Shown here: positions 1 through 41,198 of the stretch, piece after piece
Numbering within the stretch: the stretch's first letter is position 1
Layout of the letters: every line of letters begins with the position of its first letter
Origin: Bacteroidota bacterium
Lineage (GTDB): Bacteria; Bacteroidota; Bacteroidia; Chitinophagales; Saprospiraceae
Direction: 5' to 3'
DNA length: 41,198 nucleotides
Assembly (NCBI GenBank): GCA_016234735.1
Contig: JACRAN010000105.1
Coordinates: 1-41,198, forward strand
The notes under the pieces: generated by a model
Seen by the model: only the letters and a program-made list of their open reading frames with translations
Told to the model about the DNA's origin: nothing
Databases searched by the model: none
Translations under genes and position numbers: made by a program

Positions 1-44
1 GCCTTACAAGCAGAGGGTCCGCGGTTCGAATCCGTGTGCGCCCA
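1..44 (+). tRNA. tRNA-Val (UAC), 3' part, cut by window start
   Basis: Only the 3' half is in the window. It starts inside the anticodon stem; the seven-base loop CTTACAA gives anticodon UAC (Val). The variable region follows, then a T-arm with a CGCGG/CCGTG stem (one G-U pair) around TTCGAAT, acceptor strand TGCGCCC (37-43) and discriminator A44. CCA is not encoded. The 5' half and the acceptor partner lie outside the window, so whether the tRNA is intact cannot be seen. A 33-base stretch (13-45) recurs exactly at 389-421. Confidence 0.85.
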
Positions 45-54
45 CTTAAATTTC

Positions 55-95
55 AAAAGCCTTTGTGAATTCTTTCACGAAGGCTTTTTTATTTT
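55..95 (+). terminator. Rho-independent terminator after tRNA-Val
   Basis: A 15-bp stem (55-69 with 74-88, one G-U pair) with a 4-base loop is followed by a T-rich run. It overlaps a possible GTG start at 65 for the next gene, which is one reason to prefer the ATG at 101. Confidence 0.8.
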
Positions 96-100
96 TGCAC

Positions 101-352
101 ATGGCTTGTGTTTACATACTTCATTCTATATCGCTGGACAAATTCTACATCGGTCACACCGAGCAACCGCCGGAGGAACGCCTCCGAAAGCACCTTACAA
201 ACCATGATGGGTTTACTGCGAAGGCGAAGGATTGGAAAATTGTGTACTTGAAAGAATTTGAGACCAAACCGCAGGCAAATGCTGAAGAGCGACGACTGAA
301 AAAATTGAAGTCAAAGTTGGCTATCCAAAAATTAATCGCCTCCACTACATAG
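101..352 (+). CDS. Small GIY-YIG nuclease-domain protein
   Basis: An 83-residue protein that is essentially only a GIY-YIG nuclease domain. It has VYIL near residue 4, then the FYIGHT motif (the GIY-YIG core with the usual YIG half), a conserved R in EERLRKH, and the Lys/Glu-rich ending ANAEERRLKKLKSK typical of the small UvrC-N/YhbQ-like proteins of Bacteroidota. These are predicted to cut DNA; the cellular role is unknown. The ATG at 101 is chosen because the alternative GTG at 65 sits in a terminator stem and adds non-family residues. The stop codon TAG lies inside the TAGCTC box of the following tRNA-like sequence, so the coding end is fused to tRNA-derived DNA. Association of this family with tRNA genes is familiar; here the gene sits between two copies of a tRNA 3' half. 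Confidence 0.85.
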   Translation: MACVYILHSISLDKFYIGHTEQPPEERLRKHLTNHDGFTAKAKDWKIVYLKEFETKPQANAEERRLKKLKSKLAIQKLIASTT

Positions 353-421
353 CTCAACTGGTTCGGCGCATCCCGACTGGCAAGTCGGGAGGGTCCGCGG
401 TTCGAATCCGTGTGCGCCCAC
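343..421 (+). pseudogene. Degenerate tRNA-like sequence (second copy of the tRNA 3' half)
   Basis: The 3' part (389-421) is identical over 33 bases to the tRNA-Val end at 13-45, including T-arm and acceptor strand TGCGCCC. A D-arm start (TAGCTCAACTGG) is also present. The rest is defective. The 5' acceptor strand at 343-349 pairs at only three of seven positions (one of them a wobble). The D-stem does not close properly. The anticodon hairpin has a 6-bp stem with a six-base loop (TGGCAA) instead of 5 bp and seven bases. It is therefore more likely a tRNA remnant than a working tRNA. The GIY-YIG stop codon is inside it. Confidence 0.6.
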
Positions 422-429
422 CCTGATTC

Positions 430-468
430 AAAGCCTTCACGAACATCGTTTGTGAAGGCCTTTTTATT
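430..468 (+). terminator. Terminator after the tRNA-like copy
   Basis: A hairpin (432-444 with 448-461, one bulged base) with a T-rich tail. Its stem words, AAGCCTTCAC and GTGAAGGC, are close relatives of those in the terminator at 55-95, so tRNA end and terminator are repeated together. Confidence 0.7.
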
Positions 469-546
469 TTCTCCTTTCCGGTAACTCAAACATTCTTTTT
501 ACCTTTAAGCTGACAACTAAATTTTTTAACGAAAAAATCAACGACC

Positions 547-993
547 ATGAGAACGGAAACTAAATGGGCCATCATCGTTACCCTCGTAATGCTTGTCTGG
601 ATGTTCATTGCAAAAATGCTGGGCTTCCTCACTGCTGAAAAATATGCCACCGGGCAGATTGTGGGCAGCATTGTCAGCACGGTGGCATTTATCATCACCT
701 ACTACATGGTGACGAAGGAAAAACGGGACACGGAACTCAACGGCGTCATGTCGTGGAGCGAAGGCTTCTGGACCGCCGCCCGGATGACTTTGATTTACAT
801 TCCCATCAGTTGTTTTGTCTTTTGGATTTATTTGGAATACATCAACCCCGAATACCAGACATTGCTCGCAGCAGACAGCTACGGCAAGGATCCCGTCAGC
901 TATTATCTGATGGGCAACCTTTGGTCTTCGTTCCTTTTTGGCGGGCTGTTCTGCCTGATTTTTCCTTTGTTTACCAGAAAAAGCGCTCAGTAA
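547..993 (+). CDS. DUF4199-like four-helix membrane protein
   Basis: A 148-residue protein with four predicted membrane segments, at about residues 7-27, 35-55, 79-100 and 122-142. The central segment GFWTAARMTLIY...LEYINPEY resembles the pattern of DUF4199 proteins of Bacteroidota (a helix, then a Tyr-x-Asn/Asp-Pro-Glu-like stretch). The molecular role of that family is unknown. A TACCTTTA box at 500-507 may be the -7 promoter element, without a clear -33 box. It stands alone upstream of the M28 gene, 149 bases away. Family assignment is by recall of pattern only. Confidence 0.6.
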   Translation: MRTETKWAIIVTLVMLVWMFIAKMLGFLTAEKYATGQIVGSIVSTVAFIITYYMVTKEKRDTELNGVMSWSEGFWTAARMTLIYIPISCFVFWIYLEYINPEYQTLLAADSYGKDPVSYYLMGNLWSSFLFGGLFCLIFPLFTRKSAQ

Positions 994-994
994 G

Positions 995-1142
995 TAATCG
1001 TTCGAGATTGTTCGGCATTGCCTGCCTGTCGGCAGACAGGTTTGAAGTCGTTTGATGTCGCCTAAGCCATGGCGAATCAACTTGTCAGGACAATTTCAAA
1101 CAAACTCAAACCGTCGAACAATTTCAATCAACTACTTAAACC
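995..1142. repeat. Intergenic region with short palindrome and decayed word repeats
   Basis: No gene here. Positions 1021-1040 form an imperfect 20-base palindrome (8 Watson-Crick pairs, one G-U, one mismatch) of the CCTGCCTG/CAGACAGG type common in Bacteroidota genomes. Around it, words such as TTGTTCG, GTTTGAAGTCGTTTGATGTCG (1040-1060) and their approximate complements (1091-1127) suggest a decayed member of the word-repeat hairpin family seen at 6825-10235. Confidence 0.4.
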
Positions 1143-2159
1143 ATGCGGTTTTTGAAAAAAACACTCCTCCTCTCCACGTTGGTCGGCGCAATTGCTTTCG
1201 TTGGCTGCAAATCTGACTCTTCGGAAACCAACACCGGCGATACTGAAGCGGAGGACATTCAGCTATTGGCCGTCCCGAAATTCGAGCGGGACTCGGCGTT
1301 TTCTTTTGTGGCCAAACAGGTGGGCTTCGGCCCCAGGGTACCCAACTCGGAAGCACACCGCAAGTGCCGGGAGTGGTTGGTCAACCAATTCAAAAACTAC
1401 GGACTGAACGTGACCCTCCAGCCTTTCACGGCGAAGGCATACACTGGCAAAACGCTCAACGGCGTCAACATCATTGCCCAGTACAAGCCACAGTTGGCGA
1501 AGCGGATACTGCTGGCTGCACACTGGGACAGCCGCCACATCGCCGATTCGCCCCTGAGCACCGAGCGCAAGAACGAGCCGATACTGGGGGCCGACGACGG
1601 CGGCAGCGGGGTCGGGGTGCTGCTCGAAATCGCCCGCACCTTGCAGGCCAATCCGGCGGAACTCGGCGTTGATTTCGTGCTGTTCGATGCCGAGGATCAT
1701 GGTAATGACAACGACGAGCAGCCACAGACCGAAAGCTGGTGCCTCGGCTCGCAGCATTGGTCGAAGAACGTGGTGCCCGCAGGGTACAGCCCTCGCTACG
1801 GCATCCTGCTCGACATGGTCGGGGCCAAAGGCATTCATTTCACGAAGGAAACCGTGTCGATGAACTTCGCCCCGGAGGTGATGAACAAGGTCTGGAAACT
1901 GGGGCAGGGCCTCGGCTACACCAATTATTTCACGGAGGAAAAATCGGGCGGGGTCACCGACGACCACTACTTCGTGAACACCATCGCCCATATCCCCATG
2001 ATTGACCTCATCGGCAAATCCGCCGACACGAAAACGGGCTTCGGTGCCCACTGGCACACCCACAACGACAACCTCGACATCATCGACGTGCGGGCGCTGC
2101 GGGCGGTGGGGCAGACGTTGCTGGAGGTGATTTACAGGGAGGCAGCAGGGAAATTCTGA
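1143..2159 (+). CDS. M28-family zinc hydrolase, glutaminyl-peptide cyclotransferase-like lipoprotein
   Basis: A 338-residue exported lipoprotein: basic start, hydrophobic stretch and lipobox ending at Cys22. The M28 fold is clear. AHWDSR (126-131) is followed by the zinc Asp in GADDGGSG (about D151), FDAEDHG (zinc Glu E184) and GAHWHTHND near the end (His305). This D/E/H set and the length fit the glutaminyl cyclases of Bacteroidota, which convert N-terminal Gln of exported proteins to pyroglutamate; an aminopeptidase role is the alternative. Its 3' end overlaps the convergent methyltransferase gene by 28 bases, so both C-termini are read from the same DNA on opposite strands. Confidence 0.85.
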   Translation: MRFLKKTLLLSTLVGAIAFVGCKSDSSETNTGDTEAEDIQLLAVPKFERDSAFSFVAKQVGFGPRVPNSEAHRKCREWLVNQFKNYGLNVTLQPFTAKAYTGKTLNGVNIIAQYKPQLAKRILLAAHWDSRHIADSPLSTERKNEPILGADDGGSGVGVLLEIARTLQANPAELGVDFVLFDAEDHGNDNDEQPQTESWCLGSQHWSKNVVPAGYSPRYGILLDMVGAKGIHFTKETVSMNFAPEVMNKVWKLGQGLGYTNYFTEEKSGGVTDDHYFVNTIAHIPMIDLIGKSADTKTGFGAHWHTHNDNLDIIDVRALRAVGQTLLEVIYREAAGKF

Positions 2160-2827
2160 CGAAGCTCCGACACCCGCCACACCAGGAGACACTTGTCCGC
2201 AAACGCCCCGTCCATTTCGGTGCAATGCTCGTTGATTTCCGCCACAGGTTCGGGGAAATGGAAAGGCGCTTTGAAAAAGTTCAATGGCCGCCAGCCGCCG
2301 GTCAGGATGTCCGTGTTCTCCGGTTCGTCGTGGAAATGGGTGGTGGCGAGATAGGTGGCCCCGCTGCGACGGATATTGGCGAGGGCAGCCTGCACGTTGG
2401 CGAAGCTGAGATGCACGAGGCAATCCCGGCAGAAAATCAAATCGCAGGCAGGCAGCGGGTCGGTGAGGAGGTCAAGGTGCAGGAAGCGGCGGTTCTCGTT
2501 GCCGAAGCGGGCGTTGTTGCGCTCCACCAGCGCCGCCACGATGTCGGCACCGAGGTAGCGGATGCCATCGAGGTCCACCTGTTGCATCCAGTGGAAGTCG
2601 CCGCAGGGGAGGTCGAGCAGGGTACGCACCTCTAGTTTTTTCAGCAAAGCAGGCAGTTCGGCAACCAGCATTTTCGTCTGCTCCAGCGTGGAGCCTTCGC
2701 CGGACACGGACTCGGTGGTGGCGACGTTCCACTCGCTGCGGTCATGGATTTGCCGGAAAACTTCGGCGACGGGCTTGCCCTGGTGCTGGTCGCCGTGGGC
2801 GTAGTGGTAGAGGTTGGCTCTGGACAT
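2132..2827 (-). CDS. Class I SAM-dependent methyltransferase
   Basis: A 231-residue soluble protein. The glycine-containing SAM-binding motif I is LLDLPCGDFHWM near residues 70-81, with an acidic end of strand 2 (YLGADIV) and CDLIFCRDCLVHLS as motif post-I/IV. The N-terminal 60 residues carry a W-N-x-x-x-S-x-SGEGST stretch, a pattern found in methyltransferases that act on small molecules or sugars; the substrate cannot be told. It converges on the M28 gene with a 28-base overlap. The start at 2827 gives MSRANLYHYAHGD. Confidence 0.8.
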   Translation of the reverse strand: MSRANLYHYAHGDQHQGKPVAEVFRQIHDRSEWNVATTESVSGEGSTLEQTKMLVAELPALLKKLEVRTLLDLPCGDFHWMQQVDLDGIRYLGADIVAALVERNNARFGNENRRFLHLDLLTDPLPACDLIFCRDCLVHLSFANVQAALANIRRSGATYLATTHFHDEPENTDILTGGWRPLNFFKAPFHFPEPVAEINEHCTEMDGAFADKCLLVWRVSELRQNFPAASL

Positions 2828-2886
2828 AAAAAAGATGGTTGGTGGAGGCGTGAAATTACCAACTTTGCGGTGGATGTGCAGGGGAC

Positions 2887-2927
2887 GGCTTTCAAATCTC
2901 TGCTGCGGTCAAACTTGAAAGAACTGG
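2887..2927. repeat. Hairpin repeat, copy 1
   Basis: A 41-base sequence (GGCTTTCAAATCTCTGCTGC...) about 88% identical, with one indel, to the copy at 3435-3476. It lies between the methyltransferase start and the DUF4926 gene. Confidence 0.6.
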
Positions 2928-2977
2928 ATTATTGAAAATGGAAAAGACATTCCTGAACTTGTAACAGCGTACCCGTT

Positions 2978-3217
2978 ATGAAAGCAACCATCAAAGAATT
3001 TGACCGGGTCATCCTGACCGAAAACATCGAAAAACCCGGACTGAAAGTCGGCGACATCGGCACCGTCGTGCATGTGTACGACAAGGGCAAGGGCTTCGAA
3101 GTGGAGTTTGCCACGCTGCTCGGAGAAACAGTTGCCGTCTGCACCCTTTTCCCGAATCAAATCCGGGCTATCGACAAGCGGGAAATAGCGCATGTGCGGA
3201 AACTGGCAGCAGCTTGA
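2978..3217 (+). CDS. DUF4926 domain protein
   Basis: A 79-residue protein matching the DUF4926 pattern throughout: DRVILTENIEKPGLKVGDIGTVV, then a Tyr, EVEF, and a final VAVCTLFPNQIRAI strand. The family looks like a small beta-barrel with a KOW-like 'GDIGTVV' turn and is often found next to toxin-antitoxin or other accessory genes; function unknown. The ATG at 2978 starts the domain with only seven extra residues. It is bracketed by the two best copies of a hairpin repeat (2887-2927 and 3435-3476), suggesting a small movable unit. Confidence 0.8.
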   Translation: MKATIKEFDRVILTENIEKPGLKVGDIGTVVHVYDKGKGFEVEFATLLGETVAVCTLFPNQIRAIDKREIAHVRKLAAA

Positions 3218-3249
3218 GAACCTAAGCCATTCATTCGCTGCTTAGGTTC
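3218..3249. terminator. Inverted repeat just after the DUF4926 stop codon
   Basis: Perfect 10-bp arms (3218-3227 and 3240-3249, GAACCTAAGC) around a 12-base loop begin directly after the stop codon. A second small palindrome (CCCCTTTAGGGG) follows. There is no T-tract, so terminator function is only likely. Confidence 0.4.
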
Positions 3250-3267
3250 CCCTTTAGGGGTCAGGGG

Positions 3268-3429
3268 CTAAATCGTAAATTTCCTCTTTTCCCTTTGCAG
3301 GATAAATTTCCCTTGCTTACCTTGCTCCCGCTTTTTTATCAGCGACACCACACACTCCGGCGACATTTTACAGCCGGGATTTTCTGAACTACTTTGAGGG
3401 GACTCCAATAGCCGGGTGATTGGTGCCAT
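3268..3429 (-). CDS. Possible small protein (weak)
   Basis: A 53-codon open frame with a very basic second half (SLIKKREQGKQGKFILQREK) and two Cys about five residues apart. I recognise no family, and it partly underlies the repeat-containing region. It could be a remnant of the C-terminus of a longer protein or chance. Listed because nothing else explains this stretch. Confidence 0.15.
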   Translation of the reverse strand: MAPITRLLESPQSSSENPGCKMSPECVVSLIKKREQGKQGKFILQREKRKFTI

Positions 3430-3434
3430 GCCGT

Positions 3435-3476
3435 GGCTTTCAAGTCTCTGCTGCGCTCAGACTTGAAAAAACTAGG
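3435..3476. repeat. Hairpin repeat, copy 2
   Basis: Contains a perfect 10-bp inverted repeat (TTTCAAGTCT at 3438-3447, AGACTTGAAA at 3459-3468) with an 11-base loop. It is about 88% identical to copy 1 at 2887-2927. Confidence 0.65.
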
Positions 3477-3480
3477 GTTG

Positions 3481-3513
3481 AAGTTTTGCTACACTCTGAC
3501 TTGAAAGAACTGG
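3481..3513. repeat. Hairpin repeat, diverged partial copy 3
   Basis: Follows copy 2 directly and repeats its right part (...CTCTGACTTGAAAGAACTGG), with about eight changes in 33 bases. It marks the boundary to the AT-rich two-gene unit. Confidence 0.5.
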
Positions 3514-3568
3514 TAAATTAGAACTTTGGAGCATTGAATGAACAGACAAAAAAAAATGACATTGAAAT

Positions 3569-4060
3569 ATGAAAGAACTACTTGACAAAATATCATCCTA
3601 TAACCTTTTCAACTATTTGTTGCCAGGGATTCTTTTTGTATGCATCTCAAAATATTTTACGGACTACAATTTCATTCAGGACAATGATTTCATTGGGGCA
3701 TTTCTCTATTACTTTATTGGGATGGTCATTAGTCGCTTTGGTTCTTTGTTAATTGAGCCATTTCTAAGGTGGATTTCCTTTCTAAAATTTGCTGACTACA
3801 AAAGTTTTGTTTCTGCATCCAAGAAGGACGAAAAGATTGAATTATTTTCCGAAGTAAACAATACTTATAGAACTATTTCTGCAATGTTTGTTGTCCTTTT
3901 GCTTGTAAAAACTTACAACTACTTTCAAGTTCTATGGAACATTTCTGACAAGGTTACATCTCTCATAGTAGTGCTTTTAACTCTTGTAATGTTTCTTTTT
4001 TCATATCAAAAACAGACAAACTACATCACAAAGAGAATTTCCGCTAACAACAACCCTTAA
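3569..4060 (+). CDS. Four-helix membrane protein, first gene of an AT-rich pair
   Basis: A 163-residue protein with four predicted membrane segments, at about residues 14-32, 42-62, 102-120 and 130-148. The soluble loop between helices 2 and 3 (FADYKSFVSASKKDEKIELFSEVNNTYRT) is highly charged and probably cytoplasmic. The start MKELLDKISSYNLFNYLLPGIL has the look of a recurring accessory membrane protein, but I cannot name a family. AT-rich codon use sets it apart from the flanking genes. It ends 9 bases before the MBL-fold gene, so the two are almost certainly one transcript. The pairing suggests a membrane component and a hydrolase working together, possibly in defence (inference). Confidence 0.75.
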   Translation: MKELLDKISSYNLFNYLLPGILFVCISKYFTDYNFIQDNDFIGAFLYYFIGMVISRFGSLLIEPFLRWISFLKFADYKSFVSASKKDEKIELFSEVNNTYRTISAMFVVLLLVKTYNYFQVLWNISDKVTSLIVVLLTLVMFLFSYQKQTNYITKRISANNNP

Positions 4061-4069
4061 CGCAAAAAT

Positions 4070-4948
4070 ATGAGCATAGTAAAATCTTTATCAGTAGGTG
4101 ACGGTGATATGTTTTACATCAAACATAACACAGATAGTTTTACAATCATTGACTGTAACATCAATGACGACAACAAAAAGAGAATTGTTGACGAATTAAT
4201 TAGAGAGTCCTCTGGAAAAGGTATCACACGATTTATTTCAACTCATCCAGACGGAGACCATTTTGGCGGCATTGTGTATTTGAACAGTAGAATGCCAATA
4301 ATAAATTTCTATTGTGTAAAAAATGAGGCTACTAAAGATGATGAAACTGATGACTACACAAAGTATTGCGAGTTGAGAGATTCAGAAAAAGCATTTCATA
4401 TTGAAAAAGGTTCTTCAAGAAAATGGCTCAATGCAGAAGATGATACACGAAAAAGTGCAGGTGTAAATATTCTTTGGCCTGTTACAAACAACGAGTTTTA
4501 CAAACAAGCCCTTGTAGATGCAAAGGAGGGTTGTAGTCCGAATAACATTTCTGCAATCATAAAATATAGTGTGAAAGACAGCGTAACAGTTTTATGGTTA
4601 GGGGACTTAGAAACTGACTTTATGGAGAACATCAAAGACGATGTGACCTTACCGAAGGTGCATATTCTATTTGCACCGCATCACGGAAGGAAAACTGGTA
4701 AAATTCCGAGCAACTTATTGGAGGAAATGAAACCTGACCTTATTATAATTGGTGAAGCCGACTCAGTGTATTTGGATTATTACCAAGGTTACAATACCAT
4801 AACTCAAAATAGTGCAGGCGATGTAACTCTGGACATCGATGGGAAAAAAGTCCACATTTATGTTTCCAGCGATACCTATTCTGTTGATTTCTTAGATGAG
4901 GAAAACAAAAGTGCTTATGACAACTACATTGGGACACTTAACCTATAA
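4070..4948 (+). CDS. Metallo-beta-lactamase-fold hydrolase (ComEC-C-terminal-like)
   Basis: A 292-residue MBL-fold protein. The signature HPDGDHFGG (H59, D61, D63, H64) is the HxDxDH zinc motif in the form seen in ComEC-like and nuclease-type members. GDL at D179 and APHHGRK at H204-H205 supply the later metal ligands. It lacks the membrane core of ComEC and is a stand-alone soluble enzyme, probably a phosphodiesterase or nuclease (family knowledge; substrate unknown). It starts 9 bases after the four-helix membrane protein in the same AT-rich segment. The start ATG gives MSIVKSLSVGDGD, the normal first strand and loop of such enzymes. Confidence 0.85.
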   Translation: MSIVKSLSVGDGDMFYIKHNTDSFTIIDCNINDDNKKRIVDELIRESSGKGITRFISTHPDGDHFGGIVYLNSRMPIINFYCVKNEATKDDETDDYTKYCELRDSEKAFHIEKGSSRKWLNAEDDTRKSAGVNILWPVTNNEFYKQALVDAKEGCSPNNISAIIKYSVKDSVTVLWLGDLETDFMENIKDDVTLPKVHILFAPHHGRKTGKIPSNLLEEMKPDLIIIGEADSVYLDYYQGYNTITQNSAGDVTLDIDGKKVHIYVSSDTYSVDFLDEENKSAYDNYIGTLNL

Positions 4949-5122
4949 ACTCAACCAGTTGTAACCAGTTCACACTTGCCCTCATCTGTGGAAAGCCTGC
5001 AACTTACCACCACAAACAAAACACACAATCCAACCACCAAAAAACAAACCAAAGAAGCACCCCGCCCCCCGGAAGGCCATTCCAAAGGTCGGACAACATT
5101 AACCATATAAAAACAATCAATC

Positions 5123-5410
5123 ATGGCCAGTACTTCAGAAACCGGCAACGCCCGGAACATCTCCAACTTCCAGTCCCTCATCAACTCCTGCACCGGATTC
5201 GGTGCGCCGTACCAACCTTCCGAAACCAGGCTGAAATTGCCTGCCCTCAACACGCAGCACACCGCCTGAGCCGCCGGACAGGCAGCCGTGGTGACGCCGC
5301 TGGCGGACTACAACAAGACCGTGTCGGAACGAAAGGCGCTCTACGCACCATTGGACGGCCTCGTGACCCGTCTCCAAGAGGTTTCACCTTTGCCATTTTT
5401 GGGCAGTTAA
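5123..5410 (+). pseudogene. Broken small Bacteroidota protein gene with in-frame stop
   Basis: The frame from ATG 5123 (MASTSETGNARNISNF...) resembles a roughly 100-residue protein of unknown function common in Bacteroidota that begins MASTSETGHAKN. An in-frame TGA at 5267-5269 follows codon 48. The same frame then continues with family-like sequence (LADYNKTVSERKALYAPLDGLVTR) to a TAA at 5408. After DGLVTR the expected C-terminal part is replaced by an unrelated short tail. One nonsense change plus a replaced end make this a decayed gene. A sequencing error could explain the stop but not the lost tail. Confidence 0.6.
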
Positions 5411-6810
5411 ATATGCAGCGCCCGGTCCCCCGTAGCCGCCAGCGCCGCTTCCCGGATGGCCTCCGCATACGTCGGGTGGGCGTGGCTCATGCGGGCGCAG
5501 TCCTCCGCCGATGCCCGGAACTCCATGAGGGTCACGGCATCCGCAATCAAATCCGCTGCACGGGCACAGACCATGTGTACGCCAAGTATTTCGTCGGTGT
5601 CTCGGTGGGCGAGTATTTTCACCATGCCCTCTGTGTCGGTGCTGGCGCGGGCACGGCCCAGCGCCTTCATCGGGAACTTGCCGGTTTTGTACGGCACACC
5701 CGCTTCCTTGAGTTGCTCCTCCGTCTGGCCGACGCTGGCCACTTCCGGCCAGGTATAGACCACGCCGGGGATGAGGTTGTAGTCGATGTGCGGCTGCTGA
5801 CCGGCGATGGTTTCGGCCACGAACACGCCTTCGTCCTCGGCCTTGTGCGCCAGCATGGCACCCTGCACCACGTCGCCGATGGCGTAGATGCCGGGCACGT
5901 TGGTTTGCAGGTGATTGTCAACTGAGATTCTGCCTTTCTCGTCTTTTTGGATGCCGATGTTTTCCAGGCCCAAGTTGTCGGTGTAGGGCCTGCGGCCAAT
6001 GGCCACGAGGCAGTAGTCGGCTTCGAGGTTGAATGTTGAGTCGCTGTCCCGCTTCTGCACTTCCACCGTCACGCCTTTTTTGGTGGCCTTCACGGTGTTT
6101 ACTTTGTGTTTCAGGTGAAATTTCATCCCCAGGCCCTTCAGCGCCCGCTGGAGTTCCTTGCTGCAATCGCCGTCCATCGTGGCGATGATGCGGTCGAGGA
6201 ATTCCACCACCTCCACCTCGGTGCCGAGGCGGGCATACACCGAACCCAGTTCCAGCCCGATGACACCGCCGCCGATGATGACCATGCGCTTCGGCACAGC
6301 TTCGAGGTTGAGCGCCTCGGTGCTGGTAATGATGCGCTTTTTGTCGTAGTTGAAAGCCTCCGGCACGATGGGCTTGGAGCCGGTGGCAATGATAGTTTTG
6401 TCGGTTTCTATCTCCTGTTTCGTGCCATCGGCCTTTGCGATGCTGATTTTATGGGCGCTCACGAACGAACCATGTCCCATGAACACGTCAATCTTGTTTT
6501 TCTTCATCAAAAAATCGATGCCCTTCGTGGTCTGCTCCACCACGTCGTTTTTGCGCTTGACCATCTGCGGCAGGTTGACTTTCAGGCCAGTGATGCCGAT
6601 GCCGTGCAACTCGAATTTTTCTTTGGCATTGTGAAAATGTTCGGAACTGTCGAGCAGCGCTTTGGAGGGAATGCAGCCCACGTTGAGGCAGGTGCCGCCG
6701 AGCGTGTTGTAGCGTTCGATGATGGCGGTTTTGAGGCCCAACTGGGCGCACCGGATGGCGGCCACATAGCCGCCGGGGCCAGAGCCGATGACGGTAACGT
6801 CGTATTTCAT
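5407..6810 (-). CDS. lpdA: Dihydrolipoyl dehydrogenase (E3)
   Basis: A 467-residue flavoprotein that reoxidises the dihydrolipoyl arms of the 2-oxoacid dehydrogenase complexes using FAD and NAD+. An N-terminal FAD-binding GxGPGG motif (residues 9-14) precedes the redox-active disulphide in GGTCLNVGCIPSK (about residues 38-50), an NAD-binding GGGVIGLELGS motif near 175-185, AIGDV near 310, and the C-terminal dimer/active-site motif HAHPTYAE (His-Glu pair). Full length. It is last in a minus-strand run after ricT; the 72-base gap to ricT is filled by a word-repeat hairpin (6825-6880). No pyruvate or oxoglutarate dehydrogenase genes lie next to it here. Confidence 0.95.
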   Translation of the reverse strand: MKYDVTVIGSGPGGYVAAIRCAQLGLKTAIIERYNTLGGTCLNVGCIPSKALLDSSEHFHNAKEKFELHGIGITGLKVNLPQMVKRKNDVVEQTTKGIDFLMKKNKIDVFMGHGSFVSAHKISIAKADGTKQEIETDKTIIATGSKPIVPEAFNYDKKRIITSTEALNLEAVPKRMVIIGGGVIGLELGSVYARLGTEVEVVEFLDRIIATMDGDCSKELQRALKGLGMKFHLKHKVNTVKATKKGVTVEVQKRDSDSTFNLEADYCLVAIGRRPYTDNLGLENIGIQKDEKGRISVDNHLQTNVPGIYAIGDVVQGAMLAHKAEDEGVFVAETIAGQQPHIDYNLIPGVVYTWPEVASVGQTEEQLKEAGVPYKTGKFPMKALGRARASTDTEGMVKILAHRDTDEILGVHMVCARAADLIADAVTLMEFRASAEDCARMSHAHPTYAEAIREAALAATGDRALHI

Positions 6811-6824
6811 GTTGATAGTTTTGG

Positions 6825-6880
6825 GTTATGAGTTATGAGTTATGAGTTGGGCCAGCCACTCATAACTTATAACTCATAAC
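6825..6880. repeat. Word-repeat inverted repeat (TTATGAG)
   Basis: The left arm 6825-6847 is three iterations of GTTATGA; the right arm 6858-6880 mirrors it with one mismatch in 23; the loop is 10 bases. The right arm ends 2 bases short of the ricT stop codon (6883-6885). There is no T-tract on either side. Confidence 0.8.
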
Positions 6881-6882
6881 TA

Positions 6883-8328
6883 TTATCCGCCACCTGGAGG
6901 ATTCCCACCGCCGGGCGGATTGCCGCCCCGGCCTCTGCCGCCTCTGCGGTTTTTGCCGCCACGGCCACGGTTGCGGCCACCACCCTCCTTGCGTTCGCCA
7001 GGCTGTGCCGGGGGCTGCTGGCCGGGTGGTTGGGGTTGCTGCGGCGTCGGGGTTTTGGCCTGTGGCGGGTTGCCGCTGGGGCGGCGGTCACGGTTGCGGT
7101 TGCCGCCGTCTCTCTTCTCGGAGGGTTGGCCGTCGCCTGCCTGGCTTTCGGGCCTGGCGTCGCGGTGCCTGCCGTCGCCACCGCGTTCGTTGGGTTTTTT
7201 CTTTTTCTTTTTCTTGCGGCGCTCGTCCATTGGCAGTTCGATGACACCGGTCACGTCACTTGGCCCGAAGTCAGGTTCAGCCTCTCCGGGGAGCTGATCT
7301 GCAACTACCTGTAAATCAGCCAAATCAGCCGGAAACTCACCCCGCAGGTTTTTGTCCCTGACCGAGCGCACCTGCTTGAGGTCGAGGGCGTACATGCGGC
7401 CCCGGCCATGGTCTTTTTCATAGCCGTAGTACATCAGGCCCTTGAAAATATCGGTCTTCACCAAAACTGCAACGCCCAGTTCGGTTTTCAATTTCTCCGC
7501 ATCTTCGGGGAAGTTGGAGAGCGCCTCCATGTAGGTATCCAACTCGTAGTTCAGGCAGCATTTCAGACGACCGCACTGTCCGGATAATTTAGCCTGGTTG
7601 ATGGCGAGGTTCTGGTAGCGGGCCGCCGCCGTGGATACGGTGCGGTATGAAGTCAGCCAGGTCGAGCAACAAAGTTCCCGGCCACAAGGGCCGATGCCGC
7701 CTATCCGCCCTGCTTCCTGCCGGGCACCGATTTGGCGCATCTCGATTTTCACCTTGAACTCCTTCGCAAACTGCCGGATGAGGTCCCGAAAGTCAATCCT
7801 GCCATCGGCGGTGTAGTAGAACGTGGCTTTTTTGCCATCGCCCTGAATTTCCACATCGCCGATTTTCATGTTCAGTTTGAGGGTGCGGGAAATGGCACGG
7901 GCACGCACCATCGCATCTATCTCGGTCTTGCGCACTTCGTCCAATTTTTCCAGGTCACGCTCGTTCGCCTTGCGGATGACTTTCGGGAAAAAACCGTCCT
8001 GCGGCACCCGCTTTTTCCGCATTTGCAGGCGCACCAGTTCGCCGGAGAGCGAGATGCGCCCCACGTCGCAACCTGCCTGCGTGTCCACCACCACCATGTC
8101 GCCGGTGGTAGTGCGGGTGTACGGCTGGTTGAAATAGAATGCCTTGCGGGAACCGTTTTTGAAGCTCACTTCCACGACGTGGAAAGGCTCCACGTCTTCG
8201 ATTTCCATGGTGGTGAGCCAGTCGTAGGTATTGAGCCGGTTGCAGCCGCCTGAACCGCAACTGCCTTTGCTCTGGCACCCGGAAGGTGCGCCGTCTTTCG
8301 TGCTGACCGAACATCCTGCACATGCCAT
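6883..8328 (-). CDS. ricT: RicT-like PSP1-domain protein (iron-sulphur complex subunit)
   Basis: A 481-residue member of the PSP1/RicT (YaaT) family. The N-terminus is Cys-rich (CAGCS...GSCGSGGC), followed by the PSP1 domain with the hallmark clusters GPCGRELCCSTWL and CGRLKCCLNYE near residues 215-265. In Bacillus, RicT works with RicA and RicF in an Fe-S complex that guides RNase Y processing; RNase Y is encoded in this window at 17.7 kb. From about residue 390 the protein becomes a low-complexity tail rich in Gly, Arg, Asn, Pro and Lys (about 90 residues), likely disordered and perhaps RNA-binding. Co-directional with holB, a common arrangement in Bacteroidota. Confidence 0.9.
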   Translation of the reverse strand: MACAGCSVSTKDGAPSGCQSKGSCGSGGCNRLNTYDWLTTMEIEDVEPFHVVEVSFKNGSRKAFYFNQPYTRTTTGDMVVVDTQAGCDVGRISLSGELVRLQMRKKRVPQDGFFPKVIRKANERDLEKLDEVRKTEIDAMVRARAISRTLKLNMKIGDVEIQGDGKKATFYYTADGRIDFRDLIRQFAKEFKVKIEMRQIGARQEAGRIGGIGPCGRELCCSTWLTSYRTVSTAAARYQNLAINQAKLSGQCGRLKCCLNYELDTYMEALSNFPEDAEKLKTELGVAVLVKTDIFKGLMYYGYEKDHGRGRMYALDLKQVRSVRDKNLRGEFPADLADLQVVADQLPGEAEPDFGPSDVTGVIELPMDERRKKKKKKKPNERGGDGRHRDARPESQAGDGQPSEKRDGGNRNRDRRPSGNPPQAKTPTPQQPQPPGQQPPAQPGERKEGGGRNRGRGGKNRRGGRGRGGNPPGGGNPPGGG

Positions 8329-8342
8329 GTTTGAGGGTTTGA

Positions 8343-8404
8343 GATTTTGAGGGTTTGATGGTTTGAGGGCACGAACCGCCTCAAACCCTCAAACCCTCAA
8401 AATC
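8343..8404. repeat. Word-repeat inverted repeat (TTTGAGGG)
   Basis: The left arm 8343-8368 and right arm 8379-8404 match at 25 of 26 positions; the loop is 10 bases. The word TTTGAGG(G) is iterated; extra copies extend left to 8329. The right arm supplies the last codons and stop codon of holB (stop at 8389-8391), so the element is partly coding. The opposite end reaches the ricT start region. Confidence 0.8.
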
Positions 8405-9492
8405 TTGTTCAACTGTATCGACGCATCCAAAAAAAGCAGCTTCTGATTGGCGTTTCGTTCTATGAAATAGGTGCAATCGTTAAACAGCTTTGCAATGCGT
8501 TCGATTTGCCCGAAACCAATGATTTTACTCAGGTTCTGGGCAGTTTTCAGTTCCTCCGGCAGCAGCCTTATCTGCGTGTTGCCGGTGGTTTTCAGTATCA
8601 TGTACTCCCGCATGAAATGCAGGCCGTACAGTAAAAATTGCTTCTGGTTCTCCCGGCCCAGGTCGGTGAACGTTTCCGTCCAGGCCGACATTTCCACGCC
8701 GTTGCCCTGGTAGCATTTCCGCATCCAGTCGAGGAAGAGCGCCGAGTTGTCCTTCTCCGGCTGGGCGGCGATGTTCAGGGCTTCATTGAAATCCCCTCCC
8801 GCCAAATGGGCGATGGGGCGGGCTTTTTCGGGCGGCAGTTGCTTCCGTTCCACCAGCCCCTGCTCCACTTCCCCGTCGGTCAGCCGGTTGACTTTGACCA
8901 ACTGGCACCTCGACAGGATGGTGGGCAAAATCAACTCCTGGTTTTGCGCCACGAGGAGGAAAAGCGTGTCGTCGGGCGGTTCCTCGATGAGCTTCAGCAG
9001 GCGGTTGCCCTCCTTGCCGAGGTACTCCGGCAGCCACATCACCAGGATTTTGTAGCGGCCTTCGAAGGCTTTGAAACTCAGCTTCCGAATGATGCTCACG
9101 CACTCCTCCTTGTTGATGTTGCCCTGTTTGTTTTCCGCCCCGATGCGCTGCAACCACTGGTTAACGTCAAGGTACGGGTTTTCGGCGAAAGCCGCCCGCC
9201 ACTCCGGCAGGTGGGCATCGCTGGTCACGTTCGTACCCACGGTCGGGAAGGAAAAATGCAGGTCGGGGTGTACCAATTTCTCCGCCTTGCTACAGTTGTC
9301 GCAAATGCCGCAGGCTTCACCGTCCTGCTTGTTTTGACAAAGAACATACTGCGCAAACGCCAGCGCCAGCGCCAGGTCGCCGCTGCCCGGTGCCCCCAAA
9401 AGCATGAGGGCGTGTGGGGTGCGTTCCCCGTCCGCCATCCGCCGCAGCAGGGCTTTGGCAGGGGATTGACCAATCACAGAACGGAACTGCAT
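8389..9492 (-). CDS. holB: DNA polymerase III delta' subunit
   Basis: A 367-residue clamp-loader ATPase-fold subunit. MQFRSVIGQSPAKALLRRM begins the normal domain, so ATG 9492 is chosen over an upstream in-frame ATG at 9579 whose extra residues come from a repeat element. A degenerate P-loop GAPGSGDLAL is followed by the four-Cys zinc module (VLCQNK...ACGICDNC). The lid/sensor region includes LLKLIEEPPDDTLFLL and LPTILSRCQLV (the SRC motif). Its last residues (ILRV) and stop come from the arm of the inverted repeat at 8343-8404. It acts in the replisome to load the sliding clamp. Confidence 0.9.
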   Translation of the reverse strand: MQFRSVIGQSPAKALLRRMADGERTPHALMLLGAPGSGDLALALAFAQYVLCQNKQDGEACGICDNCSKAEKLVHPDLHFSFPTVGTNVTSDAHLPEWRAAFAENPYLDVNQWLQRIGAENKQGNINKEECVSIIRKLSFKAFEGRYKILVMWLPEYLGKEGNRLLKLIEEPPDDTLFLLVAQNQELILPTILSRCQLVKVNRLTDGEVEQGLVERKQLPPEKARPIAHLAGGDFNEALNIAAQPEKDNSALFLDWMRKCYQGNGVEMSAWTETFTDLGRENQKQFLLYGLHFMREYMILKTTGNTQIRLLPEELKTAQNLSKIIGFGQIERIAKLFNDCTYFIERNANQKLLFLDASIQLNKILRV

Positions 9493-9530
9493 GGGCGTTT
9501 CATCAATTGCTTTTGGTGAGTGCCTGGTAT

Positions 9531-9645
9531 TTGATTGACGATTGACGATTACATGATTGTTGATGGCTTTCATAGTCAATCAAAATTGCTACATCATCCA
9601 TCACATCAAATATCAACAATCATGTAATCGACAATCGTCAATCAA
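9531..9645. repeat. Word-repeat inverted repeat (ATTGACG), longest arms
   Basis: Arms of 34 bases (9531-9564 and 9612-9645) differ at one position; the loop is 47 bases. The left arm has TTGACGA iterated, then ATTACATGATTGTTGAT. The right arm ends 3 bases short of the gpx stop codon (9649-9651), on the upstream side of holB. Confidence 0.85.
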
Positions 9646-9648
9646 GAC

Positions 9649-10111
9649 TCAAACATTTAACCAACCAAGAATGTCATCATCGAAGGGACTAACGGAAGTC
9701 TGGATGCAGCGGGCGAGGCGGCCCTGTTCGTCGAGGAGGTGCTTTTGAAAATTCCAGGTGACCTGGCTGTCGAGGACACCATTGAGCGCCTTTTGTGTGA
9801 GCCATTGGTAAACCGGGTGGGTGCCCACGTCCACCTTCGCTGCGAGCGGAAAGGTGACGCTGTATCGCCGGGTGTTGTGCTTGAATTTCCTGGTTCGCTC
9901 CCGGCTCCTGCCCTCCGAAATCATTGGCAGGAAAGCCCACTATTGCTAATTTATTTCCAAACTCCTCGTACAATTCCTGCAATTGCTGGTGTGGCGTGTG
10001 ACCGCACTCGGAAGCAACATTGACCACCATTATTTTTTTGCCTGCAAAAGCGGCAAAATCAATTTCCTCGCTTGCTATTCCTGTTGCTTTGAACGAATGA
10101 ATTGTATCCAC
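9649..10111 (-). pseudogene. Glutathione peroxidase-family gene, frameshifted
   Basis: Two overlapping frames together make one thiol-peroxidase of the GPx family. The first, from ATG 10111, has the peroxidatic Cys36 in NVASECGHTP and the GFPANDFGGQEPG motif. The second frame continues YSVTFPL...THPVYQWL and VTWNFQKHLLD (the Trp and Asn of the active site) to the stop at 9649. Between the Ile of NQEI and the Tyr of YSV there are 19 bases where the family needs 21, so about two bases are missing (about 9866-9886). All active-site segments are otherwise present; the Gln position of other GPx is Asp, as is usual in Bacteroidota. A recent mutation or an assembly error are both possible. A TACCTTTG -7 box lies at 10146-10153. 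Confidence 0.75.
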
Positions 10112-10165
10112 CTTTCCGTTGTCCCTGATAAATTCCGGAACCCGCCAAAGGTAAGAAGGATTTGC

Positions 10166-10235
10166 GATTTACGATTTACGATTTTGGATTTACGAATGCG
10201 CCCAATCGTAAATCCAAAATCGTAAATCCAAAATC
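10166..10235. repeat. Word-repeat inverted repeat (ATTTACG/ATTTTGG)
   Basis: Arms of 30 bases (10166-10195, 10206-10235) match at 28 positions; the loop is 10 bases. Words GATTTACG and GATTTTGG alternate. The right arm runs into the stop codon of the LytTR gene (10234-10236); the left end lies 12 bases from the -7 box upstream of gpx. Confidence 0.8.
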
Positions 10236-10965
10236 ACAGTTCCCGTTTCCACAACCTCCCGGCAATGAGGGTGTTGAAAATCAACTCCTGCAAGCTGCGG
10301 CTCACAGGTATCCGCTTGTTTTTGATGACGAGGTTACTGCCGTCCACGAGGTCAACTTTGTCGAGGGAAACGAGGAAGGAGCGGTGTACCCGCAGGAATC
10401 TTTCCGAAGGGAGTTCTTTCTCTAACTGCTTGAGTGACAGCAAAGTAAGGTAGCGTTTTTGCTCGGTGTAAATGAAAACGTAATCCTTTTCGCTTTCAAA
10501 ATACAGCACGTCGGCGAGCTTGATCCTGATGAACTGGCCGTCGCTTTTGATGAAAAAATACTCCGGCCCGACTACCTCGGCGGGCTTGGGCGCTGGCTGA
10601 CGTTGCATCTCGAAAAACGACTGTGCCTTGTTCGCCGCCTTCAAAAACCGCTGGAACGAAATCGGCTTCACGAGGTAGTCGAGCGCATTCAACTCGAAGC
10701 CTTCGATGGCGTAGTCGCGGTAGGCGGTGGTGAAAATGGTGGCCGGTGGGTTTTCCAGCGAGCGAAGGAAGTCGATGCCGGTGATGTCCGGCATTTGAAT
10801 GTCGAGGAAAAGCAGGTCGATTTTTTCACGGTGCAACACCTCGTTGGCTTCGAGGGCGCTTTTGCAGGTGCCTTCCAGCGAGAGGAACGGCGTTTGCGCC
10901 ACATACCCGGCTATGCCCTTCCGGGCAACGGGTTCGTCGTCAACAACCAAGCATTTCAGAATCAT
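10234..10965 (-). CDS. LytTR-family response regulator
   Basis: A 243-residue regulator. The receiver domain has the acidic pair in VVDDEP (D9, D10), the phospho-acceptor Asp55 in LLFLDIQMPD and the conserved Lys in DYLVKPI near 102. The C-terminal LytTR DNA-binding domain (about 135-240) includes YFFIKSDGQFIRIKLADVLYFES and the basic FLRVHRSFLVSLDKV motif. It overlaps the upstream histidine kinase gene by four bases (ATGA), so the two are translationally coupled. The target genes are unknown; no kinase-regulated operon is evident beside it. The stop codon sits in a word-repeat hairpin. Confidence 0.95.
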   Translation of the reverse strand: MILKCLVVDDEPVARKGIAGYVAQTPFLSLEGTCKSALEANEVLHREKIDLLFLDIQMPDITGIDFLRSLENPPATIFTTAYRDYAIEGFELNALDYLVKPISFQRFLKAANKAQSFFEMQRQPAPKPAEVVGPEYFFIKSDGQFIRIKLADVLYFESEKDYVFIYTEQKRYLTLLSLKQLEKELPSERFLRVHRSFLVSLDKVDLVDGSNLVIKNKRIPVSRSLQELIFNTLIAGRLWKREL

Positions 10966-11981
10966 TTCAAGTCGATTTTGAGGTGTGATTTGTAAACCTT
11001 CCCGTCGTCTTCGATGTCGAGTTGGTAGTGGTCCGGGTAAATCAAATCGAGGCGGCGCTGCACGTTTTTCAGGCCGATGCCGCCGGTGCCCTCCTGGAAG
11101 CGCTTGTTGGGGTTGATGGTGTTTTCGGTCGCAAAATCCAACTGGCCGTTCTCCACTTTCAGGTGGATGGCCACCTTGTAACCCTTCGAGTTGGAGCTGT
11201 GTTTAAACGCATTCTCCACGAACGGGATCAACAGCATGGGCGCTATCACGTAGCCGTTCACCTGCTCCGGCAGGTCACATTTCAGGTCGAGCAACTCCTC
11301 GTCGTGGCGCAGGCGCTGGAGTTCGATGTAGTTTTCGAGGTACTCGACCTCCTTGCCGAGGTCTATCCAATCCTTGTTGTAATCGTAAAGCTGATGGCTG
11401 AGGGTGTCCGAGAACTTGAGCAGGGCCTCCTTCGCCCGCTCGTCTTCTTTTTGCTCCATCAAAAAATAAATCGTGTTGAGCGTATTGAAAATGAAATGCG
11501 GGTTGATTTGCGATTTCAACATCTCCAATTCGCTCTCTAAGTTTTTTTTCTCCAACTGTACGGCGTAGTTGTTGCGCTCGTGCCACTGTTGGATGAACTT
11601 GAACGCCGTGGTGAACGCCACGAGCACCGTCGTGTCCACCGCCAGCGTGAAGGTGCCTTCCCACGAAAAATAGTAGTCCCGGTTCGAGATGAAAAACCGC
11701 AGGAATGCATTGACCAACCACGCATTCAGCACGATGATGCAGAAGATGCTGAGGACGTAAAACACATGCCGCTTTTGCTTGATGAGGTATTTCGGAATCC
11801 AGAAATAATAGTTGAAATACACCACGCCCATCGAGCCGAACACCATCGGCAGGTTGAAATTCTCCCGGAACTGGGAGATGAAAACCACGTCCTGCATACT
11901 GGCGAACACCCAATAAATCAGCCAGAAGGCCAAGTGGAAAACGAACGAATTGATGGGCAAGGATTGTGGCTGTTGTTCCAT
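10962..11981 (-). CDS. LytS-type sensor histidine kinase
   Basis: A 339-residue membrane kinase of the His_kinase (PF06580) class. Four membrane segments in the first 140 residues precede a short coiled coil (AVQLEKKNLESELEMLKSQ). The phospho-acceptor His is in QINPHFIFNTLN (near residue 170), the N-box is LLIPFVENAFKHS and the ATP-binding Gly motif is GIGLKNVQRRL. No extracellular sensor domain is visible, so the signal is probably sensed in or near the membrane. It overlaps the LytTR regulator by four bases. Confidence 0.95.
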   Translation of the reverse strand: MEQQPQSLPINSFVFHLAFWLIYWVFASMQDVVFISQFRENFNLPMVFGSMGVVYFNYYFWIPKYLIKQKRHVFYVLSIFCIIVLNAWLVNAFLRFFISNRDYYFSWEGTFTLAVDTTVLVAFTTAFKFIQQWHERNNYAVQLEKKNLESELEMLKSQINPHFIFNTLNTIYFLMEQKEDERAKEALLKFSDTLSHQLYDYNKDWIDLGKEVEYLENYIELQRLRHDEELLDLKCDLPEQVNGYVIAPMLLIPFVENAFKHSSNSKGYKVAIHLKVENGQLDFATENTINPNKRFQEGTGGIGLKNVQRRLDLIYPDHYQLDIEDDGKVYKSHLKIDLK

Positions 11982-12111
11982 GTGGTTGGAAGAATTTCAC
12001 AAAAATAGCAGGATGCTGTTCTACGGAAAAACTAATTTTGTCAATCGGTGTGAAACGCATTTTTTTATCAAAAAAACGGCAAAGCGAAAGGTTACGCCAA
12101 CAATTTTTACC
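11982..12111. promoter_or_regulatory. Divergent promoter region
   Basis: Between the LytS-kinase gene (minus) and the oxygenase gene (plus). A TAATTTTG box at 12033-12040 reads toward the oxygenase and a TATTTTTG box (reverse complement of 12000-12007) toward the kinase. Both match the Bacteroidota -7 consensus TAnnTTTG, but neither has a good -33 element. Confidence 0.35.
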
Positions 12112-13065
12112 ATGAAAAACAGGGCCATTCCACTCGTTGACCTCTCCAAATTCACCCACGGCACCCCGAAACAGCGGGAGGCGTTCGTTGCAGAACTCGG
12201 CCAGGCGTTCCACGAAATCGGCTTCGTCAGGGTCATCAACCACGGCATTTCCAAGCAGTTGATCGACGATTTTTACCGCAGCAGCCGGGCGTTTTTTGCC
12301 CTGCCGGTGGAGGTGAAACGGAAATACGAAGTGCCGGGGCTGGCCGGTCAGCGGGGCTACACGTCCTTCGGGAAGGAGCACGCCAAGCAGTCGAAAGTGG
12401 CCGATTTGAAAGAGTTTTTCCAAATCGGGCAGGAGGTGCGGAACGGCAATGTGCCCTCCGAACACTACCCGCCCAACGTGGCCGTGGCCGAAAAACCGGA
12501 GTTCCTGCGGCTGGGGCGTGAGCTGTACGAAAACTTTGAAAAATCGGGCGGCCAACTGCTCCGGGCCATCGCCATCCACCTCGGCCTGGGGGAGGGTTAT
12601 TTTGAACAACACATTGACCTCGGCAACAGCATCCTGCGGGCCATTTTTTACCCGCCCATCACCGAGGAGCCTGCCTCGGCCATCCGGGCGGAGCAGCACG
12701 AGGACATCAATCTCATCACGCTGCTCGTGGGCGCTTCGGCTGGCGGCCTCCAGGTGCTCACGAAGGACAACGAGTGGCTGGAAGTGGTGCCGGAGCAGGA
12801 CGAAATCGTCATCAACGTGGGCGACATGCTCCAGCGCCTGACCAACAACTACCTGAAATCGACCACGCACCGGGTGGTGAATCCGCCGAGGGCGGAGTGG
12901 CACAACCCCCGCCTGTCCATCCCGTTCTTCCTGCACCCCCGCAGCGACATGGACCTGACCTGCCTGCCCTCCTGCGTGACCGCCGAACAGCCACTGACCT
13001 ACCCGCCCATCACGGCGGGCGAGTACCTGAACGAACGGCTGCGGGAGATTGGGTTGAAGAAGTGA
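12112..13065 (+). CDS. Fe(II)/2-oxoglutarate-dependent oxygenase, isopenicillin-N-synthase-like
   Basis: A 317-residue protein of the IPNS/2OG oxygenase superfamily. The N-terminal DIOX_N part has IPLVDLSKF and GFVRVINHGI. The catalytic jelly roll carries the iron ligands H196-x-D198 (in EQHEDINLITLL) and H253 (STTHRVVNPP), and the 2-oxoglutarate-binding R267-x-S269 (NPRLSIPFF). The ATG at 12112 is chosen because DIOX_N begins there; an upstream in-frame start adds 54 non-family residues across the promoter region. The substrate is not predictable from sequence. Its 3' end lies 8 bases from the convergent gene at 13074. Confidence 0.9.
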   Translation: MKNRAIPLVDLSKFTHGTPKQREAFVAELGQAFHEIGFVRVINHGISKQLIDDFYRSSRAFFALPVEVKRKYEVPGLAGQRGYTSFGKEHAKQSKVADLKEFFQIGQEVRNGNVPSEHYPPNVAVAEKPEFLRLGRELYENFEKSGGQLLRAIAIHLGLGEGYFEQHIDLGNSILRAIFYPPITEEPASAIRAEQHEDINLITLLVGASAGGLQVLTKDNEWLEVVPEQDEIVINVGDMLQRLTNNYLKSTTHRVVNPPRAEWHNPRLSIPFFLHPRSDMDLTCLPSCVTAEQPLTYPPITAGEYLNERLREIGLKK

Positions 13066-13073
13066 GGGGGAAT

Positions 13074-13769
13074 TCAAAACTCCTTGCCCCCCGTCACCAC
13101 CCTCAAAAAATCCTCCGCCACCAGCAGCGTCTCGCCCTCGAAGTGCCTGCGTGGTTCTATCCGTTCGCTATGCAGGGCGAGTATTTTCGCGTCTTTTTTC
13201 AAAAAACCGAAGAGGGTGCGCATGACTTTGAAGTAGCGCCCCACGTCGTTCACGGTCGGCACGTCGCGGCTGCCGAGCAGTTCCATCAGCCGCCGGAAGC
13301 CCTCGAAGTCGTAGGGCAGGTACTGCGCCGGGTAGCGGAAGGCGAGGTAGAGCGACACCATTTCGTAGGTCTCGTCGTGGAAGTGCGTGTTTTCTTTCGA
13401 GCGGGGATGCGCCTCCTGCCAGGCCAGCAGCAGTTCGTCGCAGTGGAACACGAAGCGCCCGATGCGGCCGTCCACCTCTTTGTTTTCGTTGAAAAGGTCC
13501 TGGAAAATCTGCCGCACAAACTCCCGGTTCAGTTCGATGAATCGGAGCATCATCTCCTTCGGCTCGTAGTTTTCCCGTTTCCAGAGGCGGCGGCTGTGGG
13601 AGTTTTGGAGGCTGCGGTCGTACATCGAGCGGAAGTCCGTCGCCTCCATGTCCCAGTTTTCCTGGAAAATCCGTTGCGACTCCCACGTCCAGTAGGGGTC
13701 GTGCTGCGGGTGGGTTTTCAGGTAAATTTTGTACTGCTGAACGGCATCGTTGAGTAGCTGCAAATTCAT
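13074..13769 (-). CDS. Uncharacterised protein like the N-terminal domain of McrB-type ATPases
   Basis: A 231-residue soluble protein. Stretches such as WESQRIFQENWD, RRLWKRENYEPKEMM and VSLYLAFRYPAQYLPYDFEGF recall the N-terminal region of AAA/McrB-like proteins of Bacteroidota (recall, not a search). No ATPase motifs follow: the protein ends where that domain would end, and no McrC- or ATPase-encoding gene is nearby. It may be a stand-alone version of that domain or a remnant of a longer gene. The product has no signal peptide or membrane segment. It is divergent from the phosphoesterase gene, with a word-repeat hairpin between them. Confidence 0.6.
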   Translation of the reverse strand: MNLQLLNDAVQQYKIYLKTHPQHDPYWTWESQRIFQENWDMEATDFRSMYDRSLQNSHSRRLWKRENYEPKEMMLRFIELNREFVRQIFQDLFNENKEVDGRIGRFVFHCDELLLAWQEAHPRSKENTHFHDETYEMVSLYLAFRYPAQYLPYDFEGFRRLMELLGSRDVPTVNDVGRYFKVMRTLFGFLKKDAKILALHSERIEPRRHFEGETLLVAEDFLRVVTGGKEF

Positions 13770-13871
13770 GGTGGTGGGTCGTTTTGCTGCGAAGATGCGA
13801 AAGAAGTCGTTTGCGGGAAAAAATCATCGGAATCTTCCCGATGAATCCACATATTTGCAAGGCAGTGGTTG

Positions 13872-13930
13872 GGTATTGGGAATTGGGTATTAGGAATTCA
13901 GAAAATACCTAATACCCAATTCCCAATACC
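13872..13930. repeat. Word-repeat inverted repeat (TTGGGTA) between divergent genes
   Basis: Arms 13872-13898 and 13904-13930 match at 26 of 27 positions; the loop is five bases. Words GGTATTGG and GAATTGGG are iterated. It ends 18 bases before the phosphoesterase start codon, in the presumed promoter or leader of that gene. Confidence 0.85.
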
Positions 13931-13948
13931 TACCTCCCGATTCACGAC

Positions 13949-14698
13949 ATGAAACTTGTTCAAATTACGGACCTGCACGTTGCCGAGGAGGGCGAGTTCA
14001 CACACGGGGTGGACGTGCGGCAGAATTTTTTGGACATCCTGCAAGCCGCCAAATCCGCCGCACCCGACCTGCTCGTACTCTCCGGCGACCTGTGCTACGA
14101 TACTGCCAACGAGGAAGTTTACCAGTGGATGAAATCGCAACTCGATGCCCTGGCGGTTCCCTACGCCGTCATTTCCGGCAACCACGATACCCCCGAAGTG
14201 CTGGCAAAAAATTTCAACCTGGGGCACCTGCTCACCAACGGCGAATTGTACTACAAACTGCCCGTGGGCCGCCACAGCCTGCTGTTCCTCGAAACTTCCA
14301 TCGGCACCATTTCCGAAGGGCAACTTGACTGGCTGGCGCAGGAACTTGTCCTCCTGGACAAGAACGCCATCGTTTTCATGCACCACCCGCCGGTGCCTGG
14401 CGGCGTGCCCTACATGGATGTCAACTACCCGCTGCGCAACATGGCCGCCGTGCAGGAGGTTTTTTTCAAATTCCCGCACCAGGTGTCCGTTTTTTGCGGG
14501 CACTACCACGTCGAAAAAACGCTGTGCGTGAAAAACCTGACCGTTCACATCACGCCGTCCACCTATTTTCAAATCAATTGGCGCGGGGAGGCTTTCCAAG
14601 TTGACCACTACCGCCCTGCCCTGCGGGAAATCAACCTTCGACCAGATGGCATCATTGAAAGCGCGGTCGTGTATTTTGACAGAAATAAAACTGAATAA
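13949..14698 (+). CDS. Metallophosphoesterase, CpdA-like
   Basis: A 249-residue calcineurin-like phosphoesterase with the whole metal set: D8 and H10 (ITDLH), GD at 46-47, GNHD 77-80, HH at 145-146 (FMHHPP) and GHYH 184-187. Size and motif spacing match class III cyclic-nucleotide phosphodiesterases of the CpdA type, but these motifs do not fix the substrate. The stop codon TAA abuts the aminotransferase ATG directly, so the two genes are one transcript and probably coupled. Confidence 0.85.
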   Translation: MKLVQITDLHVAEEGEFTHGVDVRQNFLDILQAAKSAAPDLLVLSGDLCYDTANEEVYQWMKSQLDALAVPYAVISGNHDTPEVLAKNFNLGHLLTNGELYYKLPVGRHSLLFLETSIGTISEGQLDWLAQELVLLDKNAIVFMHHPPVPGGVPYMDVNYPLRNMAAVQEVFFKFPHQVSVFCGHYHVEKTLCVKNLTVHITPSTYFQINWRGEAFQVDHYRPALREINLRPDGIIESAVVYFDRNKTE

Positions 14699-15841
14699 AT
14701 GCTACTTTCCTCCAAACTCCCCGGTATCGGCACTTCGATTTTCACCGTCATGTCGGCCATGGCGAACGAGCACGGTGCCATCAACCTCTCCCAGGGTTTC
14801 CCCGATTTCGACTGCTCCGACCGCCTGAAGGGGCTGGTGGAAAAATACATGCGGCTTGGCTACAACCAGTACGCCCCAATGCCCGGTGTGCCTGCGCTCC
14901 GCAAAATCATGGCGGAAAAAATCAAGGCGCTCTACGGTCTGAGCGTTGACCCGGATACCGAAATCACTGTCACTGCCGGGGCCACGCAGGCGCTGTTCTG
15001 CGCCATTTCTACCTTCATCCGGCCCGACGACGAGGTGATTTTGGTAGAACCGGCCTACGATTGCTACCGGCCCGCCGTGGAGGTGAACGGCGGCAGGCCC
15101 GTCACTTATGAAATGAGCGCCCCGGACTACACCATCGACTGGCGGCTGCTGGAACGCCTCATCACCTGGAAAACCCGCATGATCGTGGTGAATACGCCGC
15201 ACAACCCGACCGGCAAAACCCTGAAAAATTCGGACTGGCGGGAGTTGCAGCACATCGCCGTCAACCGCGACATCATCGTGCTGTGCGACGAGGCGTACGA
15301 GCACCTCGTTTTCGATGGCCAACGGCACGAGAGCCTGCTGCGCTACCCGAAAATTTTCGAGCGGGGCCTCGCTGTTTTTTCCTTCGGCAAAACCCTGCAC
15401 ACCACCGGCTGGAAACTCGGCTGCATCGTGGCACCGCCCGACCTGACGAAGGAGTTCCGCAAGGTGCATCAATTCAACGTTTTCGCCGTCAACACGCCCA
15501 TGCAACACGCCGTCGCCGAGTTTTTCGAGGAGCCGGAGGAGTATCTGGCGCTGAACGGATTTTTTGAGAAAAAGCGGGACTTCCTGCTGTCGGCGATGAA
15601 GGGCTCGAGGTTCCGGCCCATCCACAGCGAGGGCACGTACTTCCAGCTTTTCGACTACTCGGCCATCAGCGACGAGGCGGACACGGAGTTTGTGAAACGG
15701 CTCATCACCGAGCACGGGGTGGCGGCCATTCCGGTGTCGGTTTTTTACAGCAGCCGCAAAAACGAGCGGGTCATCCGGCTTTGCTTCGCAAAAACCGAGG
15801 AGACACTGGCCAAGGCAGGCGAACTGTTGAAAAAAATCTGA
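14699..15841 (+). CDS. Pyridoxal-phosphate aminotransferase, methionine aminotransferase (YbdL)-like
   Basis: A 380-residue fold-type I aminotransferase. The start SKLPGIGTSIFTVMSAMANEHGAINLSQGFPDF is typical of the YbdL/MmtA group that transfers the amino group of methionine. NPTG lies at 169-172, CDEAYEHL near 196-203, and the PLP Schiff-base lysine is K231 in FSFGKTLHTTGWK. The C-terminal Arg that binds the substrate carboxylate is in RVIRLCFAK. It follows the phosphoesterase stop codon without a gap. In the cell this would serve methionine salvage or transamination; other aromatic or sulphur amino acids cannot be excluded. Confidence 0.85.
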   Translation: MLLSSKLPGIGTSIFTVMSAMANEHGAINLSQGFPDFDCSDRLKGLVEKYMRLGYNQYAPMPGVPALRKIMAEKIKALYGLSVDPDTEITVTAGATQALFCAISTFIRPDDEVILVEPAYDCYRPAVEVNGGRPVTYEMSAPDYTIDWRLLERLITWKTRMIVVNTPHNPTGKTLKNSDWRELQHIAVNRDIIVLCDEAYEHLVFDGQRHESLLRYPKIFERGLAVFSFGKTLHTTGWKLGCIVAPPDLTKEFRKVHQFNVFAVNTPMQHAVAEFFEEPEEYLALNGFFEKKRDFLLSAMKGSRFRPIHSEGTYFQLFDYSAISDEADTEFVKRLITEHGVAAIPVSVFYSSRKNERVIRLCFAKTEETLAKAGELLKKI

Positions 15842-15882
15842 TGCCGGAAACGGCCAATACCTCCCATCAAACTCAAGTTTTG

Positions 15883-15890
15883 TACTTTTA
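15883..15890 (+). promoter_or_regulatory. Possible -7 box of the acyl-CoA ligase promoter
   Basis: TACTTTTA 25 bases upstream of the start codon resembles the -7 elements found upstream of other genes here (32910-32917, reverse strand). No clear -33 TTTG is present. Confidence 0.3.
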
Positions 15891-15914
15891 GCCCATATCC
15901 ATCTTAAATTTCAA

Positions 15915-17585
15915 ATGACTATGACTGATCAACGACCGTGGTTGAAGAACTATCCGAAAGGAGTGCCTGCCAACATCGACGAGTACGCCTACCCCTCGCT
16001 GGTGGCCCTGCTCGACGAAACCTTCAGGAAATTTCCCGATAAAATTGCCTTCTCCTGCATGGGCAAGGAGATGACCTTTGCCGAAGTTGACCGCTACTCC
16101 ACCCAGTTCGGGGCCTACCTGCACTCCCGTGGCCTGGAGCCTGGCGACAAGGTGGCGCTGATGATGCCCAACCTGTTGCAGTACCCCATCGCCCTGTTCG
16201 GCTGCCTGCGGGCGGGCCTGGTCATCGTGAATACCAACCCGTTGTACACGCCCCGAGAAATGCGGCACCAGCTCACCGACTCCGGTGCCAAAGCCATCGT
16301 GATTTGTGAAAACTTCGCCGCCAACCTCCAGCAGGTGTTGGGCGACACGCAAATCAAAACCATCATCGTCACCAGCATCGGCGAGTTGTTGGGCTTTCCA
16401 AAGCGGTGGCTTGTGAATTTTGTGGTACGCTACATCAAACGCATGGTGCCAAAGTACGACCTGCCCAATACCGTCTCCTTCAAGGATGCATTGTCGCAGG
16501 GCAAAAAGTTTACGATAAAATCCTTCCAGGCTGGCCCCGAGGACGTGGTTTGCCTACAATACACCGGCGGCACGACGGGGGTGGCCAAAGGTGCCATGCT
16601 CACCAACAAAAACCTTGTGGCGAACATGATTCAAATCAAGGCATGGGGTACCGCAGCCTTCAAGGAAGGTGAAGAAATCGGACTGTCTCCGCTGCCGTTG
16701 TACCATATTTTCGCATTTGCCGTGAACTGCCTGGCGCTGTTCAGCCTCGGTTCGCACACGGTGCTGGTGGTGAACGCCCGTGACCTGCCTTCGGTGATGA
16801 AGGAGTTTAAAAAACATAAAATCACCTGCATGACAGGCGTGAACACGCTTTTCAATGCCCTGCTCCATCATTCGGAATTCGCCACGCTCGATTTCAGCGC
16901 TATGAAATTCGCCCTCGGCGGTGGCATGGCCGTACAAAAAGTAGTGGCCGAAAAATGGCAAAAAGTGACCGGCACCCCCCTCGTGGAGGGCTACGGCATG
17001 ACGGAATCTTCGCCTGTGGCCAGTGTGAACCCGCTCAATGGTTCCGGTAAACTCGGCAGCATCGGGTTGCCTGTGCCTTCCACCGAACTGCGCATCGTGG
17101 ACGAAGCCGGGAACCCTTTGCCGCAAGGCGAAACCGGCGAAATCCAAATCAAAGGCCCGCAGGTGATGAAGGGCTACTACAACCGCCCCGATGCCACTGC
17201 CCAAACCGTCAAGGATGGCTGGCTCTGCACCGGCGACATCGGGCTGATGCAAGAGGACGGCTACTTCCAGATTGTTGACCGCAAAAAAGACATGATCCTC
17301 GTGTCCGGTTTCAACGTTTACCCCAACGAAATCGAGGACGTGGTGATGGAGTATCCGAAGGTGCTGGAGTGCGCCGCCATTGGGGTTCCCGACGAAAAAT
17401 CGGGCGAGGTGGTGAAGATTTTTGTGGTAAAAAAAGACAACTCGCTGACCGAAAAGGAACTGCTTGAACACTGCCGCCACGGACTGACCGGCTACAAGAT
17501 GCCGAAGTCCGTCGAGTTCAGGAAGGAGTTGCCGAAGACGAACGTGGGGAAAATTTTGCGCCGGAAGCTGCGGGAGGAGGCGTGA
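15915..17585 (+). CDS. fadD: Long-chain-fatty-acid--CoA ligase (AMP-forming)
   Basis: A 556-residue adenylate-forming enzyme that activates fatty acids with ATP and CoA. The phosphate-binding loop is YTGGTTGVAKGAML near residue 216, the A4/A5 region GYGMTESSPVAS, the A7-A8 hinge TGDIGLMQEDGYFQIVDRKKDMILVSGFNVYPNEIEDVV, and the catalytic Lys sits in NVGKILRRKLR near the end. Length and the opening WLKNYPKGVPANIDEYAY are those of FadD-type ligases. It probably sits in the inner membrane or cytosol at the start of beta-oxidation or membrane lipid recycling. The next gene converges, with a shared terminator. Confidence 0.9.
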   Translation: MTMTDQRPWLKNYPKGVPANIDEYAYPSLVALLDETFRKFPDKIAFSCMGKEMTFAEVDRYSTQFGAYLHSRGLEPGDKVALMMPNLLQYPIALFGCLRAGLVIVNTNPLYTPREMRHQLTDSGAKAIVICENFAANLQQVLGDTQIKTIIVTSIGELLGFPKRWLVNFVVRYIKRMVPKYDLPNTVSFKDALSQGKKFTIKSFQAGPEDVVCLQYTGGTTGVAKGAMLTNKNLVANMIQIKAWGTAAFKEGEEIGLSPLPLYHIFAFAVNCLALFSLGSHTVLVVNARDLPSVMKEFKKHKITCMTGVNTLFNALLHHSEFATLDFSAMKFALGGGMAVQKVVAEKWQKVTGTPLVEGYGMTESSPVASVNPLNGSGKLGSIGLPVPSTELRIVDEAGNPLPQGETGEIQIKGPQVMKGYYNRPDATAQTVKDGWLCTGDIGLMQEDGYFQIVDRKKDMILVSGFNVYPNEIEDVVMEYPKVLECAAIGVPDEKSGEVVKIFVVKKDNSLTEKELLEHCRHGLTGYKMPKSVEFRKELPKTNVGKILRRKLREEA

Positions 17586-17622
17586 AATTGGAAATTTAGA
17601 AGATTGAAAACCAGACTTTTAT

Positions 17623-17668
17623 AAAAAACAAAGGCGACAGGATTTGCACCCTGCCGCCTTTGCTTTTT
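17623..17668. terminator. Bidirectional terminator between fadD and rny
   Basis: A 13-bp stem (17629-17641 with 17650-17662, one mismatch) with an 8-base loop has A-rich sequence on the left and a T-run on the right, fitting termination of both convergent genes. Confidence 0.85.
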
Positions 17669-17684
17669 TCAAAACCGGGCAAAA

Positions 17685-19334
17685 TTACCGGGCAAACTGC
17701 ACGGCCCGCTTCTCCCGGATGACGGTCACTTTTATCTGGCCGGGGTACTGCATTTCCCCCTGGATTTTCTGCGAAATCATGAACGCCAGGTCGTCGGCGT
17801 ACTGGTCGGTGACTTTTTCCGCCTCCACGATGACCCGAAGTTCCCGGCCCGCCTGCATGGCGTAGGCTTTCTGAACGCCCTCGTGTGCCATGGCCAGTTC
17901 TTCCAGTTCGCCGATGCGCTTGAGGTAGCTCTCTAAGATTTCACGGCGGGCACCGGGGCGGGCACCGGAGATGGCATCGCAGGCCTGTACGATCGGTGAG
18001 ATGATGTTGTTCATCTCAATTTCGTCGTGGTGGGCACCCACTGCATTGCAGATGGTGGGAATCTCTCCATGCTTTTCGCACAGTTGCATCCCCAAAATGG
18101 CGTGGGAAAGTTCGGTTTCCTCTTCCGCAACTTTTCCGATGTCGTGCAGCAAACCGGCCCGTTTGGCCAATTTGGCCTGCTTGGGGTTGAGGCCCAATTC
18201 GGCTGACATGATGCCGCAGAGGTTGGCTGTTTCGATGGAGTGCTTGAGCAGGTTCTGACCGTAGGAGGAGCGGAAACGCATGCGGCCCACCATTTTTATC
18301 AGGTAGGCGTTGAGGCCATGGATGCCGAGTTCGATGACGGTGCGCTCCCCGATTTCGACGATTTGCTCGTCGAGTTGTTTGCGGGTTTTGGCTACCACTT
18401 CCTCGATGCGGGCAGGGTGGATGCGGCCATCGGTCACGAGTTTTTTCAGTGCCAGGCGGGCCACCTCCCTGCGGATGGGGTCGAAGCTGGAAATCACGAT
18501 GGCTTCGGGCGTGTCGTCCACCACGATTTCGGCACCGGTAGCGGCTTCGAGGGCACGGATGTTCCGGCCTTCCCGCCCGATGATCTGGCCCTTCATGTCG
18601 TCGGAATCCAGCGGGAACACGGAGACGGTGTTTTCGATGGTGTACTCCGAAGCCATCCGCTGGATGGTCTGGATGATGATTTTTTTGGCCTCCTTGTTTG
18701 CATCGACTTTGGCCTGTGTGATGGTGTCTTTTACCAGCGCCATCGCCTCGCTCTCGGCCTTGTGCTTCACAGCTTCCAGCAGTTGCTCCTTCGCCTCGGT
18801 TTGCGTAAGCTTCGAAATGCCTTCAAGGGCCTTGATGCGCTCTTCGTTGGCAGCTTCAAGTTCTTCCTTCCGTTTGGCCACCACCTTCAACTGTTTGTCG
18901 AGGTTTTCCCGAACAGAAATGATTTCGGCTTCTTTTTGCTCGAAATCGGCATCGCGGTTATCTAATTCCTTGATGCGGTCTTTTAGTTTGTCCTCTTTGG
19001 ATTGCAGGTCTTTTTCCAATCCCCTGATTTCTATTTCCTGCTCTTTCACCGACACTAATTTTTCGGCCCTTTCCTTTTCAATATCAGCCCGCATGGTGTT
19101 GAAGCGGTCTTTGGCCTCCTGCACTTTTCGCTGCTTGATGGCTTCGTTTTTCGACTCGGCTTCGTCTAAGATGCGTTTGGCAGTGTCCTGTGCTTTTTTG
19201 ATTTCCGAGTCTGTCTTGGCATTCACTTCGTCTATGAGTGATTGCCGTTTGCTTTTCATGATGGCCTGGATGACAAAGTACCCGGCTATCAGACCGACGG
19301 CCAGCCCGATGGCTAATCCGATTCCTATTTCCAT
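17685..19334 (-). CDS. rny: Ribonuclease Y
   Basis: A 549-residue endoribonuclease that starts mRNA decay. An N-terminal membrane helix (residues 4-24) precedes a long coiled coil (about 30-215), a KH domain ([21 protein letters not shown]), and the HD catalytic domain with LLHDIGK and AHHDEIE supplying metal ligands. All parts are complete. It acts at the membrane. The RicT-like protein at 6.9-8.3 kb is the family partner that steers RNase Y in Bacillus. It is last in the minus-strand run pheT ... zapA-rny; the gap to zapA (19335-19443) holds degenerate TGG/AACC-rich repeats. Confidence 0.95.
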
Positions 19335-19443
19335 GATGTCAAAAGTTAAAATGGTTCGTTGGTTAAACGGTTGGATGGCTGATGGTCAAATCACCATTTG
19401 CCAACTTTCAACCTTTAGCCATAAAATGAACAGCAGGAAAGTA
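19335..19443. repeat. Degenerate word repeat between zapA and rny
   Basis: GGTTCGTTGGTTAAACGGTTGG and ATGGCTGATGG on one side and CCAACTTTCAACC and AGCCATAAA on the other form a loose inverted pattern. It may be a decayed member of the word-repeat hairpin family; arms no longer pair well. Confidence 0.3.
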
Positions 19444-19740
19444 TCAGGAGGCCGCTTCGTCGAGAAGCGACTGAATGCGGGAAAGTTTTTCGGAAACTTC
19501 AGGCGAGGAAGCACTCTGTTGGCTGGAAGCTTTGTGCAAGTCCACCGCGTAGGCCAGGAGCGCCATGGCGAGGCAGTCCTGTTTTTCACGGTTTGGGTAA
19601 GTCAACTGAAATTTATTGACTTTTTCATTGACTTCCTTCACAATCTGGCGGATGACCGGCTCGTCATTCGCCTTTATTTTCAAAGGATACGGCCTCCCTG
19701 CAATCGTCACGGTCAACTGTTTGTTATCCAAATCTTCCAT
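19444..19740 (-). CDS. zapA: Cell division protein ZapA
   Basis: A 98-residue protein matching the ZapA pattern: N-terminal strand-turn VTIAGRPYPLKIKANDEPVIRQIVKEVNEKVN, then a long helix (LAMALLAYAVDLHKA) for dimerisation and tetramerisation. ZapA bundles FtsZ filaments at mid-cell. Placed between a small coiled-coil protein (3 bases upstream) and rny, a common context in Bacteroidota. Confidence 0.85.
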   Translation of the reverse strand: MEDLDNKQLTVTIAGRPYPLKIKANDEPVIRQIVKEVNEKVNKFQLTYPNREKQDCLAMALLAYAVDLHKASSQQSASSPEVSEKLSRIQSLLDEAAS

Positions 19741-19743
19741 ATC

Positions 19744-20034
19744 CTAAGCATTTTGCAGCCACTCAATACATTTATCAATCTCGGTGATGTATTGGTCAAT
19801 TTGCTTTCTCAACTTTTGGGAACTTTCCGAATCGTCCCCCCGCTGCCCGGCCAATGCCTGCTGCGAGTTAGTTAATCTTTGCGTCAATTCGCCGATGCGC
19901 TCGTTTTGCGCTTCGTGGTCGGCCTTGAATCTGTTATTTTCTTTCGTCAGCACAGCGTTTCCCCGGCGCAGGTTTTCCAGTTCCTCCACCAGTTGCCGCA
20001 CTTTTTGTTCGATATTTTCGAGTTGTTGGGTCAA
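19744..20034 (-). CDS. Small coiled-coil protein, ZapB-like
   Basis: A 96-residue protein that is almost entirely one heptad-repeat coiled coil (LENIEQKVRQLVEELENLRRGNAVLTKENNRF...), with a small hydrophobic C-terminal end. Its position right before zapA (3 bases) suggests it works with ZapA at the division ring, like ZapB in other bacteria (inference from context). No other domains are visible. Confidence 0.7.
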   Translation of the reverse strand: MTQQLENIEQKVRQLVEELENLRRGNAVLTKENNRFKADHEAQNERIGELTQRLTNSQQALAGQRGDDSESSQKLRKQIDQYITEIDKCIEWLQNA

Positions 20035-20051
20035 AGCAGTTCAAGATGTTT

Positions 20052-20408
20052 TTATTTTTGAATCCTCCTTATCCTCAGCTTTCTTTCATCAAGAACAGAA
20101 AAATTATCCGTCAGTTTTTCAAAATTTTCCTTCAATGCTGTCGCCGTCAATTGTATTTTTTGCATTGTTTCCACTCCACTCAGCCTCAACAGCAAAACGC
20201 CGCAATGCGGTTTCCGAAGCCTGACAACCAGTTCTCCGAAGTCTTTGTCTTCCGTCATCAGCAACAGTTGGTGAAGCTGCGCCTGTTCCAATACTTCGTC
20301 GTCTGAAATACCCGGCAACTGCTCAACCACCGCAAAGACTTCAACACCCTGTGATCGCAAGGCTTTAATTATTTCAAAATCGACACTTTCGTCTGCAATA
20401 ATCTTCAT
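20052..20408 (-). CDS. DUF5615 PIN-like protein, probable toxin
   Basis: A 118-residue protein of the DUF5615 family (PIN-like fold). It has the acidic start IIADESVDFEIIKALRSQG, a central DDEVLEQAQLHQLLLMTEDKDFGELV with conserved acidic residues, and a final basic strand. PIN-like enzymes cleave RNA, and this family is regularly found with DUF433 proteins as a toxin-antitoxin-type pair. It follows the DUF433 gene by 15 bases. The catalytic acidic residues (D7, E8, D78) all appear present, so it may be active. Confidence 0.85.
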   Translation of the reverse strand: MKIIADESVDFEIIKALRSQGVEVFAVVEQLPGISDDEVLEQAQLHQLLLMTEDKDFGELVVRLRKPHCGVLLLRLSGVETMQKIQLTATALKENFEKLTDNFSVLDERKLRIRRIQK

Positions 20409-20423
20409 GCAAAAGAATTTAGA

Positions 20424-20663
20424 TTATGCAGCAGCGGCCACAACAACCTCATTTTTTACTGCCTCCGCAGCAAAAATGAGGCAGGCATAAAGTGCCTTCT
20501 CTGTTACCCGAGGGTATGATTTCAGCAACTTGGGAAAGGTCTCTCCTTTCCCAAGTTTCTCCAAAATCAAGTCAACCGGCACCCGTGTACCTTTTATCAC
20601 CGGCTTTCCGAACAAAATCTTCGGGTCGCTCGTGATGTATTCGTGCCAGTTTATCTCGCTCAT
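20424..20663 (-). CDS. DUF433 protein, probable antitoxin
   Basis: A 79-residue DUF433 protein: ITSDPKILFGKPVIKGTRVPVDLILEKLGKG is the family signature, followed by the helix-turn region FPKLLKSYPRVTEKALYACLIFAAE. DUF433 proteins are small winged-helix-like proteins paired with DUF5615 toxins and probably bind both toxin and operator DNA. It starts only 9 bases after the pheT stop codon, so it may be expressed from the pheT transcript. Confidence 0.85.
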   Translation of the reverse strand: MSEINWHEYITSDPKILFGKPVIKGTRVPVDLILEKLGKGETFPKLLKSYPRVTEKALYACLIFAAEAVKNEVVVAAAA

Positions 20664-20672
20664 TTCATAAAA

Positions 20673-23177
20673 TTAACGCCGAATAGCCGCCCCCAGTTTA
20701 CCCTCGAACGCCTCGATGAGTTCGTTCATCACGGCATCCACCTCCTTGTCCTGCAACGTCCGAGTGGGTTCTTCGAAGACGAAACTGACGGCGTAGGATT
20801 TTTTGCCCTCGCCCAACTTGGTTTCATCTTCAAAAACATCGAACAAATTTATATCTTTCAGCAGTTTCTTACCAACTTTTTTGGCAAGGGCGGCAAGGTC
20901 GCTAAATTTCACGGATTTTCCGATCACCACCGCCAAGTCCCTGCGCACCGTCGGGAACTTGCTCAACTCCACAAAGCTGATGGCTTGTTTTTTCACCGCT
21001 TGCAGCAGCAAATCCCAGTTGAAATCGGCATAAAAAACCTCGCTGCGGATGCCCATTTTTTTACAGATTTTCGGCTGCACCTTCCCGAAAACCACCAACT
21101 CCTGTGTGCCCCGGTGGAATTTTGCGCCGTAGGCGAACACCTCGTCCTTCACTGCCGTCTCCTGGTACCCGCCACTCACCCCCAACCGGGCGAGCACGTT
21201 CACGGCAAGCGATTTCAGCGTGAAAAAATCCGCCATCGTTTTCTCCGTGTTCCGCCAGCTTTCCGCCCAACGCTGCCCGGTCAGGAACAGCGCCAGATGC
21301 TGAGGCTCACTGTATTTCGGATTTCGGATTTCGGATTTCGGAAGAGCCGAGGAATCCTCCGAAATCCCAAATCCGAAATCCGAAATCGAGTACGTTTTGC
21401 CAAACTCGAACAACTTCAAGTCCGTCTGCTGGCGGTTCTGGTTGTGCGCCACCGCCTCCAGCCCGCTGAACAGCATCGTCGGTCGCATGATGTCCAACTG
21501 CACGTTCGAGGTGTTGTTGACGAAGACGAGTTCGCTGTCTTCCTTCGGTAAAATTTCTTTGTAAAACGCTGATTGCGAGAGCGATAGCGACATGGTTTCG
21601 TTGAAACCGTTCGCTGCAAGGTAGTCGCCGATGGCGTTGCGCACCTGGTTCGGGTCGGGGTACTCGTTGCGCACGATGCTGCTGCGGATTTGCGTCGGCA
21701 CCGGCACGTTGTCGAGGCCGTACACCCGCAGGATTTCCTCCACCACGTCCGCCGGGCGGGTCACGTCGGCCTTGTTGGTCGGTACGCTGACCGCCAGCGA
21801 ACTGCCCGTTTCCTCCACGATGGCCATGCCGAGCGCCGAGAGGATTTCCTTGATTTTTTCCTGCGGAATCACTGCACCGATGAGCGCCTGGATGTAGGCG
21901 TAAGTGACTTTAACTTGCTTATTATCAATGGGTTTTGGGTAAATATCGACCACCTCCGAGGCGATGGTGCCCCCACCGATTTCCACCATCAATTGGGCGG
22001 CCCGTTGCAGGGCGAACACGCAGCCGTTCGGGTCGCTGCCCTTCTCGAACGTGCGGGCGGCATCGGTGCGCAGGTCGTGGCGGGTGCTGGTACGGCGGAT
22101 GGATTTGGCGTTGAAATGGGCGCTTTCGAGGAAAATATTTTTGGTCGTGTCCTTCACGCCCGACCCGATGCCACCGAACACCCCGCCGATGCACATGCCC
22201 TGCGAGTTGCCGTCGCAAATCATCAGGTCTTCGGCGTGGAGGCTGCGTTCCTGGTCGTCGAGGGTGCGGAATTTGGTGCCGGCAGGCAGGTTTTTCACGA
22301 TGATTTTCCGCCCGGCGATTTCATCCAAATCGAAGGCGTGCAGCGGCTGCCCCAACTCGTGCAGCACGAAGTTCGTGATGTCCACGATGTTGTTGATGGG
22401 CCGCTGCCCGATGGAAAGCAGCCGTTTTTTCAACCACTCCGGCGACTCACCCACCGTCACACCCTGGATGCTCACACCGGCGTAGCGGGGGCAGGCCTCA
22501 GTGTTTTCGACCACCACTGAAACGGGGATGAGGGATGAGGGATGAGGGGTGAGGGATTCAACGCTCGGCATTTTTACGCCGCCTTTTTGCCCATACTGCA
22601 CTTGCAGCGCTGCCGCCAAATCCTTCGCCACGCCAACATGGCAGGTGGCGTCGGAGCGGTTGGGGGTCAAGCCAATTTCGTAAATTACGTCCGTTTCGAT
22701 GTTAAAGTATTCCTTGGCCGACTGGCCAATGGGCGTTTCGGCGGGCAGCACGAGGATGCCGCTGTGGTCGTCGCCGATGCCGAGTTCGTCGGCTGCGCAA
22801 ATCATCCCCTGCGATTCTTCGCCCCTGATTTTGCCCAATTTCAGCGTCAGCGGTTCCCCGCCCGTAGGATACAACGTAGTGCCGATGGTGGCCACCAGCA
22901 CCTTCTGCCCGGCGGCCACGTTGGGCGCTCCGCAAACGATTTGCAGCAAGCCGCCCAAGCCGACATCAACTTTCGTAAGGCTGAGTTTGTCGGCGTTCGG
23001 GTGCCGCCAGCACTCCTTCACTTGCCCGACCACTACGCCAGCGAGGCCGCCCTTGATGCTTTCCACCTCCTCCATGCCCTCCACTTCGAGGCCGAGGCTC
23101 GTGAGCAGGTTCGAGATTTCATCGGGCGGCAGGTTGATGTCGATGTATTCTTTGAGCCAGTTGAGCGAAATGGTCAT
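20673..23177 (-). CDS. pheT: Phenylalanine--tRNA ligase beta subunit
   Basis: An 834-residue beta subunit. It has the B1 and tRNA-binding domain at the start (SLNWLKEYIDINLPPDEISNLLTSLGLEVEG), a core B3/B4 region with INNIVDITNFVLHELGQPLHAFDLD, a B5 region, and the anticodon-binding FDX domain at the end (SKFPTVRRDLAVVIGKSVKFSDLA). ATG 23177 gives MTISLNWLKEYI, the family start; a longer in-frame version adds 23 residues from the leader. Two stretches are repeat-encoded: one about 55 residues before the B5/FDX part (DNA 21314-21386, SISDFGFGISEDSSALPKSE) and one near residue 212 (22525-22556, LTPHPSSLIP). They look like in-frame insertions in loops. A -7-like TATCTTTG lies at 23198-23205. Confidence 0.95.
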   Translation of the reverse strand: MTISLNWLKEYIDINLPPDEISNLLTSLGLEVEGMEEVESIKGGLAGVVVGQVKECWRHPNADKLSLTKVDVGLGGLLQIVCGAPNVAAGQKVLVATIGTTLYPTGGEPLTLKLGKIRGEESQGMICAADELGIGDDHSGILVLPAETPIGQSAKEYFNIETDVIYEIGLTPNRSDATCHVGVAKDLAAALQVQYGQKGGVKMPSVESLTPHPSSLIPVSVVVENTEACPRYAGVSIQGVTVGESPEWLKKRLLSIGQRPINNIVDITNFVLHELGQPLHAFDLDEIAGRKIIVKNLPAGTKFRTLDDQERSLHAEDLMICDGNSQGMCIGGVFGGIGSGVKDTTKNIFLESAHFNAKSIRRTSTRHDLRTDAARTFEKGSDPNGCVFALQRAAQLMVEIGGGTIASEVVDIYPKPIDNKQVKVTYAYIQALIGAVIPQEKIKEILSALGMAIVEETGSSLAVSVPTNKADVTRPADVVEEILRVYGLDNVPVPTQIRSSIVRNEYPDPNQVRNAIGDYLAANGFNETMSLSLSQSAFYKEILPKEDSELVFVNNTSNVQLDIMRPTMLFSGLEAVAHNQNRQQTDLKLFEFGKTYSISDFGFGISEDSSALPKSEIRNPKYSEPQHLALFLTGQRWAESWRNTEKTMADFFTLKSLAVNVLARLGVSGGYQETAVKDEVFAYGAKFHRGTQELVVFGKVQPKICKKMGIRSEVFYADFNWDLLLQAVKKQAISFVELSKFPTVRRDLAVVIGKSVKFSDLAALAKKVGKKLLKDINLFDVFEDETKLGEGKKSYAVSFVFEEPTRTLQDKEVDAVMNELIEAFEGKLGAAIRR
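21314..21386. repeat. Word-repeat inverted repeat (ATTTCGG) inside pheT
   Basis: Arms 21314-21342 and 21358-21386 match at 28 of 29 positions; the loop is 15 bases. The word ATTTCGG is iterated four times in the left arm. It is in frame with pheT and encodes about 24 residues at a loop of the protein. Confidence 0.85.
22525..22556. repeat. One-armed word repeat (GGGATGA) inside pheT
   Basis: GGGATGA(G) is iterated three times with a fourth degenerate copy (GGGGTGA). No mirrored arm is present nearby. In frame with pheT, encoding a Ser/Pro/His-rich stretch. Confidence 0.6.
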
Positions 23178-23207
23178 TGTTTTGAATTTGAAGGGCGCAA
23201 AGATAGG

Positions 23208-23250
23208 AAAAAGAAAATCGCCGATTCGGGCGTTGCGAATCGGCAATTTT
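23208..23250 (-). terminator. Terminator after the 161-residue membrane protein gene
   Basis: A 15-position stem (23214-23228 with 23236-23250, one mismatch) with a 7-base loop; on the minus strand it ends in a T-rich run. It stands between the gene at 23297-23782 and pheT, and partly overlaps the pheT leader. Confidence 0.75.
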
Positions 23251-23296
23251 GTTGGTTTTTATTGGTGGTGAGAAAAGGATACGCAGCCAAATGAGG

Positions 23297-23782
23297 TCAG
23301 CCTGCTGCCAGTGAGATAAGCAAAATGACCAACCAGACTCCCCACCCAATCAGTGCAGAGCGCCTGACGTTCTTGTTTTTAAATAAGAGGGCAATCAAAA
23401 ACCCAATCAATCCGAAAAAAAGGCCCAGTAAGAAGCCACCGATGTTGAATTTTCTCGCTTGGTCGTCAAGGTTAAACCCTTCATCGGAAGGCGATACCCC
23501 CTTTTTGACTTCCCTTTTGATTTGTGATTGGACGTAACGAAGTGCAAGCCTTTCCTTGAGGCTCAGTTTTTCTCCCGTACTTTCTTTGATTTTTTTGGGA
23601 GTAAGTTTGAGGAAATCTTCCACTGTCATACTTTGGCCTTCCTGGAGAAACCAGCCCGTAACCGTTGGCCCCGCGTCCGTAGCCAAAGCCGGTGCTGGAC
23701 TGGCAGTGCTTCCAGCAAAAGCAAGTGTTCCCATCATCGCAACGATGACGAGCGAGAGAAATGATTTGATGAAATTTTTCAT
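23297..23782 (-). CDS. Small exported membrane protein, Bacteroidota family
   Basis: A 161-residue protein with a cleavable signal peptide (about residues 1-23, ending AFAG). A charged middle stretch (LTPKKIKESTGEKLSLKERLALRYVQSQIKREVKKG) precedes two membrane segments near the C-terminus (about 113-133 and 143-160). The middle part, LTPKK(x)xEsTGeKLSLKEr, recalls small Bacteroidota membrane proteins of unknown role that often end GWGVWLxxxLI. I know no function. It has its own terminator. Confidence 0.65.
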   Translation of the reverse strand: MKNFIKSFLSLVIVAMMGTLAFAGSTASPAPALATDAGPTVTGWFLQEGQSMTVEDFLKLTPKKIKESTGEKLSLKERLALRYVQSQIKREVKKGVSPSDEGFNLDDQARKFNIGGFLLGLFFGLIGFLIALLFKNKNVRRSALIGWGVWLVILLISLAAG

Positions 23783-24189
23783 GTTTAAAAGGCTTTAAGT
23801 TTCCTACTCATCTGGCTTTTCGGTAACGCCCCGTTTTTGAAGTGGTTGCTGGACTCCACTTTGCCAATAATTCAGAAATTCAGAATTGATTGCTACTATC
23901 ACCTCTCGCCAAAGCCTCCGGTATTTTCAAGTCTTTGCCCACCTCTTCAATCGTAAAATGGACGGCAATCTTGCGCTTGGCGAGTTCTTTTTGGAAGCCG
24001 ATGCGGTGAAGGCCGGCAAATACAGCAGCCCTGCCGAAAGAGAGGGTTTACGCTCGTACTTGGAGAGGGCGGCTTCCGGCAAGAACTCCTGTTCGGAAAG
24101 ACCGGGTGATTTCTGGTCCAATGACGGCTCCCATTTGAAGGTAATTTTTTACAAAACTAAGGTTTTGGCGGCAAACCCCAAACGTTTTC
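23783..24189. other. 407-base gap without a convincing gene
   Basis: Both strands hold open frames over about 23886-24190. The plus frame (LFNRKMDGNLALGEFFLEADAVKAGKYSS...) and the minus frame (...ERKPSLSAGLLYLPAF...) look equally plausible, and neither has clear family features. The plus frame runs on into antisense of the XRE gene. Short words TTCAGAAATTCAGAATTGATTGC (23873-23894) are repeated. Either a decayed gene or an unrecognised element. Confidence 0.35.
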
Positions 24190-25683
24190 TCACCCCCGCT
24201 CCCCCAACTCCCGCAACACCCGCTGCACCCGTTTCCGCCGCTCCTTCGCCTCCACCACCGTCGGCGGGGCGGCTCGTTCCAAACAATTTTGAATGGGGCA
24301 GCGCTCGCAGGTCGAGTTCACTTCCTTGCGGGAAATGGCGGGGTCGTCGAGGAACTTCACCCGTTTGCGCAGCGCCCCGTCCACGAGGATGCCGATGGTG
24401 ATGCTCACGTTCTGGTCGGGCGAGGGGTAGGCCGGGCGGGCGAGCGTGAAGCAGAGGTACTCGTCCTGCGTGTCGTGGTAGCGGCTGCGCTGCGCCCCGA
24501 CAAGCGCCCCGGCGTACCTGCCGCCCTGCTGCATCTGCGCCAGGTCTTCGAGGAGCGAGGTGGCCAGCCAGCGGCGGCAGTAGTGCTCGCCGAGGGCGTT
24601 GGAATGCGGTTGGTGGCGGCGGTTGAGGTGCAGTTCCTTGTCGATTTTAAAATTCCCGGTGGCGGGCGTTTGGATGAAGCGGAGGAGGAACAATTTCTCC
24701 AAGCCGAAGAATTGCGGCAGCACGTTGGTCATGCGTTGGAAGAGCATCTCTGGCGAAGCCTGGTATTTGCGCAGCAGGCCGAGGATGTACTCGCCATCCC
24801 ATCGGGGCTGCTGAAAAAACGCCTCCATGTCCCGGTTGAACGCCTCCCGGTTCATCAGCAGCGCCGCCGAAAAGTAGCCCGCCTTGAAGTGGCTCAATAC
24901 CTCCTCGAACGAATTGACCCGCAGCAGGGCGGCGGTGTTGGCCCGTTCCTTCAGTCCTAAGTAATTGAATCCCAGTTCTTTACCAAACTGAAATGCCTTC
25001 TGCATGTCGTTCAGCTTGCCATTGAGCAGCAGTTTTTTTGACGCAGGGATGAACACGGAACGGATGTCCGCCAACTCCGGGTAAGCCGTCAGGCCATGCT
25101 CGACGATGGTGTAGCCGTAGCGCCGTTCGAGCAGGCGGGCCAGCACGTCCACGGGGATGAGGCCCTCGGCGGGCAGTTTGTTTTTTTCGGCAAATGCGGT
25201 GGCAGCCTGTTCGATTTCCTCGAAATAATTGTTGTTCAATTCCAGGTAGGAACGCAGCGCCCCGAAGTAAAAATTTTCCTCGGCCAGGGCGTAGTTCCTC
25301 GAAAGTTCGACCAGCGTGGAGATGAACGCCCCGACCTTCGCCGGCGCATTGGCGATGATTTCCACCACTTTCGACAGGTCGATGCCGAAGAGGTCGAGCG
25401 GCAATTCGTTGAGGAAATTGGAACTGAGCAGGTCGGCGATCGGTGAGAGGTTTTTGCCCAAATCCTGGGAAGTCAACTCCACTGAGTCCACGCCGAGCGC
25501 CCCGGCCAGCATGTCGATTTTGTCTTCCTTCGGAAATTTTTTGCCTTTCTCGATTTCGTTCAGGTAGGAGATGGACATGCCGGTCTGCTTCGCAAAATCG
25601 GCGAAATTCAAATTCCTTTCCTGCCGCAACTGCTTGAGTTTCAGCCCGAAAATGATGCGCTCGTTGGGCGATTTCTGACTCAT
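24190..25683 (-). CDS. XRE-family regulator with degenerate ImmA/IrrE domain (ScfR-like)
   Basis: A 497-residue regulator. An N-terminal XRE HTH (LKLKQLRQERNLNFADFAKQTGMSISYLNEIEKGKKFP, about 12-48) binds DNA. A middle domain has the length and position of the IrrE/M78 peptidase-like region, and a C-terminal domain ends with CERCPIQNC, a Cys pattern of ScfR/RamB-type regulators of acyl-CoA and central carbon metabolism. The M78 metal motif HExxH is not present: the equivalent helix is KAFQFGKELGFNYL. So it should be a regulator, not a protease. ATG 25683 starts MSQKSPNERI; an upstream start adds 19 non-family residues. Confidence 0.8.
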   Translation of the reverse strand: MSQKSPNERIIFGLKLKQLRQERNLNFADFAKQTGMSISYLNEIEKGKKFPKEDKIDMLAGALGVDSVELTSQDLGKNLSPIADLLSSNFLNELPLDLFGIDLSKVVEIIANAPAKVGAFISTLVELSRNYALAEENFYFGALRSYLELNNNYFEEIEQAATAFAEKNKLPAEGLIPVDVLARLLERRYGYTIVEHGLTAYPELADIRSVFIPASKKLLLNGKLNDMQKAFQFGKELGFNYLGLKERANTAALLRVNSFEEVLSHFKAGYFSAALLMNREAFNRDMEAFFQQPRWDGEYILGLLRKYQASPEMLFQRMTNVLPQFFGLEKLFLLRFIQTPATGNFKIDKELHLNRRHQPHSNALGEHYCRRWLATSLLEDLAQMQQGGRYAGALVGAQRSRYHDTQDEYLCFTLARPAYPSPDQNVSITIGILVDGALRKRVKFLDDPAISRKEVNSTCERCPIQNCLERAAPPTVVEAKERRKRVQRVLRELGERG

Positions 25684-25764
25684 GAGGCGAAGGTAGGAGG
25701 ATTCGGGCGAATTTTCGCAAGGAGGAGGGAGGAGGGACACGCGAGGAGGATTGGAACACAGATG

Positions 25765-25795
25765 AAACGGATTGGACGGATTTGAACGGATTTTT
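25765..25795. repeat. One-armed word repeat (ACGGATT)
   Basis: Three near copies of (G)AACGGATTGG/GACGGATTTG lie between the XRE gene and mvaA, ending at the mvaA stop region. No mirrored arm; possible half or decayed member of the word-repeat family. Confidence 0.4.
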
Positions 25796-27139
25796 TCAAA
25801 CCTCCACTTTTGCCCTCATCCCTTCCAAATACTCCCTCACCCCTGTAAACGACACCGTTCTCCCCTCAAAAAATTGCATCGCCTCCTCTGCCTCCGCTGC
25901 ATTGGCACCGAGGTGGTTGAGGATATTCGCCAAGTGCATTTTCATGTGGCCGGACTGGATGCCGGTGGTCACGAGCGAGCGCACGGCGGCGAAATTTTGC
26001 GCCAGCCCGGTGCAGGCGATGATCATCATCAGTTCCTCCGCCGAAGGGTGGCCGAGCAGTTCCAGCGAAAGTTTGGCGATGGGGTGGAGTTTGGTGAGGC
26101 CGCCCACCGTGCCGAGCGCCAGCGGGATGTCGAGCCAGAAGCGGAAGATGCTGTTTTCGATGGTGCAGTGGCTGAGGCTGCGGTACTGCCCGTCGCGGGC
26201 GGCGTAGGTGTGGCCGCAGGCTTCCACCGCCCGGAAGTCGTTGGCGGTGGCCAGCACTACCGCATCCACACCGTTGAAAATGCCCTTGTTGTGCGTGGCC
26301 GCCCGGTGCGGGTCGAGGTGGGCGATTCGTACAGCCTTGCGGAATTTTTCGGCCAGCGTTGCCGCCTCCAATCCGTCGGCGAATGGGCCGAGCGCCTCCA
26401 CCGGGCACTCCACCCATGCCCGCACGAGGCACTCCGGCGTGTAGTTGCTGAGGATGGACATGATGACGGCCACGTCCCGCTCGTCGCCTTCGTCGAAAAT
26501 GGGGTGCGTGGTGATGAATCGGTCGAGCGTTTTGGCGAACGATTCCAGCACGGAGTTGATGAAATTCGCCCCCATGCTGTCGCAGGTTTCAAAAGAAATT
26601 TTCAGTTGGAAGTAACCGGGTTCGAGGTGGGTTAAGTTGACCAATTCGATTCCGGTGATGCCGCCGCCCCGTTTTTCCATGTTGGCAGTGATGGGGCTGG
26701 CATCTTGGCGGAGTTCGGTTTTCAAGTCTTCAAAAACGCTTTCCAGCTTGCGCACATCGCCGCCCCACGAGAAGTGTACCTGGCCGATTTTTTTCGTGCC
26801 CAGCACCTCCGCATGGAAGCCGCCCCGGTCGAGCCAGTACTTCGCTGCGCTGGAAGCCGCTGCCACCACCGAGCTTTCCTCAATGACCATCGGCACTGCG
26901 TACACCCTGCCGTTGATGAGGAAATTGGGCGCTACGCCGAAGGGCATGGGGAAGTTGCTGAGGGTGTTCTCGCTGAACCCGTCGAGCAGGCGCTGCTGCT
27001 CGTCGTCCGGGTGCCACCAACTCGTCAGGACATGCGTGACTTGCACCGGGTCTTCGGTGAAATGCTCCGTGACCCACTTGATTTTCCCCCGCTTGGACAG
27101 TTTGGAAAAGCCGGAGATGGTTTTGTTTTTATTATCCAT
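25796..27139 (-). CDS. mvaA: Hydroxymethylglutaryl-CoA reductase, class II
   Basis: A 447-residue class II (NAD(H)-type) HMG-CoA reductase of the mevalonate pathway. It has the nucleotide-binding pattern ETCDSMGANFINS, then HNKGIFNGVDAVVLATANDFRAVEACGHTYAARDG with the catalytic Lys/Asn region, and the C-terminal catalytic His in GIQSGHMKMHL. In Bacteroidota this class generally makes mevalonate. ATG 27139 gives MDNKNKTISGFSKL and overlaps the stop of the preceding gene by eight bases, so it is translationally coupled to it. The other mevalonate gene, fni, lies upstream beyond the AT-rich gene. Confidence 0.9.
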   Translation of the reverse strand: MDNKNKTISGFSKLSKRGKIKWVTEHFTEDPVQVTHVLTSWWHPDDEQQRLLDGFSENTLSNFPMPFGVAPNFLINGRVYAVPMVIEESSVVAAASSAAKYWLDRGGFHAEVLGTKKIGQVHFSWGGDVRKLESVFEDLKTELRQDASPITANMEKRGGGITGIELVNLTHLEPGYFQLKISFETCDSMGANFINSVLESFAKTLDRFITTHPIFDEGDERDVAVIMSILSNYTPECLVRAWVECPVEALGPFADGLEAATLAEKFRKAVRIAHLDPHRAATHNKGIFNGVDAVVLATANDFRAVEACGHTYAARDGQYRSLSHCTIENSIFRFWLDIPLALGTVGGLTKLHPIAKLSLELLGHPSAEELMMIIACTGLAQNFAAVRSLVTTGIQSGHMKMHLANILNHLGANAAEAEEAMQFFEGRTVSFTGVREYLEGMRAKVEV

Positions 27140-27974
27140 TTCCCTTGCTCTTGTCTGAGAGAATTTCAACTTGTTCCTTTTCTTTTAATGCTAATTCATC
27201 TTTGACTTCATTTGCATCGTTCGGAGTAGTTTGTGATGATTTTGTCGCTTGCTCTTGAAATTTTGTCATTTTTTCTTTAATTGGCTTTGAATAAATCCTC
27301 AACGAAACCCCTAATAAGGCCAAAGCCCAAAAAATTATTATTGCAATTAACCCAATCCCGATTGTGATAATTAGAAACCAGATAGGAAGGTTTATTCCCC
27401 AATAAAACATACCTAAAGCCAAAGTCGCCAATGCTTGGAAAATGACAATAACAGATTCCATTACAAAGCCAGTATCAATATCGTCCTCATTTTTTTCTAC
27501 CTTTTCAACCATTTCTAACGCTCGATGGAAGGCATGTCCAGGGAAAATTTGATTTTTTTCAATGCGAATAATAGACGTTTGCAGTAATAATTTTACCGCC
27601 CAATTTAATGCGCCTTTTGCAAATCGTTGACTTTGCATTTTAGGGGAAGATAGAGTTTTTGGAATTTCAGGGACAATTGTCGCAATCCTATGGGACCACT
27701 TTATTAGATTCCTAGAAAGAATAAAATCACATATGGTATAGAAAAAATGCCAAGTGCTGAAAAAGATTATTAGAGGAATAACAAATTTTCCAGTGAGGAT
27801 AAACTGAGCTAAATCCTTTATTTCGTTGATTGGTATCAACTCATAATTTCCGAATGCTAACACATAAATTGAGCTTGAGAAAAACAAGCAAAACAAAGTT
27901 TTCAGGATATTCAATATCAACCTGTTTCGCTCATTCTTTCCTTTTGCTAAGAGATTCAATGTTTTATCAATCAT
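27132..27974 (-). CDS. AT-rich multi-helix membrane protein of unknown function
   Basis: A 280-residue protein with about four to five predicted membrane segments (near 25-45, 60-82, 172-190 and 195-225) and a charged C-terminal tail rich in Lys, Glu, Asn and Thr. Codon and base composition are distinctly AT-rich compared with mvaA and fni on either side, a sign of recent acquisition. No family is recognised. Its stop codon is inside the start of mvaA (eight-base overlap), so despite its foreign look it is coupled to that gene. The gap to fni upstream is only 21 bases. Confidence 0.65.
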   Translation of the reverse strand: MIDKTLNLLAKGKNERNRLILNILKTLFCLFFSSSIYVLAFGNYELIPINEIKDLAQFILTGKFVIPLIIFFSTWHFFYTICDFILSRNLIKWSHRIATIVPEIPKTLSSPKMQSQRFAKGALNWAVKLLLQTSIIRIEKNQIFPGHAFHRALEMVEKVEKNEDDIDTGFVMESVIVIFQALATLALGMFYWGINLPIWFLIITIGIGLIAIIIFWALALLGVSLRIYSKPIKEKMTKFQEQATKSSQTTPNDANEVKDELALKEKEQVEILSDKSKGNG

Positions 27975-27995
27975 AGATTCATTCCCTTGTAATTT

Positions 27996-29060
27996 TTATT
28001 GCTTTACCTTCAAAAATGCCCCTGCCAGTTCCAGCCCCCGTACCTGTGCCTCCACATACTTCCTAAGTTCCTCATACCCGCCCTGTGCATGTTTCAAAAA
28101 ACCGGAAGCCTGGCCATAGACGCAAGGCAAATGTAGTTTATTCATCAGGTAAAAACCGTCGAGGAAGCTGCCGATGCCGCCGGAAATGATGACCTGCCGG
28201 CACCGCATTTTTTCGCCCAACTCCTCCTCGATTTGGTTGGTGAAATGCACCATTTCCTCCGCCGTGTGGCCGACCTGCGCCAGTTGCTGGAAGGTTTCCT
28301 GGCTGGTTTCGTCGCTTCGCAACAATTCAAGTTTGGCGAAATTGGTGCCGCCGCTGGCGGCAAAATCCACCGCCTGCACGGGCAGTTGGAACAGCGCCCG
28401 GAGGCTCTCGTAGCCCATGCCCTGACCGACTTCCTTCACGATGATTTTCAGTTCGGGCATTTCCTCCAAAATGGTCGAAATCGTATCAAGCGGCGGTTTT
28501 TTGAAACGGTCGCCTTCGGGTTGCAGCCATTCTTGCAGAGGGTTCACATGGATGATGAGGCCGTCGGCTTGCAGCTTGTCGTGCAGGGCCGTCACCCGCC
28601 AAAGTGCCTGACTGTCAATGAGTTGTTCCAACTGCGCAACGCCGAGGTTGGCGTAGAGCGGCAGGTTGTCGCCGATGAGGCGGCGTACGGCGAAGTCCTC
28701 CAGGTTGTCGTCGCTGAACAGCAACGAACGGCAAGAGCCGAGGCCCATGCCCATGCCAAATTCCCGGCAGGCCCGTGCGAGGTTGTGGTTGATGGTGTGC
28801 GCCCACTCGGTGCCACCGGTCATGCTGCTGACCCACAGCGGTGCTCGCAGCGTTTTGCCCAAAAAAGAAAACGGCGGAAGGCTGCCCGGCTGCGGGTGTG
28901 CTGCCAGCAGCGGCTCGTAGTAGAACCTGCCGTCCACTTCGCCACGTTCCACCTGCGAGCGGAAGGCCATTTCGATATGGTCACGCTTGCGGGCGGCGGC
29001 GGTCGGGTCGTCCTGTCTGGCGGCGGTCGTTGGTTCGAGTTTATCCATCGTTGCGGTCAT
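27996..29060 (-). CDS. fni: Isopentenyl-diphosphate delta-isomerase, type 2
   Basis: A 354-residue FMN-dependent enzyme that interconverts isopentenyl and dimethylallyl diphosphate. It has RKRDHIEMAF at the start, SMTGG for FMN binding, GLGSCRSLL, HVNPLQEWLQPEGD for substrate binding, KEVGQGMGY, and a glycine-rich phosphate loop in ISGGIGSFLDGF. ATG 29060 is the first ATG; the TTG at 29066 and the ATG at 29048 are alternatives. A promoter-like TACCTTTG lies just 14 bases upstream. The gene order fni - membrane gene - mvaA gives a mevalonate-pathway transcript. Acts in the cytosol. Confidence 0.92.
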   Translation of the reverse strand: MTATMDKLEPTTAARQDDPTAAARKRDHIEMAFRSQVERGEVDGRFYYEPLLAAHPQPGSLPPFSFLGKTLRAPLWVSSMTGGTEWAHTINHNLARACREFGMGMGLGSCRSLLFSDDNLEDFAVRRLIGDNLPLYANLGVAQLEQLIDSQALWRVTALHDKLQADGLIIHVNPLQEWLQPEGDRFKKPPLDTISTILEEMPELKIIVKEVGQGMGYESLRALFQLPVQAVDFAASGGTNFAKLELLRSDETSQETFQQLAQVGHTAEEMVHFTNQIEEELGEKMRCRQVIISGGIGSFLDGFYLMNKLHLPCVYGQASGFLKHAQGGYEELRKYVEAQVRGLELAGAFLKVKQ

Positions 29061-29073
29061 CGGCAATGAGTTT

Positions 29074-29106
29074 CAAAGGTAGGCGAAATTGCCGGAAGGG
29101 GAACAA
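29074..29106 (-). promoter_or_regulatory. Likely promoter of the fni-mvaA transcript
   Basis: -7 box TACCTTTG (reverse complement of 29074-29081) and a TTG (29104-29106) 22 bases further out. The -7 box lies only 13 bases from the chosen fni ATG, so the leader would be very short. Confidence 0.45.
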
Positions 29107-29129
29107 GGGAAGCGGGGATTGGTTTGTGC

Positions 29130-29747
29130 CTACGCTTTCAAGTCGGAGAGATTTAGTTCAAAGCCAGGCAGGATTCCCTCGCCCGACAGTTTTTTGTCAA
29201 AGCCATCCACTTCTTCAACCGTGCCGTTTTCACGGTAAATCCAGGCTTTTTCTTTGATGGGGTCAATGAGCCAGGCAAGTTTTACGCCGTTGGCTATCCA
29301 GGCTTCGCTCATTTTCTTCTTCACTTGGCTCATTCGATCGGTTTCGGAGCGCACCTCCATGACGAAATCTGGTACGATGAGGGCGATGCTTTTGCGTTCT
29401 TCCTCGCTCAGGGCATCGATTTTTTCCATGGAAATCCAAGCGCCATCTGCTTTGCGTTGTGAGCCGTCCGGCAAGTCGAAGGAAGTGGAGGGGCTGAAGG
29501 CACGGCCAAGTTGGTTGGATTTTGACCAAAATTTCAGGTGGAAAAATACTTCACCTTCGTTGTAACCAGAATCGAAAGTCATAAGCGGGTAGATTATGAT
29601 GCTGCCGTATTTGTCACGCTCGATGCGCAAATCAGTGTTTTTCAACACAAACCGATGGAACTGTTCACGGCTCATCCGGCTCTTGAACACGAGTTGTTCG
29701 TTCTTTACGATTTGATGAATGGTGCTTTCTTCGACGGTTGCTGTCAT
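29130..29747 (-). CDS. Uma2-family (DUF820) endonuclease-like protein
   Basis: A 205-residue protein of the Uma2/DUF820 family, a PD-(D/E)xK-fold group. SFDLPDGSQRKADGAWIS gives the conserved Asp, PDFVMEVRSETDRMSQVKKKMSEAW the E-x-R/K-rich segment, and the final strands carry WLIDPIKEKAWIYRENG. The family is widespread in cyanobacteria and Bacteroidota and is often solitary; its role is unknown. It is divergent from the SMP-30-like gene with a 179-base gap. Confidence 0.85.
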   Translation of the reverse strand: MTATVEESTIHQIVKNEQLVFKSRMSREQFHRFVLKNTDLRIERDKYGSIIIYPLMTFDSGYNEGEVFFHLKFWSKSNQLGRAFSPSTSFDLPDGSQRKADGAWISMEKIDALSEEERKSIALIVPDFVMEVRSETDRMSQVKKKMSEAWIANGVKLAWLIDPIKEKAWIYRENGTVEEVDGFDKKLSGEGILPGFELNLSDLKA

Positions 29748-29926
29748 CTTCTTATTTTCTGATTTGAAGGCTAAATTACAATTTTATCTTAAAACGGCAA
29801 TGGATGGTGGGCACTTCATGTGTTCGCCAGTAGCTCGTTGGTATCAGCAATTTCTTTTGTAGGAACGGTTCCAGAGATGGTTGCCCGTTTTTTTTTCATT
29901 TCTTTTGCCAAAACAAAATTTCCACC

Positions 29927-30799
29927 ATGAAAAAAATCCTCACCCTGCTCATCGCCACCACGTTCCTTGCCTGCACCAGTGCCCGCCGTTTCGTGGCCAC
30001 CGACCTCACCCCCGAAAATTCGTTCAGCGAAAACTGCGAAGGCCCCAATGTGGACAAGGCGGGCAACCTCTACGTCGTCAACTACCAGCGGGACGGTACG
30101 GTGGGCATCGTCACGCCGGAGGGCAAGGCTTCGGTTTTTGTGGAACTGCCCGCCGGAAGCACGGCCAATGCCATCCGCTTCGACAGCCGGGGCGACATGC
30201 TGCTGGCGGATTTCACCGGGCATAACGTGCTGAAAATCAACATGCCCACGAAGAAAACCAGCGTGTTCTGCCACGACAGCCGTTTCAACCAACCCAACGA
30301 CCTCTGCATTTCAAAAAAAGACATCGTCTTCGCTTCCGACCCCAACTGGAAGGCCAGCACTGGCCAACTCTGGCGCATCGGCCCCGACGGCAAGGCCACC
30401 CTCGTGGCCGCCGACATGGGCAACACTAACGGCATCGAGTTGAGTCCCGATGAGCGCACATTGTTCGTGAACGAGTCGGTGCAACTGAACATCTGGGCGT
30501 TTGATATTACGCCTGACGGGACGTTGAGCAACAAACGCCTGTTCACGCATTTCGACGACTTCGGCATGGACGGCATGAAGTGCGACAGGACAGGAAACCT
30601 CTACGTCGCCCGCTACGGGAAAGGTGTGGTCGCCGTTTTTTCGCCGGAAGGAAAATTGCTGCGGGAAATCAAGGTGAAAGGCAAAAAAACGAGCAACCTC
30701 GCCTTTGGCGGCAAGGACGGCAAAACGGTGTTCGTCACCTTGCAAGACCGCAAGTGCGTGGAGACTTTCCGCAATGATGTGGCTGGAAAAGGCTTCTGA
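29927..30799 (+). CDS. SMP-30/gluconolactonase-like lipoprotein
   Basis: A 290-residue secreted lipoprotein: signal MKKILTLLIATTFLAC with lipidated Cys16. The rest is a six-bladed beta-propeller of the SMP-30/gluconolactonase/LRE type: ENCEGPNVDKAGNLYVVN begins the first blade, and NQPNDLCI, NGIELSPDERTLFVNES and GMDGMKCDRTGNLYVARYG carry the Asn/Asp positions that hold the metal in this family. It probably hydrolyses a sugar lactone or related ester at the cell envelope. It converges on the anti-sigma gene with a 15-base gap. Confidence 0.88.
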   Translation: MKKILTLLIATTFLACTSARRFVATDLTPENSFSENCEGPNVDKAGNLYVVNYQRDGTVGIVTPEGKASVFVELPAGSTANAIRFDSRGDMLLADFTGHNVLKINMPTKKTSVFCHDSRFNQPNDLCISKKDIVFASDPNWKASTGQLWRIGPDGKATLVAADMGNTNGIELSPDERTLFVNESVQLNIWAFDITPDGTLSNKRLFTHFDDFGMDGMKCDRTGNLYVARYGKGVVAVFSPEGKLLREIKVKGKKTSNLAFGGKDGKTVFVTLQDRKCVETFRNDVAGKGF

Positions 30800-30814
30800 A
30801 AAACCCGGTGCGGG

Positions 30815-31069
30815 TCAAATACTTCGCCCGTTGGAAGTGGAGTGGATTTTCTCCTTGATGGAAAGAATGAGGGAAGGCGAGACCGTTTTACGGTGGATGC
30901 GGCTGCGAACGAATTCCCGGAAGGACTGCTCCCGGCTCAGTAAATCACGGTATTCGGGATTGTTTTTTATTTCTTCGAGCATTTCACGCTCTGCGTCGGG
31001 GGTGAGTTCGTTGTCCAGAAGCAGGTTCATGCGGGTGACAAAATCCTGGCTGTTTTGATAGTTTTTCAT
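30815..31069 (-). CDS. Probable small anti-sigma factor
   Basis: An 84-residue all-helical protein, MKNYQNSQDFVTRMNLLLDNELTPDAEREMLEEIKNNPEYRDLLSREQSFREFVRSRI. The pattern LLDNELTPDAEREMLEEI... resembles the zinc-less anti-sigma ZAS-type N-domain (D-x-E-L-x...). It is the next gene downstream of the ECF sigma factor on the same strand, after a 286-base gap. I assign it as anti-sigma by context and helix pattern only; no membrane segment follows. ATG 31069 is preferred to an upstream in-frame ATG at 31087. Confidence 0.65.
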   Translation of the reverse strand: MKNYQNSQDFVTRMNLLLDNELTPDAEREMLEEIKNNPEYRDLLSREQSFREFVRSRIHRKTVSPSLILSIKEKIHSTSNGRSI

Positions 31070-31355
31070 CGTTACTGGTGTTTGCAACCCCTCCGCCGCA
31101 CCCCTCCGGCAACCAACCGACCCAACCCGGCACCGTGCAGCCGCACACTGCCACCGGGTAGCATGTTGCGGCTGAAAATCCGTTTGTCGTTGGGTAAAAC
31201 ATATCGTAAGTGGTTGATTATCAGATAAAAATGCCGCCGAAGCAGGCCGATTTTCAAAAATAGATTTGATTTAAAAAACAAAATGGCTGACGGTAAAATG
31301 GCTGAACGGTAGCTCCTGTTTTTGACAGAAACCGACCATCCAGCCATTTTTGCCC
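31070..31355. other. Gap between anti-sigma and sigma genes
   Basis: No coding frame is convincing. The right part (31279-31350) holds AAAATGGCTGACGGT/AAAATGGCTGAACGGT and the approximate complement ACCGACCATCCAGCCATTTT. This is a possible decayed word-repeat hairpin just after the sigma-gene stop codon. Confidence 0.4.
31279..31350. repeat. Decayed word-repeat inverted repeat (AAAATGGCTG)
   Basis: Two tandem words in the left part (31280-31310) and one inverted partner (31331-31350) with a four-base offset. It ends five bases before the sigma-factor stop codon. Confidence 0.45.
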
Positions 31356-31937
31356 TCAGCCCCGTTTATCCTCGTAGCCGAATTTCTCGGCGTACGTTTT
31401 CAGTTTTTCTTTCAACAAGTTGCGGGCACGGTGCAGCCTCGACCGCACGGTGCCGATGGGAATGTCAAGAATCGTGGCAATTTCGTCGTACTTGAAATCC
31501 TCAACATCGGACAGCAAAATCACGGTGCGGAAGTCCACTGGCAGTTGGTTGATAGCCAGCGTCACTTCGTCGCCCATCAGGTATTGGAACATCTCTTCCC
31601 GGAGGTCCATGCCGCTGGTCAGCGGCGTGTCCTCCCGGTCCTGGTAGGTGACGAAATCCTGCAACTCGACCCGGTTGGGCATTTTCACCTTCCGGCGGTA
31701 CTCGTTGATGAAGGCATTTTTGGCGATGGTGAAAAGCCAAGCCTTGGCATTGGTGCCCGCCTCGTATTTGTCGATGAAGCGCCATGCCTTCAGCAGTGCC
31801 TCCTGGAACAGGTCGTTGGCATCGTCCTCGTTACCCGTCAGGTGGTAGGAGAAGTTGTAGAGCGCATCGGCATGGGGCATGAACTCCCCATCGAAAATCC
31901 GCTCCAGATGCGAGGTCTTGTTGGCCATTAGTATCAT
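31356..31937 (-). CDS. ECF-type RNA polymerase sigma factor
   Basis: A 193-residue sigma-70 of the RpoE/ECF type. Region 2 includes DALYNFSYHLTGNEDDANDLFQEALLKAW and AWLFTIAKNAFINEYRRK; region 4 is DVEDFKYDEIATILDIPIGTVRSRLHRARNLLKEKL, a clear helix-turn-helix for the -35 element. Start 31937 or the second Met at 31928 is possible. The downstream small gene (30815) is probably its anti-sigma partner. It likely controls an envelope or stress regulon; the regulon is not visible here. Confidence 0.93.
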   Translation of the reverse strand: MILMANKTSHLERIFDGEFMPHADALYNFSYHLTGNEDDANDLFQEALLKAWRFIDKYEAGTNAKAWLFTIAKNAFINEYRRKVKMPNRVELQDFVTYQDREDTPLTSGMDLREEMFQYLMGDEVTLAINQLPVDFRTVILLSDVEDFKYDEIATILDIPIGTVRSRLHRARNLLKEKLKTYAEKFGYEDKRG

Positions 31938-32047
31938 AATCGCTGGTTTTATCTGAAAAATAGTTGGTCACGCCCTGCCGGTTTCCTCCTCCACGTGTGG
32001 TGGTAACACCAGGCGTTTTGAAAAAAGTTTCAGTCAGCGATTTTTTT

Positions 32048-32081
32048 TCAAAAAAGGCCGCCGGGGTTGCCGACAGCCTTT
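32048..32081 (-). terminator. Terminator after the polytopic membrane protein gene
   Basis: A 12-bp stem with two G-U pairs (32053-32064 with 32070-32081), a 5-base loop and a T-run on the minus strand, 14 bases past the stop codon. Confidence 0.8.
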
Positions 32082-32094
32082 CGGGTTTCTTTTA

Positions 32095-32877
32095 TCATTC
32101 CACAAGATGCTGCTCGATTTCATCGCCGGGGTCGGGTTCAACGTTCAGTTTTGTCACATCGGCGAATGCGGCGTAAACCATGCAGTAGCCCGCAGGGAGA
32201 CTTGCCAAAAGGCCGACGCACAGCAAGATTATTCCTGCCGCCATGATGAGACCTACAACAATGGTAAAAGCGAAATAGACAGGCCAGATTTTCATCAGTA
32301 TCCTTCTGCTGGCCTCCATCGCATCCCAAAAAGACATGCCGTGAAAAGCGACGAACAAGTAGGACCAACTGTAGGCAAGGCCAAGGAATATCGCAGGTGC
32401 CAGTAAAATAATTGACCAAAACGGGATGCTGGGTGGGTCAGATGCCGCAGCGGGGTTTTGCATCGCTTCTTGGTACCAGTCGAATAGTCCCGTACCCCAG
32501 ACTGAAATGATGAAAGGTATCATCGACACCAATAAAATCAACCCCGTCACCACTGCCGTCAGGGCAAATTGGCCGATGAAGTCGAAGCCTTTGAAAAAAT
32601 CACCGAATTCGGTGCCTTCGTTCCTGTCAAGTTTTCGGGCAACGAGGTAAAACCCGACGGTGAGGGCAGGGCTGATAAAAAGCGAGTTGGCAATGGTGCC
32701 CACGATGGGTATCAAACTTATCACGGCAGAAAGAATGATAAAAACCAAGGTAAACCCGATGAAACCGCCCAGGTTTTTTTGCAGCAGGCTGAACCCCTGG
32801 CCGATGTAATCACCGAACTTGAAATCGATGCCCTGGGCAAGGATTTGGTCAATTTTTACTTTCGGATTTTCGTTCAT
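32095..32877 (-). CDS. Polytopic inner-membrane protein
   Basis: A 260-residue protein with about six predicted membrane segments and a short soluble N-terminus (MNENPKVKIDQILAQGIDFKFGDYI). The middle, SYLFVAFHGMSFWDAMEASRRILMKIWPVYF, has the G-x-S/N-A/F-x-A-x-xxSxxxxx..W pattern of DUF975-like and glycerophosphodiester-phosphodiesterase-membrane-domain-like proteins. Function unknown. It carries its own promoter (32910-32940) and terminator, so it is a single-gene transcript. Confidence 0.65.
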   Translation of the reverse strand: MNENPKVKIDQILAQGIDFKFGDYIGQGFSLLQKNLGGFIGFTLVFIILSAVISLIPIVGTIANSLFISPALTVGFYLVARKLDRNEGTEFGDFFKGFDFIGQFALTAVVTGLILLVSMIPFIISVWGTGLFDWYQEAMQNPAAASDPPSIPFWSIILLAPAIFLGLAYSWSYLFVAFHGMSFWDAMEASRRILMKIWPVYFAFTIVVGLIMAAGIILLCVGLLASLPAGYCMVYAAFADVTKLNVEPDPGDEIEQHLVE

Positions 32878-32909
32878 TTTGATGTTTTATTGGTGAAGAA
32901 ATTATGCGC

Positions 32910-32940
32910 TAAAAGTAGCGGGAAAGGTTTAAAAAACAAA
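32910..32940 (-). promoter_or_regulatory. Promoter of the polytopic membrane protein gene
   Basis: On the minus strand TTTG (32937-32940), exactly 19 bases, then TACTTTTA (32910-32917). This fits the Bacteroidota TTTG-N19-TAnnTTTG layout with one change in the last base. The -33 box lies in the A/T run of the neighbouring ppiD terminator. Confidence 0.65.
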
Positions 32941-32967
32941 AAGGGACGTCGATTGACGCCCCTTTTT
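32930..32967 (-). terminator. Terminator after the ppiD-like gene
   Basis: A hairpin (32938-32950 region with 32955-32967; arms AAAAAGGG.CGTC and GACG.CCCTTTTT, one mismatch) has a 4-base loop and a T-run on the minus strand. Confidence 0.75.
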
Positions 32968-32993
32968 GGCAAAGATATTTTCCGGTCAGCCTT

Positions 32994-35159
32994 TTAAAAA
33001 AAGTTGGACCTGTTGTCTGTTACGTCTGCTTTGTCGCGCAAAGCCTGAATGAGTTTGCTCCGCACCGCACCACGGGAAGCGGTCTGGCTGGACTGTCTGA
33101 TTTGGGTGACATTGGTAGCCGGAGCAGGGGCTGGTTTGTTCGTGGGCATGACAATGAAAATGCCCGTGTTGCCAACGATGGGTTCCGAAAGTTGGTTCAA
33201 GTCAACTTTGAAGGCCGTGGCCACTACTTTCGGTTCGGTGTTGCCCACTTTGGGAAGGAAGGCAGAAGCGAAGCTGACGGCTGTTGCAGTGTCCACCTGC
33301 ACGGCGTAGGCAGCGGCAATGGCAGCCAAATCTTTGCCCTGCGTTTGTTGCTTCACCATCTCGCCTTTTTTGCGGTTGATGACGAGCGGCTCGATTTCAT
33401 CCTTCACGTCTTTCCACAACGGCATCCCTGCATCAAGAATGCTTTTCAGGCCCGCCACCACGTATTTATTGACAAAAAACTCGCCCTGGTTCTGGAAGCT
33501 GTACACTTGTGGCGACACATCGCCCACCTCCGCACCCGATGCGTTTTGGTCAACGCCGAAGGCCCAGCGGATGATTTCCCTGGAACCCTGGCCTGCTCCA
33601 AGCGCGCCGACCGTGAAATCGTTGGCTTTCAACGTAGGTGAAGTCTCGATGCTCAGGCCCTTGGCAACGACTGCCTTTTGAAGGCTTTCCAGCGTCTTGT
33701 TTTCTTCCTGTAATTGCAGCGCCAATTCCCGAACGGCATCCTGCGTCTCCTGGCTGGGCACGATGTCCTGCGACACGTAGGCTACCTTCACGCCGGGGTC
33801 GGTGCCGCTAAATTTTCGGTCCGTTACTTCTATCAGGTGAACCCCAAATTGGGTGATGATCGAGTAAACCTTGCCCGGCTCGGCTTTGTAAAAACAGAGG
33901 TCGTTGAAGGGTTTCACCATCTTGCCGGGGACAAAGTAACCGAGGTCGCCGCCCTTGCTGGCAGAGCCGTCTTCGCTGAATTTTGTGGCCAATGAGTCGA
34001 ACCTTTCTGCGCCCGTTTCAATCAGCGTTTTCAAGCTGTCGATGGTTTTTTGCGCAGCAATCAAAGTCTCCTGGTCGGTTGCCCGGCGAAGGATATGCCT
34101 GGCCTTGACGGAATCTGCCACCGCTTTTTTGCCCAGCAATTTCACGGCTTTGTAGGAATTGACATCCATGTACGGGCCGTACACATCGCCAGTCTGCATT
34201 TTGAAAATCGTGTCGGCGATGGCCGAGCTGAGGTCGCTTTTTTTGACGTAAGCCTCGTCGATGGAGCCGTAGTTGTTTTCCACGAACAGCGAATCATTCT
34301 CCGTGGCCTTGAAACCGTCCACCAATTTAGCGATGTTCTCGCGGATGGTGGCGGAGTCTTTCGCCGTTGGTTTCACGTCGAAGACTACGTATTCCACTTT
34401 CCTGGTTTCCTCCTTTTGCTTGAACGTAGTTTTATTTTCTTCGAAATAAGCCTTGTAATCTTCATCGGCCAGCGTCACTTTCGAGTTTTCGATTTCATCG
34501 AAAGGCACTTGGACGTACAGCATGTCAACGGTCTGGTTCTGTTCGGCAGCCACCACCTCTGCCATCCACGCCGGGGTGTACATGGCCTTTTCGACCATCC
34601 TGGAGATTTTGGCCTGCAGGCGTTCTTTGGCAATTTCTTTCTCCTGGTGCGCCCAGCGGTACTTAAAGTCAGCCACCAACTGGCCGTCCTTTATCAGTTG
34701 GTCTATTTTGTTGTTGGTGACAATGTCCTTCAACTGGTCAAGTTGCGTCCTGTCCAACTGGCCGGTGGATGGGTTGGCATACCGGGTGGTGATGATGGGG
34801 CTGAGTTTTGTGGGGTCAGTGCCGAATTGCAGTTCCACCAACTCCGTTTTGCTAACACCGAGGCCAACCGCATCCGCTTCTTTTTGGATGATGGCTTCGT
34901 CCATGTAGTAGTTCCAAAGCGCGGTACGGTCGCTGAAGCCGTCGCTGCCCGAATTGGCGTACAGCATTTCGTGGGTACTTGCAAACTCCTGGTATTCGAT
35001 TTTGCGCCCTTCAACTTCGCCAACCATCGTTCGGCTGCCCCCAAAGAAGTTTTGGTTCGGGTTGTCGAACATCAACATTGCGATAAACAGGAAGAGCGCC
35101 CCTGCGAGCGTACTTACCAACAACCACTTTTGTTTCCGAATTTTTCCAATCAGAGCCAT
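32994..35159 (-). CDS. SurA/PpiD-like periplasmic foldase (peptidylprolyl isomerase)
   Basis: A 721-residue protein with an N-terminal membrane anchor (WLLVSTLAGALFLFIAMLMF, residues 14-33). A SurA_N-like chaperone region (VGEVEGRKIEYQEFAS...ELQFGTDPT) runs from about 46. A parvulin PPIase domain runs from about 340 to 460 (KARHILRRATDQETLI, FSEDGSASKGGDLGYFVPGKMVKPFND, SIITQFGVHLIEV), followed by a long C-terminal second chaperone part. This is the PpiD layout: inner-membrane anchored, helping newly exported outer-membrane proteins fold. It is expressed from a strong promoter at 35347-35377 with a leader of about 180 bases. Confidence 0.88.
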   Translation of the reverse strand: MALIGKIRKQKWLLVSTLAGALFLFIAMLMFDNPNQNFFGGSRTMVGEVEGRKIEYQEFASTHEMLYANSGSDGFSDRTALWNYYMDEAIIQKEADAVGLGVSKTELVELQFGTDPTKLSPIITTRYANPSTGQLDRTQLDQLKDIVTNNKIDQLIKDGQLVADFKYRWAHQEKEIAKERLQAKISRMVEKAMYTPAWMAEVVAAEQNQTVDMLYVQVPFDEIENSKVTLADEDYKAYFEENKTTFKQKEETRKVEYVVFDVKPTAKDSATIRENIAKLVDGFKATENDSLFVENNYGSIDEAYVKKSDLSSAIADTIFKMQTGDVYGPYMDVNSYKAVKLLGKKAVADSVKARHILRRATDQETLIAAQKTIDSLKTLIETGAERFDSLATKFSEDGSASKGGDLGYFVPGKMVKPFNDLCFYKAEPGKVYSIITQFGVHLIEVTDRKFSGTDPGVKVAYVSQDIVPSQETQDAVRELALQLQEENKTLESLQKAVVAKGLSIETSPTLKANDFTVGALGAGQGSREIIRWAFGVDQNASGAEVGDVSPQVYSFQNQGEFFVNKYVVAGLKSILDAGMPLWKDVKDEIEPLVINRKKGEMVKQQTQGKDLAAIAAAYAVQVDTATAVSFASAFLPKVGNTEPKVVATAFKVDLNQLSEPIVGNTGIFIVMPTNKPAPAPATNVTQIRQSSQTASRGAVRSKLIQALRDKADVTDNRSNFF

Positions 35160-35346
35160 GTGCTATTTTCTTTAGATTTTTTTCTGAAAAAACGATGAGA
35201 CTGCTCAACCGCAACTTGTACGGGGCATTCCCCCAAGTGTTTATCAAAAAGAAAAAAATAATTTTTATTAAACTGATTTTAAGCGATTTATCCCGGAAGC
35301 TGCGGAAAGAATTTCAGCAAAAAAGTTACTTCCGAAAAAATCCGGG

Positions 35347-35377
35347 CAAAGGTAATTTCTTTGGGCAGGAAAACAAA
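35347..35377 (-). promoter_or_regulatory. Promoter of the ppiD-like gene
   Basis: On the minus strand TTTG (35374-35377), exactly 19 bases, then TACCTTTG (35347-35354). This is a full match to the Bacteroidota TTTG-N19-TAnnTTTG consensus. It lies between citrate synthase and ppiD, reading into the latter. Confidence 0.75.
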
Positions 35378-35404
35378 TGGGGAGCGGGAAATTGAGCACT
35401 TGCG

Positions 35405-35453
35405 GAAGGAAGGAAACCGGGGATTTTCGGGTTCGCCCGTTTCCTTCCTTTTT
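35405..35453. terminator. Hairpin just after the citrate synthase stop codon
   Basis: Arms AAGGAAGGAAAC and GTTTCCTTCCTTTTT pair over about 12 bp around a loop. The T-run lies on the plus-strand side, so it would end plus-strand transcription better than the minus-strand gene; a role as a 3' stabiliser is possible. Confidence 0.5.
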
Positions 35454-35456
35454 GAT

Positions 35457-36770
35457 TTATGCCTGCTTTTCAACCAAAAACTGTTTCACCCAATCCAGGG
35501 TCACGGATTTTGGCCTTTCGAGCGGCATACCCAAGGCCCTCGACCAACACATGGATGCGAGCACGCCCATCGCCCGGGAAACCCCGAACAGCACCGTGTA
35601 GAAACTGTACTGGTCCATGCCGTAATGCACCAGCAATGCGCCGGAGTGGGCATCCACGTTGGGCCAGGGGTTTTTTATCTTGCCAAGCCCCTGGAGGATG
35701 GGCGGCACCACTTCGTAAATCCTCCACACCACGTTGACGATGTCGTCGTTCGGGCAGTATTCCTTCGCAAACCGCATCTGCTCGATGAACCGGGGGTCGG
35801 GCTTGCGCAGCACGGCGTGGCCATAGCCGGGCACCACTTTCCCGGCAGCGAGGGTGGCCTCCACGTAGCTGGTGATTTGCTCCTTCGTCGGGTCGCGGGT
35901 TCCCAGTTTGTTGAGCATCTGGAAAATCCAGTTGATCACCTCCTGGTTGGCGAGGCCGTGCAGCGGGCCGGCCAGCGAGTTCATGGCTCCGCCCAACGAC
36001 AGGTACGGGTCGGACAGCGTGGAGCCAATCAGGTGCATGGTGTGGGCCGAGGCATTGCCGCCTTCGTGGTCGGCGTGGATGGTCATGTAGAGCCGCATCA
36101 GGTTTTTGAAGTCTTCACTTTTCGACACGCCCAGCATGTGGGCGAGGTTGGCTGCCCAATCCAAAGTGTCGTCCGCGTGAATGTGGTTGCCACCGTGATA
36201 CGTCCTGCGGTAAATGTAGGCAGCGATGTGGGGCAGCCTCGCAATCAAATCCATCGTGTCCTCGTAGGAGGCATCCCAATACTCGGTTTTGCTCATCCCT
36301 TCGCTGTAGCGGCGGGCGAAGTGTGATTCGGTTTGCATGGTGTTGATGGCCACCGCGAACTGCGTCATCGGGTGCGTACTGGTGGGCAACTGATCGAGTA
36401 CCCGGCAGGTATGGGCAGGTATTTTGCTCCGAAGCTGCCACTGCTCACTCAGCCATTCCACTTCTGCCTCCGTTGGGATTTCATCGACCATCATCAACCA
36501 GAAAAGCCCCTCCGGCAGCGGCTCTTTTCCCTTGCCGACCGGCAGTTTTTCCCGCAGTTCGGGCAATGAGTAGCCCCTGAAACGGATGCCTTCCTGCGGA
36601 TCGAGGAGCGAAGGCTCCCAAAGCATCATGATGACGTCCCGTGCGCCGCCGAACACCTGACCCACGTTGACCTCATCTACTTTCACATCGCTGTGTTCGG
36701 CCAATAGCGCTTTGACTTCCTGTTTGACTTCGGAAGATTTTTGGAAAAACTTTTGTTTCAGCGGGTCCAT
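35457..36770 (-). CDS. gltA: Citrate synthase, type I (eukaryotic-like)
   Basis: A 437-residue citrate synthase joining oxaloacetate and acetyl-CoA at the TCA-cycle entry. The three catalytic residues are seen: His in PLHGLANQEV, His in PGYGHAVLRKPDPR, and Asp in NVDAHSG. The start ELREKLP...YLPEGLFWLMMVDEIP and the overall layout are those of the mitochondrial-like class rather than the hexameric GltA of many bacteria, a form known in Bacteroidota. Full length. The nearest upstream gene lies beyond a terminator, so it probably has its own promoter (a TACTTTTA-like box at 36857-36864). Confidence 0.95.
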   Translation of the reverse strand: MDPLKQKFFQKSSEVKQEVKALLAEHSDVKVDEVNVGQVFGGARDVIMMLWEPSLLDPQEGIRFRGYSLPELREKLPVGKGKEPLPEGLFWLMMVDEIPTEAEVEWLSEQWQLRSKIPAHTCRVLDQLPTSTHPMTQFAVAINTMQTESHFARRYSEGMSKTEYWDASYEDTMDLIARLPHIAAYIYRRTYHGGNHIHADDTLDWAANLAHMLGVSKSEDFKNLMRLYMTIHADHEGGNASAHTMHLIGSTLSDPYLSLGGAMNSLAGPLHGLANQEVINWIFQMLNKLGTRDPTKEQITSYVEATLAAGKVVPGYGHAVLRKPDPRFIEQMRFAKEYCPNDDIVNVVWRIYEVVPPILQGLGKIKNPWPNVDAHSGALLVHYGMDQYSFYTVLFGVSRAMGVLASMCWSRALGMPLERPKSVTLDWVKQFLVEKQA

Positions 36771-36894
36771 TTATTTTTTGGATTTTTATCTGGTTTGAAA
36801 ACTTTGTTTACCTTCCTTAACGCAATCCCGTCCACATGGTTTTTGGTTTCGGGTCGTAAAAGTAGAAATTTTTGACAAGGTAAAACCGCCTGAA

Positions 36895-36940
36895 AAACAA
36901 AAAAAGCGGTGCGAATTTTCCACACCGCTTTTTTAAAAAA
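36895..36940. terminator. Terminator between the small periplasmic protein gene and citrate synthase
   Basis: An 11-bp stem AAAAAGCGGTG (36901-36911) with CACCGCTTTTT (36923-36933), T-runs on both sides. It ends the minus-strand gene at 36961. Confidence 0.85.
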
Positions 36941-36960
36941 AACTGCGAAAGCTACCTTGG

Positions 36961-37386
36961 TCAAAGTGCCTCCAAATCCAGTTCCAGCATTTTTTTGTCA
37001 ATTTCCTGCTGTGCTGAACCGGCAGTTTTCATTTCCTTGAAAACAACGGCTTTTTTCTCCCGGAGGGCCACCTGTTGTTGTTTCAGCATCTTTTTTTGGT
37101 CGGCATTGAAAATCCGCTCAAAAGATTCATTGTTTCCAAGTTGGATGGCCTGCACCTTGCGCAGGTAAGCCTGCGGGTCGCTTATTTTCAGCGGTCCGAT
37201 TTCGGCCAGGTTGCGGAGCTTCCGTTCCTGTATTTTCAGCATGTCCGCCTGTTGCGTAGCGTTCAGGCCGTACAATTGGGCCAGCTTTTCAACGGCATCC
37301 TGGGCGGGCGTCTTCGCTGCGCCGGACTGGGCTGCTGCGCCGAAGGCGAAAAACAAGAGCGCAAGGCACGAAATCACATTTTTCAT
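36961..37386 (-). CDS. Small periplasmic helical protein
   Basis: A 141-residue protein with a signal peptide ending FAFGAAAQS. The rest is helical and charged; the centre (LTATQQADMLKIQERKLRNLAEIGPL... ERIFNADQKKMLKQQQ) resembles LTxxQ/Spy-like periplasmic proteins, a weak match. ATG 37386 is preferred to the in-frame ATG two codons upstream because it puts the signal peptide at the start. Confidence 0.6.
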   Translation of the reverse strand: MKNVISCLALLFFAFGAAAQSGAAKTPAQDAVEKLAQLYGLNATQQADMLKIQERKLRNLAEIGPLKISDPQAYLRKVQAIQLGNNESFERIFNADQKKMLKQQQVALREKKAVVFKEMKTAGSAQQEIDKKMLELDLEAL

Positions 37387-37506
37387 AGTCATCGTTGTTT
37401 ATTGAAATACTTTTGCCGCTAAAGTACAATTTGTGCAGCAAAGCATACCGCGGCGCCTTGTTTTTTAAATAAAAAGTAAAGCGCCCGGCAAAATCGCATC
37501 CTTATT

Positions 37507-38091
37507 TTGGTTCTGGTTCAAGACATACTTGTGAGTGACGAAGTGCTACGGGAGCACTTCCGCTGCAACCTCAATGCCTGCAAAGGTGCCTGCTGCTGGG
37601 AGGGGGACTTCGGCGCCCCGCTCGAATCGGAAGAGATGGAAACACTGGAAAAAATTTATGGAAGAATCAAGCCATTCCTGCGCCAGGAGGGTATCGAAGC
37701 CATTGATAATCAAGGGCTTTACGTGTACTACGCCAACCTGAAGGGTTACGGTACGCCCCTGCTCGAAGGTGGTGCCTGCGCCTATCTGACGTTTGAAAAA
37801 AACGGCGTGGCCAAATGCGGCATCGAAAAAGCCTGCGAGGCGGGCATCACAACTTTCAAAAAACCCATCTCCTGCCACCTCTACCCGGTGCGGGTTTCCA
37901 AAAACGAAGCGGCCGGTTTTGAAGCCCTCAACTACGACCAATGGGACATCTGCTCGGCTGCCTGCACCGCCGGGAAAAAGGAAAAACTGCCCGTGTTCCG
38001 CTTCGTGAAGGATGCCCTCGTCCGCAAGTATGGCGAAGATTTTTTTGCAGAATTGGAGGCTGCCGCTGAATACCTTGGCAACGACAAGTAG
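37507..38091 (+). CDS. DUF3109 Cys-rich protein
   Basis: A 194-residue protein of the DUF3109 family. It has eight or more Cys in conserved clusters: FRCNLNACKGACCWEGDFGAPL, KCGIEKACEAG, CHLYPVRV and DICSAACTAGKK. It resembles the YkgJ-type zinc/iron-binding fold; role unknown. Family members begin MxxIQDxxVS, which fits the TTG start at 37507 (MVLVQDILVSDEV); no ATG is near. Convergent with the outer-membrane protein gene. Confidence 0.85.
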   Translation: MVLVQDILVSDEVLREHFRCNLNACKGACCWEGDFGAPLESEEMETLEKIYGRIKPFLRQEGIEAIDNQGLYVYYANLKGYGTPLLEGGACAYLTFEKNGVAKCGIEKACEAGITTFKKPISCHLYPVRVSKNEAAGFEALNYDQWDICSAACTAGKKEKLPVFRFVKDALVRKYGEDFFAELEAAAEYLGNDK

Positions 38092-38199
38092 ATACCCACT
38101 CCTGCTAAGTTGAATGGTTTGGAAATCTGGCCTGGGGGGCTTCAAATGCCGATAGCTCCATTTTGGGCCTCCCGAACGGGCTGTGCCTGCCCTGAAATA

Positions 38200-38853
38200 T
38201 TAAAAAATGTAGGCTGCAGAACCTCCGATAAAAAGGTACCAATCATTTCTATTCTCGTTCCCGTTTTTGCTAACCCCGTCCAGATAGTCGTTGAAAGTTG
38301 CCCGCCAACCCCATTCCAACCCTAAGGTAAAATGTTCATACGCATCGAAACGCACTCCGACAATAAATGGCACGGAGAGAGTCGTAGTCTTAGCGTCCGG
38401 TTCTGGAAATTTGTCTTTGTCATTGTCCGGTACGGTGACTTTGGCGTCTATGTTTACAAAGCCTAAACCCGAAGCAAAATAAGGTGAGATGTTAGCTTTG
38501 AAAACCCCTCCGGTGGCATAACTGTCTTTACCGAGTGGGTGGAATTCGCCCTGTAAGCCCACTTCAATCAGATTTGTCTCAAAGCTCCAACCCCTCAGCA
38601 TACGTGAATCCGAAGAATTTACATCGCTGCCGCTGATGAGTCCGTAAATTGTGCTAGCCCTTACCCTGAATTTCGGGCTGGCGTTGAACCGAACAAAACC
38701 GCCAAAGGAAAGGCTCGTCTCGCCAATCTCGATGGGTGGCTCGCTCAAATCGCCCTGGTAATTGGCGAAGCCGGAAAATAAGCCCGCCTCAAATCTTTGC
38801 GCCTTTAGTAAAACGGGAGAAGAAATCAGGAACAACAATAATAATCGATTCAT
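38200..38853 (-). CDS. Outer-membrane beta-barrel protein, DUF6089-like
   Basis: A 217-residue protein with a signal peptide (ending about LKAQ). Then alternating strands with aromatic ends (FEAGLFSGFANYQGDLSE, SLSFGGFVRFNASPKFRVRASTIYG, FTLGLEWGWRATFNDYLDG) and a final strand ending Phe (SAAYIF), as needed for barrel assembly. The opening GLFSGFANYQGDLSE is typical of DUF6089 proteins of Bacteroidota. Function unknown. Confidence 0.8.
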   Translation of the reverse strand: MNRLLLLFLISSPVLLKAQRFEAGLFSGFANYQGDLSEPPIEIGETSLSFGGFVRFNASPKFRVRASTIYGLISGSDVNSSDSRMLRGWSFETNLIEVGLQGEFHPLGKDSYATGGVFKANISPYFASGLGFVNIDAKVTVPDNDKDKFPEPDAKTTTLSVPFIVGVRFDAYEHFTLGLEWGWRATFNDYLDGVSKNGNENRNDWYLFIGGSAAYIF

Positions 38854-38926
38854 TTTCAGAGTGTTTGATATTTTGTTTGACTTTATTCAAAACCGATACT
38901 GTATTCTGGAAATACAGCTTTCAGCT

Positions 38927-41198
38927 TCACGGATTAGCAACTACGTCCCGGATTGTTTGCAGCACCTGTCGGGCGGCTTTCAGGTTTTTCACATTTTCTT
39001 TAACGAAAATAAGGCTGCGGTTGGTTTTTTTAAGTGAGAAACCCTGCTTTTCGCCTTGCGTGGCAATGTACTGAAATACTTGCTGAAAAACGGCACTGTC
39101 ATAAAACGGCGACTGCGGGTTCTCCACAAAAAAGCAACGCAACTTGTTCTCCTTCAGTACGATACGCTCGAAGCCCAACTCCCTCGCTACCCAGCGCAGC
39201 CGCAGTCCGTCGAACAGTTCCTGCACGGGTGCTGGCACCTTGCCGAAGCGGTCCCGCAACTGCTCGCCGAACTGCCCCAAGTCAGCCTCGCCCTCGATGG
39301 CATCGATGGCCGTGTACAAAATCAGGCGCTCCGAGATGCTGCTCACGTAGTCGTCGGGGATGTGCATCTCCACGTCCGTGTCGATGTTCACGTCCCGCAC
39401 GAATGTTTTTTTCTTCGCCATCTCCTCCCGGAACACGTCCTTGAAATCCGTCTCCTTCAACTCCTGCACGGCCTCTTCGAGGATCCGCTGGAACGTCTCG
39501 TAGCCGATGTCGGCGATGAAGCCGCTCTGCTCGGCCCCCAACAGGTTGCCCGCCCCCCGGATGTCGAGGTCCCGCATGGCAATCTCAAACCCGCTGCCCA
39601 ACTCGTTGTGCTCCTCGATGGTGCGCAGGCGTTTGCGGGCATCGTGCGTGAGCACGGACATGGGCGGAGTGAAAAGGTAGCAATACGCCTTTTTGTTCGA
39701 GCGCCCGATGCGGCCCCGCAACTGGTGCAGGTCGCTCAGGCCGAACTCGTGGGCGGCGTTGATTATCATCGTGTTGGCGTTCGGGATGTCGAGGCCCGTT
39801 TCGATGATGTTGGTGCAAACGAGCACGTCGTATTTTTTGTCGATGAAATCAATCAACGTGCTTTCCAGGTGGTCGGATTCCATCTGGCCGTGCGCCGTCG
39901 CCACGTCCACATCGGGGCAGAGGCGCTTGATGAGTGTGGCCATGTCGGGCAGCGTTTTCACCCGGTTGTGTACAAAAAAAACCTGCCCACCCCGGTACAC
40001 TTCCTTGTAAATCGCATCCTTGATGAGCGCCTCGTTCAGCACCCTGATTTCGGTGTGGATGGGCTGGCGGTTGGGCGGCGGCGTGCGGATGATGCTCAGG
40101 TCACGGGCGGCCATCAGTGAGAACTGCAACGTGCGGGGGATGGGCGTGGCCGTCAGCGTCAGCGTGTCCACGTTCACTTTCATATTGCGCAGTTTTTCTT
40201 TGGCGGTCACGCCGAATTTTTGCTCCTCGTCAATCACCAGCAGCCCCAGGTCTTTGAACTTCAAATCCTGGCTCAACAGGGCGTGGGTGCCGATGAGGAT
40301 GTCCACCTTGCCCAGCCTGGTATTTTCAAAAATCTCCTTTTTTTCTTTGGCGCTTTTGAAACGGTTGACGTATTCGATTTTCAGGTCGAATTGCGCCAGC
40401 CGGTCATTGAACGTCTTGAAATGTTGCAGCGCCAGGATGGTCGTCGGCACCAGCACAGCCACCTGCTTGCCGTCCGTCACCGCTTTGAACGCCGCCCGGA
40501 TGGCCACCTCCGTTTTCCCAAAACCCACGTCGCCGCAGATGAGTCGGTCCATCGGGTAGGGCTTCTGCATGTCCTCCTTCACGTCGATGGTCGCCTTCTC
40601 CTGGTCGGGCGTGTCTTCGTAAATGAACGACGCTTCGAGTTCGGCTTGCAGGTAGTTGTCGGGCGGAAAGGCGTGGCCCGGCGAGGCTTTGCGGAGCGCA
40701 TACAATTTGATGAGTTCCTTCGCAATGTCCTTGACCTTCTTCTTGGCCTTGTTTTTCAGCGTCTGCCAGGTATCCGAGCCGAGTTTGTTGAGGGCAGGCG
40801 GCGTACCGTCCTTGCTGGTGAATTTCGAAATTTTGTGCAACGAATTGATGCCCACGTAGAGCACGTCGTTGTTTTTGTAAAAAATGCGCACCGACTCCTG
40901 TGTGTGGCCGTTCACCGTTATTTTTTCCAGCCCGGAATACCTGCCAACCCCGTGGTCGATGTGGACGACGAAATCGCCCGATTGCAACTCCCGCAACAGC
41001 TTGAGGTTCAATGCCTTGTCCGCCGTGAAGCCCTGCCGCAGGCGGTAGTGGTGGTGCCGCTGGAAAATCTGGTGGTCGGTGTAGCAGGCGATTTTCAGGT
41101 CGAGGTCGATGAAGCCCTCGTGGATGGCCTTCATCACCGGCTCGAATTTGATGTTGGCCGCCCCCTCCGAAATGTCCTCGAAAATGGCGTAGAACCGC
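38927..41198 (-). CDS. mfd: Transcription-repair coupling factor, 5' end beyond window
   Basis: About 757 residues from the C-terminal part of Mfd, the factor that removes stalled RNA polymerase and recruits UvrA. The RNA polymerase-interacting domain is near VVHIDHGVGRYSGLEKI. The translocase motor then shows Walker A in LICGDVGFGKTEVAIRAAF, DEEQ in VIDEEQKFG, TATPIPRTL, and motif VI LHQLRGRIGRSNKKAYCYL. The TRCF C-terminal domain ends near the stop at 38927. The frame stays open to position 41198 (RFYAIFEDI), so the UvrB-like N-terminal domains lie outside the window. Confidence 0.95.
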   Translation of the reverse strand, partial: RFYAIFEDISEGAANIKFEPVMKAIHEGFIDLDLKIACYTDHQIFQRHHHYRLRQGFTADKALNLKLLRELQSGDFVVHIDHGVGRYSGLEKITVNGHTQESVRIFYKNNDVLYVGINSLHKISKFTSKDGTPPALNKLGSDTWQTLKNKAKKKVKDIAKELIKLYALRKASPGHAFPPDNYLQAELEASFIYEDTPDQEKATIDVKEDMQKPYPMDRLICGDVGFGKTEVAIRAAFKAVTDGKQVAVLVPTTILALQHFKTFNDRLAQFDLKIEYVNRFKSAKEKKEIFENTRLGKVDILIGTHALLSQDLKFKDLGLLVIDEEQKFGVTAKEKLRNMKVNVDTLTLTATPIPRTLQFSLMAARDLSIIRTPPPNRQPIHTEIRVLNEALIKDAIYKEVYRGGQVFFVHNRVKTLPDMATLIKRLCPDVDVATAHGQMESDHLESTLIDFIDKKYDVLVCTNIIETGLDIPNANTMIINAAHEFGLSDLHQLRGRIGRSNKKAYCYLFTPPMSVLTHDARKRLRTIEEHNELGSGFEIAMRDLDIRGAGNLLGAEQSGFIADIGYETFQRILEEAVQELKETDFKDVFREEMAKKKTFVRDVNIDTDVEMHIPDDYVSSISERLILYTAIDAIEGEADLGQFGEQLRDRFGKVPAPVQELFDGLRLRWVARELGFERIVLKENKLRCFFVENPQSPFYDSAVFQQVFQYIATQGEKQGFSLKKTNRSLIFVKENVKNLKAARQVLQTIRDVVANP

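Follow-up and report, generated by a model that had tools for sequence, protein, structure and literature searches.

The genomes of a group of uncultured Saprospiraceae carry dispersed REP-like palindromes whose arms consist of about four tandem words, usually 7 or 8 nt long, and which we tentatively explain, at a probability of roughly 0.45, as products of slippage and fold-back template switching. The window, that is, the whole stretch of DNA analysed, comprises 41,198 nt from a Bacteroidota bacterium (Saprospiraceae; GCA_016234735.1, contig JACRAN010000105.1, positions 1-41,198). Hereafter, G000 designates the present genome, other G numbers related genomes, and L numbers the contigs of the sample; the compared genomes, from uncultured Saprospiraceae, are drafts in many contigs. 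Genes were called with a Markov caller written for the analysis; it put the ricT start in the wrong place and missed the N-terminal part of gpx.

Word hairpins, defined by a self-match of at least 0.62, proved to be the genome-wide class foreseen in the initial annotation, with 57 of them in 572 kb of G000. Inverted repeats with a score of at least 16 numbered 75 in 309 gaps of G000 and 0 in each of 20 dinucleotide shuffles performed gap by gap, an excess that the earlier claim demanded; the 500 kb sample gave 80 versus 0 (one shuffle). A detailed set of 91 hairpins was taken from four genomes of the genus. Their arms measure approximately 26 nt and hold a median of 3.6 units, the word period being 7 in 57 hairpins, 8 in 29, 9 in 3, and 10 in 2. 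Among the 87 hairpins with mixed words, word order agrees between the arms in 84 and is out of register in 3. The 5' arm contains more G than C in 83 cases, less in 7, and equal amounts in 1, whichever strand is considered, including all 14 hairpins located inside ORFs, whereas the corresponding polarity of other inverted repeats was 54:45. The same G-rich bias was detected in single word arrays, of which 57 were intergenic (a further 49 in genes were left out of the orientation count): at 30 nt or less from a gene edge, the G-rich strand ran toward the gap in 40 and in the opposite direction in 7 (20:5 downstream of stops, 20:2 upstream of starts), an array close to two edges being counted twice.

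Table 1. Word hairpins and neighbouring genes in the window.
Feature	Position	Strand	Description
lpdA	5407..6810	-	Name from the initial annotation; Pfam PF07992/PF02852 agree
Word hairpin 1	6825..6880	no strand	TTATGAG x3; arms 23, 1 mismatch, loop 10
ricT (PSP1 domain)	6883..8328	-	Pfam PF04468
Word hairpin 2	8342..8405	no strand	TTTGAGGG; arms 27, 1 mismatch, loop 10
holB (DNA polymerase III delta' type)	8389..9492	-	Pfam PF13177; start from gene caller
Hairpin 3	9531..9645	no strand	ATTGACG words + ATTACATGATTGTTGAT; arms 34, 1 mismatch, loop 47
gpx (glutathione peroxidase)	9649..10111	-	Pfam PF00255 for 9689-10111
Word hairpin 4	10166..10235	no strand	ATTTACG/ATTTTGG; arms 30, 2 mismatches, loop 10
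LytTR response regulator	10234..10965	-	Pfam PF04397/PF00072
Fifth word hairpin	13872..13930	no strand	ATTGGGA/ATTGGGT/ATTAGGA; divergent gap
Sixth word hairpin	21314..21386	no strand	ATTTCGG x4; in frame within pheT

The four inverted repeats initially described lie in the gaps assigned to them (Table 1); arms of 23, 34, and 30 were re-measured as given, and the ricT/holB hairpin is present with arms one nucleotide longer than the 26 reported. The distances to stop codons were exact: hairpin 1, in the lpdA/ricT gap, is located 2 nt from the ricT stop and 14 nt from the lpdA start, hairpin 2 covers the last 17 nt of holB, stop included, hairpin 3 lies 3 nt away from the gpx stop, and hairpin 4 overlaps the lytTR stop by 2 nt. 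Hairpin 3 is missing from the counts of 57 and 91 because its self-match (0.59) falls below the filter; a near-identical arm was found again at L021 7759-7915. The gpx gene is split over two frames here, and relatives match both frames. Two further elements, the fifth and the sixth, complete the set. The former ends 18 nt ahead of a plus-strand gene start at 13949, and the latter occupies approximately residues 598-622 of PheT (hand arithmetic, start 23177), within the tRNA_synthFbeta domain (498-721). RNA folding of the minus strands of the four hairpins first described, short flanks included, gave -29.7 to -54 kcal/mol, with z values of -7.1 to -10.9 and 0 of 200 shuffles equally stable.

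The stop-codon anchoring seen in the window was borne out when distances were tabulated: in 41 co-directional gaps, the median distance to the upstream stop was 6 nt versus 19 in simulation, with 0 of 2000 simulations as close. The next start codon followed at a median of 23 nt, compared with 104.5 for other inverted repeats, and 15 nt or less was left in 18 of the 41 cases (7 of 48 for other inverted repeats in co-directional gaps), which leaves little room for a promoter. In G000, convergent gaps held 10 hairpins in 7.1 kb, co-directional gaps 23 in 48.2 kb, and divergent gaps 9 in 21.8 kb. Word hairpins are under-represented within coding regions: called genes make up 75-83% of the sampled DNA, yet 14 of the 91 hairpins fall inside ORFs; their hosts include pheT and genes for a TonB plug-domain protein, an SNF2 helicase, and a GT2 protein. 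Comparison of pheT and five L023 sites with relatives, G000 counted and one zero-length row dropped, revealed that the reading frame is kept in all 46 segment lengths at these six sites. Hairpins inside ORFs have 4.43 open frames of 6 and those outside 1.43 (P 4e-6), a contrast that is partly built in because location within an ORF demands an open frame. As had been stated, a U-tract is absent at the first four hairpins (by eye). In co-directional and convergent gaps, this feature expected of intrinsic terminators accompanies 5 of 58 word hairpins versus 23 of 66 other inverted repeats.

Related species can hold a hairpin at the same place, spelled in different words. The ricT/holB gap contains one in 10 of 12 genomes, in several spellings (7 of 12 at a strict cut-off); among the 11 relatives, a stricter detector recovered it in 6 and a looser one in 9. 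In the gpx/lytTR gap, G001 and G006 differ at 18 of 33 arm positions and all 18 differences are compensated, so that the arm co-variation anticipated by the initial annotation is found between species. Its view of the hairpins as self-paired elements rather than copies holds insofar as arms match while words differ, but the idea that each site owns a private sequence is unsupported because words recur across the genome: hairpin 1 as query gave 63 matches in G000, which by a hand count fall into about 34 places, its own among them. Word preference differs between species. The four units of the pheT array read ATTTCGG in G000 and G012 and ATTGCGG in G006 and G007; mixed or decayed units are found there in G001, G004, and G009. 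Genome-wide, overlapping counts of ATTTCGG x3 versus ATTGCGG x3 were 116:13 in G000, 9:35 in G006, 25:35 in G007, 10:22 in G009, 11:20 in G012, 4:8 in G001, and 7:8 in G013; G004 (5:2) and G008 (3:0) run against the trend of the other relatives.

Outside the ricT/holB gap, hairpin presence is patchy. The 133 orthologous gap comparisons, which are not independent of each other, included 11 shared hairpins, 22 found in G000 only (4 of them versus G003/G005), and 14 found in the relative only (odds ratio 3.1, P 0.02). Strong general conservation of position was accordingly discarded, ricT/holB being exceptional. Occupancy is heterogeneous among gaps (P 4e-6 in a table tallied by hand, in which a total of 12 was once entered as 11), and some gaps are empty.

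Slippage, fold-back copying, and word conversion may well be what makes these hairpins. Word arrays would grow by replication slippage, after which the nascent G-rich strand would fold back and copy itself; a single template switch of this kind could yield a palindrome that is perfect and in register, has a short loop, and keeps one polarity. Later switches would re-match the arms, and conversion between copies would spread and shift the words. Survival would be expected where harm is small, just beyond stop codons, and also in protein linkers, provided that the words are mostly stop-free and the frame is kept. Template switching, already suggested in the initial annotation, is plausible and fits the register, loops, and polarity, and its standing is that of a process we infer. 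A dedicated RNA role is unnecessary here, and a stable message stem may have been put to use at sites like ricT/holB. In a bolder form, which we hold to be doubtful, the palindromes rewrite themselves: a replication process acting while the G-rich strand is nascent would build in-register word palindromes and copy one arm anew onto the other, so that words are swapped in concert across the genome and species acquire dialects with no dedicated transposase or reverse transcriptase. The associated proposition, that position and pairing persist across the genus at some gaps, is equally doubtful.

Several observations sit uneasily with the slippage and template-switch explanation. No mutation event was caught in progress; where alignable, DNA across the genus is only 66-87% identical, so that an insertion with a later deletion can look like rewriting. 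Of 15 hairpins in co-directional gaps that offer 60 nt or more of free space, 7 lie no further than 15 nt from the stop and 2 near the start (two of the 15 have a mis-called neighbour gene), a stop-side clustering that exceeds what harmlessness alone needs.

A close rival is mobile insertion, in which REP- or RPE-like palindromes are transposed by a Y1/RAYT or other enzyme and the words represent subfamilies; we consider it possible, albeit rather unlikely, and the same applies to its corollary that the copies at gene ends and linkers are survivors. Lengths speak for it. Sites inside genes are longer in G000 than in hairpin-free G003/G005 at all three sites with data (76 vs 25, 64 vs 16, and 73 vs 46 nt), an insertion-like pattern, although at pheT G006 and G012 carry the word array in a segment of 46 nt, as long as the one without a hairpin. 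Likewise, of the 10 ricT/holB gaps with a hairpin, 8 (68-146 nt) exceed the 60 and 61 nt of the two genomes that lack one, G003 and G005; the gap of G000 matches these at 60 nt, and that of G010 is shorter, at 53 nt. In the ten genomes with the hairpin, HolB ends 1-3 residues past the aligned KILR, compared with 8 residues past the aligned KLFK in G003/G005, as if insertion had brought a new stop; longer tails occur in several outgroups too. The location habits are also those of REPs, which have been described at 3' ends, in convergent and co-directional gaps, supplying stops, and with copies in ORFs including those of tRNA synthetases (PMC3733652). Sequence diversity, on the contrary, weighs against mobile families: at least 12 distinct words were counted by eye in the list of the 500 kb sample, and the loops of 11 ATTTCGG hairpins are unlike by eye, except for two alike in one ORF. 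Flank repeats, the mark that target-site duplication by insertion sequences and MITEs would leave, stay at the level of shuffled pairs (4-mers, 5 of 88 versus 5.5; 5-mers, 2 versus 2.0), and terminal tags near the 5' edge are rare (GTAG 3/91, CGTC 0/91). Nor do these enzymes visibly follow the hairpins: Y1_Tnp matches occur in 12 of 14 genomes, hairpin-poor G003 and G005 among them, and RVT_1, detected in 7 of 14, is missing from five carriers (G000, G004, G006, G009, and G012), though present in others such as G001, G007, and G008.

A different reading, which we judge improbable, takes the hairpins as selected RNA stems that end or protect the upstream mRNA, as terminator or RNase barrier, with selection on pairing alone, so that words drift while position is kept. 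The proximity to upstream stops, the density in convergent gaps, the unequal occupancy that singles out ricT/holB, and folding energies of -30 to -54 kcal/mol all suit such a role. However, the action at mRNA 3' ends put forward in the initial annotation is weakened by the copies in ORFs, by how closely the next start codon follows, and by a 5' arm that is G-rich on either strand, a bias that pairing does not explain; the scarcity of U-tracts and the modest maintenance of position also argue against it. Chance or an assembly artefact is very improbable: the compared genomes are drafts and two of the sample's inverted repeats, on L012 and L177, reach the end of their contig, but shuffles yielded none, hairpins occur in many separately assembled genomes and in frame in an essential gene, and none was found in 107 kb of same-genus G005.

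Other candidates were rejected. An origin of the words in the final codons of the gene upstream was suggested by an echo at holB, which is explained equally well by an element supplying the stop, because longer HolB tails occur in hairpin-free genomes and in outgroups. A reverse transcriptase or telomerase-like origin was dropped given the distribution of RVT_1, as was RAYT mobilisation, Y1_Tnp showing no visible tracking of hairpins. Four GGG tracts, capable of forming a quadruplex, are present in 1 of 91 5' arms (four runs of at least GG in 22), and a quadruplex function was set aside, G-tracts being missing from most arms. A known RNA family was also discarded: an Rfam scan of window positions 5000-22000 returned no match above the gathering score, and sub-threshold ones were mostly to miRNA models. 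Among plasmids, heptamer matches were recovered in Rhizobium and Serratia, all of them partial. A hairpin similar to those described here is carried by Neolewinella aurantiaca, a culturable species of the family.

Pairing that is kept while sequence changes is usually taken to prove selection for an RNA structure; in word hairpins, it may instead persist through the process of DNA copying. Such an origin is testable by the signatures of polarity and word order, and a natural collection is at hand, with dozens of elements in one genome and a same-genus sister pair where none was found. Caution is advisable, and such stems should not be annotated as terminators or conserved RNAs.

Hairpins of this kind in Saprospiraceae were not found in open-licence papers, a scope that may miss older work such as that on cyanobacterial STRR repeats. 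Some REPs have a Y1 transposase partner (RAYT). The REP/BIME families (GTAG, CGTC) are described as short palindromes by 3' ends that supply stops and occur in ORFs, with a family stem and an end tag (PMC3733652). Word hairpins resemble them in lying near 3' ends, in convergent and co-directional gaps, and differ in having no common stem or end tag and no Y1 enzyme that visibly tracks them. RPEs are longer families with a consensus. The palindromic elements of Rickettsia and Wolbachia (RPE, WPE) sit, according to the same account, within conserved genes (PMC3733652). Word palindromes are also found in frame inside conserved genes, but their arrays have no family consensus, with many words and mostly unshared loops. 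The TAACTGA heptamer of some Bacteroidetes and Cyanobacteria forms intergenic direct repeats near starts and stops, its inverted form being nearly absent (1 of 170 sets) in the most-studied genome (MacGregor 2015, PMC4679880). Heptamers, intergenic location, and closeness to start or stop codons are common to both, whereas word hairpins employ many words and inverted arms instead of one word in direct repeats. Template switching has been reported to make and re-match perfect RNA stems in one event, as deduced for RNA genes via ancestral reconstruction (Monttinen and Loytynoja 2022, PMC8794818); the mechanism is the one proposed here, although that study did not apply it to tandem-word elements.

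The G-rich heptameric repeats of Xanthomonas and Nostoc (GGGAATC, GGGGA(C/T)T) are, as described by Rehm et al. (2015, PMC4692102), intergenic, with a 7-nt unit and four units preferred; they lie at 50 bp or less from stops on the sense strand or antisense upstream of ORFs, overlap stop codons, and occupy the same gaps with strong variation in length and sequence between species. Inverted pairs number 70 in Xcc and 75 in Xac and are few in Nostoc, and the account deals with one word type per lineage and invokes G-quadruplexes (PMC4692102). The Saprospiraceae elements differ from these in their many words per genome, frequent inverted pairing, near lack of four-GGG arms, and in-frame copies inside genes. 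Nevertheless, they share the tandem units, mostly of 7 nt and close to four per arm, the G-rich strand in sense after stops and antisense before starts, and the under-representation within coding DNA, and they connect the enigmatic heptamers known from Xanthomonas and cyanobacteria with a lineage of Bacteroidota in which the paired architecture is clearer.

The four inverted repeats first described in the gaps lpdA/ricT, ricT/holB, holB/gpx and gpx/lytTR were recovered with one or two mismatches per repeat, and they lie as far from the stop codons as the initial annotation stated. RNA folding of the four yielded energies from -29.7 to -54 kcal/mol. Their host genome, G000, is a draft of 4.88 Mb in 359 contigs (the window being G000:C12:1-41198), whose RicT protein links it to Saprospiraceae MAGs. 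Two further word hairpins, i.e., inverted repeats with arms of tandem words of about 7-9 nt, were located in the window, together with an ordinary terminator of another kind, which has a counterpart with tracts in the relatives G004 and G009 and provides a useful contrast. The gpx gene consists of two overlapping frames, each matching relatives, reflecting either an assembly frameshift or a decayed gene.

Coordinates of features in the window and at individual loci
Feature	Sequence	Position	Setting
holB/gpx hairpin	window	9531-9645	gap holB/gpx
gpx, two overlapping frames	window	9649-10111	minus strand
Word hairpin	window	13872-13930	divergent gap
Ordinary A/U-tract terminator	window	17623-17668	between convergent genes
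Word hairpin	window	21314-21386	within pheT
Hairpin with arm nearly identical to holB/gpx	L021 (G000)	7759-7915	
In-frame palindrome	L023 (G000)	5538-5611	within a protein-coding gene
Similar hairpin, AACTAGGAATTAGGAAACTAG...	L085 (Neolewinella aurantiaca SSH13)	969-1042	outside the genus

The initial annotation had taken the hairpins for a class of elements, and their abundance in G000 bears this out: the 309 gaps with a length of 40 nt or more in 572 kb of this genome held 75 inverted repeats scoring at least 16, whereas all 20 dinucleotide shuffles, made gap by gap, held none. Word-periodic inverted repeats numbered 57 in the whole 572 kb, including 11 in ORFs, and extrapolation gives about 490 word hairpins per genome. 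At a periodicity cut-off of 0.65, density per 100 kb was 8.6 in the first 500 kb of G000, 4.9 in both G009 and G008, 2.5 in G004 and 0 in G005, all of one genus, and 0.8 and 0 in G014 and G020, from other genera. A scan of 80 named loci (818 kb, nearly all labelled Bacteroidota) detected 8 word hairpins, all in the 29 loci nearest the query (L057-L085, of which L057 and L058 are apparently contigs of G004 and G012) and none in L086-L136. No inverted repeat scoring at least 16 was present in 107 kb of G005, and no word hairpin at the compared gaps of G003. These two form a sister pair within the genus of G000, offering a natural contrast for tracing the factor responsible. A similar hairpin was observed in Neolewinella aurantiaca SSH13, a named strain and possible experimental host.

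Four genomes of the genus supplied 91 word hairpins for a description of their anatomy. The median arm was 26 nt, or 3.6 units, with a word period of 7 in 57 cases and 8 in 29, and the median loop was 16 nt. Where arms contained mixed words, the same word order fitted better in 84 and worse in 3. The 5' arm was richer in G than in C in 83 hairpins (poorer in 7, equal in 1), compared with 54 versus 45 among other inverted repeats. Since a palindrome is identical on both strands, this polarity belongs to the DNA element itself and not to one transcript. Partnerless intergenic arrays near gene edges followed this rule as well: their G-rich strand ran into the gap in 40 counts and in the opposite direction in 7.

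These 91 hairpins occupied co-directional (41), convergent (17) and divergent gaps (11), ORFs (14) and contig edges (8). In co-directional gaps, they lay a median of 6 nt from the upstream stop (19 in simulation) and 23 nt from the next start codon (104.5 for other inverted repeats). By hand count, 8 of 10 hairpins in convergent gaps of G000 overlapped or lay within 20 nt of both stops. In-ORF hairpins had 4.43 of six frames open, versus 1.43 outside ORFs, a contrast partly due to construction. Among G000 proteins carrying in-gene elements are PheT, an SNF2 helicase, a glycosyltransferase, an FG-GAP protein and a TonB plug-domain protein, and the reading frame was kept in 46 of 46 segment lengths compared at six in-gene sites (one row of zero length dropped).

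The same gap may hold different words. A ricT/holB hairpin was detected in 10 of 12 genomes at a loose cut-off (score at least 11) and in 7 at a score of at least 16, and was absent from G003 and G005 among the 12 compared. Several word types were found there (TTTGAGGG, GAGAGCGTGA, AATTGAG, AAATTGGG, GAGGTGTGA, CGGTTGAC), and they differed between species that a phylogenetic tree places as sisters: G001/G004 (support 0.98) and G010/G011 (1.0), as well as G007/G012, a weakly supported pair (0.51). Arm co-variation, predicted by the initial annotation, was evident at gpx/lytTR, where 18 of 33 arm positions differed between G001 and G006 and all 18 were compensated. Genome-wide, counts of the tripled word ATTTCGG were 116 in G000 and 9 in G006, and those of tripled ATTGCGG 13 and 35; G004 and G008 do not follow this shift (5:2 and 3:0, ATTTCGG to ATTGCGG). 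At the pheT site, every one of the four units reads ATTTCGG in G000 and G012 and ATTGCGG in G006 and G007, with a single arm in G006 and G012. At the L023 site, palindromes at the same protein position were quite different between species: ATTTCGG words in G000, the CCCCTGACCCCTAAAGGGG type in G004, a variant of it in G008, and others in G001 and G007. Across 133 orthologous gap comparisons, a hairpin was common to both genomes in 11, confined to G000 in 22 and to the relative in 14 (odds ratio 3.1, P 0.02). Constancy of place is not strong; hairpins turn over fast, and the ricT/holB gap is an exception.

Mobile insertion is a serious rival explanation for the origin of the hairpins. In each of the 3 cases for which data exist, an in-gene site of G000 is longer than its counterpart in relatives lacking the hairpin; HolB, too, seems to be cut short where an element provides the stop. 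With a hairpin, the ricT/holB gap measures 53-146 nt, against 60 and 61 nt in the hairpin-free genomes; 8 of 10 carriers exceed the hairpin-free length, G000 equals it and G010 falls below it. No excess of direct repeats was found in hairpin flanks, and Y1 transposases occur both with and without hairpins. A reverse transcriptase domain was not found in the carriers G000, G004, G006, G009 and G012, and was found in others.

The preferred reading, along the lines of the template switching proposed initially as one possibility, is that a G-rich tandem array may fold back as the nascent strand and then be copied. Agreement of word order between the arms, loops that are short and for the most part not shared, the lack of flank-repeat excess and the single polarity are expected under such fold-back copying; loops of same-word hairpins look dissimilar, save for two within one ORF. 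PMC8794818 describes template switching of this sort as making and keeping perfect stems. Words might then spread between loci by conversion between copies. As a separate observation, a 33-nt arm of the holB/gpx hairpin recurs almost identically at L021, and the same gap of G001 holds a related arm; their loops are longer (47, 91 and 80 nt for holB/gpx, L021 and G001), and hairpins of this type may be a separate dispersed family.

The location habits of word hairpins match those reported for REPs (PMC3733652) and for heptamer repeats in Xanthomonas and Nostoc (PMC4692102). Like word hairpins, the heptamer repeats also obey the strand rule, come in four units, form inverted pairs and vary in sequence at the same gaps (PMC4692102). 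Word hairpins, however, failed both the REP tag test and the quadruplex test of the heptamer class. Because location matches and these two tests fail, word hairpins are best regarded as a variant within a known kind of element.
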